The notes under the pieces: generated by a model
Databases searched by the model: none
What the model saw: only the letters and a program-made list of their open reading frames with translations
Told to the model about the DNA's origin: nothing
Shown: in pieces, positions 1-64,000 of the stretch
Position numbering within the stretch: position 1 is the first letter of the stretch
How the letters are laid out: every line of letters starts with the position of its first letter
Position numbers and translations under genes: made by a program
Assembly: GCA_020091685.1 (NCBI GenBank)
Contig: CM034594.1
Location: forward strand, 40,427,258-40,491,257
Source: Lutjanus erythropterus
Lineage: Eukaryota > Chordata > Actinopteri > Lutjaniformes > Lutjanidae
Length of the DNA stretch: 64,000 bases
Direction: 5' to 3'

Positions 1-3000
1 AACAACTGCTGGTTCTACAAGAACAACTGCTGGTGCCACAACAACCACTGTTGCTCCGACAACAACTGTGGTTGCCCCAACAACAACTGCCGGTGCCACA
101 ACACCTGCTCGTGACACAACAACTGTGGGTGCTACAACGACGACTGTGGGTGCAACAACAACAACTGCTGGGGCCCCAACAGCAACTGCTGGTGCCACAG
201 CAACTGCCGGTGCTACAAGAACAACTGCTGGTGCCGCAACAACAACTGCTGGTTCTACAAGAACAACTGCTGGTGCCACAACAACCACTGTTGCTCCGAC
301 AACAACTGTGGTTGCCCCAACAACAACTGCCGGTGCCACAACACCTGCTCGTGACACAACAACTGTGGGTGCTACAACGACGACTGTGGGTGCAACAACA
401 ACAACTGCTGGGGCCCCAACAGCAACTGCTGGTGCCACAGCAACTGCCGGTGCTACAAGAACAACTGCTGGTGCCGCAACAACAACTGCTGGTTCTACAA
501 GAACAACTGCTGGTGCCACAACAACCACTGTTGCTCCGACAACAACTGTGGTTGCCCCAACAACAACTGCCGGTGCCACAACACCTGCTCGTGACACAAC
601 AACTGTGGGTGCTACAACGACGACTGTGGGTGCAACAACAACAACTGCTGGGGCCCCAACAGCAACTGCTGGTGCCACAGCAACTGCCGGTGCTACAAGA
701 ACAACTGCTGGTGCCGCAACAACAACTGCTGGTTCTACAAGAACAACTGCTGGTGCCACAACAACCACTGTTGCTCCGACAACAACTGTGGTTGCCCCAA
801 CAACAACTGCCGGTGCCACAACACCTGCTCGTGACACAACAACTGTGGGTGCTACAACGACGACTGTGGGTGCAACAACAACAACTGCTGGGGCCCCAAC
901 AGCAACTGCTGGTGCCACAGCAACTGCCGGTGCTACAAGAACAACTGCTGGTGCCGCAACAACAACTGCTGGTTCTACAAGAACAACTGCTGGTGCCACA
1001 ACAACCACTGTTGCTCCGACAACAACTGTGGTTGCCCCAACAACAACTGCCGGTGCCACAACACCTGCTCGTGACACAACAACTGTGGGTGCTACAACGA
1101 CGACTGTGGGTGCAACAACAACAACTGCTGGGGCCCCAACAGCAACTGCTGGTGCCACAGCAACTGCCGGTGCTACAAGAACAACTGCTGGTGCCGCAAC
1201 AACAACTGCTGGTTCTACAAGAACAACTGCTGGTGCCACAACAACCACTGTTGCTCCGACAACAACTGTGGTTGCCCCAACAACAACTGCCGGTGCCACA
1301 ACACCTGCTCGTGACACAACAACTGTGGGTGCTACAACGACGACTGTGGGTGCAACAACAACAACTGCTGGGGCCCCAACAGCAACTGCTGGTGCCACAG
1401 CAACTGCCGGTGCTACAAGAACAACTGCTGGTGCCGCAACAACAACTGCTGGTTCTACAAGAACAACTGCTGGTGCCACAACAACCACTGTTGCTCCGAC
1501 AACAACTGTGGTTGCCCCAACAACAACTGCCGGTGCCACAACACCTGCTCGTGACACAACAACTGTGGGTGCTACAACGACGACTGTGGGTGCAACAACA
1601 ACAACTGCTGGGGCCCCAACAGCAACTGCTGGTGCCACAGCAACTGCCGGTGCTACAAGAACAACTGCTGGTGCCGCAACAACAACTGCTGGTTCTACAA
1701 GAACAACTGCTGGTGCCACAACAACCACTGTTGCTCCGACAACAACTGTGGTTGCCCCAACAACAACTGCCGGTGCCACAACACCTGCTCGTGACACAAC
1801 AACTGTGGGTGCTACAACGACGACTGTGGGTGCAACAACAACAACTGCTGGGGCCCCAACAGCAACTGCTGGTGCCACAGCAACTGCCGGTGCTACAAGA
1901 ACAACTGCTGGTGCCGCAACAACAACTGCTGGTTCTACAAGAACAACTGCTGGTGCCACAACAACCACTGTTGCTCCGACAACAACTGTGGTTGCCCCAA
2001 CAACAACTGCCGGTGCCACAACACCTGCTCGTGACACAACAACTGTGGGTGCTACAACGACGACTGTGGGTGCAACAACAACAACTGCTGGGGCCCCAAC
2101 AGCAACTGCTGGTGCCACAGCAACTGCCGGTGCTACAAGAACAACTGCTGGTGCCGCAACAACAACTGCTGGTTCTACAAGAACAACTGCTGGTGCCACA
2201 ACAACCACTGTTGCTCCGACAACAACTGTGGTTGCCCCAACAACAACTGCCGGTGCCACAACACCTGCTCGTGACACAACAACTGTGGGTGCTACAACGA
2301 CGACTGTGGGTGCAACAACAACAACTGCTGGGGCCCCAACAGCAACTGCTGGTGCCACAGCAACTGCCGGTGCTACAAGAACAACTGCTGGTGCCGCAAC
2401 AACAACTGCTGGTTCTACAAGAACAACTGCTGGTGCCACAACAACCACTGTTGCTCCGACAACAACTGTGGTTGCCCCAACAACAACTGCCGGTGCCACA
2501 ACACCTGCTCGTGACACAACAACTGTGGGTGCTACAACGACGACTGTGGGTGCAACAACAACAACTGCTGGGGCCCCAACAGCAACTGCTGGTGCCACAG
2601 CAACTGCCGGTGCTACAAGAACAACTGCTGGTGCCGCAACAACAACTGCTGGTTCTACAAGAACAACTGCTGGTGCCACAACAACCACTGTTGCTCCGAC
2701 AACAACTGTGGTTGCCCCAACAACAACTGCCGGTGCCACAACACCTGCTCGTGACACAACAACTGTGGGTGCTACAACGACGACTGTGGGTGCAACAACA
2801 ACAACTGCTGGGGCCCCAACAGCAACTGCTGGTGCCACAGCAACTGCCGGTGCTACAAGAACAACTGCTGGTGCCGCAACAACAACTGCTGGTTCTACAA
2901 GAACAACTGCTGGTGCCACAACAACCACTGTTGCTCCGACAACAACTGTGGTTGCCCCAACAACAACTGCCGGTGCCACAACACCTGCTCGTGACACAAC

Positions 3001-4711
3001 AACTGTGGGTGCTACAACGACGACTGTGGGTGCAACAACAACAACTGCTGGGGCCCCAACAGCAACTGCTGGTGCCACAGCAACTGCCGGTGCTACAAGA
3101 ACAACTGCTGGTGCCGCAACAACAACTGCTGGTTCTACAAGAACAACTGCTGGTGCCACAACAACCACTGTTGCTCCGACAACAACTGTGGTTGCCCCAA
3201 CAACAACTGCCGGTGCCACAACACCTGCTCGTGACACAACAACTGTGGGTGCTACAACGACGACTGTGGGTGCAACAACAACAACTGCTGGGGCCCCAAC
3301 AGCAACTGCTGGTGCCACAGCAACTGCCGGTGCTACAAGAACAACTGCTGGTGCCGCAACAACAACTGCTGGTTCTACAAGAACAACTGCTGGTGCCACA
3401 ACAACCACTGTTGCTCCGACAACAACTGTGGTTGCCCCAACAACAACTGCCGGTGCCACAACACCTGCTCGTGACACAACAACTGTGGGTGCTACAACGA
3501 CGACTGTGGGTGCAACAACAACAACTGCTGGGGCCCCAACAGCAACTGCTGGTGCCACAGCAACTGCCGGTGCTACAAGAACAACTGCTGGTGCCGCAAC
3601 AACAACTGCTGGTTCTACAAGAACAACTGCTGGTGCCACAACAACCACTGTTGCTCCGACAACAACTGTGGTTGCCCCAACAACAACTGCCGGTGCCACA
3701 ACACCTGCTCGTGACACAACAACTGTGGGTGCTACAACGACGACTGTGGGTGCAACAACAACAACTGCTGGGGCCCCAACAGCAACTGCTGGTGCCACAG
3801 CAACTGCCGGTGCTACAAGAACAACTGCTGGTGCCGCAACAACAACTGCTGGTTCTACAAGAACAACTGCTGGTGCCACAACAACCACTGTTGCTCCGAC
3901 AACAACTGTGGTTGCCCCAACAACAACTGCCGGTGCCACAACACCTGCTCGTGACACAACAACTGTGGGTGCTACAACGACGACTGTGGGTGCAACAACA
4001 ACAACTGCTGGGGCCCCAACAGCAACTGCTGGTGCCACAGCAACTGCCGGTGCTACAAGAACAACTGCTGGTGCCGCAACAACAACTGCTGGTTCTACAA
4101 GAACAACTGCTGGTGCCACAACAACCACTGTTGCTCCGACAACAACTGTGGTTGCCCCAACAACAACTGCCGGTGCCACAACACCTGCTCGTGACACAAC
4201 AACTGTGGGTGCTACAACGACGACTGTGGGTGCAACAACAACAACTGCTGGGGCCCCAACAGCAACTGCTGGTGCCACAGCAACTGCCGGTGCTACAAGA
4301 ACAACTGCTGGTGCCGCAACAACAACTGCTGGTTCTACAAGAACAACTGCTGGTGCCACAACAACCACTGTTGCTCCGACAACAACTGTGGTTGCCCCAA
4401 CAACAACTGCCGGTGCCACAACACCTGCTCGTGACACAACAACTGTGGGTGCTACAACGACGACTGTGGGTGCAACAACAACAACTGCTGGGGCCCCAAC
4501 AGCAACTGCTGGTGCCACAGCAACTGCCGGTGCTACAAGAACAACTGCTGGTGCCGCAACAACAACTGCTGGTTCTACAAGAACAACTGCTGGTGCCACA
4601 ACAACCACTGTTGCTCCGACAACAACTGTGGTTGCCCCAACAATAACTGCCGGTGCCACAACACCTGCTCGTGACACAACAACTGTTGGTGCTACAACGA
4701 CGACTGTGGGT
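1..4711 (+). repeat. 240-bp coding minisatellite, about 19.6 copies
   Basis: The sequence repeats every 240 bp (four 60-base lines) from the window edge to about 4711. I see no difference between copies until a C-to-T change at about 4643 and further changes from 4686. Each unit encodes 80 residues of the mucin-like protein. The near-perfect identity points to recent homogenisation by unequal exchange or gene conversion, or to repeat collapse or expansion during assembly. Confidence 0.95.
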
Positions 4712-7201
4712 GTGGGTGCTCCAACAACAACTGTGGGCGCAATAACAACGACTGCCGGTGCCATAACAACAACTGCAGGTGCCACAACACCTGCTCATGA
4801 TACAACAAGTGTTGGTGCTACAACTACGACTGTGGGTGCAACAACAACTGCAGGTGTCACAACAACGACCATTGCTCCAACAAGTGTCGGGGCTCCAACA
4901 ACAACTGTGGGTGCAACAACAACTACTGTGGGTGCCACAACAACTAATGTTCCGACAACAATCGCTGGTGCCACAAAAACAAGCAGTGCTTTGACAACAA
5001 CTGTCGGTGCCCCAAGAACTCTTGGTGCTACAACAATGGTGGCTCCTATATTAGCTGCTACTTGTGCTCCAACTAACATGGCTGCTCTGGAAACAACTGT
5101 AGGTGCCATAACAAAATCCACTGTTGGTCCGACAACAACTGTGTTTGCCCCAACAGCAACTGTGGTTGCTACAACAATATCTGCTGGTGCCACAACAACA
5201 ACCACTGTCCGTCCAACAACAACTGTGTTTGCCCCAACAACAAGTGTTGGTGCCACAACAACAACTGCTGGTCGTCCAAGAACAACTGCTGGGGCCACAA
5301 CAACAGCTATGGGTGCAACAACAACTGTAGGTGCCACAACAACTACTGTCTCGACAACAATCGCTGGTGCCACAAAAACAAGCAGTGCTTTGACAACAGC
5401 TGTCGGTGCTTCAAGAACTCCTGGTGCTACAACAACAACGGTGGCTCCTATATTAGTTGCTACTGGTTCCCCAACAAACATGGCTGCTCCAGAAACAACT
5501 GTAGGTGCCACTACAACAGCCACTGTTGGTCTGACAACATCTGTGTTTGCCCCAACAACAATTGCAGGTGCTACAACAACAACCACTGTTGGTCCGACAA
5601 CAATCATTAGTGCCCCAACAACCACTACTACTCCTACAACAACAACTGGAGGTTCCACAACAACTGCGCGTGACACAACAACCGTTGGTTCCACAACAAC
5701 GACTGTGGGTGCAACAAGAACAACTGCAGGTGCCACAACAACTACTGTCCTGACAACAATCGCTGGTGCCACAAAAACAAGCAGTGCTTTGACAACAGCT
5801 GTCGATGCCCCAAGAACTCCTGGTGCTACAACAATGGTGGCTCCTATATTAGCTGCTACTGGTGCCCCAACTAACATGGCTACTCCGGAAACAACTGTAG
5901 GTGCCACAACAACAGCCACTGTTGGTCCGACAACACCTGTGTTTTCCCCAACAGCAACTGCGGTCGGTACAACAATATCTGCTGGTGCCACAACAACAAC
6001 TACTGTCCGTCCGACAACAACTGTGTTTGCCTCAACAACAACTGTTGGTGCCACAACAACTATGGATGCCCCAACAACAACTGCTAGTACTACAAGAACA
6101 ACTGCAGGTGCCACAACAACTGCTCATGACAAAACAACTGCGGGTGCCACAACAAGTGCGCGTGACACAACAACTGTTGGTTCCACAACAACGACTGTGG
6201 GTGCAACAAGAACAACTGCAGGTGCCACAAGAACTACTGTCCCGACAACAATCGCTGGTGCCACAAAAACAAGCAGTGCTTTGACAACAGCTGTCGGTGC
6301 CCCAAGAACTCCCGGTGCTACAACAACAACAACTGTGGCTCCTATATTAGCTGTTACTGGTGCCCCAACAAACATGGCTGCTCTGGAAACAACTGTAGGT
6401 GCCATAACAAAATCCACTGTTGGTCCGACAACAACTGTGTTTGTACCAACAACAATTCCGGGTGCTACAACAACATCTGCAGGTGCCACAACAACTGCAA
6501 GTACTCCAGCAACATCTGTGAGTGCTGCAACAACAACGACGGGTGCAACAACAACAACTGCTGCCCAAATAAGAACTGCTGGAGTCACAACAACTGCAGG
6601 TGGTACAACAACATCTGGTGGTGCCACAACAACAACTGCTGTTTCGACAAAACCTGTGGGTGTTGCAACAACAGCTGGAAGTGCCTCAATAACAACTACT
6701 TCCTCGCCAACAACTTTGGGTGCCAGTAAGGCAACTGTTGGTTCCACAACAACAACTAAGGGAGATGGAATGATAATGGACGGTGTCACAGCAATGATTA
6801 CTGCCCCGAAAACAACAGCTGGTGCTTCAACAAGATCTACTGTACCAGCGACATCTGTGCATGCCACAACAACAACCGTGGGTGCAACAACAGCTGCAGG
6901 TGCCACAACAACTACAGTCCCGAAAACAGCCGCTGGTGCCAAAACAACAACTGCTGCTCTAACAACTTTAGGTGCCACCACAACAACTGTGGGTACCGTA
7001 ACAATAACTGCCGGTGCCAGAACAACAACTGCTACCACAGCAACAATTTCCGCTCCAACTATAGTCAAGTCTACCCCAACAACAGCTACTACTCCGACTG
7101 CCCCAACTACAACAACAAGTGCCCCAGCCAATGATGCCTGCTGTATCAGACTTGGTATGATCCATCTGCTGCTAGGACTCCTTATGTTTACCCTAATTTA
7201 G
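2..7201 (+). CDS. Mucin-like, Thr-rich surface protein (3' part; 5' end outside window)
   Basis: The frame is open from the window edge to a TAA at 7199-7201, so at least 2,399 residues are encoded and the start lies upstream. The protein is built from Thr runs separated by Gly-Ala, Val-Gly-Ala and Ala-Pro, which is the composition of a heavily O-glycosylated mucin domain. Residues from 1 to about 1570 are an 80-residue repeat. The next 800 residues are diverged variants with more Val, Ser and Pro. The last residues are SAPANDACC, a short spacer, then the hydrophobic IHLLLGLLMFTLI, with no cytoplasmic tail. That resembles a GPI-attachment signal; a tail-anchored membrane segment is the alternative. 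I chose this frame over another open frame in the array because it alone continues with the same composition for 2.5 kb beyond the array and ends in the hydrophobic tail. There are no EGF, SEA or VWD domains in view. It resembles no specific named mucin. Confidence 0.75.
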   Translation, partial: TTAGSTRTTAGATTTTVAPTTTVVAPTTTAGATTPARDTTTVGATTTTVGATTTTAGAPTATAGATATAGATRTTAGAATTTAGSTRTTAGATTTTVAPTTTVVAPTTTAGATTPARDTTTVGATTTTVGATTTTAGAPTATAGATATAGATRTTAGAATTTAGSTRTTAGATTTTVAPTTTVVAPTTTAGATTPARDTTTVGATTTTVGATTTTAGAPTATAGATATAGATRTTAGAATTTAGSTRTTAGATTTTVAPTTTVVAPTTTAGATTPARDTTTVGATTTTVGATTTTAGAPTATAGATATAGATRTTAGAATTTAGSTRTTAGATTTTVAPTTTVVAPTTTAGATTPARDTTTVGATTTTVGATTTTAGAPTATAGATATAGATRTTAGAATTTAGSTRTTAGATTTTVAPTTTVVAPTTTAGATTPARDTTTVGATTTTVGATTTTAGAPTATAGATATAGATRTTAGAATTTAGSTRTTAGATTTTVAPTTTVVAPTTTAGATTPARDTTTVGATTTTVGATTTTAGAPTATAGATATAGATRTTAGAATTTAGSTRTTAGATTTTVAPTTTVVAPTTTAGATTPARDTTTVGATTTTVGATTTTAGAPTATAGATATAGATRTTAGAATTTAGSTRTTAGATTTTVAPTTTVVAPTTTAGATTPARDTTTVGATTTTVGATTTTAGAPTATAGATATAGATRTTAGAATTTAGSTRTTAGATTTTVAPTTTVVAPTTTAGATTPARDTTTVGATTTTVGATTTTAGAPTATAGATATAGATRTTAGAATTTAGSTRTTAGATTTTVAPTTTVVAPTTTAGATTPARDTTTVGATTTTVGATTTTAGAPTATAGATATAGATRTTAGAATTTAGSTRTTAGATTTTVAPTTTVVAPTTTAGATTPARDTTTVGATTTTVGATTTTAGAPTATAGATATAGATRTTAGAATTTAGSTRTTAGATTTTVAPTTTVVAPTTTAGATTPARDTTTVGATTTTVGATTTTAGAPTATAGATATAGATRTTAGAATTTAGSTRTTAGATTTTVAPTTTVVAPTTTAGATTPARDTTTVGATTTTVGATTTTAGAPTATAGATATAGATRTTAGAATTTAGSTRTTAGATTTTVAPTTTVVAPTTTAGATTPARDTTTVGATTTTVGATTTTAGAPTATAGATATAGATRTTAGAATTTAGSTRTTAGATTTTVAPTTTVVAPTTTAGATTPARDTTTVGATTTTVGATTTTAGAPTATAGATATAGATRTTAGAATTTAGSTRTTAGATTTTVAPTTTVVAPTTTAGATTPARDTTTVGATTTTVGATTTTAGAPTATAGATATAGATRTTAGAATTTAGSTRTTAGATTTTVAPTTTVVAPTTTAGATTPARDTTTVGATTTTVGATTTTAGAPTATAGATATAGATRTTAGAATTTAGSTRTTAGATTTTVAPTTTVVAPTTTAGATTPARDTTTVGATTTTVGATTTTAGAPTATAGATATAGATRTTAGAATTTAGSTRTTAGATTTTVAPTTTVVAPTITAGATTPARDTTTVGATTTTVGVGAPTTTVGAITTTAGAITTTAGATTPAHDTTSVGATTTTVGATTTAGVTTTTIAPTSVGAPTTTVGATTTTVGATTTNVPTTIAGATKTSSALTTTVGAPRTLGATTMVAPILAATCAPTNMAALETTVGAITKSTVGPTTTVFAPTATVVATTISAGATTTTTVRPTTTVFAPTTSVGATTTTAGRPRTTAGATTTAMGATTTVGATTTTVSTTIAGATKTSSALTTAVGASRTPGATTTTVAPILVATGSPTNMAAPETTVGATTTATVGLTTSVFAPTTIAGATTTTTVGPTTIISAPTTTTTPTTTTGGSTTTARDTTTVGSTTTTVGATRTTAGATTTTVLTTIAGATKTSSALTTAVDAPRTPGATTMVAPILAATGAPTNMATPETTVGATTTATVGPTTPVFSPTATAVGTTISAGATTTTTVRPTTTVFASTTTVGATTTMDAPTTTASTTRTTAGATTTAHDKTTAGATTSARDTTTVGSTTTTVGATRTTAGATRTTVPTTIAGATKTSSALTTAVGAPRTPGATTTTTVAPILAVTGAPTNMAALETTVGAITKSTVGPTTTVFVPTTIPGATTTSAGATTTASTPATSVSAATTTTGATTTTAAQIRTAGVTTTAGGTTTSGGATTTTAVSTKPVGVATTAGSASITTTSSPTTLGASKATVGSTTTTKGDGMIMDGVTAMITAPKTTAGASTRSTVPATSVHATTTTVGATTAAGATTTTVPKTAAGAKTTTAALTTLGATTTTVGTVTITAGARTTTATTATISAPTIVKSTPTTATTPTAPTTTTSAPANDACCIRLGMIHLLLGLLMFTLI
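4950..6420 (+). repeat. Diverged higher-order repeats in the mucin tail
   Basis: A block encoding IAGATKTSSALTT followed by a VAPILAATGAPTNMA-like segment occurs four times. Its anchor, ATCGCTGGTGCC, starts at about 4961, 5360, 5759 and 6251, so the spacings are about 399, 399 and 492 bp. Copies differ by scattered substitutions. This is an older array layer than the perfect 240-bp array just upstream and stays in the same reading frame. Confidence 0.8.
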
Positions 7202-7560
7202 AAAAAATTGACGAAGCAACTATGAATCCACCTATGAAGGACCTTGAGAAGCCTGGACTTGTTTACTGATCAATATCCCTTTTAGTTGGCAGTTACAGGG
7301 GATAGAAAATAAAAATATAGGAAAAAAATGGAAGATGGATGGAGCTAAATTGGGATAATTTTGTGGAAATGTAATGGACAAACATCTACATACCAGAACA
7401 GTTTTTAGTCCACTATCATCTGGAAAACAATATGATGTCACAAAATCAGCTGTGTGGTAAATTAGGATGTTTTGTCAGAGCTGTGCAGTTACCTGAAAAT
7501 AAATCACACCTCTATAGCCAATCAGGATTGAGTATTGCCATGGTGCAATAAATAAGTATA
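7202..7560 (+). other. Presumed 3' UTR of the mucin-like gene
   Basis: AT-rich sequence follows the stop codon and contains AATAAA hexamers near 7306, 7498 and 7547, any of which could direct polyadenylation. No other coding signal is seen on either strand. Confidence 0.5.
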
Positions 7561-9895
7561 AATAGTAATCTATAATTTAAGTATTTATTTCATTGCAGTG
7601 TTTTCATTTGTTGCTCTTTCACATTATTCTATCTCTAATCATATTTCATATAAACATGATTTGGTGAAATTATTGTAAAAGTATAGAGATCTACTGTATC
7701 ATATATAGTATAACCTGTTTGATAAAGCTTTTCTGATGTATGAGACAACAGTTTGTGGCCTATCTCTGATATTATCCAACGGACCAAAACAGACTACTTG
7801 ATGTGAATGTTGTAGATCTCATTTCTCACTTTATGAGCTAATGATGGACTGATGGACTAACCATGAAGACCAGAGAAGGAACTGAGGGCCTCTAATGTTG
7901 TTTCAAATAGACAAAACAGCCTGTTGAACTATTTATTCAGCCAGAGGTATTAGTTTACCTACAGTGCTAAAAACATCTAATTTTTATCTGCAAGTTTTTT
8001 AAGGGCTGTCTCCAGGCTTAGCCAGAAGGGATATATTTATGCTATTCTCCTAACTAGTATGTCTGTAGTGACATGCATTTCTCCGCACTTTTTCAAAATT
8101 CTTCAGAATTCCTTACCAACATGCAGCTTTAATTTCACATCCAAAATCTTCCAGTGCAACCAAACAATGCACAATTTTTGTATTTATACCAACATTTTTC
8201 ATTAGAGTAAAATTAATGGCACATCTTTACTGCCTAGATTCTGATACTCATAGTTTGCTTTTGCATTCACATCTAATATGATTCATTGTGCTTCAGAAGT
8301 CTTTCCTTTTCTAAAGTAATGCTAATAATGCAATACAGCCTCTGCAGGGGTTTTGATTAGGACACTTATACTGAATGATTTATTTACACTTTAGAGCTCC
8401 AAAAATCCAGTCATTTATAATGGTTTATTATTAATACCTTACTGTGTCATCATAAGAGTGAAAATAATACATTTGATATATTCCCTTTTTTACATTTGAC
8501 AAAAGATTAATACCTCTGGACAGAAAATTTAGATCTTGACCGGTTTACCAGAAGTATACAGAAGAACAGGAAACCTTAAAGGTAGAATCAGTAGGATTTG
8601 TCTGAGCTGTTCATTCACATACCAGAAAGTCAGTTGATTGTTGAGTCCCATTCCTGGGACGTCAAATCTCGAAATTTTCTTCATTGCTCAATAATGACAA
8701 ATGAAGAAAATACAGGTAAAGGGCAGGGTCTAGTAGGTCATGAGTCATGATTGAGAAGGTATATGAGTCTATACATGCTTTCTCTTTTAGGAAAATGTTG
8801 CACATAAGGCCTTTAAGCAAACCAACAGTGTGATATACCACATCCTCAGAAAAGACCAAAGACCGTCAGTTTAATCAACAAACTAGTGTTACAAGTTACA
8901 CTTTTTATATTTGACTGAACTATATTATCACTCCAAAATGACCCGAATGAGATCTTATTAAGCCAAGTAATATTCAGCACAATGCATGTATGTATGTATG
9001 TATGTATGTGATCTGTTAAAAATATCAAAATCCAGTGTACTATACAATATTAATACCAAGCAACAGATAAGGGTGTCTGATTTGCTGTCAAACAGGATCA
9101 TTTAGGTAGCTTTTTGCTATTATGATGAATTTAATCAACTAGCTTTACTGTGAAGGGATGTCACAGTTTTTGTGGTTTGACAGCAGATGGTCGATGATGC
9201 ATGACTGGTGATCTGTGGTCCAGATTTAGCAACACAAATATTAGAGTGGCAGTATTTTGACACCAGTTTCATGTGAGGTCTGGCAGGTTTCACGCACTGT
9301 GACCCACTATTTAGGTTAGTGGGTTGTTTACAGTTACAGAAGGGTGGAGGCTTTCTCTGTAAAGCCAAATGTATCTGTCAAATATCAAATACCAAAAACT
9401 GGCTCAGCTTAGTCAAGTTTATCGAGTCTTTTTTCTGACTGAAATTTTGTTAAGTTTATACATCTTTGGCTTGCTTTGTGACATGAAGAAATTGTCTTTT
9501 GTGATATTGATACTGAGCATAATTTGGACGCTGTAAAAGAATAAAAAACACTTTGGGTGTCAAGGTAGCACCAACATCAATAAATTTGGTGAATTGAGAT
9601 TACCAAACCAATGTTGTCATACCTCAGTACTACTGGGCAGCGACTGAAATGTATGTGCAGCATTGAGTCTCAAAAAGTGTCCAGAATCACATTCTTACAC
9701 TAGACTACATACTCTTTGATCTGGCTTTTCCTAATCCAAGCCAAGACACTAAAGACGACTGGACCTATGTTATGTATTTTGTTTTCAACCATGTTCAAAC
9801 CCAAACAAAACCATAATTTAAAGGCACGTTTCAATGGTCATCTGTCGCAACAACTTCCAGCAAAACATGGGATATATATTTATATATATGCTAAC
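7561..9895. other. Gene-free AT-rich intergenic sequence
   Basis: Only short open frames without recognisable domains occur here. The one distinct feature is a short (ATGT)n microsatellite at about 8984-9010. I see no transposon termini or RNA genes. Confidence 0.5.
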
Positions 9896-10300
9896 ACAGG
9901 TTAGCCCTGCCTGCAAGTCACCAGCTCTAGCAGAAAAGCTAGCGAGTTTCTGATCCACCGCTATCAACACCGGCTAAACTACAGCTAGCTAAAACTAGCT
10001 GGTACCTGCTGTTGAAGAGCCGTAAGCAACTTGCTCTCTCCAGCATGCCACCACTTACCTACTTCCAGAGTCCAGAGGAAAAAAAGGGGCAGAAAGTCGC
10101 CATCTAAACGGTCACCTCCCTGCACTTGAACTGAGCAACAGGTTTGACATTCTGGACGAGCTGGAATTCCCACCACTACCAAAGGGCTCCAACACAAACC
10201 CCCTGCAGTCATCACCCAAGTATGCACCTGAATCAGCTGACATCACTGTTCCGTGGGTCCGCTCGGCACCACTTCATAAGAACCGGCATAAGAGTCTATT

Positions 10301-10900
10301 ATGGTCCGTCACAAAGCGGGACCCTGCCAGGAAGACGACCACACACACCCTTATTCGCCAGCTGATGGCCGCTCCAACCGCCATCATCATTGGAGATTTC
10401 GTGGTGAGGAACGTGCGGATGAAGGGGGCACTCCCACCGTTAAGGACATAACAGGGAAAATTCCAGACATCAGGAGATCTTATCCGGAGGCCGACAGAAT
10501 CATTATCCATGCAGGTACAAATGACATCTCCAAACAGCAGTCCGAGCTCCTAAAGCGGGACTTCATTCATCTTTTTAACACGGTCAAACAGTTTCAGTCA
10601 GGTGTTTTTATCTCTGGCCTCATCCCCACCTGTGGCCGAGGAATCGTCAGTTTCAGCAGGCTGCTCAGCCTGAACACCTGGCTGTCCACTGCCTGTAGAT
10701 ACCACAATATGGCTTCATAGACAACTTTGATGCATTCTGGGAGAGGAGGCACCTTTTCGGGGCAGACAGACTGCACCTGAACAGATCCGGCAGCTGTCTG
10801 TTGTCCGCTAACCTGGCATACGGTATCCAGCATGCACACACGTCGTCCACCTCTCCCTGCTACAAGCCAACACCTGCTGACCAGCCCATCAGTGATTGAT
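10301..10900 (+). pseudogene. LINE ORF1 remnant with SGNH/GDSL esterase-like domain
   Basis: The translation contains EADRIIIHAGTNDISKQQSE, then VFISGLIPTCGRG, FSRLLSLNTWLS and, in a shifted frame further on, FWERRHLFGADRLHLNRSG. The GTND block and the downstream D-x-x-H-x-N (DRLHLN) match SGNH hydrolase blocks III and V. Esterase domains of this kind are known in ORF1 of CR1/L2-group LINEs. The first open frame ends at 10720 after HNMAS, while homologous sequence continues in another frame to about 10830. Its N-terminal part is not recognised. It precedes the endonuclease module by about 0.8 kb. Confidence 0.7.
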
Positions 10901-11689
10901 GTCCCCTGGGTCCAAGTCACTATTATTTTAGTTCCACTTTTAACGGTGAGAGCTGCATTACAGGACTGGGACCCTCAGACTTCTCCAACAATTCATCTAT
11001 TGTCATAATCTGCCTTTCCCTTCATCCCTCATGTATCAGATGTTTCCCCCTCCCCCTTGTTTCTTGTGATTCCTTGTTTGTCTCTCTCTGTGTCTGTGTG
11101 TCTGGGCGTGGCTCATCAGCTCTGCTGCAATCAACCCCTGCTACCAATCTGCCTGCTCACCTGAAGGCCATCCAGCAATCAACTCCAGCAGTAGAAATAC
11201 TCCAGCTCTGCAGTCCAGTCTCTGCCAGATCGTTCAGCCAGTTGTATGGTACACAGCTGAAGAATTTGTTGTGTTTCGGATGATTTTTTCCTTGGACCTC
11301 TCTAACCTTTTTTCCCTGTGCCTCAGATTCTCCACACCCGCTCCGTTGCCTGCTCTGCTCTGCCACTCCAACCAGCCTCATCTCTGTCCACTGCCGCCAG
11401 CTCTCCTGCCTGCCCCCGCTCAGTCTGCTGCGTCCCAAATCCTGCCCGTCCCCGCCAAGTCTTCAGAAACTAGTTACGATAAACTGTCAAAACTCTCTTC
11501 CGTTCTCCAGGCTGTGCTTGTTTTTGGGTCCCAGTATTGAAAGGTCACAACATCTATCCCTGTCATACCACCAGAGAACATTTAAAATACCACAACAAAG
11601 AAATATCTTCAGGCCCTAATCTCAATAACTTGAAATTTATAAACATACGTGACCCCCCTGCTGTTCCTCCCCAAACATCGCAGAGGTCA

Positions 11690-13877
11690 CTAAACATGGC
11701 ACTTTTAAACGTGCGTTTAAACGTAATCTCTTTCAAATAAGACCTTTCTTATAAATGACCTGATTTTAGAGAAAAATCTTGATTGTATGTTTTTAACTGA
11801 AACGTGGCTCGGCACTGATGGACCTGCAACCCTCATTGAAGCCTCACCCCCTCATTATGACTTTTCATATTCTATTAGAAATGGTAGAAGAGGAGGGGGG
11901 ACAGCCACAATCCTTTTAGCAGCACATGGTTTTAAAAACATTTTATTTGGTGAATACATGTCTTTTGAATATCACTCTTTTCTTTTTAGCAGCCCTCCCA
12001 CACTATGTCTGACAATATACAGACCACCCAAACGATGCACCTCTTTTATTACTGAATTCTCAGAACTCCTCTCAATTATCCATGCTAAATATAACAGGAT
12101 TATTATTTTAGGCTATCTTAATATACATGTGGACAATAAATCAGACTCCTTTAGTCTAGATTTTTTAAACTTAATTAACTGTATGAATTTCATGCAACAT
12201 GTTACACAGCCCACCCACAGCAGAGGACATGTATTAGACCTGGTCATAACCAGTACAGGTTTCCTCTGTTGTGGATGTGGGCTTATCAGATCATTTCTGT
12301 GTCTTTTTTAAGGTGAACCATTTTCAGCAACAGGAAATTCCAGAACATACTGTAAGGAAACGCTATTTGACATCTGAAGTGGCTGCAAGTTTTATTGATA
12401 TTTTACATGATATTCCCCCAGAGATTTTACCTTCTTCTTGTGATTTTATTGTTGATAATTTTAACAGTAAACTCAAGTCAGCATTGGACATAGTGGCACC
12501 AGTAAAACTTAGAAAGATTAAAATAAACTCAAAACCTCCCTGGAGAAACAGTAACATAATAAAACTGAAGAGAAATTGCAGAATGGCGGAAAAACAAACT
12601 AATAGTTCATTTCTAAAATTTTTCAGGAACAGATGACCATCTACAACAAAGCAGTTAAAAATGCAAGAAGAGAGCATTTTTCAAAATTAATCAGTAATAA
12701 CCACAAAAATCCAAGAGTCCTTTTTTCAATCATTGACCATTTAATTAACCCTGTTTTAACCGAAGTCCTGAACCAAACTTTCCATGTGAAGATCTTGCAG
12801 TCCATTTCAGAAGCAAAATAGATACTATTAGATCTAATCTTTTACATCGTCAGTCTACACATCCTAATTTTTCAAAATGTTCGCTCTTAAATGAGGAAAC
12901 ACTGGTGAGGTTTGTCCTGGTGGATGCTGAAATGCTTGAGAAAGTTATCTCCCAGTTAAGTTCAGCAACCTGCTTTTTAGACCCCATTCCAACATCATTT
13001 TTTAAAAACGTTTATAGCTTTTTAAAAAATGATCTGCTGACCATCATCAATCATTCACTTCAGACTGGTGTTTTCCCCACTGCTTTTAAGACAGCCATAG
13101 TTAAGCCACTCTTGAGGAGGAGCAATTTGGACACATCATTACCAGAGAACTATCGACCTGTTTCCAACTTGCCATTTTTAAGTAAGATTTTAGAAAAACT
13201 TGTTTTTAACCACTTAAATGATTTTATGACCTCGACAAACTGAAACTGAAATATATCAATTAGTGAAAACTGTCAATGACATCAGGTCAAACATGGACAC
13301 AAAAATGCCGTCTGTCTTAGTGCTTTTAGATCTGAGTGCAGCATTTGACACAGTAGATCATACCATTCTTTTAAACAGACTCCATAATTTAATTGGCATC
13401 TCTGGCACTGTTTTTAACTGGTTCAAATCATATCTCACAGACAGGAAATTCTTTGTCAGCATGGGTGAACACACATCTAGTTTTTATCAAATGAAATGTG
13501 GTGTTCCCCAGGGGTCAATTTTAGGTCCAACTCTTTTTAACCTATACATGCTACCACTTGGAAATGTTATCAGGAGGCACGGTATCAACTTTCACAGCTC
13601 TGTAGATAACACACAACTTTACATCGCCGTGTCTCCTGATGACACAGGGCCACTTGATGTCCTTTTTAACTGGATTTTAGACATTAAGTCCTGAATGGCA
13701 GAGAACTTTCTCCAGCTCAACCAGGACAAAACTCAGGTTTTAGTTATTGGTACAGGGGACCAGAGAGAGAAACTGACTAGCAAACTACAGGCCCTCTCTT
13801 TTAGCCCGTGTCAACAAGTCAAAAATCTGGGTGTAATATTTGATGCAAAACTGAACTTTGAGGCTGATATTATTTAG
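11690..13877 (+). pseudogene. LINE ORF2 remnant: endonuclease plus reverse transcriptase
   Basis: The endonuclease begins at about 11697 (MALLNVR), and the RT ends after NLGVIFDAKLNFEAD at 13877. The product is split over open segments 11787-12311, 12271-12636, 12633-12821, 12905-13243, 13263-13694 and 13695-13877. Two key sites are altered. The endonuclease GDxN motif reads GYLNIHVD, and the RT catalytic YADD box reads SVDN just before TQLYIAV. Frame changes and these substitutions mean it cannot encode an active enzyme. Confidence 0.8.
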
Positions 13878-14117
13878 ATTGCTGGGAAGCCTACTCCATT
13901 CATTGATAGCTTAATACAAAAACACTGGCTAGGAAAAATCATAGTTTCGTTTTGGAACACTGCAGTCACCTCTGGAGGCAGAGCTTAAGGCTCTGCTCAA
14001 AGCTAAGAACAAGGCTGCACAAAGTTCTTCAATGGGAAGAAAAAAAGAACAAATTTCTTTGATTTGTCAATCTTCTGTAGAATTCTACCATGAAACCTCA
14101 TTTCATTTTGGTTGTTC

Positions 14118-14230
14118 AACATCTGATTTCATGTGATGAAAAAGTGAAATAATAATTTTGAGTATATGTAAATATGTGATTTACTATAGGTGTAAAGTGC
14201 TGGAAAAGCACCTTGAAATGGAGAAGCTAT
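14118..14230 (+). repeat. Dispersed repeat, copy 1 (LINE-3'-tail-like)
   Basis: The stretch shares long near-identical segments with 33160-33262, including ACATCTGATTT, ATGTGATGAAAA, GTGAAATAAT and GGTGCTGGAAAAGC-like sequence. Its end, GTGTAAAGTGCTGGAAAAGC followed by a short TAGTAT repeat at 14246-14264, resembles the 3' tails of fish L2-type LINEs. It may be the 3' end of the LINE just upstream. Confidence 0.55.
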
Positions 14231-17196
14231 AGAAATCCTGCATGTAGTATTAGTATTAGTATTACACGTCTATAAACTGGGGGACGTGACTAAAAAAGGA
14301 GAGATCCAGATCAGTGTTACAAAAATATCCTGACTTGTTACTCAAGCCTAAAAACAAGCTTCACACCACAAGTTTATAACCCAGGCTCACAGTTCAGCCC
14401 AGATACCCGAGATGAAATCATCTGAGTGGTTTTGATGACGGTTGAACTGGCTAGAATTTCTATTTACACCTGCAAGTGCAGTATGAGGTCTGTGCTTTTT
14501 TGGTTTGTTTTCTAGGAAGAAAAAAATAAAGTTAAAAAGTAGTGCCTCACTATAACTATATATATGTATGTATATATATATATATGTCCTGCTGTTGACT
14601 ACACTACTCCCTGTCTGCTGTCGTGACCCTGTGAACACTGGTAAGACTGGCAAACACTACCTGGAACCCTGGCTGCATTAGTTCTGAAGATGAAAATTTT
14701 GTGTGTATGCACACATTCGAAGCAGCTGAATCTGATCATTTCTCTCTTCTGTTTGTTACTTTTAACATGGTGATCACAACCACACCTTCCCTTTTCTACT
14801 CACACCTTTCAAAGTACATTATAGTTTAATTTCCTGTTTACTTACATCACAAAGATCTCTTCTTCTGGTTGGTTTATGTTCTAGTATATTTGTCTATATA
14901 GAAGCAAGTACCATTTTATTAGGTACATAAATCCTTACGGAGGTTATAATGGTCAGTTTTTGTCATGTTGCTTTTTTAGAGAAGTGTTATTACTTTAAGG
15001 TCATTTCAGGGACTGAGAGGTGTTCATATTTTTATATATATGTGTGTGTGTATACAGTATATATGGCTGTTTCTTCAGTTTCTGACTCATATTACTATTA
15101 TTTATTGTTAAAAATGAACCTCTGAATCTTAATATTAATATATTTAATAATATAATGTATAGATTAATAGGTATCCAAAACTGCATAAACAGAATATACA
15201 GAATTTTTGAAACCTGAGATGCACTTTATCCCTGAATGCCTAAAAACTGAACAGGGCTTTGCACATTATTCACATCAAATTTATATCCAGTTTCACCAAC
15301 AACTACTCGGAATAGTTTTAAGATATTTATCCTGTACAGTGGGTGTAAATAATTATCTATATCTATGGATTTTCCAGTCATCTCATCCTATTTAATAAAT
15401 TGTTCTAAAGCTTTTGGTAAATTTTAAATTTAGCAATAAAAGCAATGCTCTGTGAGAGCACTTTGTGAGGATTGGGGTAAAGGTCACTGGCAGGGAGCTT
15501 TAGGTCTAAAATGCTTTTTTGAACACTGAATAGTTGTTTCTGCTGAGAGACTGAATTTGGATGTTTAATTCTCAAGTAAGTCTGAATCATCCTAAGCAAG
15601 AGCAGGATCATGATGCCCGTGTGGAATATAGAGAAACATTCAGAGTGCGTGAAGTAAAGGTTTGTATTGGACCCTGAAAGCTTTTGGCTCAACAGAAATA
15701 ACATAAAATATATGTTAAATGTTAATGATTTAGCAAACCAAACTACATGTAAGATTCAGATATGAGATGAAGAATGTGTTCAGGTTAAGTAGCTGTGTTA
15801 AATGCACTTGTTTGAAATTCAATGATCCCATGATGTGATGTTTGCAAGTTATTCAATTATTCTCATTTCAAACATAAAAAAACACATTTTGATGTTCTTA
15901 AAAATCAACAATATACAATTATAAACATATTCAGGCCAACATAAGCTATAGTCCTGATTATTTCTGTGTAGTAGCTGCTAAAATACCAATATCTACATGT
16001 ATTTTTTTCAAATCATGTTGTTTTCCTAAGCCACCTTTTTGTTTGCATTAGTGCATTGATTAGACCACATTATTGTTGTTAAAATTGCTATTTCTTTCAA
16101 CATTTTTCATTCATTCTTGATTTACTTCGGTTCTTGTCTGCCACCGTAGTGTCTCTCAAAGTGGGCGTGTTTTGGACTCTGCAGCTGCTTCGCTTCTTGT
16201 TAGTTGTTAAGATTTTAATCTGGAACATATTTATTTTTTCATGGTTTTCACTATTTGTTCTTCTACATTTGATCTTACTACATTTCATGATTTTCTCTAC
16301 TCAATCAAAATTTAGACAGTAACCCTAGATGTCAGTTGTGTTCAAACACAGTTGCTTTTTATTACAGATATTGCAATTCTAACCCATAAATAAATGTTAA
16401 AATAACTTTTTCAAATAAAAATCACAATAATTACTAAAAGAAAACAGTAATGACATCTTTAATCTTTTCTCTTTAGGTGGACCTTCTTTCAGTGGTTTAA
16501 GTGGCTTTTTTATCACTGAAACTGTCCACAGCAGTTCATTGCATAGCTTCCATACTGGTACCCCTTTCTGCTTCATCAAACTGGAGGACTGTCAATCACC
16601 ATCTGTTATAGTTAAGAAACTGGCTGTTGTAAAGTATCTCATACAACCACACTTCAAATAATCTGAACTATCCCTTTAAAGGTTTGGAAGGGTAGATCTG
16701 AAGTGCATCATATATTCAAGCCATCCAGCAACACTCAGCCTACCTGTGCCTCAACACAACAGCTAATAATGAAGTATAGCAGCGTGCAAACTTGTCAGCC
16801 AACAGTGTTTAATCCACAGCAGGGTCTGAAATGAATTAACAGCTGCAAAATGCCGTCCGCTAATAAAATATCACTCAAGACGGTAACAGTGGCAGTAACA
16901 CAGATGCCTCTGATACTAACTGAGTCATGTTGTATTTCATGTTTGAATTACAAACTCCTTCCACTGTGTGAGTGAGCAAACTGCAAATCTAAAAAAATGA
17001 CACATTTTGAAACTATTGCAAAAAATGTCCATTTATTTTGACCAACTCTTCACAGTTTTTCTTAAGTTTACAAAGTCTTGGCAAAAACTTAATTTCAAGC
17101 ACTGTTCTGAAAACACAGATTCAATATGGCTGGATAATGAAAACTGTAAAAGTTCTTATATAAGCTTTGAATATTCACTCATGGTATATAATTGGT

Positions 17197-17198
<2 letters not shown>

Positions 17199-17228
<30 letters not shown>
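17199..17228 (+). repeat. (CA)n microsatellite
   Basis: An uninterrupted run of about 15 AC dinucleotides. Confidence 0.95.
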
Positions 17229-17230
<2 letters not shown>

Positions 17231-18189
17231 CTCCTTGCATGCAGCTATTACTACCACCAATGTTTTTGTGTACTGCTGGAACTAGCGTTACAGGTTGAGT
17301 CGATTGCTGTAAAATCTGAGTTCTGCATTCAATCCAGTTTGGTTGGTCTGTTTGCTTCTTACAGCAATTATCAATTTGTAATATCTGTTCAATTCATGTC
17401 ATTTCAGATTATACGCACAAAATGAGATGTGGCAAGAAAAGTGTACTGTTCCTGCCTCAGCAGAATAAAGTTGGCTTTACAGATGTTTTCATATTTGGAC
17501 ATTTTATGACTGAACAATAAACATAATGTATACATGACAGAAGAGTACAAAAGGTATATAATATAGAGTGATAGTATAACTCTAAAACTATGAAAACTTA
17601 CTCAGTTAAAAAATATAATTTACATCTACAAAAAGTATACTGATTTTTGAATGCACCCTTGTTTTGAATGATTCTTATGAATTGGTGTAAATCAAGAGTT
17701 CTTGGAAAAAATTACATTAAAAAAATGACACGAAAAAGGATATTTTGAAAATAATTAAATAAAATTACATCCAATTAAAATGAATGAAGAAATACTACAA
17801 TATTTCATAATAATAAATTAAGTTTTTTTTGCAGTTTCTTCAATTATGTCACAGATTGTTGGTTTATTTAAAGATATTTTACACAATGTACTATATAATT
17901 ATTTGCTTAATGTATTTAATAATTAATATTATGGGGTTCCGAAATGCTCCAAGTTAAGTAATAATTTACTGGTTGCCAGTCTTGATCCCCACTAGGGGTC
18001 GCCAAAGCTTCACAGAGAGTTGTAGGGCCTTCTACTATTACAGTAGGTTTACACTGAATTTTAGCATTTCATCATGTCTGTGAATAAAACTAAATGAAGA
18101 TGTTCATTTTAAAGTTTAGTTTACTTGTAACTATTACATTATATATCATATTCTATTATATACTTTCTTCTTATTTTCTTCTTATTGCT

Positions 18190-18275
18190 CTATGCTATAT
18201 ATTTTTCTGTTCTTGAATGGGAGTAATGTGAACAATTTCCTTCCAGGGATCAATAAAGTATTTCTGATTCTGATA
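18190..18275 (+). repeat. Fish LINE/SINE 3'-tail-like sequence
   Basis: The segment ends in GGGATCAATAAAGTATTTCT followed by GATTCTGAT. A closely similar tail ends many copies of fish non-LTR elements. No coding part precedes it, so it would be a 5'-truncated insertion. The family is not assigned. Confidence 0.4.
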
Positions 18276-18589
18276 TTTACAGAGCCTTCACTAATAGAAC
18301 AATAGCCAAGTTTAAAAGAAGCCTATTAAATAAGTATGATTTCATTTGATTTTAATTTGATGATAATAATAGTAAAAACATAACAGAGAGAATTGTATGA
18401 ACGGCTCTTAAAAATATGAGGACAGTTTATGCACATGCACAAGTCTTGAATGGGTTAATCCTGTTTTGTTTTGTGAAACTGCACACAGAAAAGAAAAGAT
18501 GGATAAGCAATCCTGCAGGTTGTCCTTAGAGCAGCTTATCCTGAATGAAACAAACAGGGTGGTTTTGTTAGGACGACATTTTGAAATCA

Positions 18590-18817
18590 CTAATTTGATC
18601 TGACCATAGAAACCTCGCAAGACTCATCCACTTGACTCGTCTCTTTCTCACGCAGGACCAGTTTGCTCAGAGTGTGATCTTCCTCGTCAGACTCAAATGC
18701 CAGGAATTTAGTCGTGTGCAGAGAAGACTGGAGCAAGTACATATCATTAGATATTTCAGTTTCCATCCGGTAGAACACTGCCCTGTGTGCACCATCTGGA
18801 ATATGCTCTGGAAGATT
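18590..18817 (-). CDS. il18: il18 last coding exon
   Basis: The exon starts after a pyrimidine-rich TTTTTTCTCTAG acceptor and encodes NLPEHIPDGAHRAVFYRMET to VSMVRSN-stop, the C-terminal third of IL-18. It joins the previous exon in phase 0 (AVEM|NLPE). It lies outside the duplicated block and exists once in the window. Confidence 0.88.
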   Translation of the reverse strand, partial: NLPEHIPDGAHRAVFYRMETEISNDMYLLQSSLHTTKFLAFESDEEDHTLSKLVLREKETSQVDESCEVSMVRSN

Positions 18818-21800
18818 CTAGAGAAAAAACAACACATGTAGCAAACCTGATTTCTCCATAATTCATTAATCATTCATTTCATCAGTATTCAGGTGATGCC
18901 TGTCAGCTTGTAACTTCATTCAGAAACACGGCCGTGCCAATTTTATAATTAGAGATGAAACAGTATTAAAAATTAGTATCTTTATTATAGTGACCAAAAC
19001 TAGCATTGTTAAAATGTGCTGAAAATGTTCAATAAGTACAGATACATGGCACTGAAATCACTTCAACAAGGTTTAAACTAAAAAACTTGAAGTCCTGTGA
19101 TGTTAAACCCACGTTGCTGCTGCATCAACATCTGGGAGACTGTTTGTAACTTTGGTTGATGCTGGGTAGTATGTACTATGAGTCTTTCAAAAAATCAATA
19201 ATCAACACGGTTATCATGATAATATAATTTTGAAATGGCAGCAATAATTGTCTAAGCAAATTTTATCGTGATTTAACATCAAACTGATTATTGTTTCATC
19301 AGTAGTTACAACATTACTAATACAATATACTGTATCTACCTTTTAGTAAAACCTTCAAAAAACATCTGTTTGTTTCAAGTGTTCTTTAGTGATGTTGTAA
19401 TATTTCAACCTGCCTTGTCTACCTGCAGTTCAGTTTGTGATTTTGCATTCTTCCCAAAATTTAATTCATTCAGTATATTCAGGTTGTGAGCTGAACTCAT
19501 TTTTTGGACACATAATGTTGCTGAACCTCGACCTGAGCAACTGAAGCAACCCCAGATCATAACACTGCCCCCACAGGCTTGTACAGTAGACACTAGGCAT
19601 GATGGGAGCTCATCAGACTCATCAGACCACATGACTTTTTTCAATTGCTTAATGGATCTTCAGTCCATTGAATCTTTATGTTCCCTTGCAAATTGAAGCC
19701 TTTTTTTCTGATTATCTTAAGGCTACACAGCTGTTTAGTCCCAGTCCCTTGAGTTCTCTTCACATAGTGTACGTGGAAATGCTCTTACTTTCACTATTAA
19801 ACACAGCAATGAGTTGATTTTTTTTACAATTTGATTTCACCAAATGTTGAAGTGATCTCCGATCATCATCATTCAATTTTTTTCTAACCACATTTCTTCC
19901 TTGAAGATGATGGTTCACCACTATCCTTCCAGGTTTTAATAATGTTTTGGACAGTTCTTAACCCAGTTTTAGTAGTTCCATCAATCTTTTTAGTTGTTTT
20001 CTTTGCTTGATGCAGGTCAATAATTTGACCCTTATGAAACAGCGTAACATCAGGATATGTCTTCTGACATGGTTGTTTAAGAAATGAGAAGCTCCTCACT
20101 GCATCAGTTGGAGTTAAATAACTTGTTATCAGCTGAAACATATTAATCACTGCAGTAATTATCTAACGGTAGGATCTTAACTATTTGCTGTGTTAAATCC
20201 TGGTGGTAACTTTTTTTTTTTCTTTTGGTCAGGCAGTGTCGTTACGTTCATATTCATATTTTTGTAATCTGGTCACATAATCCCAATTACATGCAATCAA
20301 GTACCACCTAACCCTGAAAACTGACATATATGAAACAAAACAAATATTGATAATAATGAAATAATGAATAATGGTGATAAAATCATGACTCATATGGCAA
20401 TCTCAATATAATATTTAGAAATGTTTCGAAATATTTTAGTATGATTTCCACAGTATTTTTGACAGACGTATCAGATCACAGACAAAAAAGAGGTCCAAAG
20501 GTTGTCTGTCAGAATATTCTCACATGAAGCAAAGGGTCCTGTATGAGGTTGCTTTGATAACAGAACCACTCGAGCTTCACTTCACACTCTGTAAATAACT
20601 GTAAATTATTTGTTTACACTCACCATTTCCACAGCACAAATTTCATCCCTCTCATTGCAGGAAACCACCATCTTCTTGTCATCTTTATTGGTGTACAGGA
20701 TGAGCGCCCTCCCTTTCTGCGCTGCATCTCTGCTCATGTCTTTGTAAAACTGGACATTGAATTTACATGCTAAAGAGGAAACACCGGGTCAGCAAGATGA
20801 AAAATCAGCATGTCACAGAATGATGGAGGATTGTTGTTATAGAAATGCAAATTTTGATGATTTGATTTTTTTAAAGAGTATTGTCATGTTTTGACCTCTT
20901 GTCTGCTGTGACTGTGCATTGATGTTTATGTTTCCTTTTTAGTGTTAGAGGTGGGGCAGGGCAGGATACCCCTGTGCCCCTGGGGCAAGATGGCAATGAT
21001 CTATTTGAACACACCTTGAGTAAATCAAAACCCTTGTGCCTCGAGCTTTCAACTTGCGCTTTAGATCAGTGTAAGATAGCGCCCATAAGGACTGTACTCT
21101 TTTCTGGCAAACAGTAGGAATTTCATACGTGATTATGTCACTAATATCTAAGATTTCTATGCAATTGGTCATCTGGGACATATACAGGTGTCTCACTACA
21201 TGCAGTCTGGGTTACTACTATGTCTGCTAGTGGCTGCTATTCCTCACAGGAATTCCATGTATCATGTTAGCCAGTGGTAGCCATAAAAAAGTTCATCATT
21301 ATTTACCTCTAATAAAACTTCCAGCAAATTGTTTTATTTCTAAATGCTTAAAGTGTCCATACAGAAGCTGACATGAAATTTTTGCAAAGGCCCAGAGTTG
21401 AGTACATGCCTTTAACTGTTTATAGAACTGGAAACCTGTCTATACAGGCTAAATTAAAGTCTTATCTTGTGCCGTATTTGATAGAATCTTACCAGGTTGA
21501 CATTGGTGTGCTGCTTTAAATTGTTCTTCATCATTTAAAAACAGGAATTTTCTGTCGTTGCTTTGGATCAAATATCGGTCAACTGAGGTATTGGTTGAAA
21601 TGTCGAAAACGTCCACATGAACATCATCCATGCCTGATAGGAAAGCATGTTGGACCAAGAAAATGTCAAGCACAAGCATTCACTACTTGTACATTCAACT
21701 CTAAATGAAGGATGAAGGAGAAATGAGACTGAGGAAATTATAAAAAAAAAAAGTATAAACAGCACCAGTCAAAAGTTTGGACACACCTTCTCATTCAGTG

Positions 21801-23842
21801 TTTTTTCTTTATTTTTATTACTTGTAGATTCATACTGAAGACATCAAAACTATGAAGGAACACATATGGAATGATGTAGTAAACAAAAAAGTGTTAAACA
21901 AACCAGAATATGTTTTATATTTTAGATTCTTTGAAGTAGCCACCTTTTGCTTTGATGACAGCTTTGCACACTCTTGACATTGTCTCAGTCAGCTTCATGA
22001 GGCAGTCACCTGGTTTTCCAGCAGTCTTGAAGGAGTTCCCAGAGATGCTGAACACTTGTTGGCTGTTTTGCCTTGGTTAAGTGTGCCTTGAGTTTTGAAT
22101 AAATCACCAACAGTGTCACAGCAAAGCACCCCCACACATCACACCTCCTCCTCCATGCTTCACAGTGGGAACCAGGCATGTAGAAACCATCCGCTCACCT
22201 TTTCTGCATCTCACAAAGACACGGCGGGTGAAACCAAAGATCTCAAATTTGGACTCATTAGACCAAAGTACAGATTTCCACTTGCCTAATGTCCATTCCT
22301 TGTGTTTCTTGGATCAAACAATTCTCTTTTTCTTGTTGTTCTTCCTCAGTAGTGGTTTCTTTGCAGCTATCCATGAAGGCCTGATTCTGTGAAGCATTTA
22401 TGTGGGCTCTAATCTGAGGTGCTGTTAATTTGCTGTTTCTGAGGCTGGTAACTCTGATGAACTTATCCGCTGCAGCAGCAGAGGTAACTCTTGGTCTTCA
22501 TTTCCTGAGGTGGTCCTCATGAGAGTCAGTTTCATCATAGCATTTGATGGTTTTTATGACTGCACTTGAGGATACATTCAAAGTTCTTAAAATCTTCCAG
22601 ATTGACTGACCTTCATGTCTTAAAGTAATGATGGACTGTTGTTTCTCTTTACTTAGTTGAGTGGTTCTTACCATAATATGGATTATAACAGTAGTCAAAT
22701 AACTAAACTGTGTACCAACCCTAATTCTGCACAACACAACTGATGGTCTCAAACACATTAAAACTCTTGACAAGGCACATCTATTTACTGAAAACCATTC
22801 CATGTGACTGCCTCATGAAGCTGATTGAGAGAATGTCAAGAGCAGAGGTTGTGCTAGACTTTTTCGTTGTCTGTCATTTTGACTGACAGGGTCATAAAAA
22901 TCCCGTCATAATCTATTTTTACCCGTCATTTTAATTTTTAAAATGATAATAATTACATATTCAATAGCATTTACTTTTCATTCATTTTAAATTAATATTC
23001 AGGCCGAACAAGCTGAACAGAGAATCCACACCGTACCTCTTTTATCAACACCATCATCGTTTTTGGGCTTTTTGAAGAAACTTCAGCTGCTGTGACACTA
23101 GCTGTGACACTACTCTCTCGTAAGTCTACTGAAAACTGTCCGACTTGACTGCAGCTTTTTGTCTCCACCTCCTGCTGTGGCCTGTAGCCCTAATAGCTAA
23201 TTAATATGCTCACTCGCCACCAAGTGGTCAGGAGTGTGAATTGCAACCTGTCAAAATGACAGATGACCTTCAGATTTTTCTGTCACCGTTTTAAAAAACC
23301 AGTCAACGACGGAAAATATTCGGTTAACGCGACCCCTGGTCAAGAGTGCAAAGCTGTCATCAAAGCACTTTGAAGAATCTAAATGGTTTGTTTTGTTAAC
23401 TACATAATTCCATGTCTTCCTTCATAGTTTTGATGTCTTTAGTATGAATCTACAAAGTAGAAAGTAATAAAAATAAAGAAAAACCATTGAATGGGAAGGT
23501 GTGTCCAAACTTTTGACTGGTATACACATATATTTTTTGATGTGTGTGTATAACAGAAACAAACAATATAAGAATTGACTTACCAGTTCCAGCCTCTTTA
23601 TAAATGCAGAGCAGTGGACAGTAAAAGAGAGGTTTTCAGGATTTATATACAAACACTCAAAAACTGGATTACGGAATATGTTAAAATTACAATAATTACA
23701 ATATATGAAATATTACTATCATATAAGAGTTATATGTAATTCGCGTATTGAGAATGAGTATGAAATAACTTTTACCCTGGAAGTAGAAGGCCGTCTTACA
23801 AATACCAACATATTTCATTGGGCGGCAGCCATTGGTAGCCAT
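18590..23842 (-). CDS. il18: Interleukin-18, five coding exons, 197 aa
   Basis: Exons (+ coordinates, read right to left): 23842-23776, 23595-23584, 21633-21493, 20769-20624 and 18817-18590. All introns have GT/AG ends and the phases match, giving 594 nt with a TAG stop. The protein starts MATNGCRPMKYVGICKTAFY. It continues with VDVFDIST, QSNDRKFLFLND and CKFNVQFYKDM, then LILYTNKDDKKMVV, NLPEHIPDGAHRAVFYR and FLAFESDEEDHTLSKLVLRE. This is the IL-18 fold order of the IL-1 family, a secreted cytokine that acts through the IL-18 receptor to drive interferon-gamma. There is no signal peptide, as expected. Asp34 in VHVD|VF aligns with the caspase-1 site of human pro-IL-18 (Asp36), so mature protein would begin at Val35. 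Length fits the family. Introns hold Tc1 and hAT insertions, and exons 2-5 are duplicated at 25626-28917. The 5' UTR exon is uncertain. Confidence 0.88.
19405..20150 (-). mobile_element. Tc1/mariner transposase remnant in il18 intron
   Basis: Two minus-strand fragments are recognisable. The N-terminal helix-turn-helix part (19884-20150) has FHKGQIIDLHQAKKTTKKI, TGLRTVQNIIKTWKDSG and SSSRKKCG. The catalytic part (19405-19644) has VMWSDES, SCLVSTVQACGGSVMIWGCF and NILNEL. The order fits Tc1 transposase, but the middle and C-terminus are degraded. I did not find clear terminal inverted repeats. It is dead and sits in the intron before the last il18 exon. Confidence 0.75.
20624..20769 (-). CDS. 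il18: il18 exon encoding CKFNVQFYKDM...
   Basis: A 146-nt exon with acceptor TTTAG and donor GTGAGTG. It encodes CKFNVQFYKDMSRDAAQKGR, ALILYTNKDDKKMVVSC and ICAVEM. The left boundary of the large duplication (20662) falls inside this exon, so the second copy has only part of it. Confidence 0.87.
21493..21633 (-). CDS. il18: il18 exon with the caspase-site region
   Basis: A 141-nt exon bounded by CTATCAG and GTAAGATT. It encodes MDDVHVDVFDISTNTSVDRY then LIQSNDRKFLFLNDEEQFKA, including Asp34, the presumed caspase-1 P1 residue. It starts with the last two bases of a Gly codon completed by the microexon. Confidence 0.87.
21765..23520 (-). mobile_element. Tc1-like transposon, copy A, in il18 intron
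   Basis: Terminal inverted repeats start CCAGTCAAAAGTTTGGACAC at 21765 and mirror that sequence at 23520. The similarity continues inward for over 100 bp. The right end abuts TA, the Tc1 target; on the left the dinucleotide is CA. The minus strand encodes the transposase N-terminus MVRTTQLSKEKQQSIITLRH and NVSSSAVIKTIKCYDETDSH, then scattered later segments, so the transposase is not functional. A 496-bp hAT MITE interrupts it. Confidence 0.85.
22843..23338. mobile_element. hAT MITE nested in the Tc1-like element, copy A
   Basis: The 496-bp insertion is bounded by a perfect 8-bp direct repeat GTCAAGAG (22835-22842 and 23339-23346). Ends are CAGAGGTTGTGCTAGAC and, in reverse complement, CAGGGGTCGCGTTAACC, typical of hAT. 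There is no transposase. The nesting shows that the hAT insertion is younger than the Tc1 insertion. Confidence 0.85.
23584..23595 (-). CDS. il18: il18 12-nt microexon
   Basis: Reading AGGCTGGAACTG on the minus strand, it is flanked by a pyrimidine-rich acceptor ending TTATAAAG and by donor GTAAGTCA. It adds E-A-G-T and supplies the phase needed to join FYFQ to GMDD; no longer exon here gives a consistent frame. From memory, human IL18 also has a 4-residue alternative segment at this point, which supports a conserved microexon. Confidence 0.75.
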
Positions 23843-23851
23843 CAGATAGAC
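23776..23851 (-). CDS. il18: il18 first coding exon
   Basis: It follows a TTTTTTTTCCCACCAG acceptor. Nine bases of 5' UTR precede the ATG at 23842-23840, and the donor is GTAAAAG. It encodes MATNGCRPMKYVGICKTAFYFQ, a good match to the N-terminus of fish IL-18 proteins. The acceptor implies at least one upstream untranslated exon. Confidence 0.85.
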
Positions 23852-24275
23852 CTGGTGGGAAAAAAATGATTTTTTGATTGTGGAATACAGTGTATATTTG
23901 CAAAGCGATTGTCTTTTTTTTTTGGCATACTATCTCATTTAGAGATACTATACCATTATGTTGAGAAATTTTCTCATTATGTTGAGTACTAACACAAGTT
24001 TCTTGTGACTTACAGGCTCTGTTTTCATTACAGTGACAGAAATGGACTTCCATACAAAACAAACAAATAAGGGACACAACAGATAAGGGAAAAGGGACAA
24101 ACATTAGGTGCTTGTTGGATAAATCAGTGAAGCTGTGTTCACAATCACTTTGCACCTCATAACAGACAAAAACTTTTGTTAACAAGCTTTTAAACCATGA
24201 CCTGTGCTATAATGTTATTTTATGTATAATAATAATAATAAGTTTGCTGTTCAATATGATAAATATTAGCTAAGA

Positions 24276-25056
24276 CAGAGCCACATGCGGTTCTTCAGCT
24301 TCTCTCCAGTGGCTGTCTGTGACTTTGGCAAAAAATGATATGGAAATGAATAACATTATTTAATTAACATATTTTTCATGGTTCATTGTTGTAGGTCTAT
24401 GAAAAAGTTGAGACAGCTCAAAATTTCAAGCCAACACACTAGTACATCAGTTTTGAGCCCAAGTCAAATTCTTCAGTTTTGAAAAAGTTTTACCAACTAC
24501 TGATCTTTTGTTGAGATAATTTACTTTTCTTCTTTAGATACATTTAAATATTTGAATTTTAGAAATCCCAAAATGTTGTATTATCATGTAACCCATTTAA
24601 TTTTAAGGCAACAAAATAGTAACAAATCAGGTTCACAGTTAACTGTGACAAAATTTTGAAAAACATTTTTTTTGAGTTTCTTTAACTTTAACTTTTACTA
24701 TAAATTTATCTAAGGAATAATAATAAATTATCTCAACTAAAGGTCAGCAGAAACTTTATAAAAGTTTGAGCTGGGCACAAAACTAAAATCAATTGCAGTA
24801 TGTTGTACACCAAATTTCAAAAAATGTGTTAATAATTCATCAACTAAAATATGCATCAAAAACTGTGTCTATTGCTCGGTGTCTTTTCCTCTAAATTGTG
24901 ATGGTGCCTCGTCTTCTTGAGCCTCCATAAGCTATGGCTGCCAACAAAAAGTCTTCAGGGAAAAGAGAGCATTTAATAGTTGTGGCTCTAGACAGATTTT
25001 TTCCCCCTTTTCTGGCCAAAAATGGCTCTTTTGATTATAAAGGTTGCAGACACCTG
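24276..25056. mobile_element. Non-autonomous hAT-like element, copy 1
   Basis: The right end in reverse complement reads CAGGTGTCTGCAACCTTTAT followed by AATCAAAAGAGCCATTTTTG, a known type of hAT terminus. The left end has AGAGCCACATGCGGTTCTTC and a CTCCAGTGGCTG stretch. The internal part resembles 29405-29920. No coding sequence is seen. Confidence 0.55.
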
Positions 25057-26696
25057 TCTTAGATGCTTTGAATTGCCAGTGTGTGAATGGATTGTAACCT
25101 GAATTAAAAAATAAGTCCTTCTTTGTAAAGGACTTTGGCATTTTTTTTACCGAAAAATCCAACCTGATGGTTTTGCATGTGCCTTGGCTCTCTTCAGCTC
25201 CCCTACAGAGATGACAGTGTGCAACACTTGCTAACATTAGAAACACAAATCTAACTATACATAGCTCATCTCTCAATATGATGTTGTCAAACACGTTGTC
25301 TTGTGACATGTCACTGTTTTACCCCACATCTAGTGTAAGCATGCACAAGAGAACTGATTTAGCATTGATTATTTATTAAAAGTTTGCCTGCATTGATTAA
25401 ATTTTGGCTAAAAGAGGAGTTTTCTGTTAAAATATTTCTTTTTAATGAACTGGATACTGTCGTCCTTTCTTATCTCTCTCCTTTCTATCTTTCCTTTTTT
25501 TCGTAAAGTGACTGTAACCTGTTTCTTCGTCAGCTCTAGTTCCTGTTCTGTTTCTGTTTAAATAAAGGTTCATTACCAACTGTCCCGAATTTCTGGTGCT
25601 GCTGGGTCCTAAGTACACCGTTACAAAACCACCATCTTCTTGTCATCTTTATTGGTGTACAGGATGGCGCCTCCTTTCTGCTGCTGCATCTCTGCTCATG
25701 TCTTTGTAAACTGGACATTGAATTTACAGCTAAAAGGAAACACCGGGTCAGCAAGATGAAAATCAGCATGTCACAGAATGATGGAGGATTGTTGTTATAG
25801 AAATGCAAATTTTGATGATTTGATTTTTTAAGAGTATTGTCATGTTTTGACCTCTTGTCTGCTGTGACTGTGCATTGATGTTTATGTTTCCTTTTTAGTG
25901 TTAGAGGTGAGGCAGGGCAGAATACCTGTGCCCCTGGGGCAAGATGGCAATGATCTATTTGAACACACCTTGAGTAAATCAAAACCCGTGCCTCGAGCTT
26001 TCAACTTGCGCTTTAGATCAGTGTAGATAGCGCCATAAGGACTGTACTCTTTTCTGGCAAACAGTAGGAATTTCATACGTGATTATGTCACTAATATCTA
26101 AGATTTCTATGCAATTGGTCATCTGGGACATATACAGGTGTCTCTACATGCAGTCTGGGTGCTACTATATGTCTGCTAGTGCTATTCCTCACAGGAATTC
26201 CATGTATCATGTTAGCCAGTGGTAGCCATAAAAAAGTTCATCATTATTTACCTAATAAAACTTCCAGCAAATTGTTTTATTTCTAAATGCTTAAAGTGTC
26301 ATCAGAAGCTGACATGAAATTTTGCAAAGGCCCAGAGTTGAGTACATGCCTTTAACTGTTTATAGAACTGGAAACCTGTCTATACAGGCTAAATTAAAGT
26401 CTTATCTTGTGCCGTATTGATAGAATCTTACCAGGTTGACATTGGTGTGCTGCTTTAAATTGTTCTTCATCATTTAAAAACAGGAATTTTCTGTCGTTGC
26501 TTTGGATCAAATATCGGTCAACTGAGGTATTGGTTGAAATGTCAACGTCCATGAACATCATCCATGCCTGATAGGAAAGCATGTTGGACCAAGAAAATGT
26601 CAAGCACAAGCATTCACTACTTGTACATTCAACTCTAAATGAAGGATGAAGGAGAAATGAGACTGAGGAAATTATAAAAAAAAAGTATAAACAGCA

Positions 26697-28420
26697 CCAA
26701 TCAAAAGTTTGGACACACCTTCTCATTCAGTGTTTTTCTTTATTTTTATTACTTGTAGATTCATACTGAAGACATCAAACTATGAAGGAACACATATGGA
26801 ATGATGTAGTAAACAAAAAGTGTTAAACAAACCAGAATATGTTTTATATTTTAGATTCTTTGGAAGTAGCCACCTTTGCTTTGATGACAGCTTTGCACAC
26901 TCTTGACATTGTCTCAGTCAGCTTCATGAGGCAGTCACCTGGTTTTCCAGCAGTCTTGAAGGTTCCCAGAGATGCTGAACACTTGTTGGCTGTTTTGCCT
27001 TGGTTAAGTGTGCCTTGAGTTTTGAATAAATCACCAACAGTGTCACAGCAAAGCACCCCCACACATCACACCTCCTCCTCCATGCTTCACAGTAGGAACC
27101 AGGCATGTAGAAACATCCAGCTCACCTTTTCTGCATCTCACAAAGACACGGCGGGTGAAACCAAAGATCTCAAATTTGGACTCATTAGACCAAAGTACAG
27201 ATTTCCACTTGCCTAATGTCCATTCCTTGTGTTTCTTGGATCAAACAATTCTCTTTTTCTTGTTCTTCCTCAGTAGTGGTTTCTTTGCAGCTATCCATGA
27301 AGGCCTGATTCTGTGAAGCATTTATGTGAGCTCTAATCTGAGGTGCTGTTAATTTGCTGTTTCTGAGGCTGGTAACTCTGATGAACTTATCCGCTGCAGC
27401 AGAGGGGTATCTTGGTCTTCATTTCCTGAGGTGGTCCTCATGAGAGTCAGTTTCATCATAGCATTTGATGGTTTTATGACTGCACTTGAGGATACATTCA
27501 AAGTTCTTAAAATCTTCCAGATTGACTGACCTTCATGTCTTAAAGTAATGATGGACTGTTGTTTCTCTTTACTTAGTTGAGTGGTTCTTACCATAATATG
27601 GATTATAACAGTAGTCAAATAACTAAACTGTGTACCAACCCTAATTCTGCACAACACAACTGATGGTCTCAAACACATTAAAACTCTTGACAAGGCACAT
27701 CTATTTACTGAAAACCATTCCATGTGACTGCCTCATGAAGCTGATTGAGAGAATGTCAAGAGCAGAGGTTGTGCTAGACTTTTCGTTGTCTGTCATTTTG
27801 ACTGACAGGGTCATAAAAATCGTCATAATCTATTTTTTACCCGTCATTTTAATTTTTAAAATGATAATAATTACATATTCAATAGCATTTACTTTTCATT
27901 CATTTTAAATTAATATTCAGTCGAACAAGCTGAACAGAGAATCCACACCGCCTCTTTTATCAACACCATCATCGTTTTGGGCTTTTTGAAGAAACTTCAG
28001 CTGCTGACACTAGCTGTGACACTACTCCTCGTAAGTCTACTGAAAACTGTCCGACTTGACTGCAGCTTTTTGTCCACCTCCTGCTGTGGCCTGTAGCCCT
28101 AATAGCTAATTAATATGCTCACTCGCCACCAAGTGGTCAGGAGTGTGGTGCAACCTGTCAAAATGACAGATGACCTTCAGATTTTTCTGTCACCGTTTTA
28201 AAACCAGTCAACGACGGAAAATATTCGATTAACGCGACCCTGGTCAAGAGTGCAAAGCTGTCATCAAAGCACTTTGAAGAATCTAAATGGTTTGTTTGTT
28301 AACTACATAATTCCATGTCTTCCTTCATAGTTTTGATGTCTTTAGTATGAATCTACAAAGTAAAAGTAATAAAAATAAAAAAACCATTGAATGGGAAGGT
28401 GTGTCCAAACTTTTGACTGG
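26697..28420 (-). mobile_element. Tc1-like transposon, copy B
   Basis: The counterpart of the element at 21765-23520, duplicated with its host block. The left end reads CCAATCAAAAGTTTGGACAC and the right end TTTTGACTGGTA. It holds the same transposase remnant (MVRTTQLSKEKQQSIITLRH) and the same nested hAT MITE. Confidence 0.85.
27763..28242. mobile_element. hAT MITE nested in Tc1, copy B
   Basis: Flanked by the same 8-bp repeat GTCAAGAG (27755-27762 and 28243-28250) as copy A, so it was copied with the block and did not insert independently. 480 bp long. Confidence 0.85.
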
Positions 28421-29014
28421 TATACATATATTTTTTGATGTGTGTGTATAGAAACAAACAATATAATTGACTTACCAGTTCCAGCCTCTTTATAAATGCA
28501 GAGCAGTGGACAGTAAAAGAGAGGTTTTCAGGATTTATATACAAACACTCAAAAAACTGGATTACGGAATATGTTAAAATTACAATAATTACAATATATG
28601 AAATATTACTATCATATAAGAGTTATATGTAATTCGCGTATGAGAATGAGTATGAAATAACTTTTACCCTGGAAGTAGAAGCCGTCTTACAAATACCAAC
28701 ATATTTCATTGGTGCAGCCATTGGTAGCATCAGATAGACCTGGTGGGAAAAAATGATTTTTGATTGTGGAATACAGTGTATATTTGCAAAGCGATTGTCT
28801 TTTTTGGCATACTATCATTTAGAGATACTATACCATTATGTTGAGAATTTTCTCATTATGTTGAGTACTAACACAAGTTTCTTGTGACTTACAGGCTCTG
28901 TTTTCATTACAGTGACAATTTCTGCCTATTTGTAACAAAGTATTTTAGTATTGCTAATATTACTTGAGAAAAGGACATGAGTATTTCGTCCAACACTGCT
29001 GGTGATTCTTTTAC

Positions 29015-29210
29015 TGTGGTGAAATGTAACTAAGCACATTTACTCAAGTACTGTACTTAACTACAAACACAAGGTACTTGTATTTCCTTTTTATGCTTCT
29101 TTATACTTCTACTCCATGACATCTCGGAAGCACATATTGAACTCAACTACATTTGTCTTACAGCTTCAGTTGCTAGTTACAGATTACATGTTGTCACACC
29201 CAACCTGTCC
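29015..29210. repeat. Fragment of a CAGTGGTGGA-type hAT MITE
   Basis: GAAATGTAACTAAGCACATT and TACTCAAGTACTGTACTTAA match the terminal region of the MITE seen at 58099-59053. The fragment lacks both complete ends. Confidence 0.5.
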
Positions 29211-29404
29211 AGTTAAAACCACTTATCTCCAAATGTGTTGGTTCTGAATGTTTGTGATAAACTGGGGGTTAAAAGGTAGTGTAAGCATGATTTGTCCAAG
29301 CTGTTTGCAAATGGGCCAGAACATTCCAGGACATCAAATACCAATGTTTTGGGCTGGTGAAACATCCCGAGCACAGCAAAATACTGAGAAACTAAGGAAA
29401 TACA

Positions 29405-29799
29405 TCCAGGCAAAAAAGTTTTACCAACAACAAATCTTTTGACATATTTTTTTCTTCTTTGGATAAATTTAAAAATTTTGAGTTTTAGAAACCCAAAAGA
29501 GTTGAATTTAAAAAGTCATTCAGTAAATCCATTGAAGTGAAAGCGAATGATGGTTAAAATTTGTAATATTTTCAATTAAAAGCATTTCATTTTCAAATAC
29601 CAAAGTAATGACACATCAGGTTCACAGCTCACCGTGACTAATTTTGAAATACATTTTTTAGTTTCTAAAACTCAAAGATTTCATTTTTCTTTCTAAAGAA
29701 AAGTAAATTGCCTCAACTAAATATCATAGGTCAGCAAAACTTTTAAAATATTATTTCAAAGCCCAAGAGTTTAAGTTGGGCTAAAAACTCATTTTTTGC

Positions 29800-29834
<35 letters not shown>

Positions 29835-29920
29835 GTGTAAATGGATTTATACATTCTTTAACTTTAAAAATATGTTTGGCCAAAAATGGCTCTTTTGATC
29901 GTAAAGGTTGCAGACCCCTG
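29405..29920. mobile_element. Non-autonomous hAT-like element, copy 2
   Basis: The right end in reverse complement reads CAGGGGTCTGCAACCTTTAC and continues as in the copy ending at 25056. Internal segments such as AAGTTTTACCAAC, ATCAGGTTCACAG and CTCAACTAAATATC also match. A long poly-T tract lies at about 29800-29830. It is not part of the 3.4-kb duplication, so it is a separate insertion of the same family. Confidence 0.55.
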
Positions 29921-30837
29921 AGCTAAGATAATCACACTGTGGTGGGTGTTACATATTAAGCTTTCTCTTTATCTGTTCTCCAAATACAGGGAAATGCTGC
30001 TTGTGAGCTATTTGCTGTACGTCCCACTAACTAAACACTCGAACATACAACAAGATGTAGGGTATAAAAAATCCCCCAGTCTAAATTACTGCCTAATTTT
30101 CCATCATGCCAAGCTCTTGACAGAGTAGTTGGTTAACTATAATTTTATGTTCCAAAATGCAAATATTACTTTTTGTGTTTTGTGTCTGTTGTTCAGAACA
30201 TGGTGGTTTATGTAGGTAATTGTTATTTTTGTGCTATTTTATTTTTAGATTTGTTACCTCCACAACCACCTGGTGACCCCCAGAAATGATCTTGTGACCC
30301 CTGCGGGGGCCCGTTGACCAGGTTGAAGCCCACTTGCACAAAATACCGAGTTATACTACACTACGATGAAGGGCTTGTAACGGTCACAGTTTTTCACTGA
30401 CTAGTTTGACTGTTTCGTCATAAGAGAATGATAGTGTTGAGTCACAAAACGTTTGTGAACAGACTGCAGATTATTATTTGCTATAAACAGACGTTAAAGT
30501 GTTACCTGTCAGCAGGTAAAATTTAACTCTCGGCTAAAGTTTGTCACCAAAGTGTTGTAACATACCAACACATAACCTACCTTTAGTGATGTGGAGAAAG
30601 CTGGAGGCTGTTTTTCCTCAGACGGCACGTTCACACACTCCTTTAAATTAAGGCATCAGACAGAAAAAATAATATCTCAATAAAAGTCTTCAAACTGAAG
30701 TACCTAATTAATGTCGTTCAATTTATTTCCATTATAATTTTTCTGTCACTGGAGATGCAGCATAGTTATGACAAATTAAAGGTTTGAAGTTTTAAAATAA
30801 CTGCATGCAGATATATTATCTTTACCTAGAATATTAC

Positions 30838-30960
30838 CTTGTTCCAAGATTAGCCTCACTCTGATTCTCCTCGGCTCTGAATGAGAGAACACACTGAGAG
30901 TGTGAGGATAAAAATGAGAGACGAGAGAGACGTGAATGGCTGGGGGAGACAGAGGGGATG
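30838..30960 (-). promoter_or_regulatory. Candidate il18 5' UTR exon / promoter region
   Basis: On the minus strand a stretch ends CTAATCTTGGAACAAG followed by GTAATATT, a possible donor, about 7 kb upstream of the il18 start codon. A 5' non-coding exon is required by the acceptor at 23852, but its location is a guess; 30570-30620 (donor AAAG|GTAGGT) is another candidate. Confidence 0.25.
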
Positions 30961-32560
30961 GGCAGGTCTCAAACCCGCCCGCTGTGGTTAGTACTCAGCC
31001 TTGAGGGAGACAGGAAACGCACTCTACCAAGTTTTTAACAGGAAACAAGAACTACTTGAAATAGAGAGCTGCAGAGGTGACAGCCTGGATAGTAGTATCA
31101 CTTTGGTTTCCTCAACAAAAAGTCAATGTGATTCTTCCATTGGATTTTGGATTAGTGAAAAAAAAAAAAAAAAAAAGCTCTATGATGAACAAAAGTTTAT
31201 GGTACTTGCATGTTTTATAATCTTCACAAATGAACATCACTTTTATGATTTATGAACAAAAGACCAAATTAAAAACCTAAAATAAAATATCAAATTGAAG
31301 CACTGGAACCTGAGAACAGTGTATCATTGGGATGTACCTCAATCAAATATGTTATTCAGGGAACCCCAGATAATGCACTGGAAACAGATATTTATTCTAT
31401 CCAAATTTGCTTGTTATTAGCACTACTTTTGACTTTTATCTTAGTATGCTTTTACACAAGTATTTAATTTTAATATAACATTATCATAATATAATACAAA
31501 TATGTGTTAATAATATTTAGTCCTATGAACTTGGATTAACACATCAAGAAACATGAATACAGAATTATTGCAATTTAAGATTATTCCCTTCTAAAGGATT
31601 TTTTTTTCATATCTGGACTGTAAAGAACTATCACCAATGCAAAACAGAAGCTTTTAATCAGAATCTTTGGAGGCACACCGATTCCATTGCTAATGAGTGT
31701 TATAAATGATTATAAATTAAAACATTTGCCAGTTTTCTGTCTGTATACAGATACAGATAATTTTGTTGGTTGAACAGATGCAGATACATCCACAAGAAAG
31801 CAGCAGCTATCTGTAATAGGGAACTAATTAGCCATGCTACAACTGCAGCTGACGCAAAAGGCAGCTTTGACATTACTGCTCTCGTGGTTGTCGGTGTATC
31901 CACACAAGTTCTTCCGTCATCAAGACCAGGCCGACAATCCCTTCATGTCTTCAGGCTGGCTGCAAGTCAGAGCTTTCTCTCTGCATCAGCTTTTCAGAAT
32001 CCATATGCTGACTGCTGCATTTGAGTTCCCTTGGCTGCCCTCTAGTGAACTGCTCTAAAAAAAAAACCAGACAGTCATCTTTGCTGGGCTTCTCTTCCGC
32101 ACCGTGCTCAAATGAAGCCTTGGTATTCAAAAGGATTCCCTTCAATCTGGAATGTCTCCAGCTGGTAAAGTGACTCCACTCCAGTGAGTGTTATTGAACA
32201 AAAGCTGCTGTAATCTCACTCTGTCTTTGCATTATGTTATAGACACCTCCAAATGCTTGACATGAACATCTTGGTTTAGTTAAATGCTTAACAGTAACTA
32301 AGCAGAAATATTTTGTTACTGTACTGAAGTAGAATTTTCAAGTATCACAAATCTGTACTTTCTACTTTTTTACATTTTCTAAACATTACATGTTACATTA
32401 GTTTTAATGCATTTTAGGGGAATTAGAAATTGTTTTTTTTTTTTTTAATTTTGCATTACTGTGCACCACCTTCTCAAACTTCAAGACTGAGTTCAGTGAA
32501 ACACAACACATAAACACAACACAATACAAAGAATAAACAGTTCCCTGGTGTATCCATCTG
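30961..32560. other. Intergenic, no gene recognised
   Basis: Open frames are short and without domains. A remnant similar to the CAGTGGTGGA-type MITE (AACAGTAACTAAGCAGAAAT) lies near 32290-32410. Poly-A and poly-T runs occur at 31158-31175 and 32430-32447. Confidence 0.4.
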
Positions 32561-33150
32561 TGCAAATCATGCACAACAGATGTAACAAGATGAAAATGAC
32601 AGAAAAGATATAAAAAGACAAAAAGATGCAAAAGATTACTGTCACAAGACGAAAAAGATGTAAGAAGACAAAAACAACATAGAAGATGTAACAAACAAAA
32701 ACGATGTAATAAGATGAAAAATGGCATAATGACAAAACAAGAATAACAAGACAAGCAAGACAAAAACAACATAAACAAAGTAAGAAGATGGAACAAGACA
32801 AAAAAGCTACAACAAAAATAAAAAACAATAAAAACGAAAAAGACTTAATAAGACAAAACATCCATAACAAAAGGAAAAGACAAAGCAGAATGTGGGTAAC
32901 AAGATGAAAAACAATGTAATAAAACAAAATGTAATGCATGTAAGACAGAAAACAATGTAAAAAACATAATACCACAAAAAACATGTAACAAGACAAAAAA
33001 AAATGTAACAAAATAAAAAATAATGTGCAAAACTGACATGGGCAACAAAAACATGAAAGACATAAGAAGAAGGAAAAATGTAACAGCATGAAAAAGATGA
33101 CAAAACAAGAAGAAAAATATGGAAGACATGTAAAAAAGACAAAAAATAGC
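32560..33150. repeat. Degenerate A-rich tandem repeat
   Basis: About 600 bp composed of loosely repeated units such as ATGTAACAAGACAAAAA and AAGATGAAAAA. Long hydrophobic-looking reading frames on the minus strand are by-products of this composition. Confidence 0.8.
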
Positions 33151-33159
33151 ACATAGCAC

Positions 33160-33262
33160 AATAACATCTGATTTAATGTGATGAAAAGGTGAAATAATCT
33201 TTTTGTATATAAATATGTCATTTACCACGGCTAAAAGGTGCTGGAAAAGCTTAAAAATGCTG
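33160..33262 (+). repeat. Dispersed repeat, copy 2 (LINE-3'-tail-like)
   Basis: Matches 14118-14230 over about 100 bp in the same orientation: ATCTGATTTAATGTGATGAA and AAAGGTGCTGGAAAAGC. It directly follows the A-rich repeat. Confidence 0.55.
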
Positions 33263-33291
33263 GTAAAGTGCTTAAAGTTGACTTTGGGAAA

Positions 33292-33442
33292 AGTGCACAA
33301 ACCCTGAAATTGTCATTTTAGTTAACATGTGCAAATCTGATTTTGAGGATGTCAGAACAGACAAAGTCTTGGGGACCCCCTGTGATTTCTGGCAGCCCCC
33401 TAAGAAGGGCCAAAACCGCAGGTTGGGAACCAATGATCTAGA
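33292..33442 (-). repeat. Transposon end, inverted partner of 34488-34625
   Basis: Read on the minus strand it begins CTAGATCATTGGTTCCCAAC and contains GGTCCCCAAGACTTTGTCTG. The same blocks occur on the plus strand at 34488-34625. GGTTCCCAACC-type ends are typical of hAT elements. Confidence 0.5.
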
Positions 33443-34487
33443 CCATCTATTCACAGTAAGGCTTCAACCCACTGATTAAGCTGCTGATTGTTTTCTTGTT
33501 TAACTGCTTCATCTTTTGGCCTGTTAAAAGGTCAGACAGTGCTGAAAATGCCCATCACACTGTCTTAAAGCCCAAAGTGCCATCTTGTTTGGTTGTGTTG
33601 GATGTTTAGTTTTATCTGAACAACAGTTTACAATGATATGAAACAAAGAGAATCAGCAGACCCTTACAATAAAGAAGCTGCGACCAGAAAATTTTGGTCA
33701 GTATTTAAATATAAATATAATAAATATTATATAAAAATAAAAATTAATTATGCACTTGCTGTCCATCTTCTAATGGTCTAAGTGTTGCAGCTTCAATCTG
33801 GAAGTATCCAGCAACTTGTAGCTGGCTGTCCTAATGGACAGGCTGCACAACAGACAGTTTGACTTGTCACAGAAGGACAAACGCAGGTGGACAGTTCCAT
33901 TAAGTGTCTAAGTACTGGTGAAAGTGAGCCAACATGTGCAATACAGGGACCTCCCGTTAGTGGAATGCAGCAATCATTAATACATCTATGAATTTCCTGG
34001 TATGACATGTCAAAATGTCTGCTGTGCAACCAGTCTGTTCAGCCAGAGAATCCAGCAAACACATGAAAAAGACTGACGGATGAGTGACTGTTATGACCTG
34101 GGTCGAGTTGCCACAACAAAAAGGAGACGCACCATGATAAAGTTTTCACAAAAAGATGTTTTATTCAGTCAAATTCAATTTTCACTCTGTGGGGTGTGGA
34201 CAGGGCATTTTCTTGCTGTAAGAGGATTATGCAGTTGCAGAGGGCCTCCAAAACCACCAGGGGGCCCCCCAAGCAGTTTAGTATAAGTCTGAAGATCAAT
34301 GGGGAAGATTTCCTCTTTCCATCCTTTTTTTTCTCCTTATTGTATGCTTCTTATTTAATTTATTTGTTTACTTTTCTGTGTCTTTAAATCTCCTCTGCCA
34401 CCATAATATTATTTAGAAAGTGATCCTCTCCTTAGGGTCTGGGAACATTTTCTAGGATATGATATATTCACACCAGTATTGTGTTGT

Positions 34488-34625
34488 TCTAGATCATTGA
34501 TTCCCAACCTGGGGGTTAGAAATCACATGGGGTCCCCAAGACTTTGTCTGTTCTGAGGTCCTCAGAATCAGATTTGCACATCTTAACTAAAACCACAGTT
34601 TCGGGGTTTGCTCTATTAGGGTTAT
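34488..34625 (+). repeat. Transposon end, inverted partner of 33292-33442
   Basis: Begins CTAGATCATTGATTCCCAAC and shares GGGGTCCCCAAGACTTTGTC and CAGATTTGCACAT with the inverted copy 1 kb upstream. The outer ends of the two copies face each other. Confidence 0.5.
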
Positions 34626-36035
34626 ATGTGCATTTTTCCTTAGTTGAAAACACTAACAATTGATTAATTGATGAATCATTAATAATTAATAGGACATAAA
34701 ATACATGTTTTTTAAAACATATTTTTTTCTTTTTCTTTTTTTTTTTTTTTTTCTTATTTTAAGTTTAATTTTAAGTTCCTTTATCCAATGAATGGCTCCA
34801 CCAGACAAAACAATGTTTGGCACAATTAACGCCATTTCTAGAATATTGATTAATTATCAATTAATACATGTTAAACTGTTAAATTCTTATTGCAATTAAT
34901 CAATTAATAATTAAAAATTCTATAACTTCAAATGCTATAAATGACAAACCTAACTCTTTTGGAAACATTTTTTTCTCTTAAGAACAGGCCTTTAAAAATA
35001 ACTTAATTATCTAATTCAGTGTTTCCCAAACTTTTCCTGGGAGCCCACTTTTAAAAAAGGATAAACCATGGTGACCCAATTCACAATAAGCCATATCAAT
35101 GAATTCGGGGAAGTGTTCATTTATGCATAAATGAACATTCCTGACCATTTTTTTTTACTGCCATTTCTGCATCATTTTATATTATCTTGATGCACTGTTG
35201 AAAACATAATCACATTAAAACTTTATAAATCAGAAATAAATTCTAAAGACCATCTCACTGATTTTAGTTCCTCTCATCAGGAAAACAAAATAGGACATTT
35301 TAGCCCAAATGAGACAAAATAATTGTTTTTCCACTCACTGGTAAAACAATAGAACCATTTTTAATGCGTTATAAAAGGTATACTGCAGACATATATCTTA
35401 AATTTGCTAAATTTCTTCTGTAGTCCTTTTTCTTTACCCAAATAAAATCCTCTTATAAATTAAGTAAAGTTAATAGTACTGTGTGTGCACAACAGCATCC
35501 AAGGTAATTTACCTCTGACTAGGGCTGCAGCTAACAATTATTTTCTTCATCCATTCATCTACCAGTTTTTTTTCATGATTAACCAATTAATCTAAATTAT
35601 GTCAAAATTGTTAAGATGCAAAATGATACTGATCCCAAGTGTCAATCTATCCATCTGCTCTGATTATGAAAACTAATAAATCATTAAGGATCATATATGT
35701 ATTAAAGGAGCATTGTTTGATCCTTTTTTTCAGCCTTTTGCCTTTATCAGACAGGACTGGTAAAGATAGACAGGAAAGGTGAGCGAGGATGAAATGCAGC
35801 AAAGGGCCACAGGTTGCTGTACTAAGAACAACAGCCTTAATACATGAAACGTACACTTTACTAAGTGAGATCCAGGTAGGGTTGCCACCTTTCAGAAATA
35901 AAAATAAGGGACGCCCACCACAGCTCCTCATGACCACCACGGGCCCGACTCCCGTGGGGTGGGGCGCCCGCAGCAGTGCTATGTTTTATTTTGTGCCAGT
36001 GTTTTTAGTAAAGGGGTGATCAAGAAAGCAATACT
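34626..36035. other. AT-rich intergenic sequence with repeat fragments
   Basis: No gene is seen. A stretch starting AGGGTTGCCACC at about 35880 is a repeat-like motif that reappears inverted at about 42090. ATTAATTGATTAATT-like runs occur at 34660-34915. Confidence 0.4.
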
Positions 36036-36505
36036 CAGTGGTGGACAAAGTACTCAACCCCAGTAACTGAGTCAAAGTATAGATACTCCTGGTCAAATAT
36101 TACTCAACTACAAGTGAAAGTTGCTCAGTCAAAATTTTACTCGAGTTAAAGTACTAGAGTTCTTGCTTTTAAAAATACTTAAGTATTCAAAAGTACATGT
36201 TTTTAAAAATACTTAAGTATTCAAAAGTACAAATTACAAAGTACATTTTCTAATATCAATACATGCTATATTGTTTTCATGATGCATTTACAGAAGCTTG
36301 TAACTCTCTGAAACCACCTGATGATGCTCTGACCTGCTTGTAGAACCACTCTGCTACACAAAGACTATAGAAACACCTATAAAAACTTCAACATAGAAAT
36401 ACAATCAAAAACAAAAAGGACAGCTGTTGTCATTTTCTGATGTAACTGTATTAAAATCACATCATTAAATTAGATTGAAGTCGACTGTAAGAATTTCTCC
36501 AAGTC
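36036..36505 (+). mobile_element. CAGTGGTGGA-type hAT MITE, partial
   Basis: Starts CAGTGGTGGACAAAGTACTC and matches the reverse complement of 58640-59053 for most of its length, with shared blocks such as ACAGCTGTTGTCATTTTCTG and ACCACCTGATGATGCTCTGA. A 34-bp segment, TTTTTAAAAATACTTAAG onward, is duplicated within it. The match stops after CCAAGTC at 36505, where CpG-rich sequence begins. Confidence 0.75.
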
Positions 36506-36625
36506 GCGCGCCAGTGGTGACGGTTTGAAAATACTCAAGTCCCGTGAAATCTCGCTGGTCTCGCGAGTTGACTACTACCCCTCTCGGGGGGCGGGGGGAG
36601 GTGAGAGGAGGGGATGGGGTGGTAG
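36500..36625. promoter_or_regulatory. CpG-rich putative promoter with TCTCGCGAG motif
   Basis: A short GC- and CpG-rich island in AT-rich surroundings contains GTCGCGCGCC and, at 36559-36567, TCTCGCGAG. This is nine of ten bases of the palindromic TCTCGCGAGA promoter element bound by BANP in vertebrates. It lies upstream of the DUF4806-like exons. No transcription start can be fixed from sequence alone. Confidence 0.35.
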
Positions 36626-37202
36626 GGGTCACAAATTCAAGTATTTATTTTGACTATTATTATTATCCCTGTACACCTGACCACTACTGAAGCAGTAAAT
36701 ATCCCAATAAACTGATCTTTGTTCATCTGATCAGCAATTATGACCATTAAAAAGATAATAATAAAATAATAAATGATTAATATATATTTAATTTTGCCTT
36801 TCAGATACCATCGCCTGGCTTTAATCGTTTGACGACTAAACGATAGATTTATTTAAATTCTTGCCATTTGGAGGATAACTTGTTTTTTCGGGCTTTATAT
36901 TAGTGTTTAGCTTGGATGCTAGATAACAGCTAACTGGTAGGCACGGCAAGTGCCTACGTGAATATAACTTATCCCGTTCAGACATCATCATCTGGCCGTC
37001 ATCTTTGGAGTAAATGTTAACTTAGTGAACCATTGTCGTGAAAACGTAAGTGTGGACAAAAATAGCGATGCATGTTACTAGCCAGCGTGCTAACAAACTG
37101 CGCCCGCCATTTTGTTAGCATTTCCACGATCGAAACATATTTTTATTTGTTTATCTGTGCATATAGAATTATAGCTCATTAGCGTTTTTAATAATAATAA
37201 GA

Positions 37203-37640
37203 ATAATAAGATAAGACAGATATGCCTTGAAACATCATAATTGCCCTCTATATCTAAAAAGTAAAACTAAAAACACCTCAAATTATTTATTTTATAAATA
37301 GTGAATCTATCACTCAATAGCAACCACTCATGTCTCTTGTTGATGTCATATGTCCATGTGGGGTCTAGCCCTATGGGATGTATGAAATGCATTATGCTAA
37401 TAAAAATGTAAAATATTGCTTTGATGCTCAAATTAAGTTGAATTCTATTAGCAGAATGCATTCCATACATCCCATAGGGCTAGACATGGACATATCACAT
37501 CATCAACTTGCGACAGGAGCAGGTCTTATTGAGTGAAGGATTCATTATTATTTATAAAATAAATAAAATATTTTAGGTATTTTTAGTTTTAAATTTTAGT
37601 TATAGAAGGCAACAAGATGTTTTAAGGCATATTTGTCTTA
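37203..37640. mobile_element. Foldback element (long inverted repeat)
   Basis: The two halves are inverted copies: ATAAGACAGATATGCCTTGA on the left against a right end reading, in reverse complement, ATAAGACAAATATGCCTTAA. The inner arms share TAGCCCTATGGGATGTATG. Arms are about 180-190 bp with a central spacer of about 60 bp. There is no coding capacity, so it is a MITE-like foldback of unknown family. Confidence 0.8.
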
Positions 37641-37869
37641 TTAGCCAGCATTCCTTTTAAGGCAGTAAGGGTGCTTCTGACTGGCAATGTGTACATATAC
37701 ATTAAACTGCCTCATTCAATAGTAACAAGCCATGGGCTGTTAACCCGTGAATATTGTCCCCTCAAGGCTTGCTCACTTAATTTACTTATCCACAAAATGT
37801 TTTCGATTACTGGGAATGTTAAATGTGATTTAGTTTGTTTTGTTTTCAAGCCCAAACCCTGTGTACCAG

Positions 37870-39641
37870 GACTCTGATGAGGAGCCAGCAACCAGCAATG
37901 TCAAGAGAAAATTTGCTGCACCACCTGATGTTCATTTTCCAGGTAAAGTGGTGACATTGTCTACTGTGACTTCTGTGCTACAGTAGTGTTAGAGTAGTAG
38001 CACTACACCTACTTTAAGTATTGCCGTGTATAATTCCACTTATTTATTAATACAGCGCTGACAGGATCCAGCCAGTACTCCTCAACACCAACTCCAAACA
38101 CAGCCCTGACAGGATCCACTCAGTATCCCTCAGTTGGAACCTCAAGCGCAAGCAGTGGTATGACCTTACTTAACTAACATGACAGAAACAAAATCTAATT
38201 GCATGAGAGCTTTACTTTACAAGCATTCAATACAAAAGCAAACATATCAGTGATATGCTCAAAAGTTATAGCATCCTCTATTCATGTTATATTCCCTTTT
38301 AGCATCTGGAGGAAGCTGCTCTGAGGACCATTCGAGTCAGACATTTGACCAGCCTAATAATGGTAAGTTACTACCTTGGGATGGACATATTGTAAATGTG
38401 CTTTGAGTTAGAATATAGTTCATGTTTTTTTGTTTTTTTTTGTTCTCTCATTGTAGGCTTTTGTGGAAGCTACTTGGCAGCGTTAGAGTCAACAGACCCC
38501 TCTAATGATGGTAAATAGACTAATAGGCTTCATATTACTGTCAAGTCTGTTTCTTTGGATTTCTATTCTGCCTTACTGGAGTTAAATGGGTGGAAATGTT
38601 GAGTTTATAAAGTAGCATATTCTGTGTATCACTATTTTGAAAGGAGCTGTTAATGTTGGCATGATATTATGACAACAATGCATTTTACCTTGACTAATTA
38701 GGGTAATTTGAATCCATTTCAGCAAAGCTCCACACCGGAGCAGTAAGGAATGGTATGTCTGTTGTCCCTCTGTCAACAAGAGCCTTTTGTACAGATTTAA
38801 TTCTTTCATTAGCCAGCACTCAACAGTTGTTGTGCCTTGACTATTGGGCCATGGCTCTGAACTTATTATAGACTGAAATATTTTAACTTTCAAATTCTTG
38901 CTGCTCTAAACATTGAAACGTATACAGTTTACAAATTCTGTGCTTTTTTCGAATATTTTCTTTGTCCTCTTTTTAGACTTCAATGGCAACCATCCCCAAA
39001 GCGGTGAGTCAACTAAAGAAATTCTCTTTTTTTTCTTTTTTTCCCATTTTTACTACCAGTATATGGAGCTGATATAAACTTTCTGTATGGTCCATAATTG
39101 CCTTTTTTCTGTATTTCTCTAGGAATGCCGCCAATGTATAGTTCCAGCCCCAACCACAATGTGCCATCAGAAGCAGCAAGGAATCGTATGTATTTATTTA
39201 TTTGTTTGTTTTAATTATGTTTTTTCCTCAGCAGTGTTCAGTGTGAACAATGATGTGTGTCTTTGCTTTTAGATGTTGACAGCTACGCACATGGGTCTGC
39301 TACCTTCAGATCACCTGGTCCAGGTAAAGAATCCTATTGTCCCATTTACACCCCCCTCCCCCCTTTTTCTCCTTTCCTGCTCAGTCAAATGTGTAATGCT
39401 GATGCCATCATGCCATGCTGTTGGTTTCTTAAAGGTTCAGCTCCTGAAACGCCATGTGGACGACTCCATGGAGGGGAACCCAGTCAAGTGTTGCAAGGTA
39501 AGAATCACTGCTGCTCTCTGCATTGGGAAAACTGTCCTTAGGCTTAAAGTTAAACAACCAGATGGTTGATTGATTCCGGATGGGGACCTGTGTCGACATG
39601 AGTCCCCATCCGGAATCAGTAGGGGTGAATTTATATTATAT

Positions 39642-39675
<34 letters not shown>

Positions 39676-41081
39676 CTTATAGATCTGCTATTTTGGGGGG
39701 AAAAATCTTGAAAATGTGTGCAAGCCTTTGAATATTTTGACCCGATTCTATGGATGTCTTCTGAATCCTAGATCTGCTATTTTTGAAATGTTTTTTTTTT
39801 TTTTTCAAAGCAAACTTTTGCACGCTCAAACCTCTGCTTCTGAGGGTTCCTGGAAATAATTATTTTGAGATGGGGGGGGGCGCAGCCAAATACATGTAAT
39901 TTTGGGGGTCCTTGACATGAAAATGTTTGAGAACCACTGATTTGGAAGAGGGATTTAGAAGATAGAATCAGGTCAAAATATTCAAAGAATTATGCAACTT
40001 TTTCCACTATTATTCAAAAATAGCAGATATACAAGCTCGCAGCACGCAGCGCTGTGAGCTTGTGTATCTACTATTTTTGCGCTGAAGTGGTTCAAATCTA
40101 ACGTAGAATGCAATCCCAGTTTTAATGGGTTAATGATATGAGGGATAATTTGACAATTTATTTAGTTAATTTGTTGGCATCGTTTGGTTTTGAGATGTTA
40201 ATGGTCTTATTTCTTAGAGGTAAAAATATTTTTTAAGTATAAAATGAATTATTACTCATTTGACATGGCATACTGTACACTTTAGCACACTAAGCATTTT
40301 CTCTCTAATCTGTTCAGATTACTCGCCTGTCATTGGTTGGAGGGACCAGCTGGGACAAAATGATCAGGCGAATGCTGGCCGCCGTCATGACGAACGCCCT
40401 GGCCTGCAGATTTAACTGGGCTGGAAAGTCACCAAAGAGAGCCTTCAAGGAGACGCTAATGCGGGACTGCATGTTTGGTGAGTTGGCAGATTGATGGATA
40501 TTGAATTAAATTCATATACATTTCAACTAACTGACCAAGATGTAGGACTCCACTTTATGCCCACATATGGAGATCTCTGTCATCAATATCAAGCCCATAC
40601 TGTATCTAGGAATGCCCATATATGGACATATTGTAGTCATAAATCCTCATGACCTAATCAAACAATGATCCATACATAAAGGGCGAGGTCGCATAGACGT
40701 CACCCTTTACTAGTACTACTTTTACTAGTAAAACACCCTTAGGGTGTTTTACTAGTAAAAAGACTCTGGCACACTTAATAAGGACACAGGACATTGGTCA
40801 CTTTGGAATGGAATGTGCCCACTGCTGCTTTTATAATAAGTATTTCTTTCTTTTTCACAGCGGCTGCTCGTCAATTTGACAGAAAGCTGACTGATAAGCA
40901 GTTCGAGGGGGAAGTCCAGAATTGGCTGCGCTTTGCACATGAGAGAAGTGGCGGGGTGCCAAGGAAGGACATGCCAAAGACTTATTGGACAAATGGTTTG
41001 GAGTTGGTGGCCAGTGGGTTTCATGGGGTTTGGAAACTTAGTCTTGTTCATGTTGAACTGCAGTCCTTTTCTGAGATTTAA
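37870..41081 (+). CDS. DUF4806-like gene or gene remnant, about 11 exons
   Basis: Exons with GT/AG borders: 37870-37942, 38056-38157, 38303-38362, 38457-38510, 38723-38752, 38977-39003, 39123-39185, 39273-39323, 39435-39497, 40318-40477 and 40861-41081. The second to ninth are all in phase 1-1, so any could be skipped. They encode a Ser/Asn/Pro/Gly-rich region beginning DSDEEPATSNVKRKF. The last two encode ITRLSLVGGTSWDKMIRRML, ALACRFNWAGKSPKRAFKET and EVQNWLRFAHERSGG, like the DUF4806 C-terminus of uncharacterised fish proteins. Two problems remain. The exon at 40318 needs phase 0, while the preceding exons run in phase 1; the exon at 39435 also reads well in phase 0 as VQLLKRHVDDSMEGNPVKCC. 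The usual Trp-rich N-terminal domain was not found. It may be a remnant or have an unseen exon between 39500 and 40300. Function unknown. Confidence 0.55.
39572..39617. repeat. 16-bp perfect hairpin in intron
   Basis: GATTCCGGATGGGGAC (39572-39587) and its exact reverse complement (39602-39617) flank a 14-nt loop. It sits in the intron of the DUF4806-like gene, just before a (CA)n tract at about 39645-39675. Confidence 0.9.
39660..40110. repeat. Imperfect inverted repeat (MITE-like)
   Basis: CTTTGAATATTTTGACCCGA at about 39726 matches in reverse complement TCAGGTCAAAATATTCAAAG at about 39968. Outer blocks TAGATCTGCTATTTTTG and CAAAAATAGCAGATATAC also pair. The interior includes poly-T and a GAGAACCACTG-type repeat end. 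No coding capacity. Confidence 0.6.
40318..40477 (+). CDS. DUF4806-like exon
   Basis: 160 nt after the acceptor CTAATCTGTTCAG, ending before GTGAGTT. It encodes ITRLSLVGGTSWDKMIRRML, AAVMTNALACRFNWAGKSPK and RAFKETLMRDCMF. The pattern L-x-x-x-G-G, then R-x-L, then N-x-L-A, then F-N-W-x-G-K matches DUF4806 as I remember it from fish and invertebrate proteins. This is the best conserved exon of the gene and is joined in phase 1 to the last exon. Confidence 0.65.
40720..40760. repeat. 41-bp near-perfect palindrome
   Basis: A 20-bp arm, TTTTACTAGTAAAACACCCT, is followed by a single T and its exact reverse complement. Another partial copy of TTACTAGTA lies just upstream (40708-40716). It is in the intron 100 bp before the last exon of the DUF4806-like gene. 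Confidence 0.95.
40861..41081 (+). CDS. Last exon of the DUF4806-like gene
   Basis: It follows the acceptor TTTCTTTTTCACAG, and the frame ends at TAA 41079-41081. It encodes AARQFDRKLTDKQFEGEVQN, WLRFAHERSGGVPRKDMPK, then a tail (TYWTNGLELVASGFHGVWK) that looks less conserved. The WLRFAHERSGG block corresponds to the WLQLAGDRDGGR-like segment ending related fish proteins. Confidence 0.6.
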
Positions 41082-41454
41082 AGCTGTTAGTTTTGTTCAT
41101 GCTGAACTGTGGTTTTATTGTTCTGAATTATTGATCGCTTAATTGTATGGTTGAGTATGATCCTGTTTGTATTTGCCAAGTTTGTGTTCCCTGGACATCC
41201 AGGGCTGACTCTTCTTTAACCCATTTAGACCTTAGGCAGGTTCTAAAAATGCCATCTAAAACCTAATCTCAGGTTTCTGATACCCTTAAAATACTGAACC
41301 CTATTTAATGTTTAATAAATGACTAAATTTATAATTTGTCTGTTTGTTTCTGTTCATAGAGCATGCGGATTATTTTTGGCATTATTTGAGGCATATTAAA
41401 AAATAGAGGAAGGTTGAAAAATGCTGAAATGGCCCTTTAATAATAATATTTTTT

Positions 41455-41720
41455 CAATGTATAATTCAATGTGTATACATAGTTGAATCAATGTTGATGC
41501 AATTCTACGTTCTTTCATTGTTGATTATAACATGATTGAATCAAGGTTGATTCATTGTTTAGATTAGTTGAATCAAGGTTGGTTCAGTTCAATGTTTTTT
41601 CAATGTTGATTATAACATAGTTGAGTCAAGGTTGAATCAAGGTTGATTCATTGTCTAGGTTTGTTGAAAATTCAATATTATTTCCATGCTGATCATAACG
41701 AGCAACATCAATGTTCTTGT
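41455..41720. repeat. Degenerate TTGAATCAAGGTTGATTCA tandem repeat
   Basis: Units such as GTTGAATCAATGTTGAT, ATTGAATCAAGGTTGATTCA and AGTTGAATCAAGGTTGGTTC recur irregularly over about 265 bp downstream of the DUF4806-like gene. TTGAATCAA is itself a near palindrome with GGTTGATTCA. Confidence 0.7.
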
Positions 41721-41871
41721 CAATGTTCGGACGTGGACGTGGTGGAGTATCGTGGTATAGTGGACATTTTTAAAAGGTGCGGGTGTTGCGAGCAGCGCCG
41801 GTGTGTGGTGTCTGTCTCTAGGCAATGGTGACAGCAACACATACAGGCAGCCAGGCACAGACACCGGAGCG

Positions 41872-42096
41872 AGGGGGGGGGGGGGGGGCGTCTTGCGTAG
41901 ATCCCGCCACAACAATTTTGCTGGCCTTAGTATTTCCTGTGTTTTATTTTGTTCATTATTGTTAGATTTAGTGTTGATGTGTGTGTGACAGACATGTGTA
42001 TTGGACATTTATGAAAATACGGAACAAATCACTTAATTGTCAATTAAAGGACGATTCCGTATTTTACAGGACGGGTGGCAACCCTAAATTAAGTCT
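41872..42096. repeat. Poly-G tract and GGGTTGCCACC-type repeat end
   Basis: A G run of about 17 at 41872-41888 is followed by sequence that, in reverse complement, starts AGGGTTGCCACCCGTCCTGT then AAAATACGGAATCGTCC, a motif type common at ends of fish repeats. It abuts the 8-bp target duplication of the large hAT element. Confidence 0.45.
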
Positions 42097-42538
42097 CCTA
42101 AATCCAGGGGCGGGGCGTGCCAACAGGCAAACCAGGCATTTGCCTGGGGCCCCGGCTTTTAGGGGGCCCCCCACCAGCAGCTGCATGCGGTGTGGCGCGC
42201 AGCGGCCAATCGCCGGCAGCCTCACTCCGCCAGCGGCTCCGGCAGAGCGAGCTTCGAAGCGGCCGCGGCAGGGGAGACGCTCACCGGGCCACGCACATCT
42301 CACGGCCCGGCGCGTGCACGCGCCTCCATGCGTGTCGCCAAGTGCTAATACATGTTCTGCACAGAAACGACAACAATGGGCATTTACGATGCAATTATGA
42401 AACAACGACGTAGCAAACCCCCTTGGGGGGCCCCCCGCACGGCCCTATCTGCCTTCAGCGCTGTATGCGTCAATCAGCGCGAGCCGCGAGGTTTGTTTGT
42501 TTATCGGCCACGGAGTTTTTTTGCTTGAGAAAGACAAG

Positions 42539-42615
42539 ATGAAGAGGACTTATCCCAGTGGGGCAGAAAAGAAAAAGCAGAGGAAGGAAAAGGAGGAAAA
42601 AAGAGAGAGATAGTG
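42539..42615 (+). CDS. hAT transposase 5' exon with basic N-terminus
   Basis: Starts ATG and encodes MKRTYPSGAEKKKQRKEKEE, the Lys-rich N-terminus seen in related hAT proteins. The donor GTAAGTG follows AGATAGTG. The frame entering exon 2 (SLLTFLKPTNPGKDNVPPHI) is one base off, giving a TAG before the donor. A one-base change in the A/G-rich tract would explain this. Confidence 0.55.
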
Positions 42616-43199
42616 GTAAGTGCATTGTTATGATCTACTTACTGACTGTTGTCTCGGACTCCATAAGGACTAATAAGCTAACAACTAAGCTATGACGAAT
42701 GCTTAACAGGACACAACAACATTGAAGCTAGCTAGCAGGAGTTGATGTGCTACTCCAGTCTCAACCAGCAGAAAATAACAAAAAGTCTTGTGAGGCAGAC
42801 AGTCTAATAATAATAGTAATAATGATGATAATAATACTAAAGTACACCTTGTATGAAAAGCTTTGCATAATGATGAGATAAACTTGAGAGTGCCCAGAGG
42901 GGGAAATTTGTGTTGGGCAGTACATATGATATGTACACTTAATACATGTTGAACTTCTTTATGAATATATGTTTCACTCTGTTTCACTCTTATCTCTCCT
43001 CAGGATCATTATTAACTTTTTTAAAACCTACAAATCCAGGGAAGGATAATGTTCCCCCTCACATTCCTGATGATGAAAACTGTAAGTTCATTATTCCACA
43101 TTAATTGATACTATGTTATGCCCTTTTAACATTCTTCATGGCAGAAGCATAAAGTTGTAGTAATAGAAAGTACTGTGCACATACATAATCATATGCCTG

Positions 43200-43680
43200 C
43201 CCTTAAAGATTCTTATATGCCCTGTTGTTCTTTTTTGGGTTCAGTTCCATCAACATCCACCTCCAGCAGCACAGCAGTTTCCCAACCTCCTGCACAGGAA
43301 GATCCAACAGATGATCAAAGATCAATTTCAACTGCAGATGACTGTAAGTTCAATAGTTTTTACTTCCATAGAGAACATATAACAACAACAATAATAATAA
43401 CTCCAACAAGAATTGGTGCAATTAGTCAATGCTAGTTAAAGATTATTGATAACAAATATGCCCTGTTGTTCTTTTTTGGGTTCAGTTCCATCAACATCCA
43501 CCTCCAGCCGCACAGCAGTTTCCCAACCTCCTGCGCAGGAAGATCCAACAGATGATCAAAGATCAATTTCAACTGCGGATACAGATGACTGTAAGTTCAA
43601 TAGTTTTTACTTCCATAGAGAACATATAACAACGACAATAATAACTCCAACAAGAATTGGTGTAATTAGCCAATGCTAGT
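43200..43680 (+). repeat. Tandem duplication of a hAT exon and its flanks
   Basis: 43215-43438 and 43456-43678 are near-identical, each with the acceptor GTTCAG, an exon encoding PSTSTSS(S/R)TAVSQPPAQE then DPTDDQRSISTA, the donor GTAAGTTC and the following intron. A third, degraded copy of the acceptor region precedes 43738. Confidence 0.9.
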
Positions 43681-43845
43681 TAAAGATTATTGATAACAAA
43701 TATGGCCTGTTGTTTTTTTTCTCTTTTTTGTTATTAGTTCCATCAAGACCCGAAGGTGAAGAGTTGATCTGCACAATGGCCAAGCATCCTAAGCCATACC
43801 AAACTGTGCCAACTGGTAACAAGGGGGCCCATACAGGTGAAAGAT

Positions 43846-45963
43846 ATGGCGTTCCCCCAGAATACAGACAAAACTCCACGTAGATTCAAAAAGGAATACT
43901 ACGATATGACCATGAAAAATGGTGACAAAATAAAGCGAAGATGGCTTATGTATGTCAGCACAGACTCAGTCTTCTGCTTTGCATGCAAGCTTTTTGGAAA
44001 ACTGGACAATTCATTTACCAAAGGGGGATTTAGGAATTGGAAAAACATAGCTGGTCATTTAAAGGAACATGAGCATTCAAAGGCACATCATACCAATATG
44101 ATGAGTTGGCAGGAACTCAACACGAGGCTCAAAACTAAAACAGCCATTGATCAGATGAACCAGGATTTGATGCATCTGGAGGTAGAGCACTGGAGAGGTG
44201 TAATACACAGAGTCATTGCCATCATATGCCATTTAGCTGTAAGAAATCAGGCTTTGAGAGGGCATACAGAGGCTCTATATGATCCACATAATGGCAATTT
44301 CCTAGCCCAGGTGGAATTGATGGCCCAGTTTGATCCCATCATGAATGAACACGTAAGAAGGATTCAAACCAAACAAACAAAAGTGCATTACCTCAGCAAC
44401 GACATTCAAAACAAAATCATTTCATTGGTGGGAGGCAAAATCAGTGAGGAGATAGCCAGACAGGTGAAAGAAGCAAAGTACTTCTCTGTCATAATGGATT
44501 GTACTCCAGACACAAGCCACACCGAGCAACTGTCTATCGTCTTGAGAGTGGTGAAATGTGAGCCATCAGTTGGTGCATCGATCTCTGAACATTTCATTGG
44601 ATTTGTTGATGTTCAAGACACCACTGGAAGAGGTCTATGTGAGACACTTTTGGAAAAGTTGGTTGAGCTCAACTTGAACATCAGAGACTGCCGTGGACAG
44701 TCTTACGACAATGGAAGCAACATGATGGGACATAAACAAGGGGTTCAAGCAAGATTACTGCAACTGAATGAGAAGGCATTGTGTGTCCCATGCAGCAGTC
44801 ACACTCTTAATCTGGTTGTAGCAGATGCCGCCAAATCTTCTGTAGGCTCCATCTCCTTCTTCGGTGTTCTTCAGAGAATGTACAATCTTTTCAGCTCCTC
44901 TGTGCAACGCTGGGCAGTTCTGCAGGAACATGTTAAGCACGCAACAGTAAAATCCTTGTCAGTGACCAGATGGGAAGCCAGGATTGACAGCGTGAAAGTT
45001 GTCCGTTACCACCTGCCAGAGCTCATACAAGCACTGTCTGGCCTCCAAACCCTCTCAGTGCAGAAGAAGGACTCTGAGACATTGTCCACAGCAACCAGCA
45101 TAAAGGCTGAACTGATGACATGGAGATTTGTACTGTGCACTGTAATCTGGTATATTTTGTATCAGATCAACCGGGTCAGCAAGATTCTGCAGAGCCCCAG
45201 TGTTTCTCTTGAAACACTTGAAGCAGAAACAAGCGCAGTGAGAACCTATCTTGAGAATGCAAGGGAAAATGGACTTGCTGCCGCTCAAACTGAAGCTACA
45301 AAGATAGCAGAGAGCCTAGAAATTGACAAGACATTTCCTGCAAAAAGACAGCGAAAAACAACGAAGCAGTTTCTGTATGAGAGCAGAGAAGAAACGCAGT
45401 CCACTCCAGATGAGGAGTTTAAGAGAGAGTTTTTCCTGCCTCTAGTGGACACAGCCCTCACCAGCTTGACTGAACGATTTTCTAGAATGGAAGATGTGTT
45501 TGGCCTTTATGGTTTCCTGTTCTCAAAAGAAAACATTAGACAGAGCGATCAGAGTGGCAAACTCACAGACAACTGCAAGAACCTCGAGAAAACACTACAT
45601 GATGTAGAGTCTGAGGACTTGGTTCTGGAGATAAGAGCTGCAATACATACCTTCCCTGATGCTGTAGCCTCCTGTCCAAGAATGATGCTGGATTACATCT
45701 ACAAGGAGCATCTTCTGGATCTCTATGGAAACCTCAGCATTGCTCTCCGTCTGCTTCTCACGCTACCAATCACTGTTGCTTCTGGTGAGAGAAGCTTCTC
45801 TGCATTAAAACTGATAAAAAACTACCTCAGGTCAACCATGTCCCAGGAGAGACTAACTGGACTTGCTCTCATTTCGATTGAGCACAATGTGCGAAGATCT
45901 TTGGATCTTGATGACTTGGTGACAGCGTTTGCACAAGCGAAAGCTCGCAAGCAGCATTTTTAG
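43846..45963 (+). CDS. hAT transposase (ZMYM1-like), main exon
   Basis: An open frame of about 705 codons from the first ATG at 43846. In-frame similarity extends upstream to about 43771 (LVTRGPIQVKD), so translation really begins in an upstream exon. Domains in order from 43846: a TTF/BED-type zinc finger (about residues 35-95, VFCFACKLF to HLKEHEHSKAHH), a DUF4371/RNase-H-like region (about 140-350, with VIMDCTPDTSHTEQL, YDNGSNMMG and CVPCSSHTLNLVVADAA), and a C-terminal hAT dimerisation region (about 625-680, LPITVASGERSFSALKLIKN to RLTGLALISIEH). Length fits this family, which is often annotated as zinc finger MYM-type protein 1-like in fish. It would cut and paste the element by binding its termini. 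One or two frame mismatches lie in the 5' exons (exon 1, and 43738-43771), so activity is doubtful despite the intact body. Confidence 0.85.
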   Translation: MAFPQNTDKTPRRFKKEYYDMTMKNGDKIKRRWLMYVSTDSVFCFACKLFGKLDNSFTKGGFRNWKNIAGHLKEHEHSKAHHTNMMSWQELNTRLKTKTAIDQMNQDLMHLEVEHWRGVIHRVIAIICHLAVRNQALRGHTEALYDPHNGNFLAQVELMAQFDPIMNEHVRRIQTKQTKVHYLSNDIQNKIISLVGGKISEEIARQVKEAKYFSVIMDCTPDTSHTEQLSIVLRVVKCEPSVGASISEHFIGFVDVQDTTGRGLCETLLEKLVELNLNIRDCRGQSYDNGSNMMGHKQGVQARLLQLNEKALCVPCSSHTLNLVVADAAKSSVGSISFFGVLQRMYNLFSSSVQRWAVLQEHVKHATVKSLSVTRWEARIDSVKVVRYHLPELIQALSGLQTLSVQKKDSETLSTATSIKAELMTWRFVLCTVIWYILYQINRVSKILQSPSVSLETLEAETSAVRTYLENARENGLAAAQTEATKIAESLEIDKTFPAKRQRKTTKQFLYESREETQSTPDEEFKREFFLPLVDTALTSLTERFSRMEDVFGLYGFLFSKENIRQSDQSGKLTDNCKNLEKTLHDVESEDLVLEIRAAIHTFPDAVASCPRMMLDYIYKEHLLDLYGNLSIALRLLLTLPITVASGERSFSALKLIKNYLRSTMSQERLTGLALISIEHNVRRSLDLDDLVTAFAQAKARKQHF

Positions 45964-46435
45964 AACAGCGGACCTGTGGGTACCCTGTTTTGCACAAGCC
46001 ATGTTGAGTTTGTTTTGTTCTGTTTTTGTGTTTGTTCTTGTTCTGTTTTTTGTTTTGTTATTTATTTATTTGTCATTATTTATTTATTATTCATGTCAAC
46101 TTATTTTACATTTTATTCGTGATAGCTTCAGTTTTGTATTTTTGTATTAAAAGTTCATATTTTATATCTTGTTGATGTCAGATTATTTACAACAACAATT
46201 ATTGATAAGCCAGGGCTTTCAAGGACTTCAGTTGGTCCCTGGACCTCACTTTGAGAACTGCTAATCTCTTCTATTAGATTAGGGGTTCTCAAAGTTTTTT
46301 TCAGTATACATATCAAATGTCCCAGAAATTGTGTGCAAAAAAACACATTTTTTCGGTGTGCACGTATGGGGTGGGGGCCCCATAAATTTCTTGCTTGGGG
46401 TCCCCAAGGACCCTTGCCCCGCCACTGCCTAAATC

Positions 46436-46939
46436 CCCAACATGCTGTTTACTTGCGCATGCACCCTCTCACACCACACACACAAAGTTAAGACGGTGTG
46501 CATGTGAATGTGAATGTGGCTCCAAGCTAAGGATCCACAGTAAAGTAAGACTAAAAACATGGTGTGAATGACATCTTTCAAGTCAACTTGGCATGTTGGA
46601 GCTTTAGGAGACTGGGATTATACCAGACACAGATTTTTAATTTTTTTTTTGGTTGTTTCTTTCTGTTTTGGAACCTGGACACCATTCACTTACATAGTTT
46701 AAGTAATTCTGCTGTTTTCCTGTAAAAACTCCAGCAGTGTTTTGTGGACTAAACAATTACACCCAACCTTTAATCGGCATTAGGGTGGGTAGATAATGAC
46801 GGAATATCATTTTTGGGTGAAGTATCCGTTTAAGAGACTTTTTACCTCACATAAACAAAACAGAATGAATATTGATTTATATTCTAATTTTTTTTAAAAA
46901 TCTATTTTTGGCAACTCTGTCCCACCAGCCCCACAGAAG
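46436..46939. other. Flanking intergenic sequence, no gene
   Basis: AT-rich non-coding sequence continuing the pre-insertion flank of the hAT element. No feature recognised. Confidence 0.4.
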
Positions 46940-48035
46940 CAGCCCTGATCTACATGAATACCAACATTCATTACTTTCAGTAGCTGAATGATTTGACACA
47001 TATTGTTGTAGGATTTTCTCGTCCTCACTAATGTATTTTGAACAAATTCTTTTTGCTTTGCTGTTGTTTTGTCTCCAGATTCACACCAGTTATGGAGGTT
47101 TTTTTTTTGTTCCGTTCCAGGTTTTCTGTGAGCACCATTCATTACTTACTTTACTCCAGGACTCCGTAGTCTCCAACTAACTAAACCAAATTTAAACCAC
47201 ATTAATGAAAGCTACTTAAATGTCTTTAACTAGTACAGATTAAGGTCCACACTTGGCTTAATCAAAGCCCTGTCTGTGAAAGCGGCCCGTAAAGTGTTGT
47301 TGTTTGAGCAGGCTAACATTTTGGGACATCTCAGGAAAATGTGCAGTGTTTCTGGGTGTTCTGTGTGTCAAGTGTGCCTGCTGTCCTGGTCCCATAACAT
47401 ACAAAAACATTCTGTATCTGCTGGATCCACTGGTTGTGCTCTATGAAGTAGCTTTACCCTGTATGTGTGTGTGAGAGGAGTGTTATATGTCACGTTTACA
47501 GCTGATAGGTGTGGCTGAATGATTTGACATAGCATGAATAGTGTGGTTTAAACTTTGTCAAACCTTCCCATTGACATACTGACACTGATTTGAGCCCACC
47601 ATTATGTGGATTAGCTCCACTGTAGTTGAGCCAAATAATTGAATGCTAGTGTCATCCTTTGTGTCTGTTCTGTGTAATAATAGACTTTTTCTTTTTCTTT
47701 TTTTTTTTCTTTTTCTTTTTCTTTTCTTTTTTTTTTACGGGAACCCCAGTGATTCCAATTTATTATCATCTTCTATCAGGCTAACTATCAGGATTACATC
47801 ATTGCTGCGGTCAACTTAAGATATTTGATTTGAATTTGAGAGAAAAACAAAAGATGTTCTGAGTCATTCATGGATCTAGTTAAATGTAGGCCCCCGCACC
47901 ACCTGAGACGGTTTGGAATTCCCCTAACATAATTTCACAAAATTTGCAAAGTTTCACAAAAAACGTTTTGCATAGTGCCCTCAAAAAACTGTAAAAAAAC
48001 ATGTAAAATGTCACACAGCAGCGTACAGAATGTTG
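46940..48035. repeat. Old tandem duplication, copy 1
   Basis: Shares ordered blocks with 48225-49325, including AACAAATTCT, CTGTGAGCACCATTCATTAC, GTTTAAACTTTGTCAAACCT, CCACCATTATGTGGATTAGC and CATGTAAAATGTCAC. Copies have diverged by many substitutions and indels, and pyrimidine-rich tracts (47690-47740) differ. No coding potential is seen. Confidence 0.85.
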
Positions 48036-48224
48036 TTTCCAAACATGAAAAGTAGCTAGTAGATATATTTAGTCGCTATATTGTGCTGATTTTACTTGAA
48101 AGTTGTTTTTCATCTGTGCTTTTGTTGAAATGTCTGACAAGTTATATTTTTTGGCAAGAAACATCTGTTGGGCCAAATTGAACCTTATGACAGGCCAGCA
48201 TGAACATGCGGGCTCTACTTTGGG

Positions 48225-49325
48225 CAGCCTTGATCTACACAACATCTACTACATCTACAACATGTGCTACGAAGGCCAGACAAGTTTAGTTTTTACTTTC
48301 AATAACTGGATGATTCCACACAATTTGTTTTAGTAGCATTTTTTCATCCTCACTAAAGTTTTTTGAACAAATTCTATTTGTTTCTGCTGTTGTTTTGTCC
48401 ATTCCAGGTTTCTGTGAGCACTATTCATTACTTACTTTACTTGAGGACAAACTAAACCAAATTTAAGCCACATTCATGAAAGCTACTTAACTAGAACAGA
48501 TGAAGGCCCACTCCTGGCTTAATCACAGCTCTGTCTGTGAACTAGCTTTATACTGTGTGTGTGAGTGTGCATGTGTGCGTCTGAAAAGTGTGACACATGA
48601 TGGAATTAGTAGCTTATAGGTGTGTCTGACAATGTGAAGGAGTTGAAATAGTATGAATAGTCTGGTTTAAACTTTGTCAAACCTTCCCTTTAACATTCTG
48701 ACACTGATCTGAGCCCCACCATTATGTGGATTAGCTCCACTGCAGTTGAGCCAAATAATTGAATGATAGTGTCATCCTTTGTGTCTGTTCCGTGTAACAA
48801 TAGAATTTATTTCATTTATTGTTTTTTTTTTTGGTTTTTTGTTTTTTTTTGGGGGGGGGGGCATTTTTATGTTTAGTATTTTTTATTCCTTAACAAATTT
48901 GTTTCTAACATTTAAAGTAAACATAGAAAGTGCAGAATCTGTCTCATTCAGGCACATGCTCCAGATGTTGTAATGCAGATTCTGTAAATCCTGTGAGTTT
49001 TCAAGAGTTTTTTGAAGTACAGAACCAGTGATTCCTATTTATTATCATTTTCTATCAGGTTAATTATCAGGTTTAAATTGCCGGGGTCAACTTGAGATAT
49101 TTGATTTGAATTTGGGAGAAAAAAATAAAGATGTTAAGAGTTTTATCATGAATCTAACCTACTGTCTTCCTCAACTTCATTACTGATGCATTTAAATATT
49201 AAATACATGCCCCCAAAGTTTCACAAAAACAACATTTTGCATAGGGCCCCCCAAAAGCTAGAAATGTCAGACCATTAAATCAAAATACATGTAAAATGTC
49301 ACAGGGCAGTGTACAGAATATGTCT
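48225..49325. repeat. Old tandem duplication, copy 2
   Basis: The partner of 46940-48035 at a spacing of about 1.3 kb. It contains a T-rich and poly-G stretch (48818-48862) where copy 1 has a T/C-rich tract. The origin of the unit is unknown. Confidence 0.85.
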
Positions 49326-52300
49326 TTTAGTCTGGTGTTTGGGTGCACTGTGTAGAAAAAGAATGCAGTCCACGCATGGACACGTCCTGAGCACCGATCA
49401 GCTTAGCTGAGAGCGCACTGGATGCACTGGCTGCTGTGCGCACTACTGCAGCAACATGTGTGTGTTTGCGAGAGAAAGAGGCATTTTTGAGATCGCATGT
49501 TCACAAGAACGAGACACATCTACATATGGATAGACAACTTGAAAACATAATGCTGCCGGCTGTTGCCAGCATAGAGGCATAAAAACACTTGACATACATT
49601 AAATATTTTGTTAAATTGTGTGCTTATCCCAAATACTTCAAACGATGTTCAAACACAGGGAAATGCATAATTTATTCAAGGTAATGGCGTGTTTCCTTAC
49701 TAGCTGTTGCCAGCTAGGATATGTCAGATACATGAAAGAGTGAGGAAGGAAGGCGACACACACATCTAACAGTAATGTGAATTAAACTTTAATATTTACT
49801 ACCTGTCATGTAAATAGACTTTCATCAGCAATGGTGGTAAACAATGAAGACGACAGCTCCCATGATGCCACACTACCTCACAATAGCATCTGACGTTTTT
49901 TGTCATTGTTTTAATATGAGAGACCCCCAGAGGCATAATTTACATATAATGTGTTTAAGTAGCAATATTCTAGAGTAGACATGCTGTTACAAGTAATTTA
50001 GTCCTGCATTCATTTTACTTGCAAAGGTATTAAAATCAAAATATACTTAAAATACAAAAAGTACTTACTTATTATGCAGAATGTCCTGTTTCAGAATAAA
50101 TATTATTGAATTATAATCACTGGTGCCTTATCTTCATATAGGTGGTAAAGATTGGACTTATTTTTACTACACATACTGCCAGGAAGCTTGTAAATTTCAC
50201 TAAAGTAAGAAGTCTGAAGTCAGTCATAATACATCATCATAATTTGCTGATTTTATTTTGTGTTAATCTGAATCTGCAACTAGAAACTCAAGGTATCAAA
50301 CAGATGTAATGGAGTTAAAAGTAAATGTTTTCCTCTGACTTGTAATGGAGTAGAAGTAGGATGTAGCAGAATATGAAAATACTGATACCTGAAAACCGGA
50401 CTTACTGTAAGTGAACCTGAGGACTGCATAACACAGCCTCCTTTGTTTTCCTCGTAATAAACCACAATGACGCATCTCCACTTAAGAGGGTAAAATGGAG
50501 GAGGACTTAAAGGGTTTAATGGATGATACATAACAGCTTAAGTATGTGTGCTTGATACACCATCAATCATAGCCTATTGTTGTGGTGAAGATAATAAAGA
50601 CCGGCACTGGCTTACATTAAATAACTGCGGGCAGGGCAATACTTGTGTCAACAACACAGCTCTGCCAACTGGCAATAAAACCGCATCTTCTTAACTTTCT
50701 CAAGACATGAAACGAAACCACTTTTATAACCAGGACTGTTTCTAGCTTTTGGGGACCCCTATTTTGTGAAATTATTTTGCGGGGATTCTAAACTCTGGGA
50801 ATCCAGGGTGCCACACAAAATGAGACAAAGCCAGCGCAGTTTCTAAATAAACCCAAATTATTAGTAGTTTTTCTCCATCATTTTTTTTTTTTTCAAAACA
50901 GTTGTAACTTTCTCTAAACTGTAAGTGCAATTTGTCACAACTGTTTCACGGGACATCAAAACTCTATTGCATGTGCCCAGACAGTTGTAACTCACCCAAA
51001 ACTTCCAAAATTTCATTCATGCTTCAAAACCAAGTTATTGTGTCAGTAAATTGGGCAGTGACACCAAAATCAAAAGTTGTTTTGTCATTGTATGAGCAGT
51101 ACTGCTCCAAATGTTAAGCTGTTTTTTCCACTGACAGTCGACCCTGGAAATGTTTCAAATCTCTGTTTTGTTCCAGTTATTTTGTTGACAGTGACGACTT
51201 AGTGTACTATACAAAAATGTAAGTTCTGTCTAGCACACTGAGATTTTGAGATTCAAAGGATATATAAGTTTCAGCTTATAGTCATACACTTTTGTGTAGT
51301 AAATGTATTTGTGTAGTAATGTGTTGCACACAGAGATGTTGTGGTAAGTACTAGAAATGTTCCTGGTGACTAATTTTCCTGTCAATTAAACACAAAATTT
51401 AATTCAGACTAGTTGACTAGTCTAACAGTAAGTAAACATTCAGAAAGCAGTTCAAACTGTGCCAGAATAAAATACTGACAAATAGTTTAACCAACTAGTA
51501 TTTCTGGTGCTGACTAGCGAGGGTGGCGACGTTTAATCATATAGTTGACTAATTGCGCACATCACTAGTACAGAGGTGGGTAGCTTTCCCCACTCATTGA
51601 TTGATAAAGTTGATCTGAAAATAGATGAATAAACTCTCAGCCTCATCTCAAAGAGGTGGTGAACTGAGTTTACTGGGGTCTACCTCCCCCCTCCCTTACT
51701 ACACCTCACAAACATTCTGAGAGGTCTCAGTACAGTTTTTTTCTCAGCCTGAGACACCATTTCAGATCTGCTTTAATGCGTCTCTGAGTAAATGCAGGGT
51801 CAGGATAGAAATGATCTTTGAGGTCATCAAGTCACACTTCAACTGCCTCCGTGGCCTCAGTGGGTGTGTCAAATGGTAAGTAGCAAACAGCATGTGTGCA
51901 CCTCATGTGCCACTGGTGGCACCAGAAGTTGTGGACTGATCAGTTTTTCATATAACTTCTTACATGGCAGTGTGCCCACAAAAAACTACAAATTAAAATA
52001 AATGAGCCACTCACTGAATATTTCATACGTTTTATATAGGATTTCTGCATTTGCTGGAAAACAAGAGAAAAAAAGTCACAAGTATACAATGTCAGTTGCC
52101 TCCAGTATGTCAATGTCCAATTTCAGTTTTTTGATTTCCAATTCTTTTGTTTTTTGGTTGTCCAGTTCCAGTTTTTTTTTTTTGTAGAGAGCACAGATGG
52201 TATCTGCTCCTACCTGTTCATTTTACTGTGTTCATGATTCACTTGGCATGGTGCTTTCTTTGCTAAACAAATATAAACCCCTTACTATTTACCTTTTGGC

Positions 52301-52440
52301 TTGCCTAGACGTGGAGGCTGAGTGGAGAGATGTAGATTGTCCTCCCCCTGTGAAATAAATCAGCAAGCTAAGCTAGGTTAATATTTTTAATTAAAAATAA
52401 ATTTAAAGTTTTTGTGTCAGGCACTTTGTTTATTTGTTGA
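49326..52440. other. Intergenic, no gene recognised
   Basis: AT-rich sequence with short, domain-free open frames. CTAGTTGACTAGTCT-like self-complementary stretches occur near 51405-51425. Confidence 0.4.
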
Positions 52441-52479
52441 ATACATAAATAACCCCTTGATAATGAAACCTTGATCTGT

Positions 52480-52950
52480 CCTCCAGCGCCACCATCAGGT
52501 CAAACTTTTAAATCAGAATTAATTTATCTTGAAAAGTTTTCATCCAAATCTTCTCAAATTTACTGACAACATTAATGACCACAAGACTATGAACCCTATT
52601 AATTTTAGTTTAGTTTAGTTTATTTTTGCACGATTAAAATACATATAAAAGGTAAAAAAAAAAGGAAAGAATAATGAAATACAGTGCAGGGAGAGGCAAA
52701 AAAGCCCAAAGGGCTTATTTGAAGCCTCCACCTAGTAAAATGTGCACAAAGTAATTAAGAACTCAAAATACAGAAAAGTACATAAAATAATACATTTTGG
52801 TGATGATATGACCTTTCCTGCAGCGCCACCATCAGGTCAAACTTTCAGTTTTAGAGTTAGTGTATCTTGAAAATCTTTCATCCAAATCTTTTCTAATTTG
52901 GGGTGCACATTCATGACTCTCACAGAATGAACCATATTGATTGATGTTGG
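52480..52950 (+). repeat. Two copies of an AGCGCCACCATCAGGTCAAA-type repeat
   Basis: 52480-52600 and 52812-52950 share CAGCGCCACCATCAGGTCAA, TATCTTGAAAA and TTTTCATCCAAATCTTCTC-like sequence in the same orientation. The motif is one I recognise from dispersed fish repeats. The sequence between the copies is AT-rich and includes TTTAGTTTAGTTTAGTTTA at 52606-52624. Confidence 0.65.
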
Positions 52951-53017
52951 TGACCCCCCTTTCCTCTCATAAACATATTTATTTACTTATTTTATCTCCT
53001 TTTTTCATAACATTTTT

Positions 53018-53079
53018 GTGGTTAGTCACTATAAAGTCTCACTCACCCCTCCTCTTTTGTTATCCTTTTTTTTTTTGTT

Positions 53080-53116
<37 letters not shown>

Positions 53117-53120
53117 GTGT
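53018..53120 (+). repeat. Poly-T tract
   Basis: Near-continuous T from about 53066 to 53115, broken by a few other bases. It shows as a false Phe-rich reading frame. Confidence 0.9.
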
Positions 53121-53247
53121 GTGTGAGGGGGTTTACATGTTTGAAAATTCACCCATTTGTGAAACAGAAAATCATAATGAGAACATCAGTCAGAGAGTCA
53201 GAACATGGAACAGTTCTTTATGCTCACAGTCAAGCTTCTAGTCTGCT

Positions 53248-53691
53248 CTACTTTACACAGGATGTGCAGAGAGTGTGTTCATGCTCCTTGCAGACATATT
53301 TCTTGCATAGTGAACAGGTCATGCTGGTCTTAGAATCATTTCTGGTGGGACAAACCTGACACCTGCCAATATTGTCCCCCCTCCCCCATGTCATGTATCA
53401 ACTCAAAAGTATCAACTCTGCACCTGCAGGTGTGGGGATGTTAGGTCACACATGGGTCACACACAGACACACAACTTTTACACAGATAAAACAGCTTGGG
53501 CTCAAATTGACCCCAGAGGAACACCAATGTGTGTAATATGTGTTCAGCACATTGAAAAAATATCATCATGATAATTTTATGCTTAATCAATTGTACCCAT
53601 CAAATTAGGAAAAGTCATGAAATATGAAGCAAAACAAAAAAAGATAAACATGAATGAATCAAATTGACCCCAAGGATAATAGGAGGGTTAA
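53248..53691 (-). mobile_element. piggyBac-like element, 3' coding end and one terminus
   Basis: The minus strand encodes DNIGRCQVCPTRNDSKTSMT then CSLCKKYVCKEHEHTLCTSC, the Cys-rich zinc-finger end of piggyBac transposases, with a stop at 53250-53248. About 280 bp further on lies a terminus that reads, in reverse complement, CCCTCCTATTATCCTTGGGG then TCAATTTGA and abuts TTAA (53688-53691), the piggyBac target. Nearly all of the transposase is deleted. The other end is not certain; CCCCTCCTCTTTTGTTATCC near 53047 may be it. Confidence 0.75.
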
Positions 53692-54336
53692 AGTGCTTCT
53701 GCATTGGCACACCAGTCAAAACATGAGGACCAGGGATGAGAGACATTCACCAGTTTATTGCTGTAATGTGACTGATTCAGTAATTCAGTGTTCAGAATTG
53801 TGTGTTCAGAATATTTCTCCACCTCTTTTCGTCTTTCTTTCTGAAATTAAGAAACTCTTAATCCTGTTAAAAGTCCTTCTCCCTATTCCTTCACCTCAGG
53901 TGCTCTTTTAATGGCTGAAATCCTTTGTGAATAACTTTCATCTTTACAAGGATCAACTCTTAACTTAAAGGGAAAGTTTGTCAGAATTCTAAGAATTTTC
54001 TTAGAATTTCATCACTAGGAGCAACTCTTTGTACTAGGAAGCTTTGTGAATATGACCCCTGGTTATATTTACTGTGAAGAGAACATGAATGTTTGATTAT
54101 CCATGTAAAGTCATCTATAGAAAATTTGCCAAGAAAATTACATCCATTTGATTCCTTGTTCATAACTGTTACATAGGAGGTCATTTGCCAATTTATCAGA
54201 CATCACAAACCTCTGATCTCATGTATATTTATGGAATAAATACATATGTCTGACAAATTCTGATAAGTGCATGGATGATTTTGGATGTGATTGGCATGCC
54301 CACTGCTTCATCCTAGCAGGAGCTTCTTTTTCTCCC

Positions 54337-54356
54337 TGTGTATGTGTATGTGTGTG

Positions 54357-54412
<56 letters not shown>
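54337..54412 (+). repeat. (GT)n microsatellite
   Basis: About 30 GT units with minor interruptions at the start. Confidence 0.95.
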
Positions 54413-54413
<1 letters not shown>

Positions 54414-54419
54414 TGTTTG

Positions 54420-55990
54420 ATTGCAGGAGTTGTATCAGGTGTGCATGTATCAGGTGCCAAGCTGCTACTCATCTCCTATCAACCCTGCTATATATACCAG
54501 GCCTCAACTCCACCATGCCTGCAGATTATAGACTTTTTCAGTTAGTCTTATTTTCTTATGTTGTGGTTATGTGTTTCTATTGCTACTGACCTGATGACTG
54601 GCTCTGACCCACTCCCGTCCCTCTTGAAACCAGCTCTTGGATCTCTGGACTCTCTCTACCTGGCTTCCCTGCTCATCTCCCCGCCTTCCTCTGTTCAATC
54701 CCCTGGCTCCATGGCTCAGCCCCTGCTCCTCCTGGCTAAAAGACTCCTTCACTTAGAATATTGTAACAACAAACTGCTTTCTGCACCAGTTCCCTGCCTT
54801 AGTGTTTTGTGTCTTGCATTTGGGTTCAAATTCAGAAGTCCACGTTAAAGCACAATCCGGCTAATAATAACTATTATGGACCCAGCAGACCCTTCCTCAT
54901 ATTTGAACAGCCCCACTCTAATGCTACAGACCACTCCCATAGAGGCTAGCTGATTAACTCCAGTCAATCCTTGGACCAACTCGTTTCCCCAGCCATTAAG
55001 ATTGATGACTGACTCTGTAAACGCTGCAGGTAGAAGGCAGCCAAACTACAAACTGCTACCATGTCTGCTCTTCCCCAGTGTTCACTCCTGAGAGACCCCA
55101 TACATTCCTGAATGTTCACGAGTAGCCCCAAGCCTGAGCCCATGCATCTAGGCAGAGCCAGTTTAACCCCAGAAAAGCAAGACTTAATCCTGACCTATGC
55201 CTGTACTGTTAATAACTGTTTGTAGTCTGCCTTACTCTCTTACTATCTCTGAGCAGCAGCCCCAGCCTGACCATCCCAACCTCTGCTCAGTCCCTGAAGT
55301 TTATCACAACCAGTTCTCAGCAAATGTCAGGCCTTGTCTCTGCCACCTCGTCCTTATGATTGTGCAATAGACCAGCTTTACAACCTCTTCTGACCAGAGA
55401 ATGAAGCCATGGAAAAATACATCCAGGATCCCTGCATAGCAGGAATACTTCTTCTCTCCGGTGGGTGCTGGTTTCTTTTTTGTTGGTAAAAAAAAAGATG
55501 TAACACTGTATTGATTTGAGCTCAGCAACATAACTGTGAAAAACAAATATCCTCTGCCTCTAATCAGTTCTGCCTTTGCTCCTCTCCACAGAGCCGCTGT
55601 GTTTTCTAAGCTGGATCTGTGCAACACCTGCATCTCATCTGCATCCATGACCTTAACCTATTGCCGTGGCAGCCACAACATCAAACCTGATCCTCCGTCA
55701 CGCTAGTTTAGTGCAGAAGAGACCAGTTCTGATCCTGAGCCCATCCTGCCATCCACCTGCTTCGTTACAGCCATTACCTGGGAAATTGAATCACTGGTCA
55801 TACGGACCCAGAACCAACAGGCAGACCCAGGTAACACCAGCACAAATCGTCTGTTTGTCCCTGACTCTGTCTGCTCTCAAGTCCTCCAGAGGACCCACTC
55901 CAGAGGACCCACTCCTCCTCACTCACCTGTCATCCTGGACTCAACCAGACAGTAATCTTTCAGTAATCTGGAACAAAAATAATTCAAGTG
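54420..55990 (+). mobile_element. Ty3/Gypsy LTR retrotransposon fossil
   Basis: Parts recognisable in order on the + strand: an LTR-like stretch with a TATA-type sequence (about 54480), a gag start region (about 54880), a late gag region (about 55130), a short reverse-transcriptase segment (about 55570) and integrase segments (about 55670-55950). They resemble the common fish Ty3/Gypsy elements. The element is broken, with many breaks and large internal losses. No second LTR was identified, so age cannot be judged from LTR divergence, but the decay suggests it is old. Its left limit near the GT microsatellite and its right limit are approximate. Confidence 0.7.
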
Positions 55991-56535
55991 TAGATGCATT
56001 ATTCTGTTGTGGTTCGAGTGTGAAAAATATGTCAGGTTTAGAAAATAAACATGGTTTTCTAATTGAGTTTCCTGACATGATTTCCTGCCGTCTGCCTCCT
56101 CTTGGGGGATTTCAACTTGTCCTGCTGACATGATGGGATCAAGATTGTTAAGTTTATATTTTATAGTGGTGTTCCTGTTCCCCAGTGTTGTTTATTTATT
56201 TAATAAAAAATAAAATTTATTTAATTACCAGGATCACATTTATGTCGGAATATGAAGATTAAAAAGGCATCAGTTTTGTTCTCAGATTGTGAGCAATTAT
56301 TTTTACTACAGTCAACTCTAACTGAAATAAACTTATAAACTTAAAATAAATAATGGGAAAAAACAACCTGCAATACAACTAGATCACACGTATGTTTTAC
56401 CTTCCTTTAACTGAAGATCGTTAATGTTGTGATGATAAAATCATGCACTATTATGCAGGGAGAACGTGGGACACATGGTGACTGTCCATCCAGAAAAATG
56501 AATTCAGCTAAAAGAGTCATCAACTGTTCTCGGCA

Positions 56536-57240
56536 GAGGCGGATTTAGGGGGTGGCTAATGAGGCTAAAGCCCTGAATGTTTTGTCAAAAGCCCTGAATT
56601 GTTCACATTTTGAAAATGACATTGTACAAGTAATTTCTCTCAGTGTCTCTCTGACTGCACCGACATGTCGCCTCTCTGAGTGTGTGTCAATGTGTGAGTC
56701 TAACAGAGAGGCAGTAATACACCACCAATGGGCATGTAGCATGAAGAAGTGTTTAATTCTCACTTGCGCTTGTCATCGAGTATGGACATCCGCAATTTTT
56801 TTCAAAATTTTTCAAGAAAATGAGGAAATTGTGAAAATGAGCCAGGAGTGAAAATGAGTGAGAGAGTGAAGAGGAAAGGACAGGAGAAAACCTGTCACAA
56901 CACTGCACAAAGCAGAAGAGGGAGCGGGACAAGAGGAGAGAGATGATGAGGAGAGTGGGAAAGGAGTGAAAAGCAGAAGTTAAGAGAAGGAGTGAGGAGA
57001 GGAGTGAAGTATTCGTGGCAAGAGGGCAGAAAAGGAAGTCTGTATTTAGAAGGTGAGGAGGGTGAGAAAGGGAGAGAAAGAGGAAGTGAGGAAAAGAGTG
57101 GATAGGATAAATAGGAAATGAGATGTGAATAAATTATGGATACAGCAGGTGAAGAGGAAATGGGGCAAGAGATGAAAATGTGTTGAGAAGAAAGGAGTGA
57201 AGAACAGAGCAGTAAAGGGGAGCAGAGGTGTAGCCAGGAG
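56536..57240. repeat. hAT-like end and purine-rich tract
   Basis: CAGAGGCGGATTTAGGGGGT at 56536 looks like a hAT terminus, but no partner end was found. From about 56840 to 57240 the plus strand is strongly purine-rich (GAGGAGAG, GGAGTGAAG). Minus-strand Ser/Leu-rich reading frames here are by-products of that. Confidence 0.45.
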
Positions 57241-58098
57241 CACATGTAAGAGAACAGTCCTCCAGATCGTACAAGACAGTGACCTGAACACTGACTTCAA
57301 CCAGCTGCTCACTGAAACTTGAGTGAGTTAAGACATTTGCATCATTAAAGGGTGTGAATATGTGTTTTAATGTGTTCTCCAGTGCCTTTTGTCCACATTA
57401 AATTCTTAAGACATTTCAGTAGAGGCGTAAAACATTTAATGTGTGCTGAAGTAAAAAAAACAACAAAAAACTTCATACTTGAACCACTGCAAGTAACAGA
57501 CCAGGAGTTCCAAACTGTCAGTGCGCCATGACAGCAAACCCAGCTGCGTTTATAAAGAGTGACAGTAGTGCATGGCAATAACTGGCTCAGCCTTTAACGC
57601 ACCCACCGACAGTTTGTCGTAATGTATTCTTTCTGATCCCACCCTGTGTCTAAGTGTACCACAGGTGCACAAAGCGAGCCTGGCCACAAAATGACCAAAA
57701 GTGTGTTTGACCTCTTATGCGTCTTTTCTAGTAACCCACTATTGTTCTGTGGAGGTAAAGACATAAAAACAAACTGCACAGGGAAAATTGACAGGTATGG
57801 ACATCTTCAGTAACTGTAACACAATGCATCATCAATAAAATAAATATTTTACTTACATATTTCTGATTATACTCAACATACAGTAAAATGAAGCTTACAG
57901 TGCAGCTACAGTGAAGTGTAAGACGTTAATGCCACTATTGTACAGTATGTACAGACCGGTTACCAGTTTCACAACATTACACAAACAAGAGGAGCATGTT
58001 CAGCAAGTGATGTGATATTAAGGTGTGTGCAAGGAACATGCAAATTCTGAATTAAAAGTAAACTGCAGAGCATTGCTGCTTAATTTCTCTAAATTTCT
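57241..58098. other. Intergenic, no gene recognised
   Basis: Short open frames only; no domain, RNA or transposon terminus identified. Confidence 0.4.
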
Positions 58099-59053
58099 CA
58101 GTACATTTACATGAGTACTGTACTTAAGTACATTTTTTGAGTATCTGTACTTTACTTTATTTGTTTTTTTGGAAACTTCTGACTTTCACTCCACTACATT
58201 TCAAAGACAAATATACTTTTGACTCCACTACATTTCTATAAACGTTGTCATTACTTGTTACTTTTAGTCTAAGCAGAGCTTTGAAGTCAGCTGTTGCTGT
58301 TTTTTCTTTTCTAAAATGCGATTGGTCACACGCTGTGTTCCTCACAGAAGGAAACCAATCACAGTACCTGCTCTAAACTGGGACTGATGTAAAAGTCATC
58401 CAGACGCTAAGTAACAAGAACAAGCAAGCTCTCTTTCTTTAATTCAAACAAAACTCAGTAATGGTGACGGCAGGAGAAAAACAAAATTAAATCTCAAGAT
58501 GTTATAATTAGAAAAAGAGAAATAATTCCAGTTAAGCTTTTAATGTTGGACTGTTTTTATCAGGATGAAAAATACCACATAATTCATGTATATATACTGC
58601 CTCTGTTAAATAACTGAGATTTCTTTCTGTCTTCAGACTTGGAGAACTCTTTACAGTCGACTTCAATCTAATTTAATGTGGTGATTTTAATACATTTACA
58701 TCAGAAAATGACAACAGCTGTCCTTTTTGTTTTTGATTGTATTTCTATGTTGAAGTTTTTATAGGTGTTTCTATAGTCTTTGTGTATCAGAGTGGTTCTA
58801 CAAGCATCAGAGCATCATCAGGTGGTTTCAGAGAGTTACAAGCTTCAAACAATACAGCGTGTATTGATATTAGAAAATGTACTTTGTAATTTGTACTTTT
58901 GAATACTTAAGTATTTTTAAAAGCAAGTACTCCAGGACTTTAACTTGAGTAAAATTTTGACTAAGCAGCTTTCACTTGTAGTTGGGTAATATTTGACCAA
59001 GAGTATCTATACTTTGACTCAAGTACTGGGGTGGGGTACTTCGTCCACCACTG
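58099..59053 (-). mobile_element. CAGTGGTGGA-type hAT MITE, near full length
   Basis: Read on the minus strand it starts CAGTGGTGGACGAAGTACCC, with tracts of ACTTAAGTA-like sequence near both ends, and spans about 955 bp. The first 420 bp match 36036-36505. The other end carries GTACTTAAGTACAGTACTCA. It has no coding capacity. I found no convincing 8-bp target duplication. Confidence 0.7.
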
Positions 59054-59594
59054 GTGAGAACTCACATTGCTCAGTATTATATACAGTCTCCAAGACCTGA
59101 TTGTAACAATGTTGTTGATAAAATCAAATGGATTTGGTTCATTCAACATTATTATACAATGTATAGCTCCAGACATCATTCAGTGTCTAACATTAAGATA
59201 TACTGTGTTAGAAAATAAGAACTACAGCACAGAATCATATGAAGAAAATATCTATAAAATCAGAAGAAGGTAAAGATTACACTGACACCCAAAAAACAAA
59301 CCATACTCACTTAAAAGTAGAAATTTAAAGTACTTTTATGTTACACAGCATAAACCTGCAGAGATGAACACTGCTGACAATTAAAAAGTGTGTGGGAAGG
59401 TGCGATGGAATGATCTAGGTAACAAAAGGTGATGTGTCTGAATGTTCAAAATGGAAACACCCAACCCCTGAGGTCTCTACGCCTGCGTCTGTAAAAATTA
59501 TTCAGCACTTGCTCAGAAGAAAACATGCAGCAGTAATTATCAGGCACAAGTATCACCGACCAGGAAACGAACCTGCAGTGTTCACCTGTTCATC

Positions 59595-59646
59595 ATGGGG
59601 AAGCTGTTCCTGTCTCTGAGTCTCATCTGCGCACTCGCCAGCACAG
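59595..59646 (+). CDS. Signal-peptide exon of an unidentified secreted or surface protein
   Basis: ATG at 59595 opens MGKLFLSLSLICALAST, a short basic N-terminus followed by a hydrophobic core and small residues, which is a textbook signal peptide. The exon ends GCACAG|GTAACC in phase 1, the usual phase for signal-peptide exons of small secreted proteins and Ly6-like or immune receptors. A possible next exon, 63647-63694, accepts this phase. The upstream stretch would be 5' UTR. The gene continues beyond the window and I cannot name it. Confidence 0.5.
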
Positions 59647-61069
59647 GTAACCCCACTTATTCTTAAATCTGAGTTCAGTGTATCTCGTGGTAATTGGATT
59701 GTCTTCTCAGAAACGGGTACTAAAAAACAAAAAAATGTGCACTTGTTTGTTTTTCTGTTGTTGTTTTTAATTACAAAAAATAAAACTGAAATCAAAGGGT
59801 TTTTTTAATGTTCAGAAAGGGATGATGCAATTTAAAAAATGCTTGACTTTAATTTTCCATTTCATATTAAAAAAAATGAAGAAAATCAGAAAAGACTGAC
59901 GACGTTTCGGTCTGGACGACCTTCATCAGGTATACAAAAATATAAAAATATAAAAAAAAATTTAAATCAGAAAACCGAAACAAAAAACGCTTTTTCTTGT
60001 TGTGAGGTCAGCTGTGGTTCGTTTAATTGAAGATAAAACTTTATTCATCCCTTAATCTCTTAATTAATTATTAATTCTTGTTCCAGAGATTGCTCCAAAA
60101 TTACAGTAACATAAGAATAAAAACATAGAAAACAATAGAGTATTAAATGTAACATGAAATATAAAATATAAAGTGTATAAGGAGTAAATACAAAACAACA
60201 GTGCCAAATAGAACAATAGAAGTAACACAAATTAAGTAAAGACTAAGCTAAAATATACTAAAACAGAAAATTCGTATTGGCAGTGACATTGAAAGTAATA
60301 CTGGCATTGGAAAGTATTATTGCACCTGATAATGAACATAGTATTGCATATCAGCTCTAATATACATGATAATAATGCTAAAAAGTACTATTGGACTATA
60401 TTTAACATAATATTGTACATGAAAAGTAGTAATGAAAATAATCCTGATAATGAAAAGTAACATTTAACATCATGTTGAAAAAAAGTAATAACACTGCAGT
60501 AAAGTAATACTGCACAGAGTACTATTATTATTGCGCTCAGTCCTCAGTCCTGAGGGAGGAGTTAGACAGTTTGATGGCTGCTGGTAGAAAAGAAATCCTG
60601 TGGTGTTCTGTGGTTTATAAGAGAACAGCACCAACTGTGGCAGTTATAGTCCACTGTAAAATGTCTTAGTCAAGGACGATGTCAGACTACTCTGATAGAC
60701 GTCAAATTGCTTTATGTTTTCTACTGATTTTACTTTCTGTTTCACAAAAATAGAAAATTAAAATAAAACATTAATAAAATATCGCTTATCCTTTGTGACC
60801 ATGATGTATTTTCAAATTTGGGTTTCAAAACACAACTCAAATACTGTACCTGTTTCTGAAAGGAAAATCCAATGATCAAAAGATACACCGGTCCGTGTAC
60901 CATTCTCTTTTTTGCTATTCAACTGAGAATCCAAAATAGGAAAAATAGGCCAAGGAACAAATTGGGTTTTAATAATTGGGCCAATTTGTCTGAGATGTGT
61001 GACCTGGAAGTTGCAATGTCAACCTCAAAGAAGAAGAAGAAGAAACAGAAGAAGCAGAAGACAAAACAA
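59647..61069. other. Presumed intron with dispersed repeats
   Basis: GACGACGTTTCGGTCTGGAC, then GACCTTCATCAGG, at about 59899-59930 is a motif seen in dispersed fish and amphibian repeats. From about 60030 to 60680 the minus strand resembles a fish LINE-derived repeat, with a GGATGAATAAAGTTTTATCT tail and a block near 60550 matching GAGGAGTTAGACAGTTTGAT. No coding sequence is seen. Confidence 0.4.
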
Positions 61070-63060
61070 AATTCTGCACACTCATTGATAATTGGAGGAC
61101 TATTTCTCTGCTCAACAATGATTACAAAATTATCGTTCTTACACTTCCAAAAAGAGTTAAATTGGTCTCAGACACAATCAGTGAGACACAGGCATGCTTT
61201 ATGAGAAATATTCATATTTCTAATAATATCAGGCTTGTCTTGGACATACTAGATTTCTCTGGTTTGATATCTGAACATAACTATATGCTCTTTCTTTTTC
61301 TACAAGGACTTTGATATAGAACATCACTTCATCTTTCACTCCTTACAAAAAATTGCCATTGCAGATTTTTTTTTTGTTTTTTTGTAAGGCTATTAAAACT
61401 TTGTACGCTAATGGAAATAGCTGAATTAAAATGAAACACGACTCGACTCCCAGATTCGACCTGAAACGAGGCATTCGTCAGGGATGTCCAATCTTGCCGT
61501 ATATGTTTTAGCTTTTGTACACAAATTCTTGCAACTCATATAACTAACAGTAACATACAAGGCATCTCTGTAGCTGGTAGGGATATCATTGTAAGTCAGC
61601 TGGCTAACGATGCCACCCTTTTTTCTTTATAAGCGAAGCAGATCAAATACCAGTCACCCTTGATATAACTAACAACTTTTTCTAAAGCTGCAGGCCTATT
61701 CTTGAACATAAAAAAATGTGAATAGTTACCTATAAAAGACTTGCATATCATTTATTATAATCCTGTCAGGAAAGAAGCTGCATATTTGGGCCTCTGTAAA
61801 GAGACCCTAAAGACCAAAAATCAAGATATTTTTCTAACTTTACCCCTATTATCCAAAAGACTTGAAAGAAACTAAATCAATGACTGCAAAGAGATCTGTC
61901 CCTGAGAGGTAGAGTCTTGATTACTAAGGCTGAGAGAATATCTAGGCTCACATTTGCTGCTCTTTCCTTATACATTGACAAAAAAATCAGTAAAACTACT
62001 AATCAGTTGCTTTTTAACTTTATCTGGAAGAATCGTACACACTATTTATACTATTTGTTATGAATAATTATGAATCTGGAGGGCTTAATTTCCTGGATTT
62101 TACTACTCTCAATCATATCTTTAAAATTCCTTGGGAAAAGCATTTGCCCAAGTAAAAAAGTTTCACTGTAGAATTTTAGTCTTTATTACATTTTCTCTCG
62201 TTTGGTGGCCTAAGCAAGTTGTAATTATAATCTAGACAAGCTCCGTGTGAAACTACTTGAATTACATAAGCAGGTCCTGCTAGCCTGGTTCTTGATATAT
62301 GAGCACAACTTCTCACCACATAGTTATATTATTTGGAACAATAGAGACATTTTATTTAAGGACAAATCACTCTTCTATGAAGGTGGGTTCAGAATCAAAC
62401 TCTACAGGTGAGTCAGCTGTTCACTAGTGAGGGACTTAATGAGAATTTTTATCTAAATACAGTTTCCTTGTAACAGCCAAGGAACTTACAGTAGTTTTGG
62501 ACACCATCCCAACTGCCACCCTGTCAGAAGTATAACTACTCTCTGTGGGTAAGATTTGTTTTCCACTGTATCCCCACAACAATAATAGAGCTATACGTGC
62601 CCTTTTTCTTTTTGTGATGAATATCCTGAAACAGTGTCACATTTATTTTAGCATTGTTCTCACACCAAGAAACAGAAACAGACCTTTTGCAGATTTATCA
62701 CTGATCATATTTTCAAGGTTTTGTTTTATCATGGGAGAACATTGTGCTTGGTTTCTTTAAACACCCCCAAACACATGACAAATATTTTTTCATTATAAAT
62801 CTTCTAATAATAGTGACAAAATTGTTTAATTTACAAAAGCAAATTCACAAACAAAAAAATGTTTTTTTTTAAATTGTTTTCTTAAAGGAAACTGACAGAT
62901 ATGAGACTTATTTCATCCTCTTCAAACAAAATGTATGTCTTTTAATATTTTTCTATAATGTATTTTAATGTACCTCTGGTGCTTCTGTTATGTTTGTTAT
63001 ATATTCTGTCCCCATGTACACTTGTTGTTCATCAATCAAGAGTTAGATTAAAAAGTAGAA
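61070..63060 (+). mobile_element. L1/Tx1-type LINE remnant (ORF2, RT to C-terminus)
   Basis: Translation in shifting frames shows NWRTISLLNNDYKIIVLTLP, ACFMRNIHISNNIRLVLDIL, RFDLKRGIRQGCPI, SQLANDATLFLY, LSLRGRVLITKAE and KISKTTNQLLFNFIWKN, then LEGLNFLDFTTLNHIFKI and a HLFWHCSHTKK block. This is the order of L1-group ORF2 from RT block 2 through the C-terminal region. The FADD-type box reads LANDAT, and the frame changes many times. The endonuclease and ORF1 are missing, so it is 5'-truncated. Tail near 63060. Confidence 0.75.
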
Positions 63061-63132
63061 GGTACGTGGATTGCCCAGCCCTTATCAGATTCATTTACAC
63101 CAAGTTGGTTTCTGGATAAATATATATATAAA

Positions 63133-63136
<4 letters not shown>

Positions 63137-63188
<52 letters not shown>
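63137..63188 (+). repeat. (CT)n microsatellite
   Basis: About 26 CT units, immediately preceded by a short TATATA run. Confidence 0.95.
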
Positions 63189-63192
<4 letters not shown>

Positions 63193-63646
63193 GGATAGGG
63201 TGTGTCTTCTGCATGCTTGTAATGATGTGGGGACTAATCAAACCGAAATAGATTTATGAGACATAGTTGAGAGGAAGTATTAAACCAGTTTGACAGATGA
63301 GTTGTCACTCATTACCCTACTTAAACTGTGGGCGTGCATGTTGCACAAAAAATTTGGTTGTTTAATCTGACATTGTTGTGGTTAAGATCTATGTAGGTTT
63401 ATGGATTTAAAAAAAACAAAAACACCTGGTTAGCATTAATGAAAGACTGTGATCTGGGTTGAAATGATCACTCTCACGAGATTTTCCGTGGGTCTAGGGT
63501 TACCTTTTAGACACAACCACTTCCCGCTCAACTCTGCGACTAGGGAGAAAGAGGCTGTTGCAATGATGTGTACGAGTGATTTAAGAGAACTTGTGGCATT
63601 CATCAGTTTTCTTCTATTTTGAATTTTCTTTCATGTATGAACACAG

Positions 63647-63694
63647 TTTACGAGATCCAGACCTGCTGTAGAGTCATGTGCAGTCAGTCTGCTG
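63647..63694 (+). CDS. Possible 48-nt exon, Cys-rich
   Basis: Follows GTATGAACACAG and precedes GTATGTCT. In the phase set by the signal-peptide exon it encodes V-Y-E-I-Q-T-C-C-R-V-M-C-S-Q-S-A. Phase is 1-1. The match of splice sites and phase is the only support, and the intron would be 4 kb with a LINE in it. Confidence 0.25.
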
Positions 63695-64000
63695 GTATGT
63701 CTTTCACTAATGACTAATGATTAGTTCGAAGACATTTTGAGTTTGAAAATAAATTAAGCTTCATAATCATGTCGACATTATCATGTTTGACATTTTAAAT
63801 GATAATATAATTGTAAATTTACATATAAAGCCTCTCCTCATCCTTCATTCAGTGATCTATTATTACCTGCTGTCAGCTGTATTGTCCTCATGTCTGGAGG
63901 TTTGCAGGTTTATGAAGTCTCTCAGGTGGACATCCTCACTTATTCTGTCCTCTGTCTCTGTGATGAAAACTTAACCCCCTCCTCCTGCTGTAGTCATCGA

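Follow-up and report, generated by a model that had tools for sequence, protein, structure and literature searches.

A repeat of il18 exons 2-5 that is very probably a false duplication, with indel-dominated noise in one copy and a patchwork of distant-locus sequence around it

The two direct copies of exons 2-5 in the il18 gene described here very probably do not both exist in the chromosome: the second, copy B, is best understood as a false duplication, produced by a repeat-driven misassembly that took in unpolished il18 sequence. We favor this reading because the differences between the copies are dominated by indels that are limited to B and the repeat end adjoining it, and because B is surrounded by a patchwork of pieces from distant loci. 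The window, i.e. the whole 64-kb stretch of DNA analysed (C4:40427258-40491257), belongs to a 937.6-Mb genome that was read as teleost, and il18 lies on its minus strand. Four il18 exons joined together, with the putative exon 3 left out, recovered the IL-18 chains of PDB in a phmmer search (best E 2.3e-4), in agreement with the gene identity given in the preliminary description; a Pfam search with three partial il18 sequences returned no family match. The exons on the A side and the last coding exon are:

23777-23842, minus strand: il18 exon 2 with start codon, intact (exon reading)
23584-23661, minus strand: il18 putative exon 3 (by-eye reading)
21494-21634, minus strand: il18 exon 4, intact (exon reading)
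20624-20770, minus strand: il18 exon 5, intact (exon reading)
18593-18817, minus strand: il18 last coding exon, intact, 69% identical in the paralogue (exon reading)

A BLAST comparison of the window against itself delineates the two copies inside the gene, which align end to end with 96.8% identity over 3384 columns (E=0):

20662-24038, minus strand: copy A, the native il18 segment, with exons 2-4, part of exon 5, a Tc1-like element and a nested MITE (alignment, flanks)
25626-28917, minus strand: copy B, a noisy duplicate of A, with exons 2, 4 and 5 broken and the putative exon 3 readable (alignment, exon reading)

The duplication had been reported earlier with these limits, as had its sharp breakpoints and the exons, Tc1 insertion, nested MITE and MITE target duplication common to both blocks, and all of these elements were recovered in A and B. 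The inverted ends of the Tc1-like element lie in A at 21764-21888 and 23391-23521, and the nested MITE is accompanied in each copy by the 8-bp target duplication CTCTTGAC, found in the following regions:

22835-22853 and 23328-23346: CTCTTGAC regions in A
27755-27773 and 28233-28250: CTCTTGAC regions in B

With 40 of 1238 genome candidates scored, the full Tc1+MITE block was seen in A and B and at no third place. Both blocks have sharp edges, that at 25626 being the one inside a coding exon (exon 5), and on both sides of A the flanks follow the same order as in an inverted paralogue. The exons of A are open throughout. In B exons 2 and 4 are frameshifted and exon 5 is both shifted and cut, with 12 indels in 394 bp of exon, and the putative exon 3 still reads. 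The broken set stands 5' of the intact one, as had been stated, and were the duplication real the primary transcript would cross the broken exons before reaching those of A. The further proposal that a real duplication forces exon skipping is not supported, as the indel-dominated noise of B and the patchwork around it point to a false duplication.

What the first inspection had not seen is that nearly all A/B differences are small deletions in B. In a global alignment B shows, relative to A, 59 deletions, 6 insertions and 10 substitutions, i.e. 59 of the 65 indels are deletions in B (binomial p 5e-12), of which 34 remove 1 bp, 19 remove 2, four remove 3 and two remove 4. The 1-bp deletions fall in tandem or homopolymer context in 26 of 34 cases, against 47% of positions, and the 2-bp deletions in 9 of 19, against 18% of positions. 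They hit exons, introns and transposons alike, and the last noise event in B is at 28845. Six of the ten substitutions change a plus-strand G to A, and some of the others adjoin indels. We applied one aligner and one counting rule throughout to A/B and to nine other repeat pairs of the neighbourhood, which are a selection out of the listed pairs, and in all nine substitutions outnumber indels (Fisher p against A/B, 1e-5 to 4e-19). The ratios of substitutions to indels in these pairs are:

71-kb locus pair: 20:11
C15 pair: 12:6
16465-17560 and its paralogue: 20:8
other six pairs: 58:10, 39:15, 22:3, 10:3, 21:6 and 72:26

The 65 indels against 10 substitutions of A/B are, to judge from the assembled sequence, a long-read error profile.

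The inverted paralogue, a second il18-like gene, is situated about 80 kb away at window-equivalent 103000-117300 (C4:40530257-40544557). Its exons 2, 5 and 6 have 67-81% protein identity to il18; an exon-3-like stretch contains a stop, and exon 4 is weak. The stretch 16465-17560 is 93% identical to its counterpart there, far above most of the remainder. A genome search with 24000-24300 returned only its own locus, the paralogue (81%), 39 bases at the edge of B and a 55-base match on C17. In the paralogue 24074-24275 and 29921-30037 have counterparts that adjoin each other, overlapping by the 8 bases AGCTAAGA. As the two flanks adjoin at this empty site, 24276-29920 can be recognized as an insert relative to the paralogue intron, from which, as had also gone unseen, it is missing in its entirety. 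It is bounded by:

24268-24275, plus strand: hAT-like 8-bp target duplication AGCTAAGA, left copy, single in the paralogue (paralogue comparison)
29921-29928, plus strand: hAT-like 8-bp target duplication AGCTAAGA, right copy (paralogue comparison)

Insertion of a hAT-type MITE generates an 8-bp target duplication. The il18 insert resembles such an event in the duplicated AGCTAAGA and the empty paralogue site, but differs from it in that its two ends resemble different MITE copies and enclose some 4-5 kb of other sequence.

Two comparisons, one with the paralogue and the other with MITE lengths, bear on the polarity of the differences, and both assign most of the missing bases to B. At 21 of 24 gaps of B the diverged paralogue has the base; it lacks it at one, and two are mixed. 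Four gaps are placed in A, and at three of these (two of them at alignment ends) the paralogue has the base, at one it does not. For substitutions as placed by the paralogue aligner, the paralogue agrees with A in 16 cases and with B in 4, and in 3 it matches neither copy. Among the 6 insertions the paralogue sides with B at least once, at window 23658, so A itself may not be perfect. Within the nested MITE, the span of window 22843-23112 measures 270 bp in A and 262 bp in B, and the copies listed from the genome with exactly this span (n=16) measure 272 bp in 15 cases and 271 bp in one, which puts A close to the correct length and leaves B short of bases.

Together with B the insert comprises five pieces:

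24276-24854, plus strand: piece 1, left part of a hAT MITE, presumed native to the il18 intron (alignment)
24855-25501, plus strand: piece 2, 100% identical over 647 bp to C4 window-equivalent 71731-72377 (alignment)
25502-25625, minus strand: piece 3, terminus of an interspersed LTR-like repeat, TGTAAC on the minus strand (genome search)
25626-28917, minus strand: piece 4, copy B
28917-29926, plus strand: piece 5, copy of C15:12131432-12132427 (minus strand), 96.8% (alignment)

Piece 1 and the copy 47 kb downstream (71 kb) are separated by 20 substitutions and 10-11 indels. Piece 2 is noise-free and contains the MITE right end, the target duplication TCTTAGAT of the 71-kb locus and some 437 bp of the sequence flanking that locus. 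Piece 5 has diverged from C15 to an ordinary degree, with 12 substitutions and 6 indels (about 1.2% by substitution), and ends in a hAT MITE end, where the C15 target sequence is a different one, AGCTAACA. Over its first ~85 bases piece 3 matches two genome copies of the repeat exactly, and its last ~40 are without an A and a TAT found in both compared copies and also miss two single bases present in one of them only. With 40 of 110 candidates scored, this repeat was listed at 37 other places (best 95%), in 36 of which it ends within query 180-192; B starts at 187. Its copies at C16:4346857 and C22:6669613 have the common terminus TGTAAC (minus strand) and different flanks. Noise is confined to B and this adjoining repeat end, the neighbouring pieces being clean, and as it is found on both sides of the junction between repeat and exon 5, that junction was probably within the noisy sequence and not a later join. 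An inserted LTR-like element would meet its target at just this position.

Directly observed are the noise with its polarity, the patchwork and the empty site in the paralogue, and from these we infer the following assembly steps. The real chromosome would most likely carry one il18 exon 2-5 set, that of A, and its native intron 5' of exon 2 would hold a simple hAT MITE, inserted at AGCTAAGA. At this intron MITE the assembler may have made a mis-join, whereby the left side continued into sequence flanking the sister MITE that lies 47 kb downstream, and the right side into sequence flanking a MITE of a different chromosome, with unpolished long-read il18 sequence, possibly that of the other haplotype, serving as the filling between. 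Nanopore data are deletion-rich, and the deletion richness of B would fit a nanopore-like sequencing platform.

False duplications in vertebrate assemblies, as treated in PMC9516828, comprise heterotype and homotype forms, the latter resulting from accumulated long-read errors; also described there are exons falsely duplicated within one scaffold, and depth-gaps that arise when gaps are filled incorrectly, the depth-gap being an alternative criterion to the N gap. The il18 copies are like these cases in being partial-gene, exon-level duplicates on the same scaffold, and unlike them in being without an N gap and in that sequence from distant loci surrounds B. Two marks of a false duplication are present, namely a near-identical copy nearby on the same scaffold and differences of the sequencing-error type in one copy (B). 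Several observations count against misassembly. The 64-kb window is without N, hence there is no N gap between the copies. At the 28917 edge no repeat was seen to be common to the two sides, and the 12 substitutions and 6 indels of the C15 piece show that it was not simply copied from C15 as assembled. The 71-kb and C15 pieces are clean, so a single raw read cannot account for the whole insert, and this candidate was rejected. Furthermore, preferential mapping of short reads to A can leave even a real duplicate unpolished.

One form of the misassembly, the probability of which overlaps with that of the misassembly at large as its sub-case, is that B represents the il18 of the other haplotype placed in series (a heterotype) and bearing an LTR-like element in its exon 5. 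We regard this as a real possibility, somewhat short of an even chance. In its favor B starts right at the terminus of the repeat (187, the 36 of 37 copies listed from 40 of 110 candidates scored ending at 180-192), two copies with different flanks have that terminus in common, and the B-like deletions extend into the last ~40 bp of the repeat, placing the junction inside the noisy sequence. However, the putative insertion is seen from one side only, a chimeric read or chance could have produced the same picture, and all 10 substitutions may be errors. That a real, segregating il18 allele with an LTR-like element in coding exon 5 has left its trace in the noisy block we would advance tentatively and with more doubt than confidence; such an allele would disrupt one of the two il18-like genes. 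The sequence hints at it, and it should be taken as a lead and not as a result.

A further alternative is that the insert is real, having entered the il18 intron through the hAT MITE by complex templated insertion, i.e. serial template switching (FoSTeS/MMBIR), with pieces from the 71-kb locus on C4, the LTR-like repeat, il18 and C15, and with B just badly polished. Complex templated insertions of this kind are chains of short copied segments from several loci, and the il18 insert is likewise such a chain: its pieces copy existing loci at high identity, in one case at 100% over 647 bp, entry is within MITE homology and exit at a MITE end, and only 10 substitutions separate A and B in about 3.3 kb. 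It is unlike these insertions in that its noise is in one segment only, B with the repeat end, the adjacent pieces being clean. About four or more switches would be required, and the C15 piece, with its divergence of about 1.2% by substitution, does not look freshly copied from the assembled allele. We therefore consider a templated insertion rather unlikely. An older true tandem duplication of exons 2-5, with B decayed as a pseudogene, is highly improbable, for even though the coding sequence of B is not spared from indels, 65 indels with 10 substitutions do not fit ordinary decay of this kind, given the substitution excess in the nine comparison pairs, and the 1.6-kb spacer between A and B is not repeated after B, except for MITE-family similarity (72-93%). 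Old pseudogene decay was rejected on the former count and a simple tandem duplication on the latter, the copies showing no head-to-tail unit with a junction adjoining both and ordinary divergence.

On present evidence il18 should be read as having one exon set, that of copy A, a reading for which a false duplication of B is our preferred basis. If left uncorrected, the insert would yield a wrong gene model for il18, an immune gene, with duplicate broken exons and apparent exon skipping, and might be mistaken for a gene gain. The ratio of indels to substitutions and the polarity of indels, set against neighbouring repeat pairs, constitute a read-free test that could flag similar artefacts.

Elsewhere in the neighbourhood, 2757 N (window-equivalent 64001-66757), a gap or a withheld stretch, stand right after the window end, and a single N is found at window-equivalent 87202. 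Positions 1-4712 of the window form a tandem array of a 240-bp unit (19.6 copies, 99%), and 1-6641 have a 21-bp period, of which one frame, chosen by eye, would read as Thr-rich and mucin-repeat-like.
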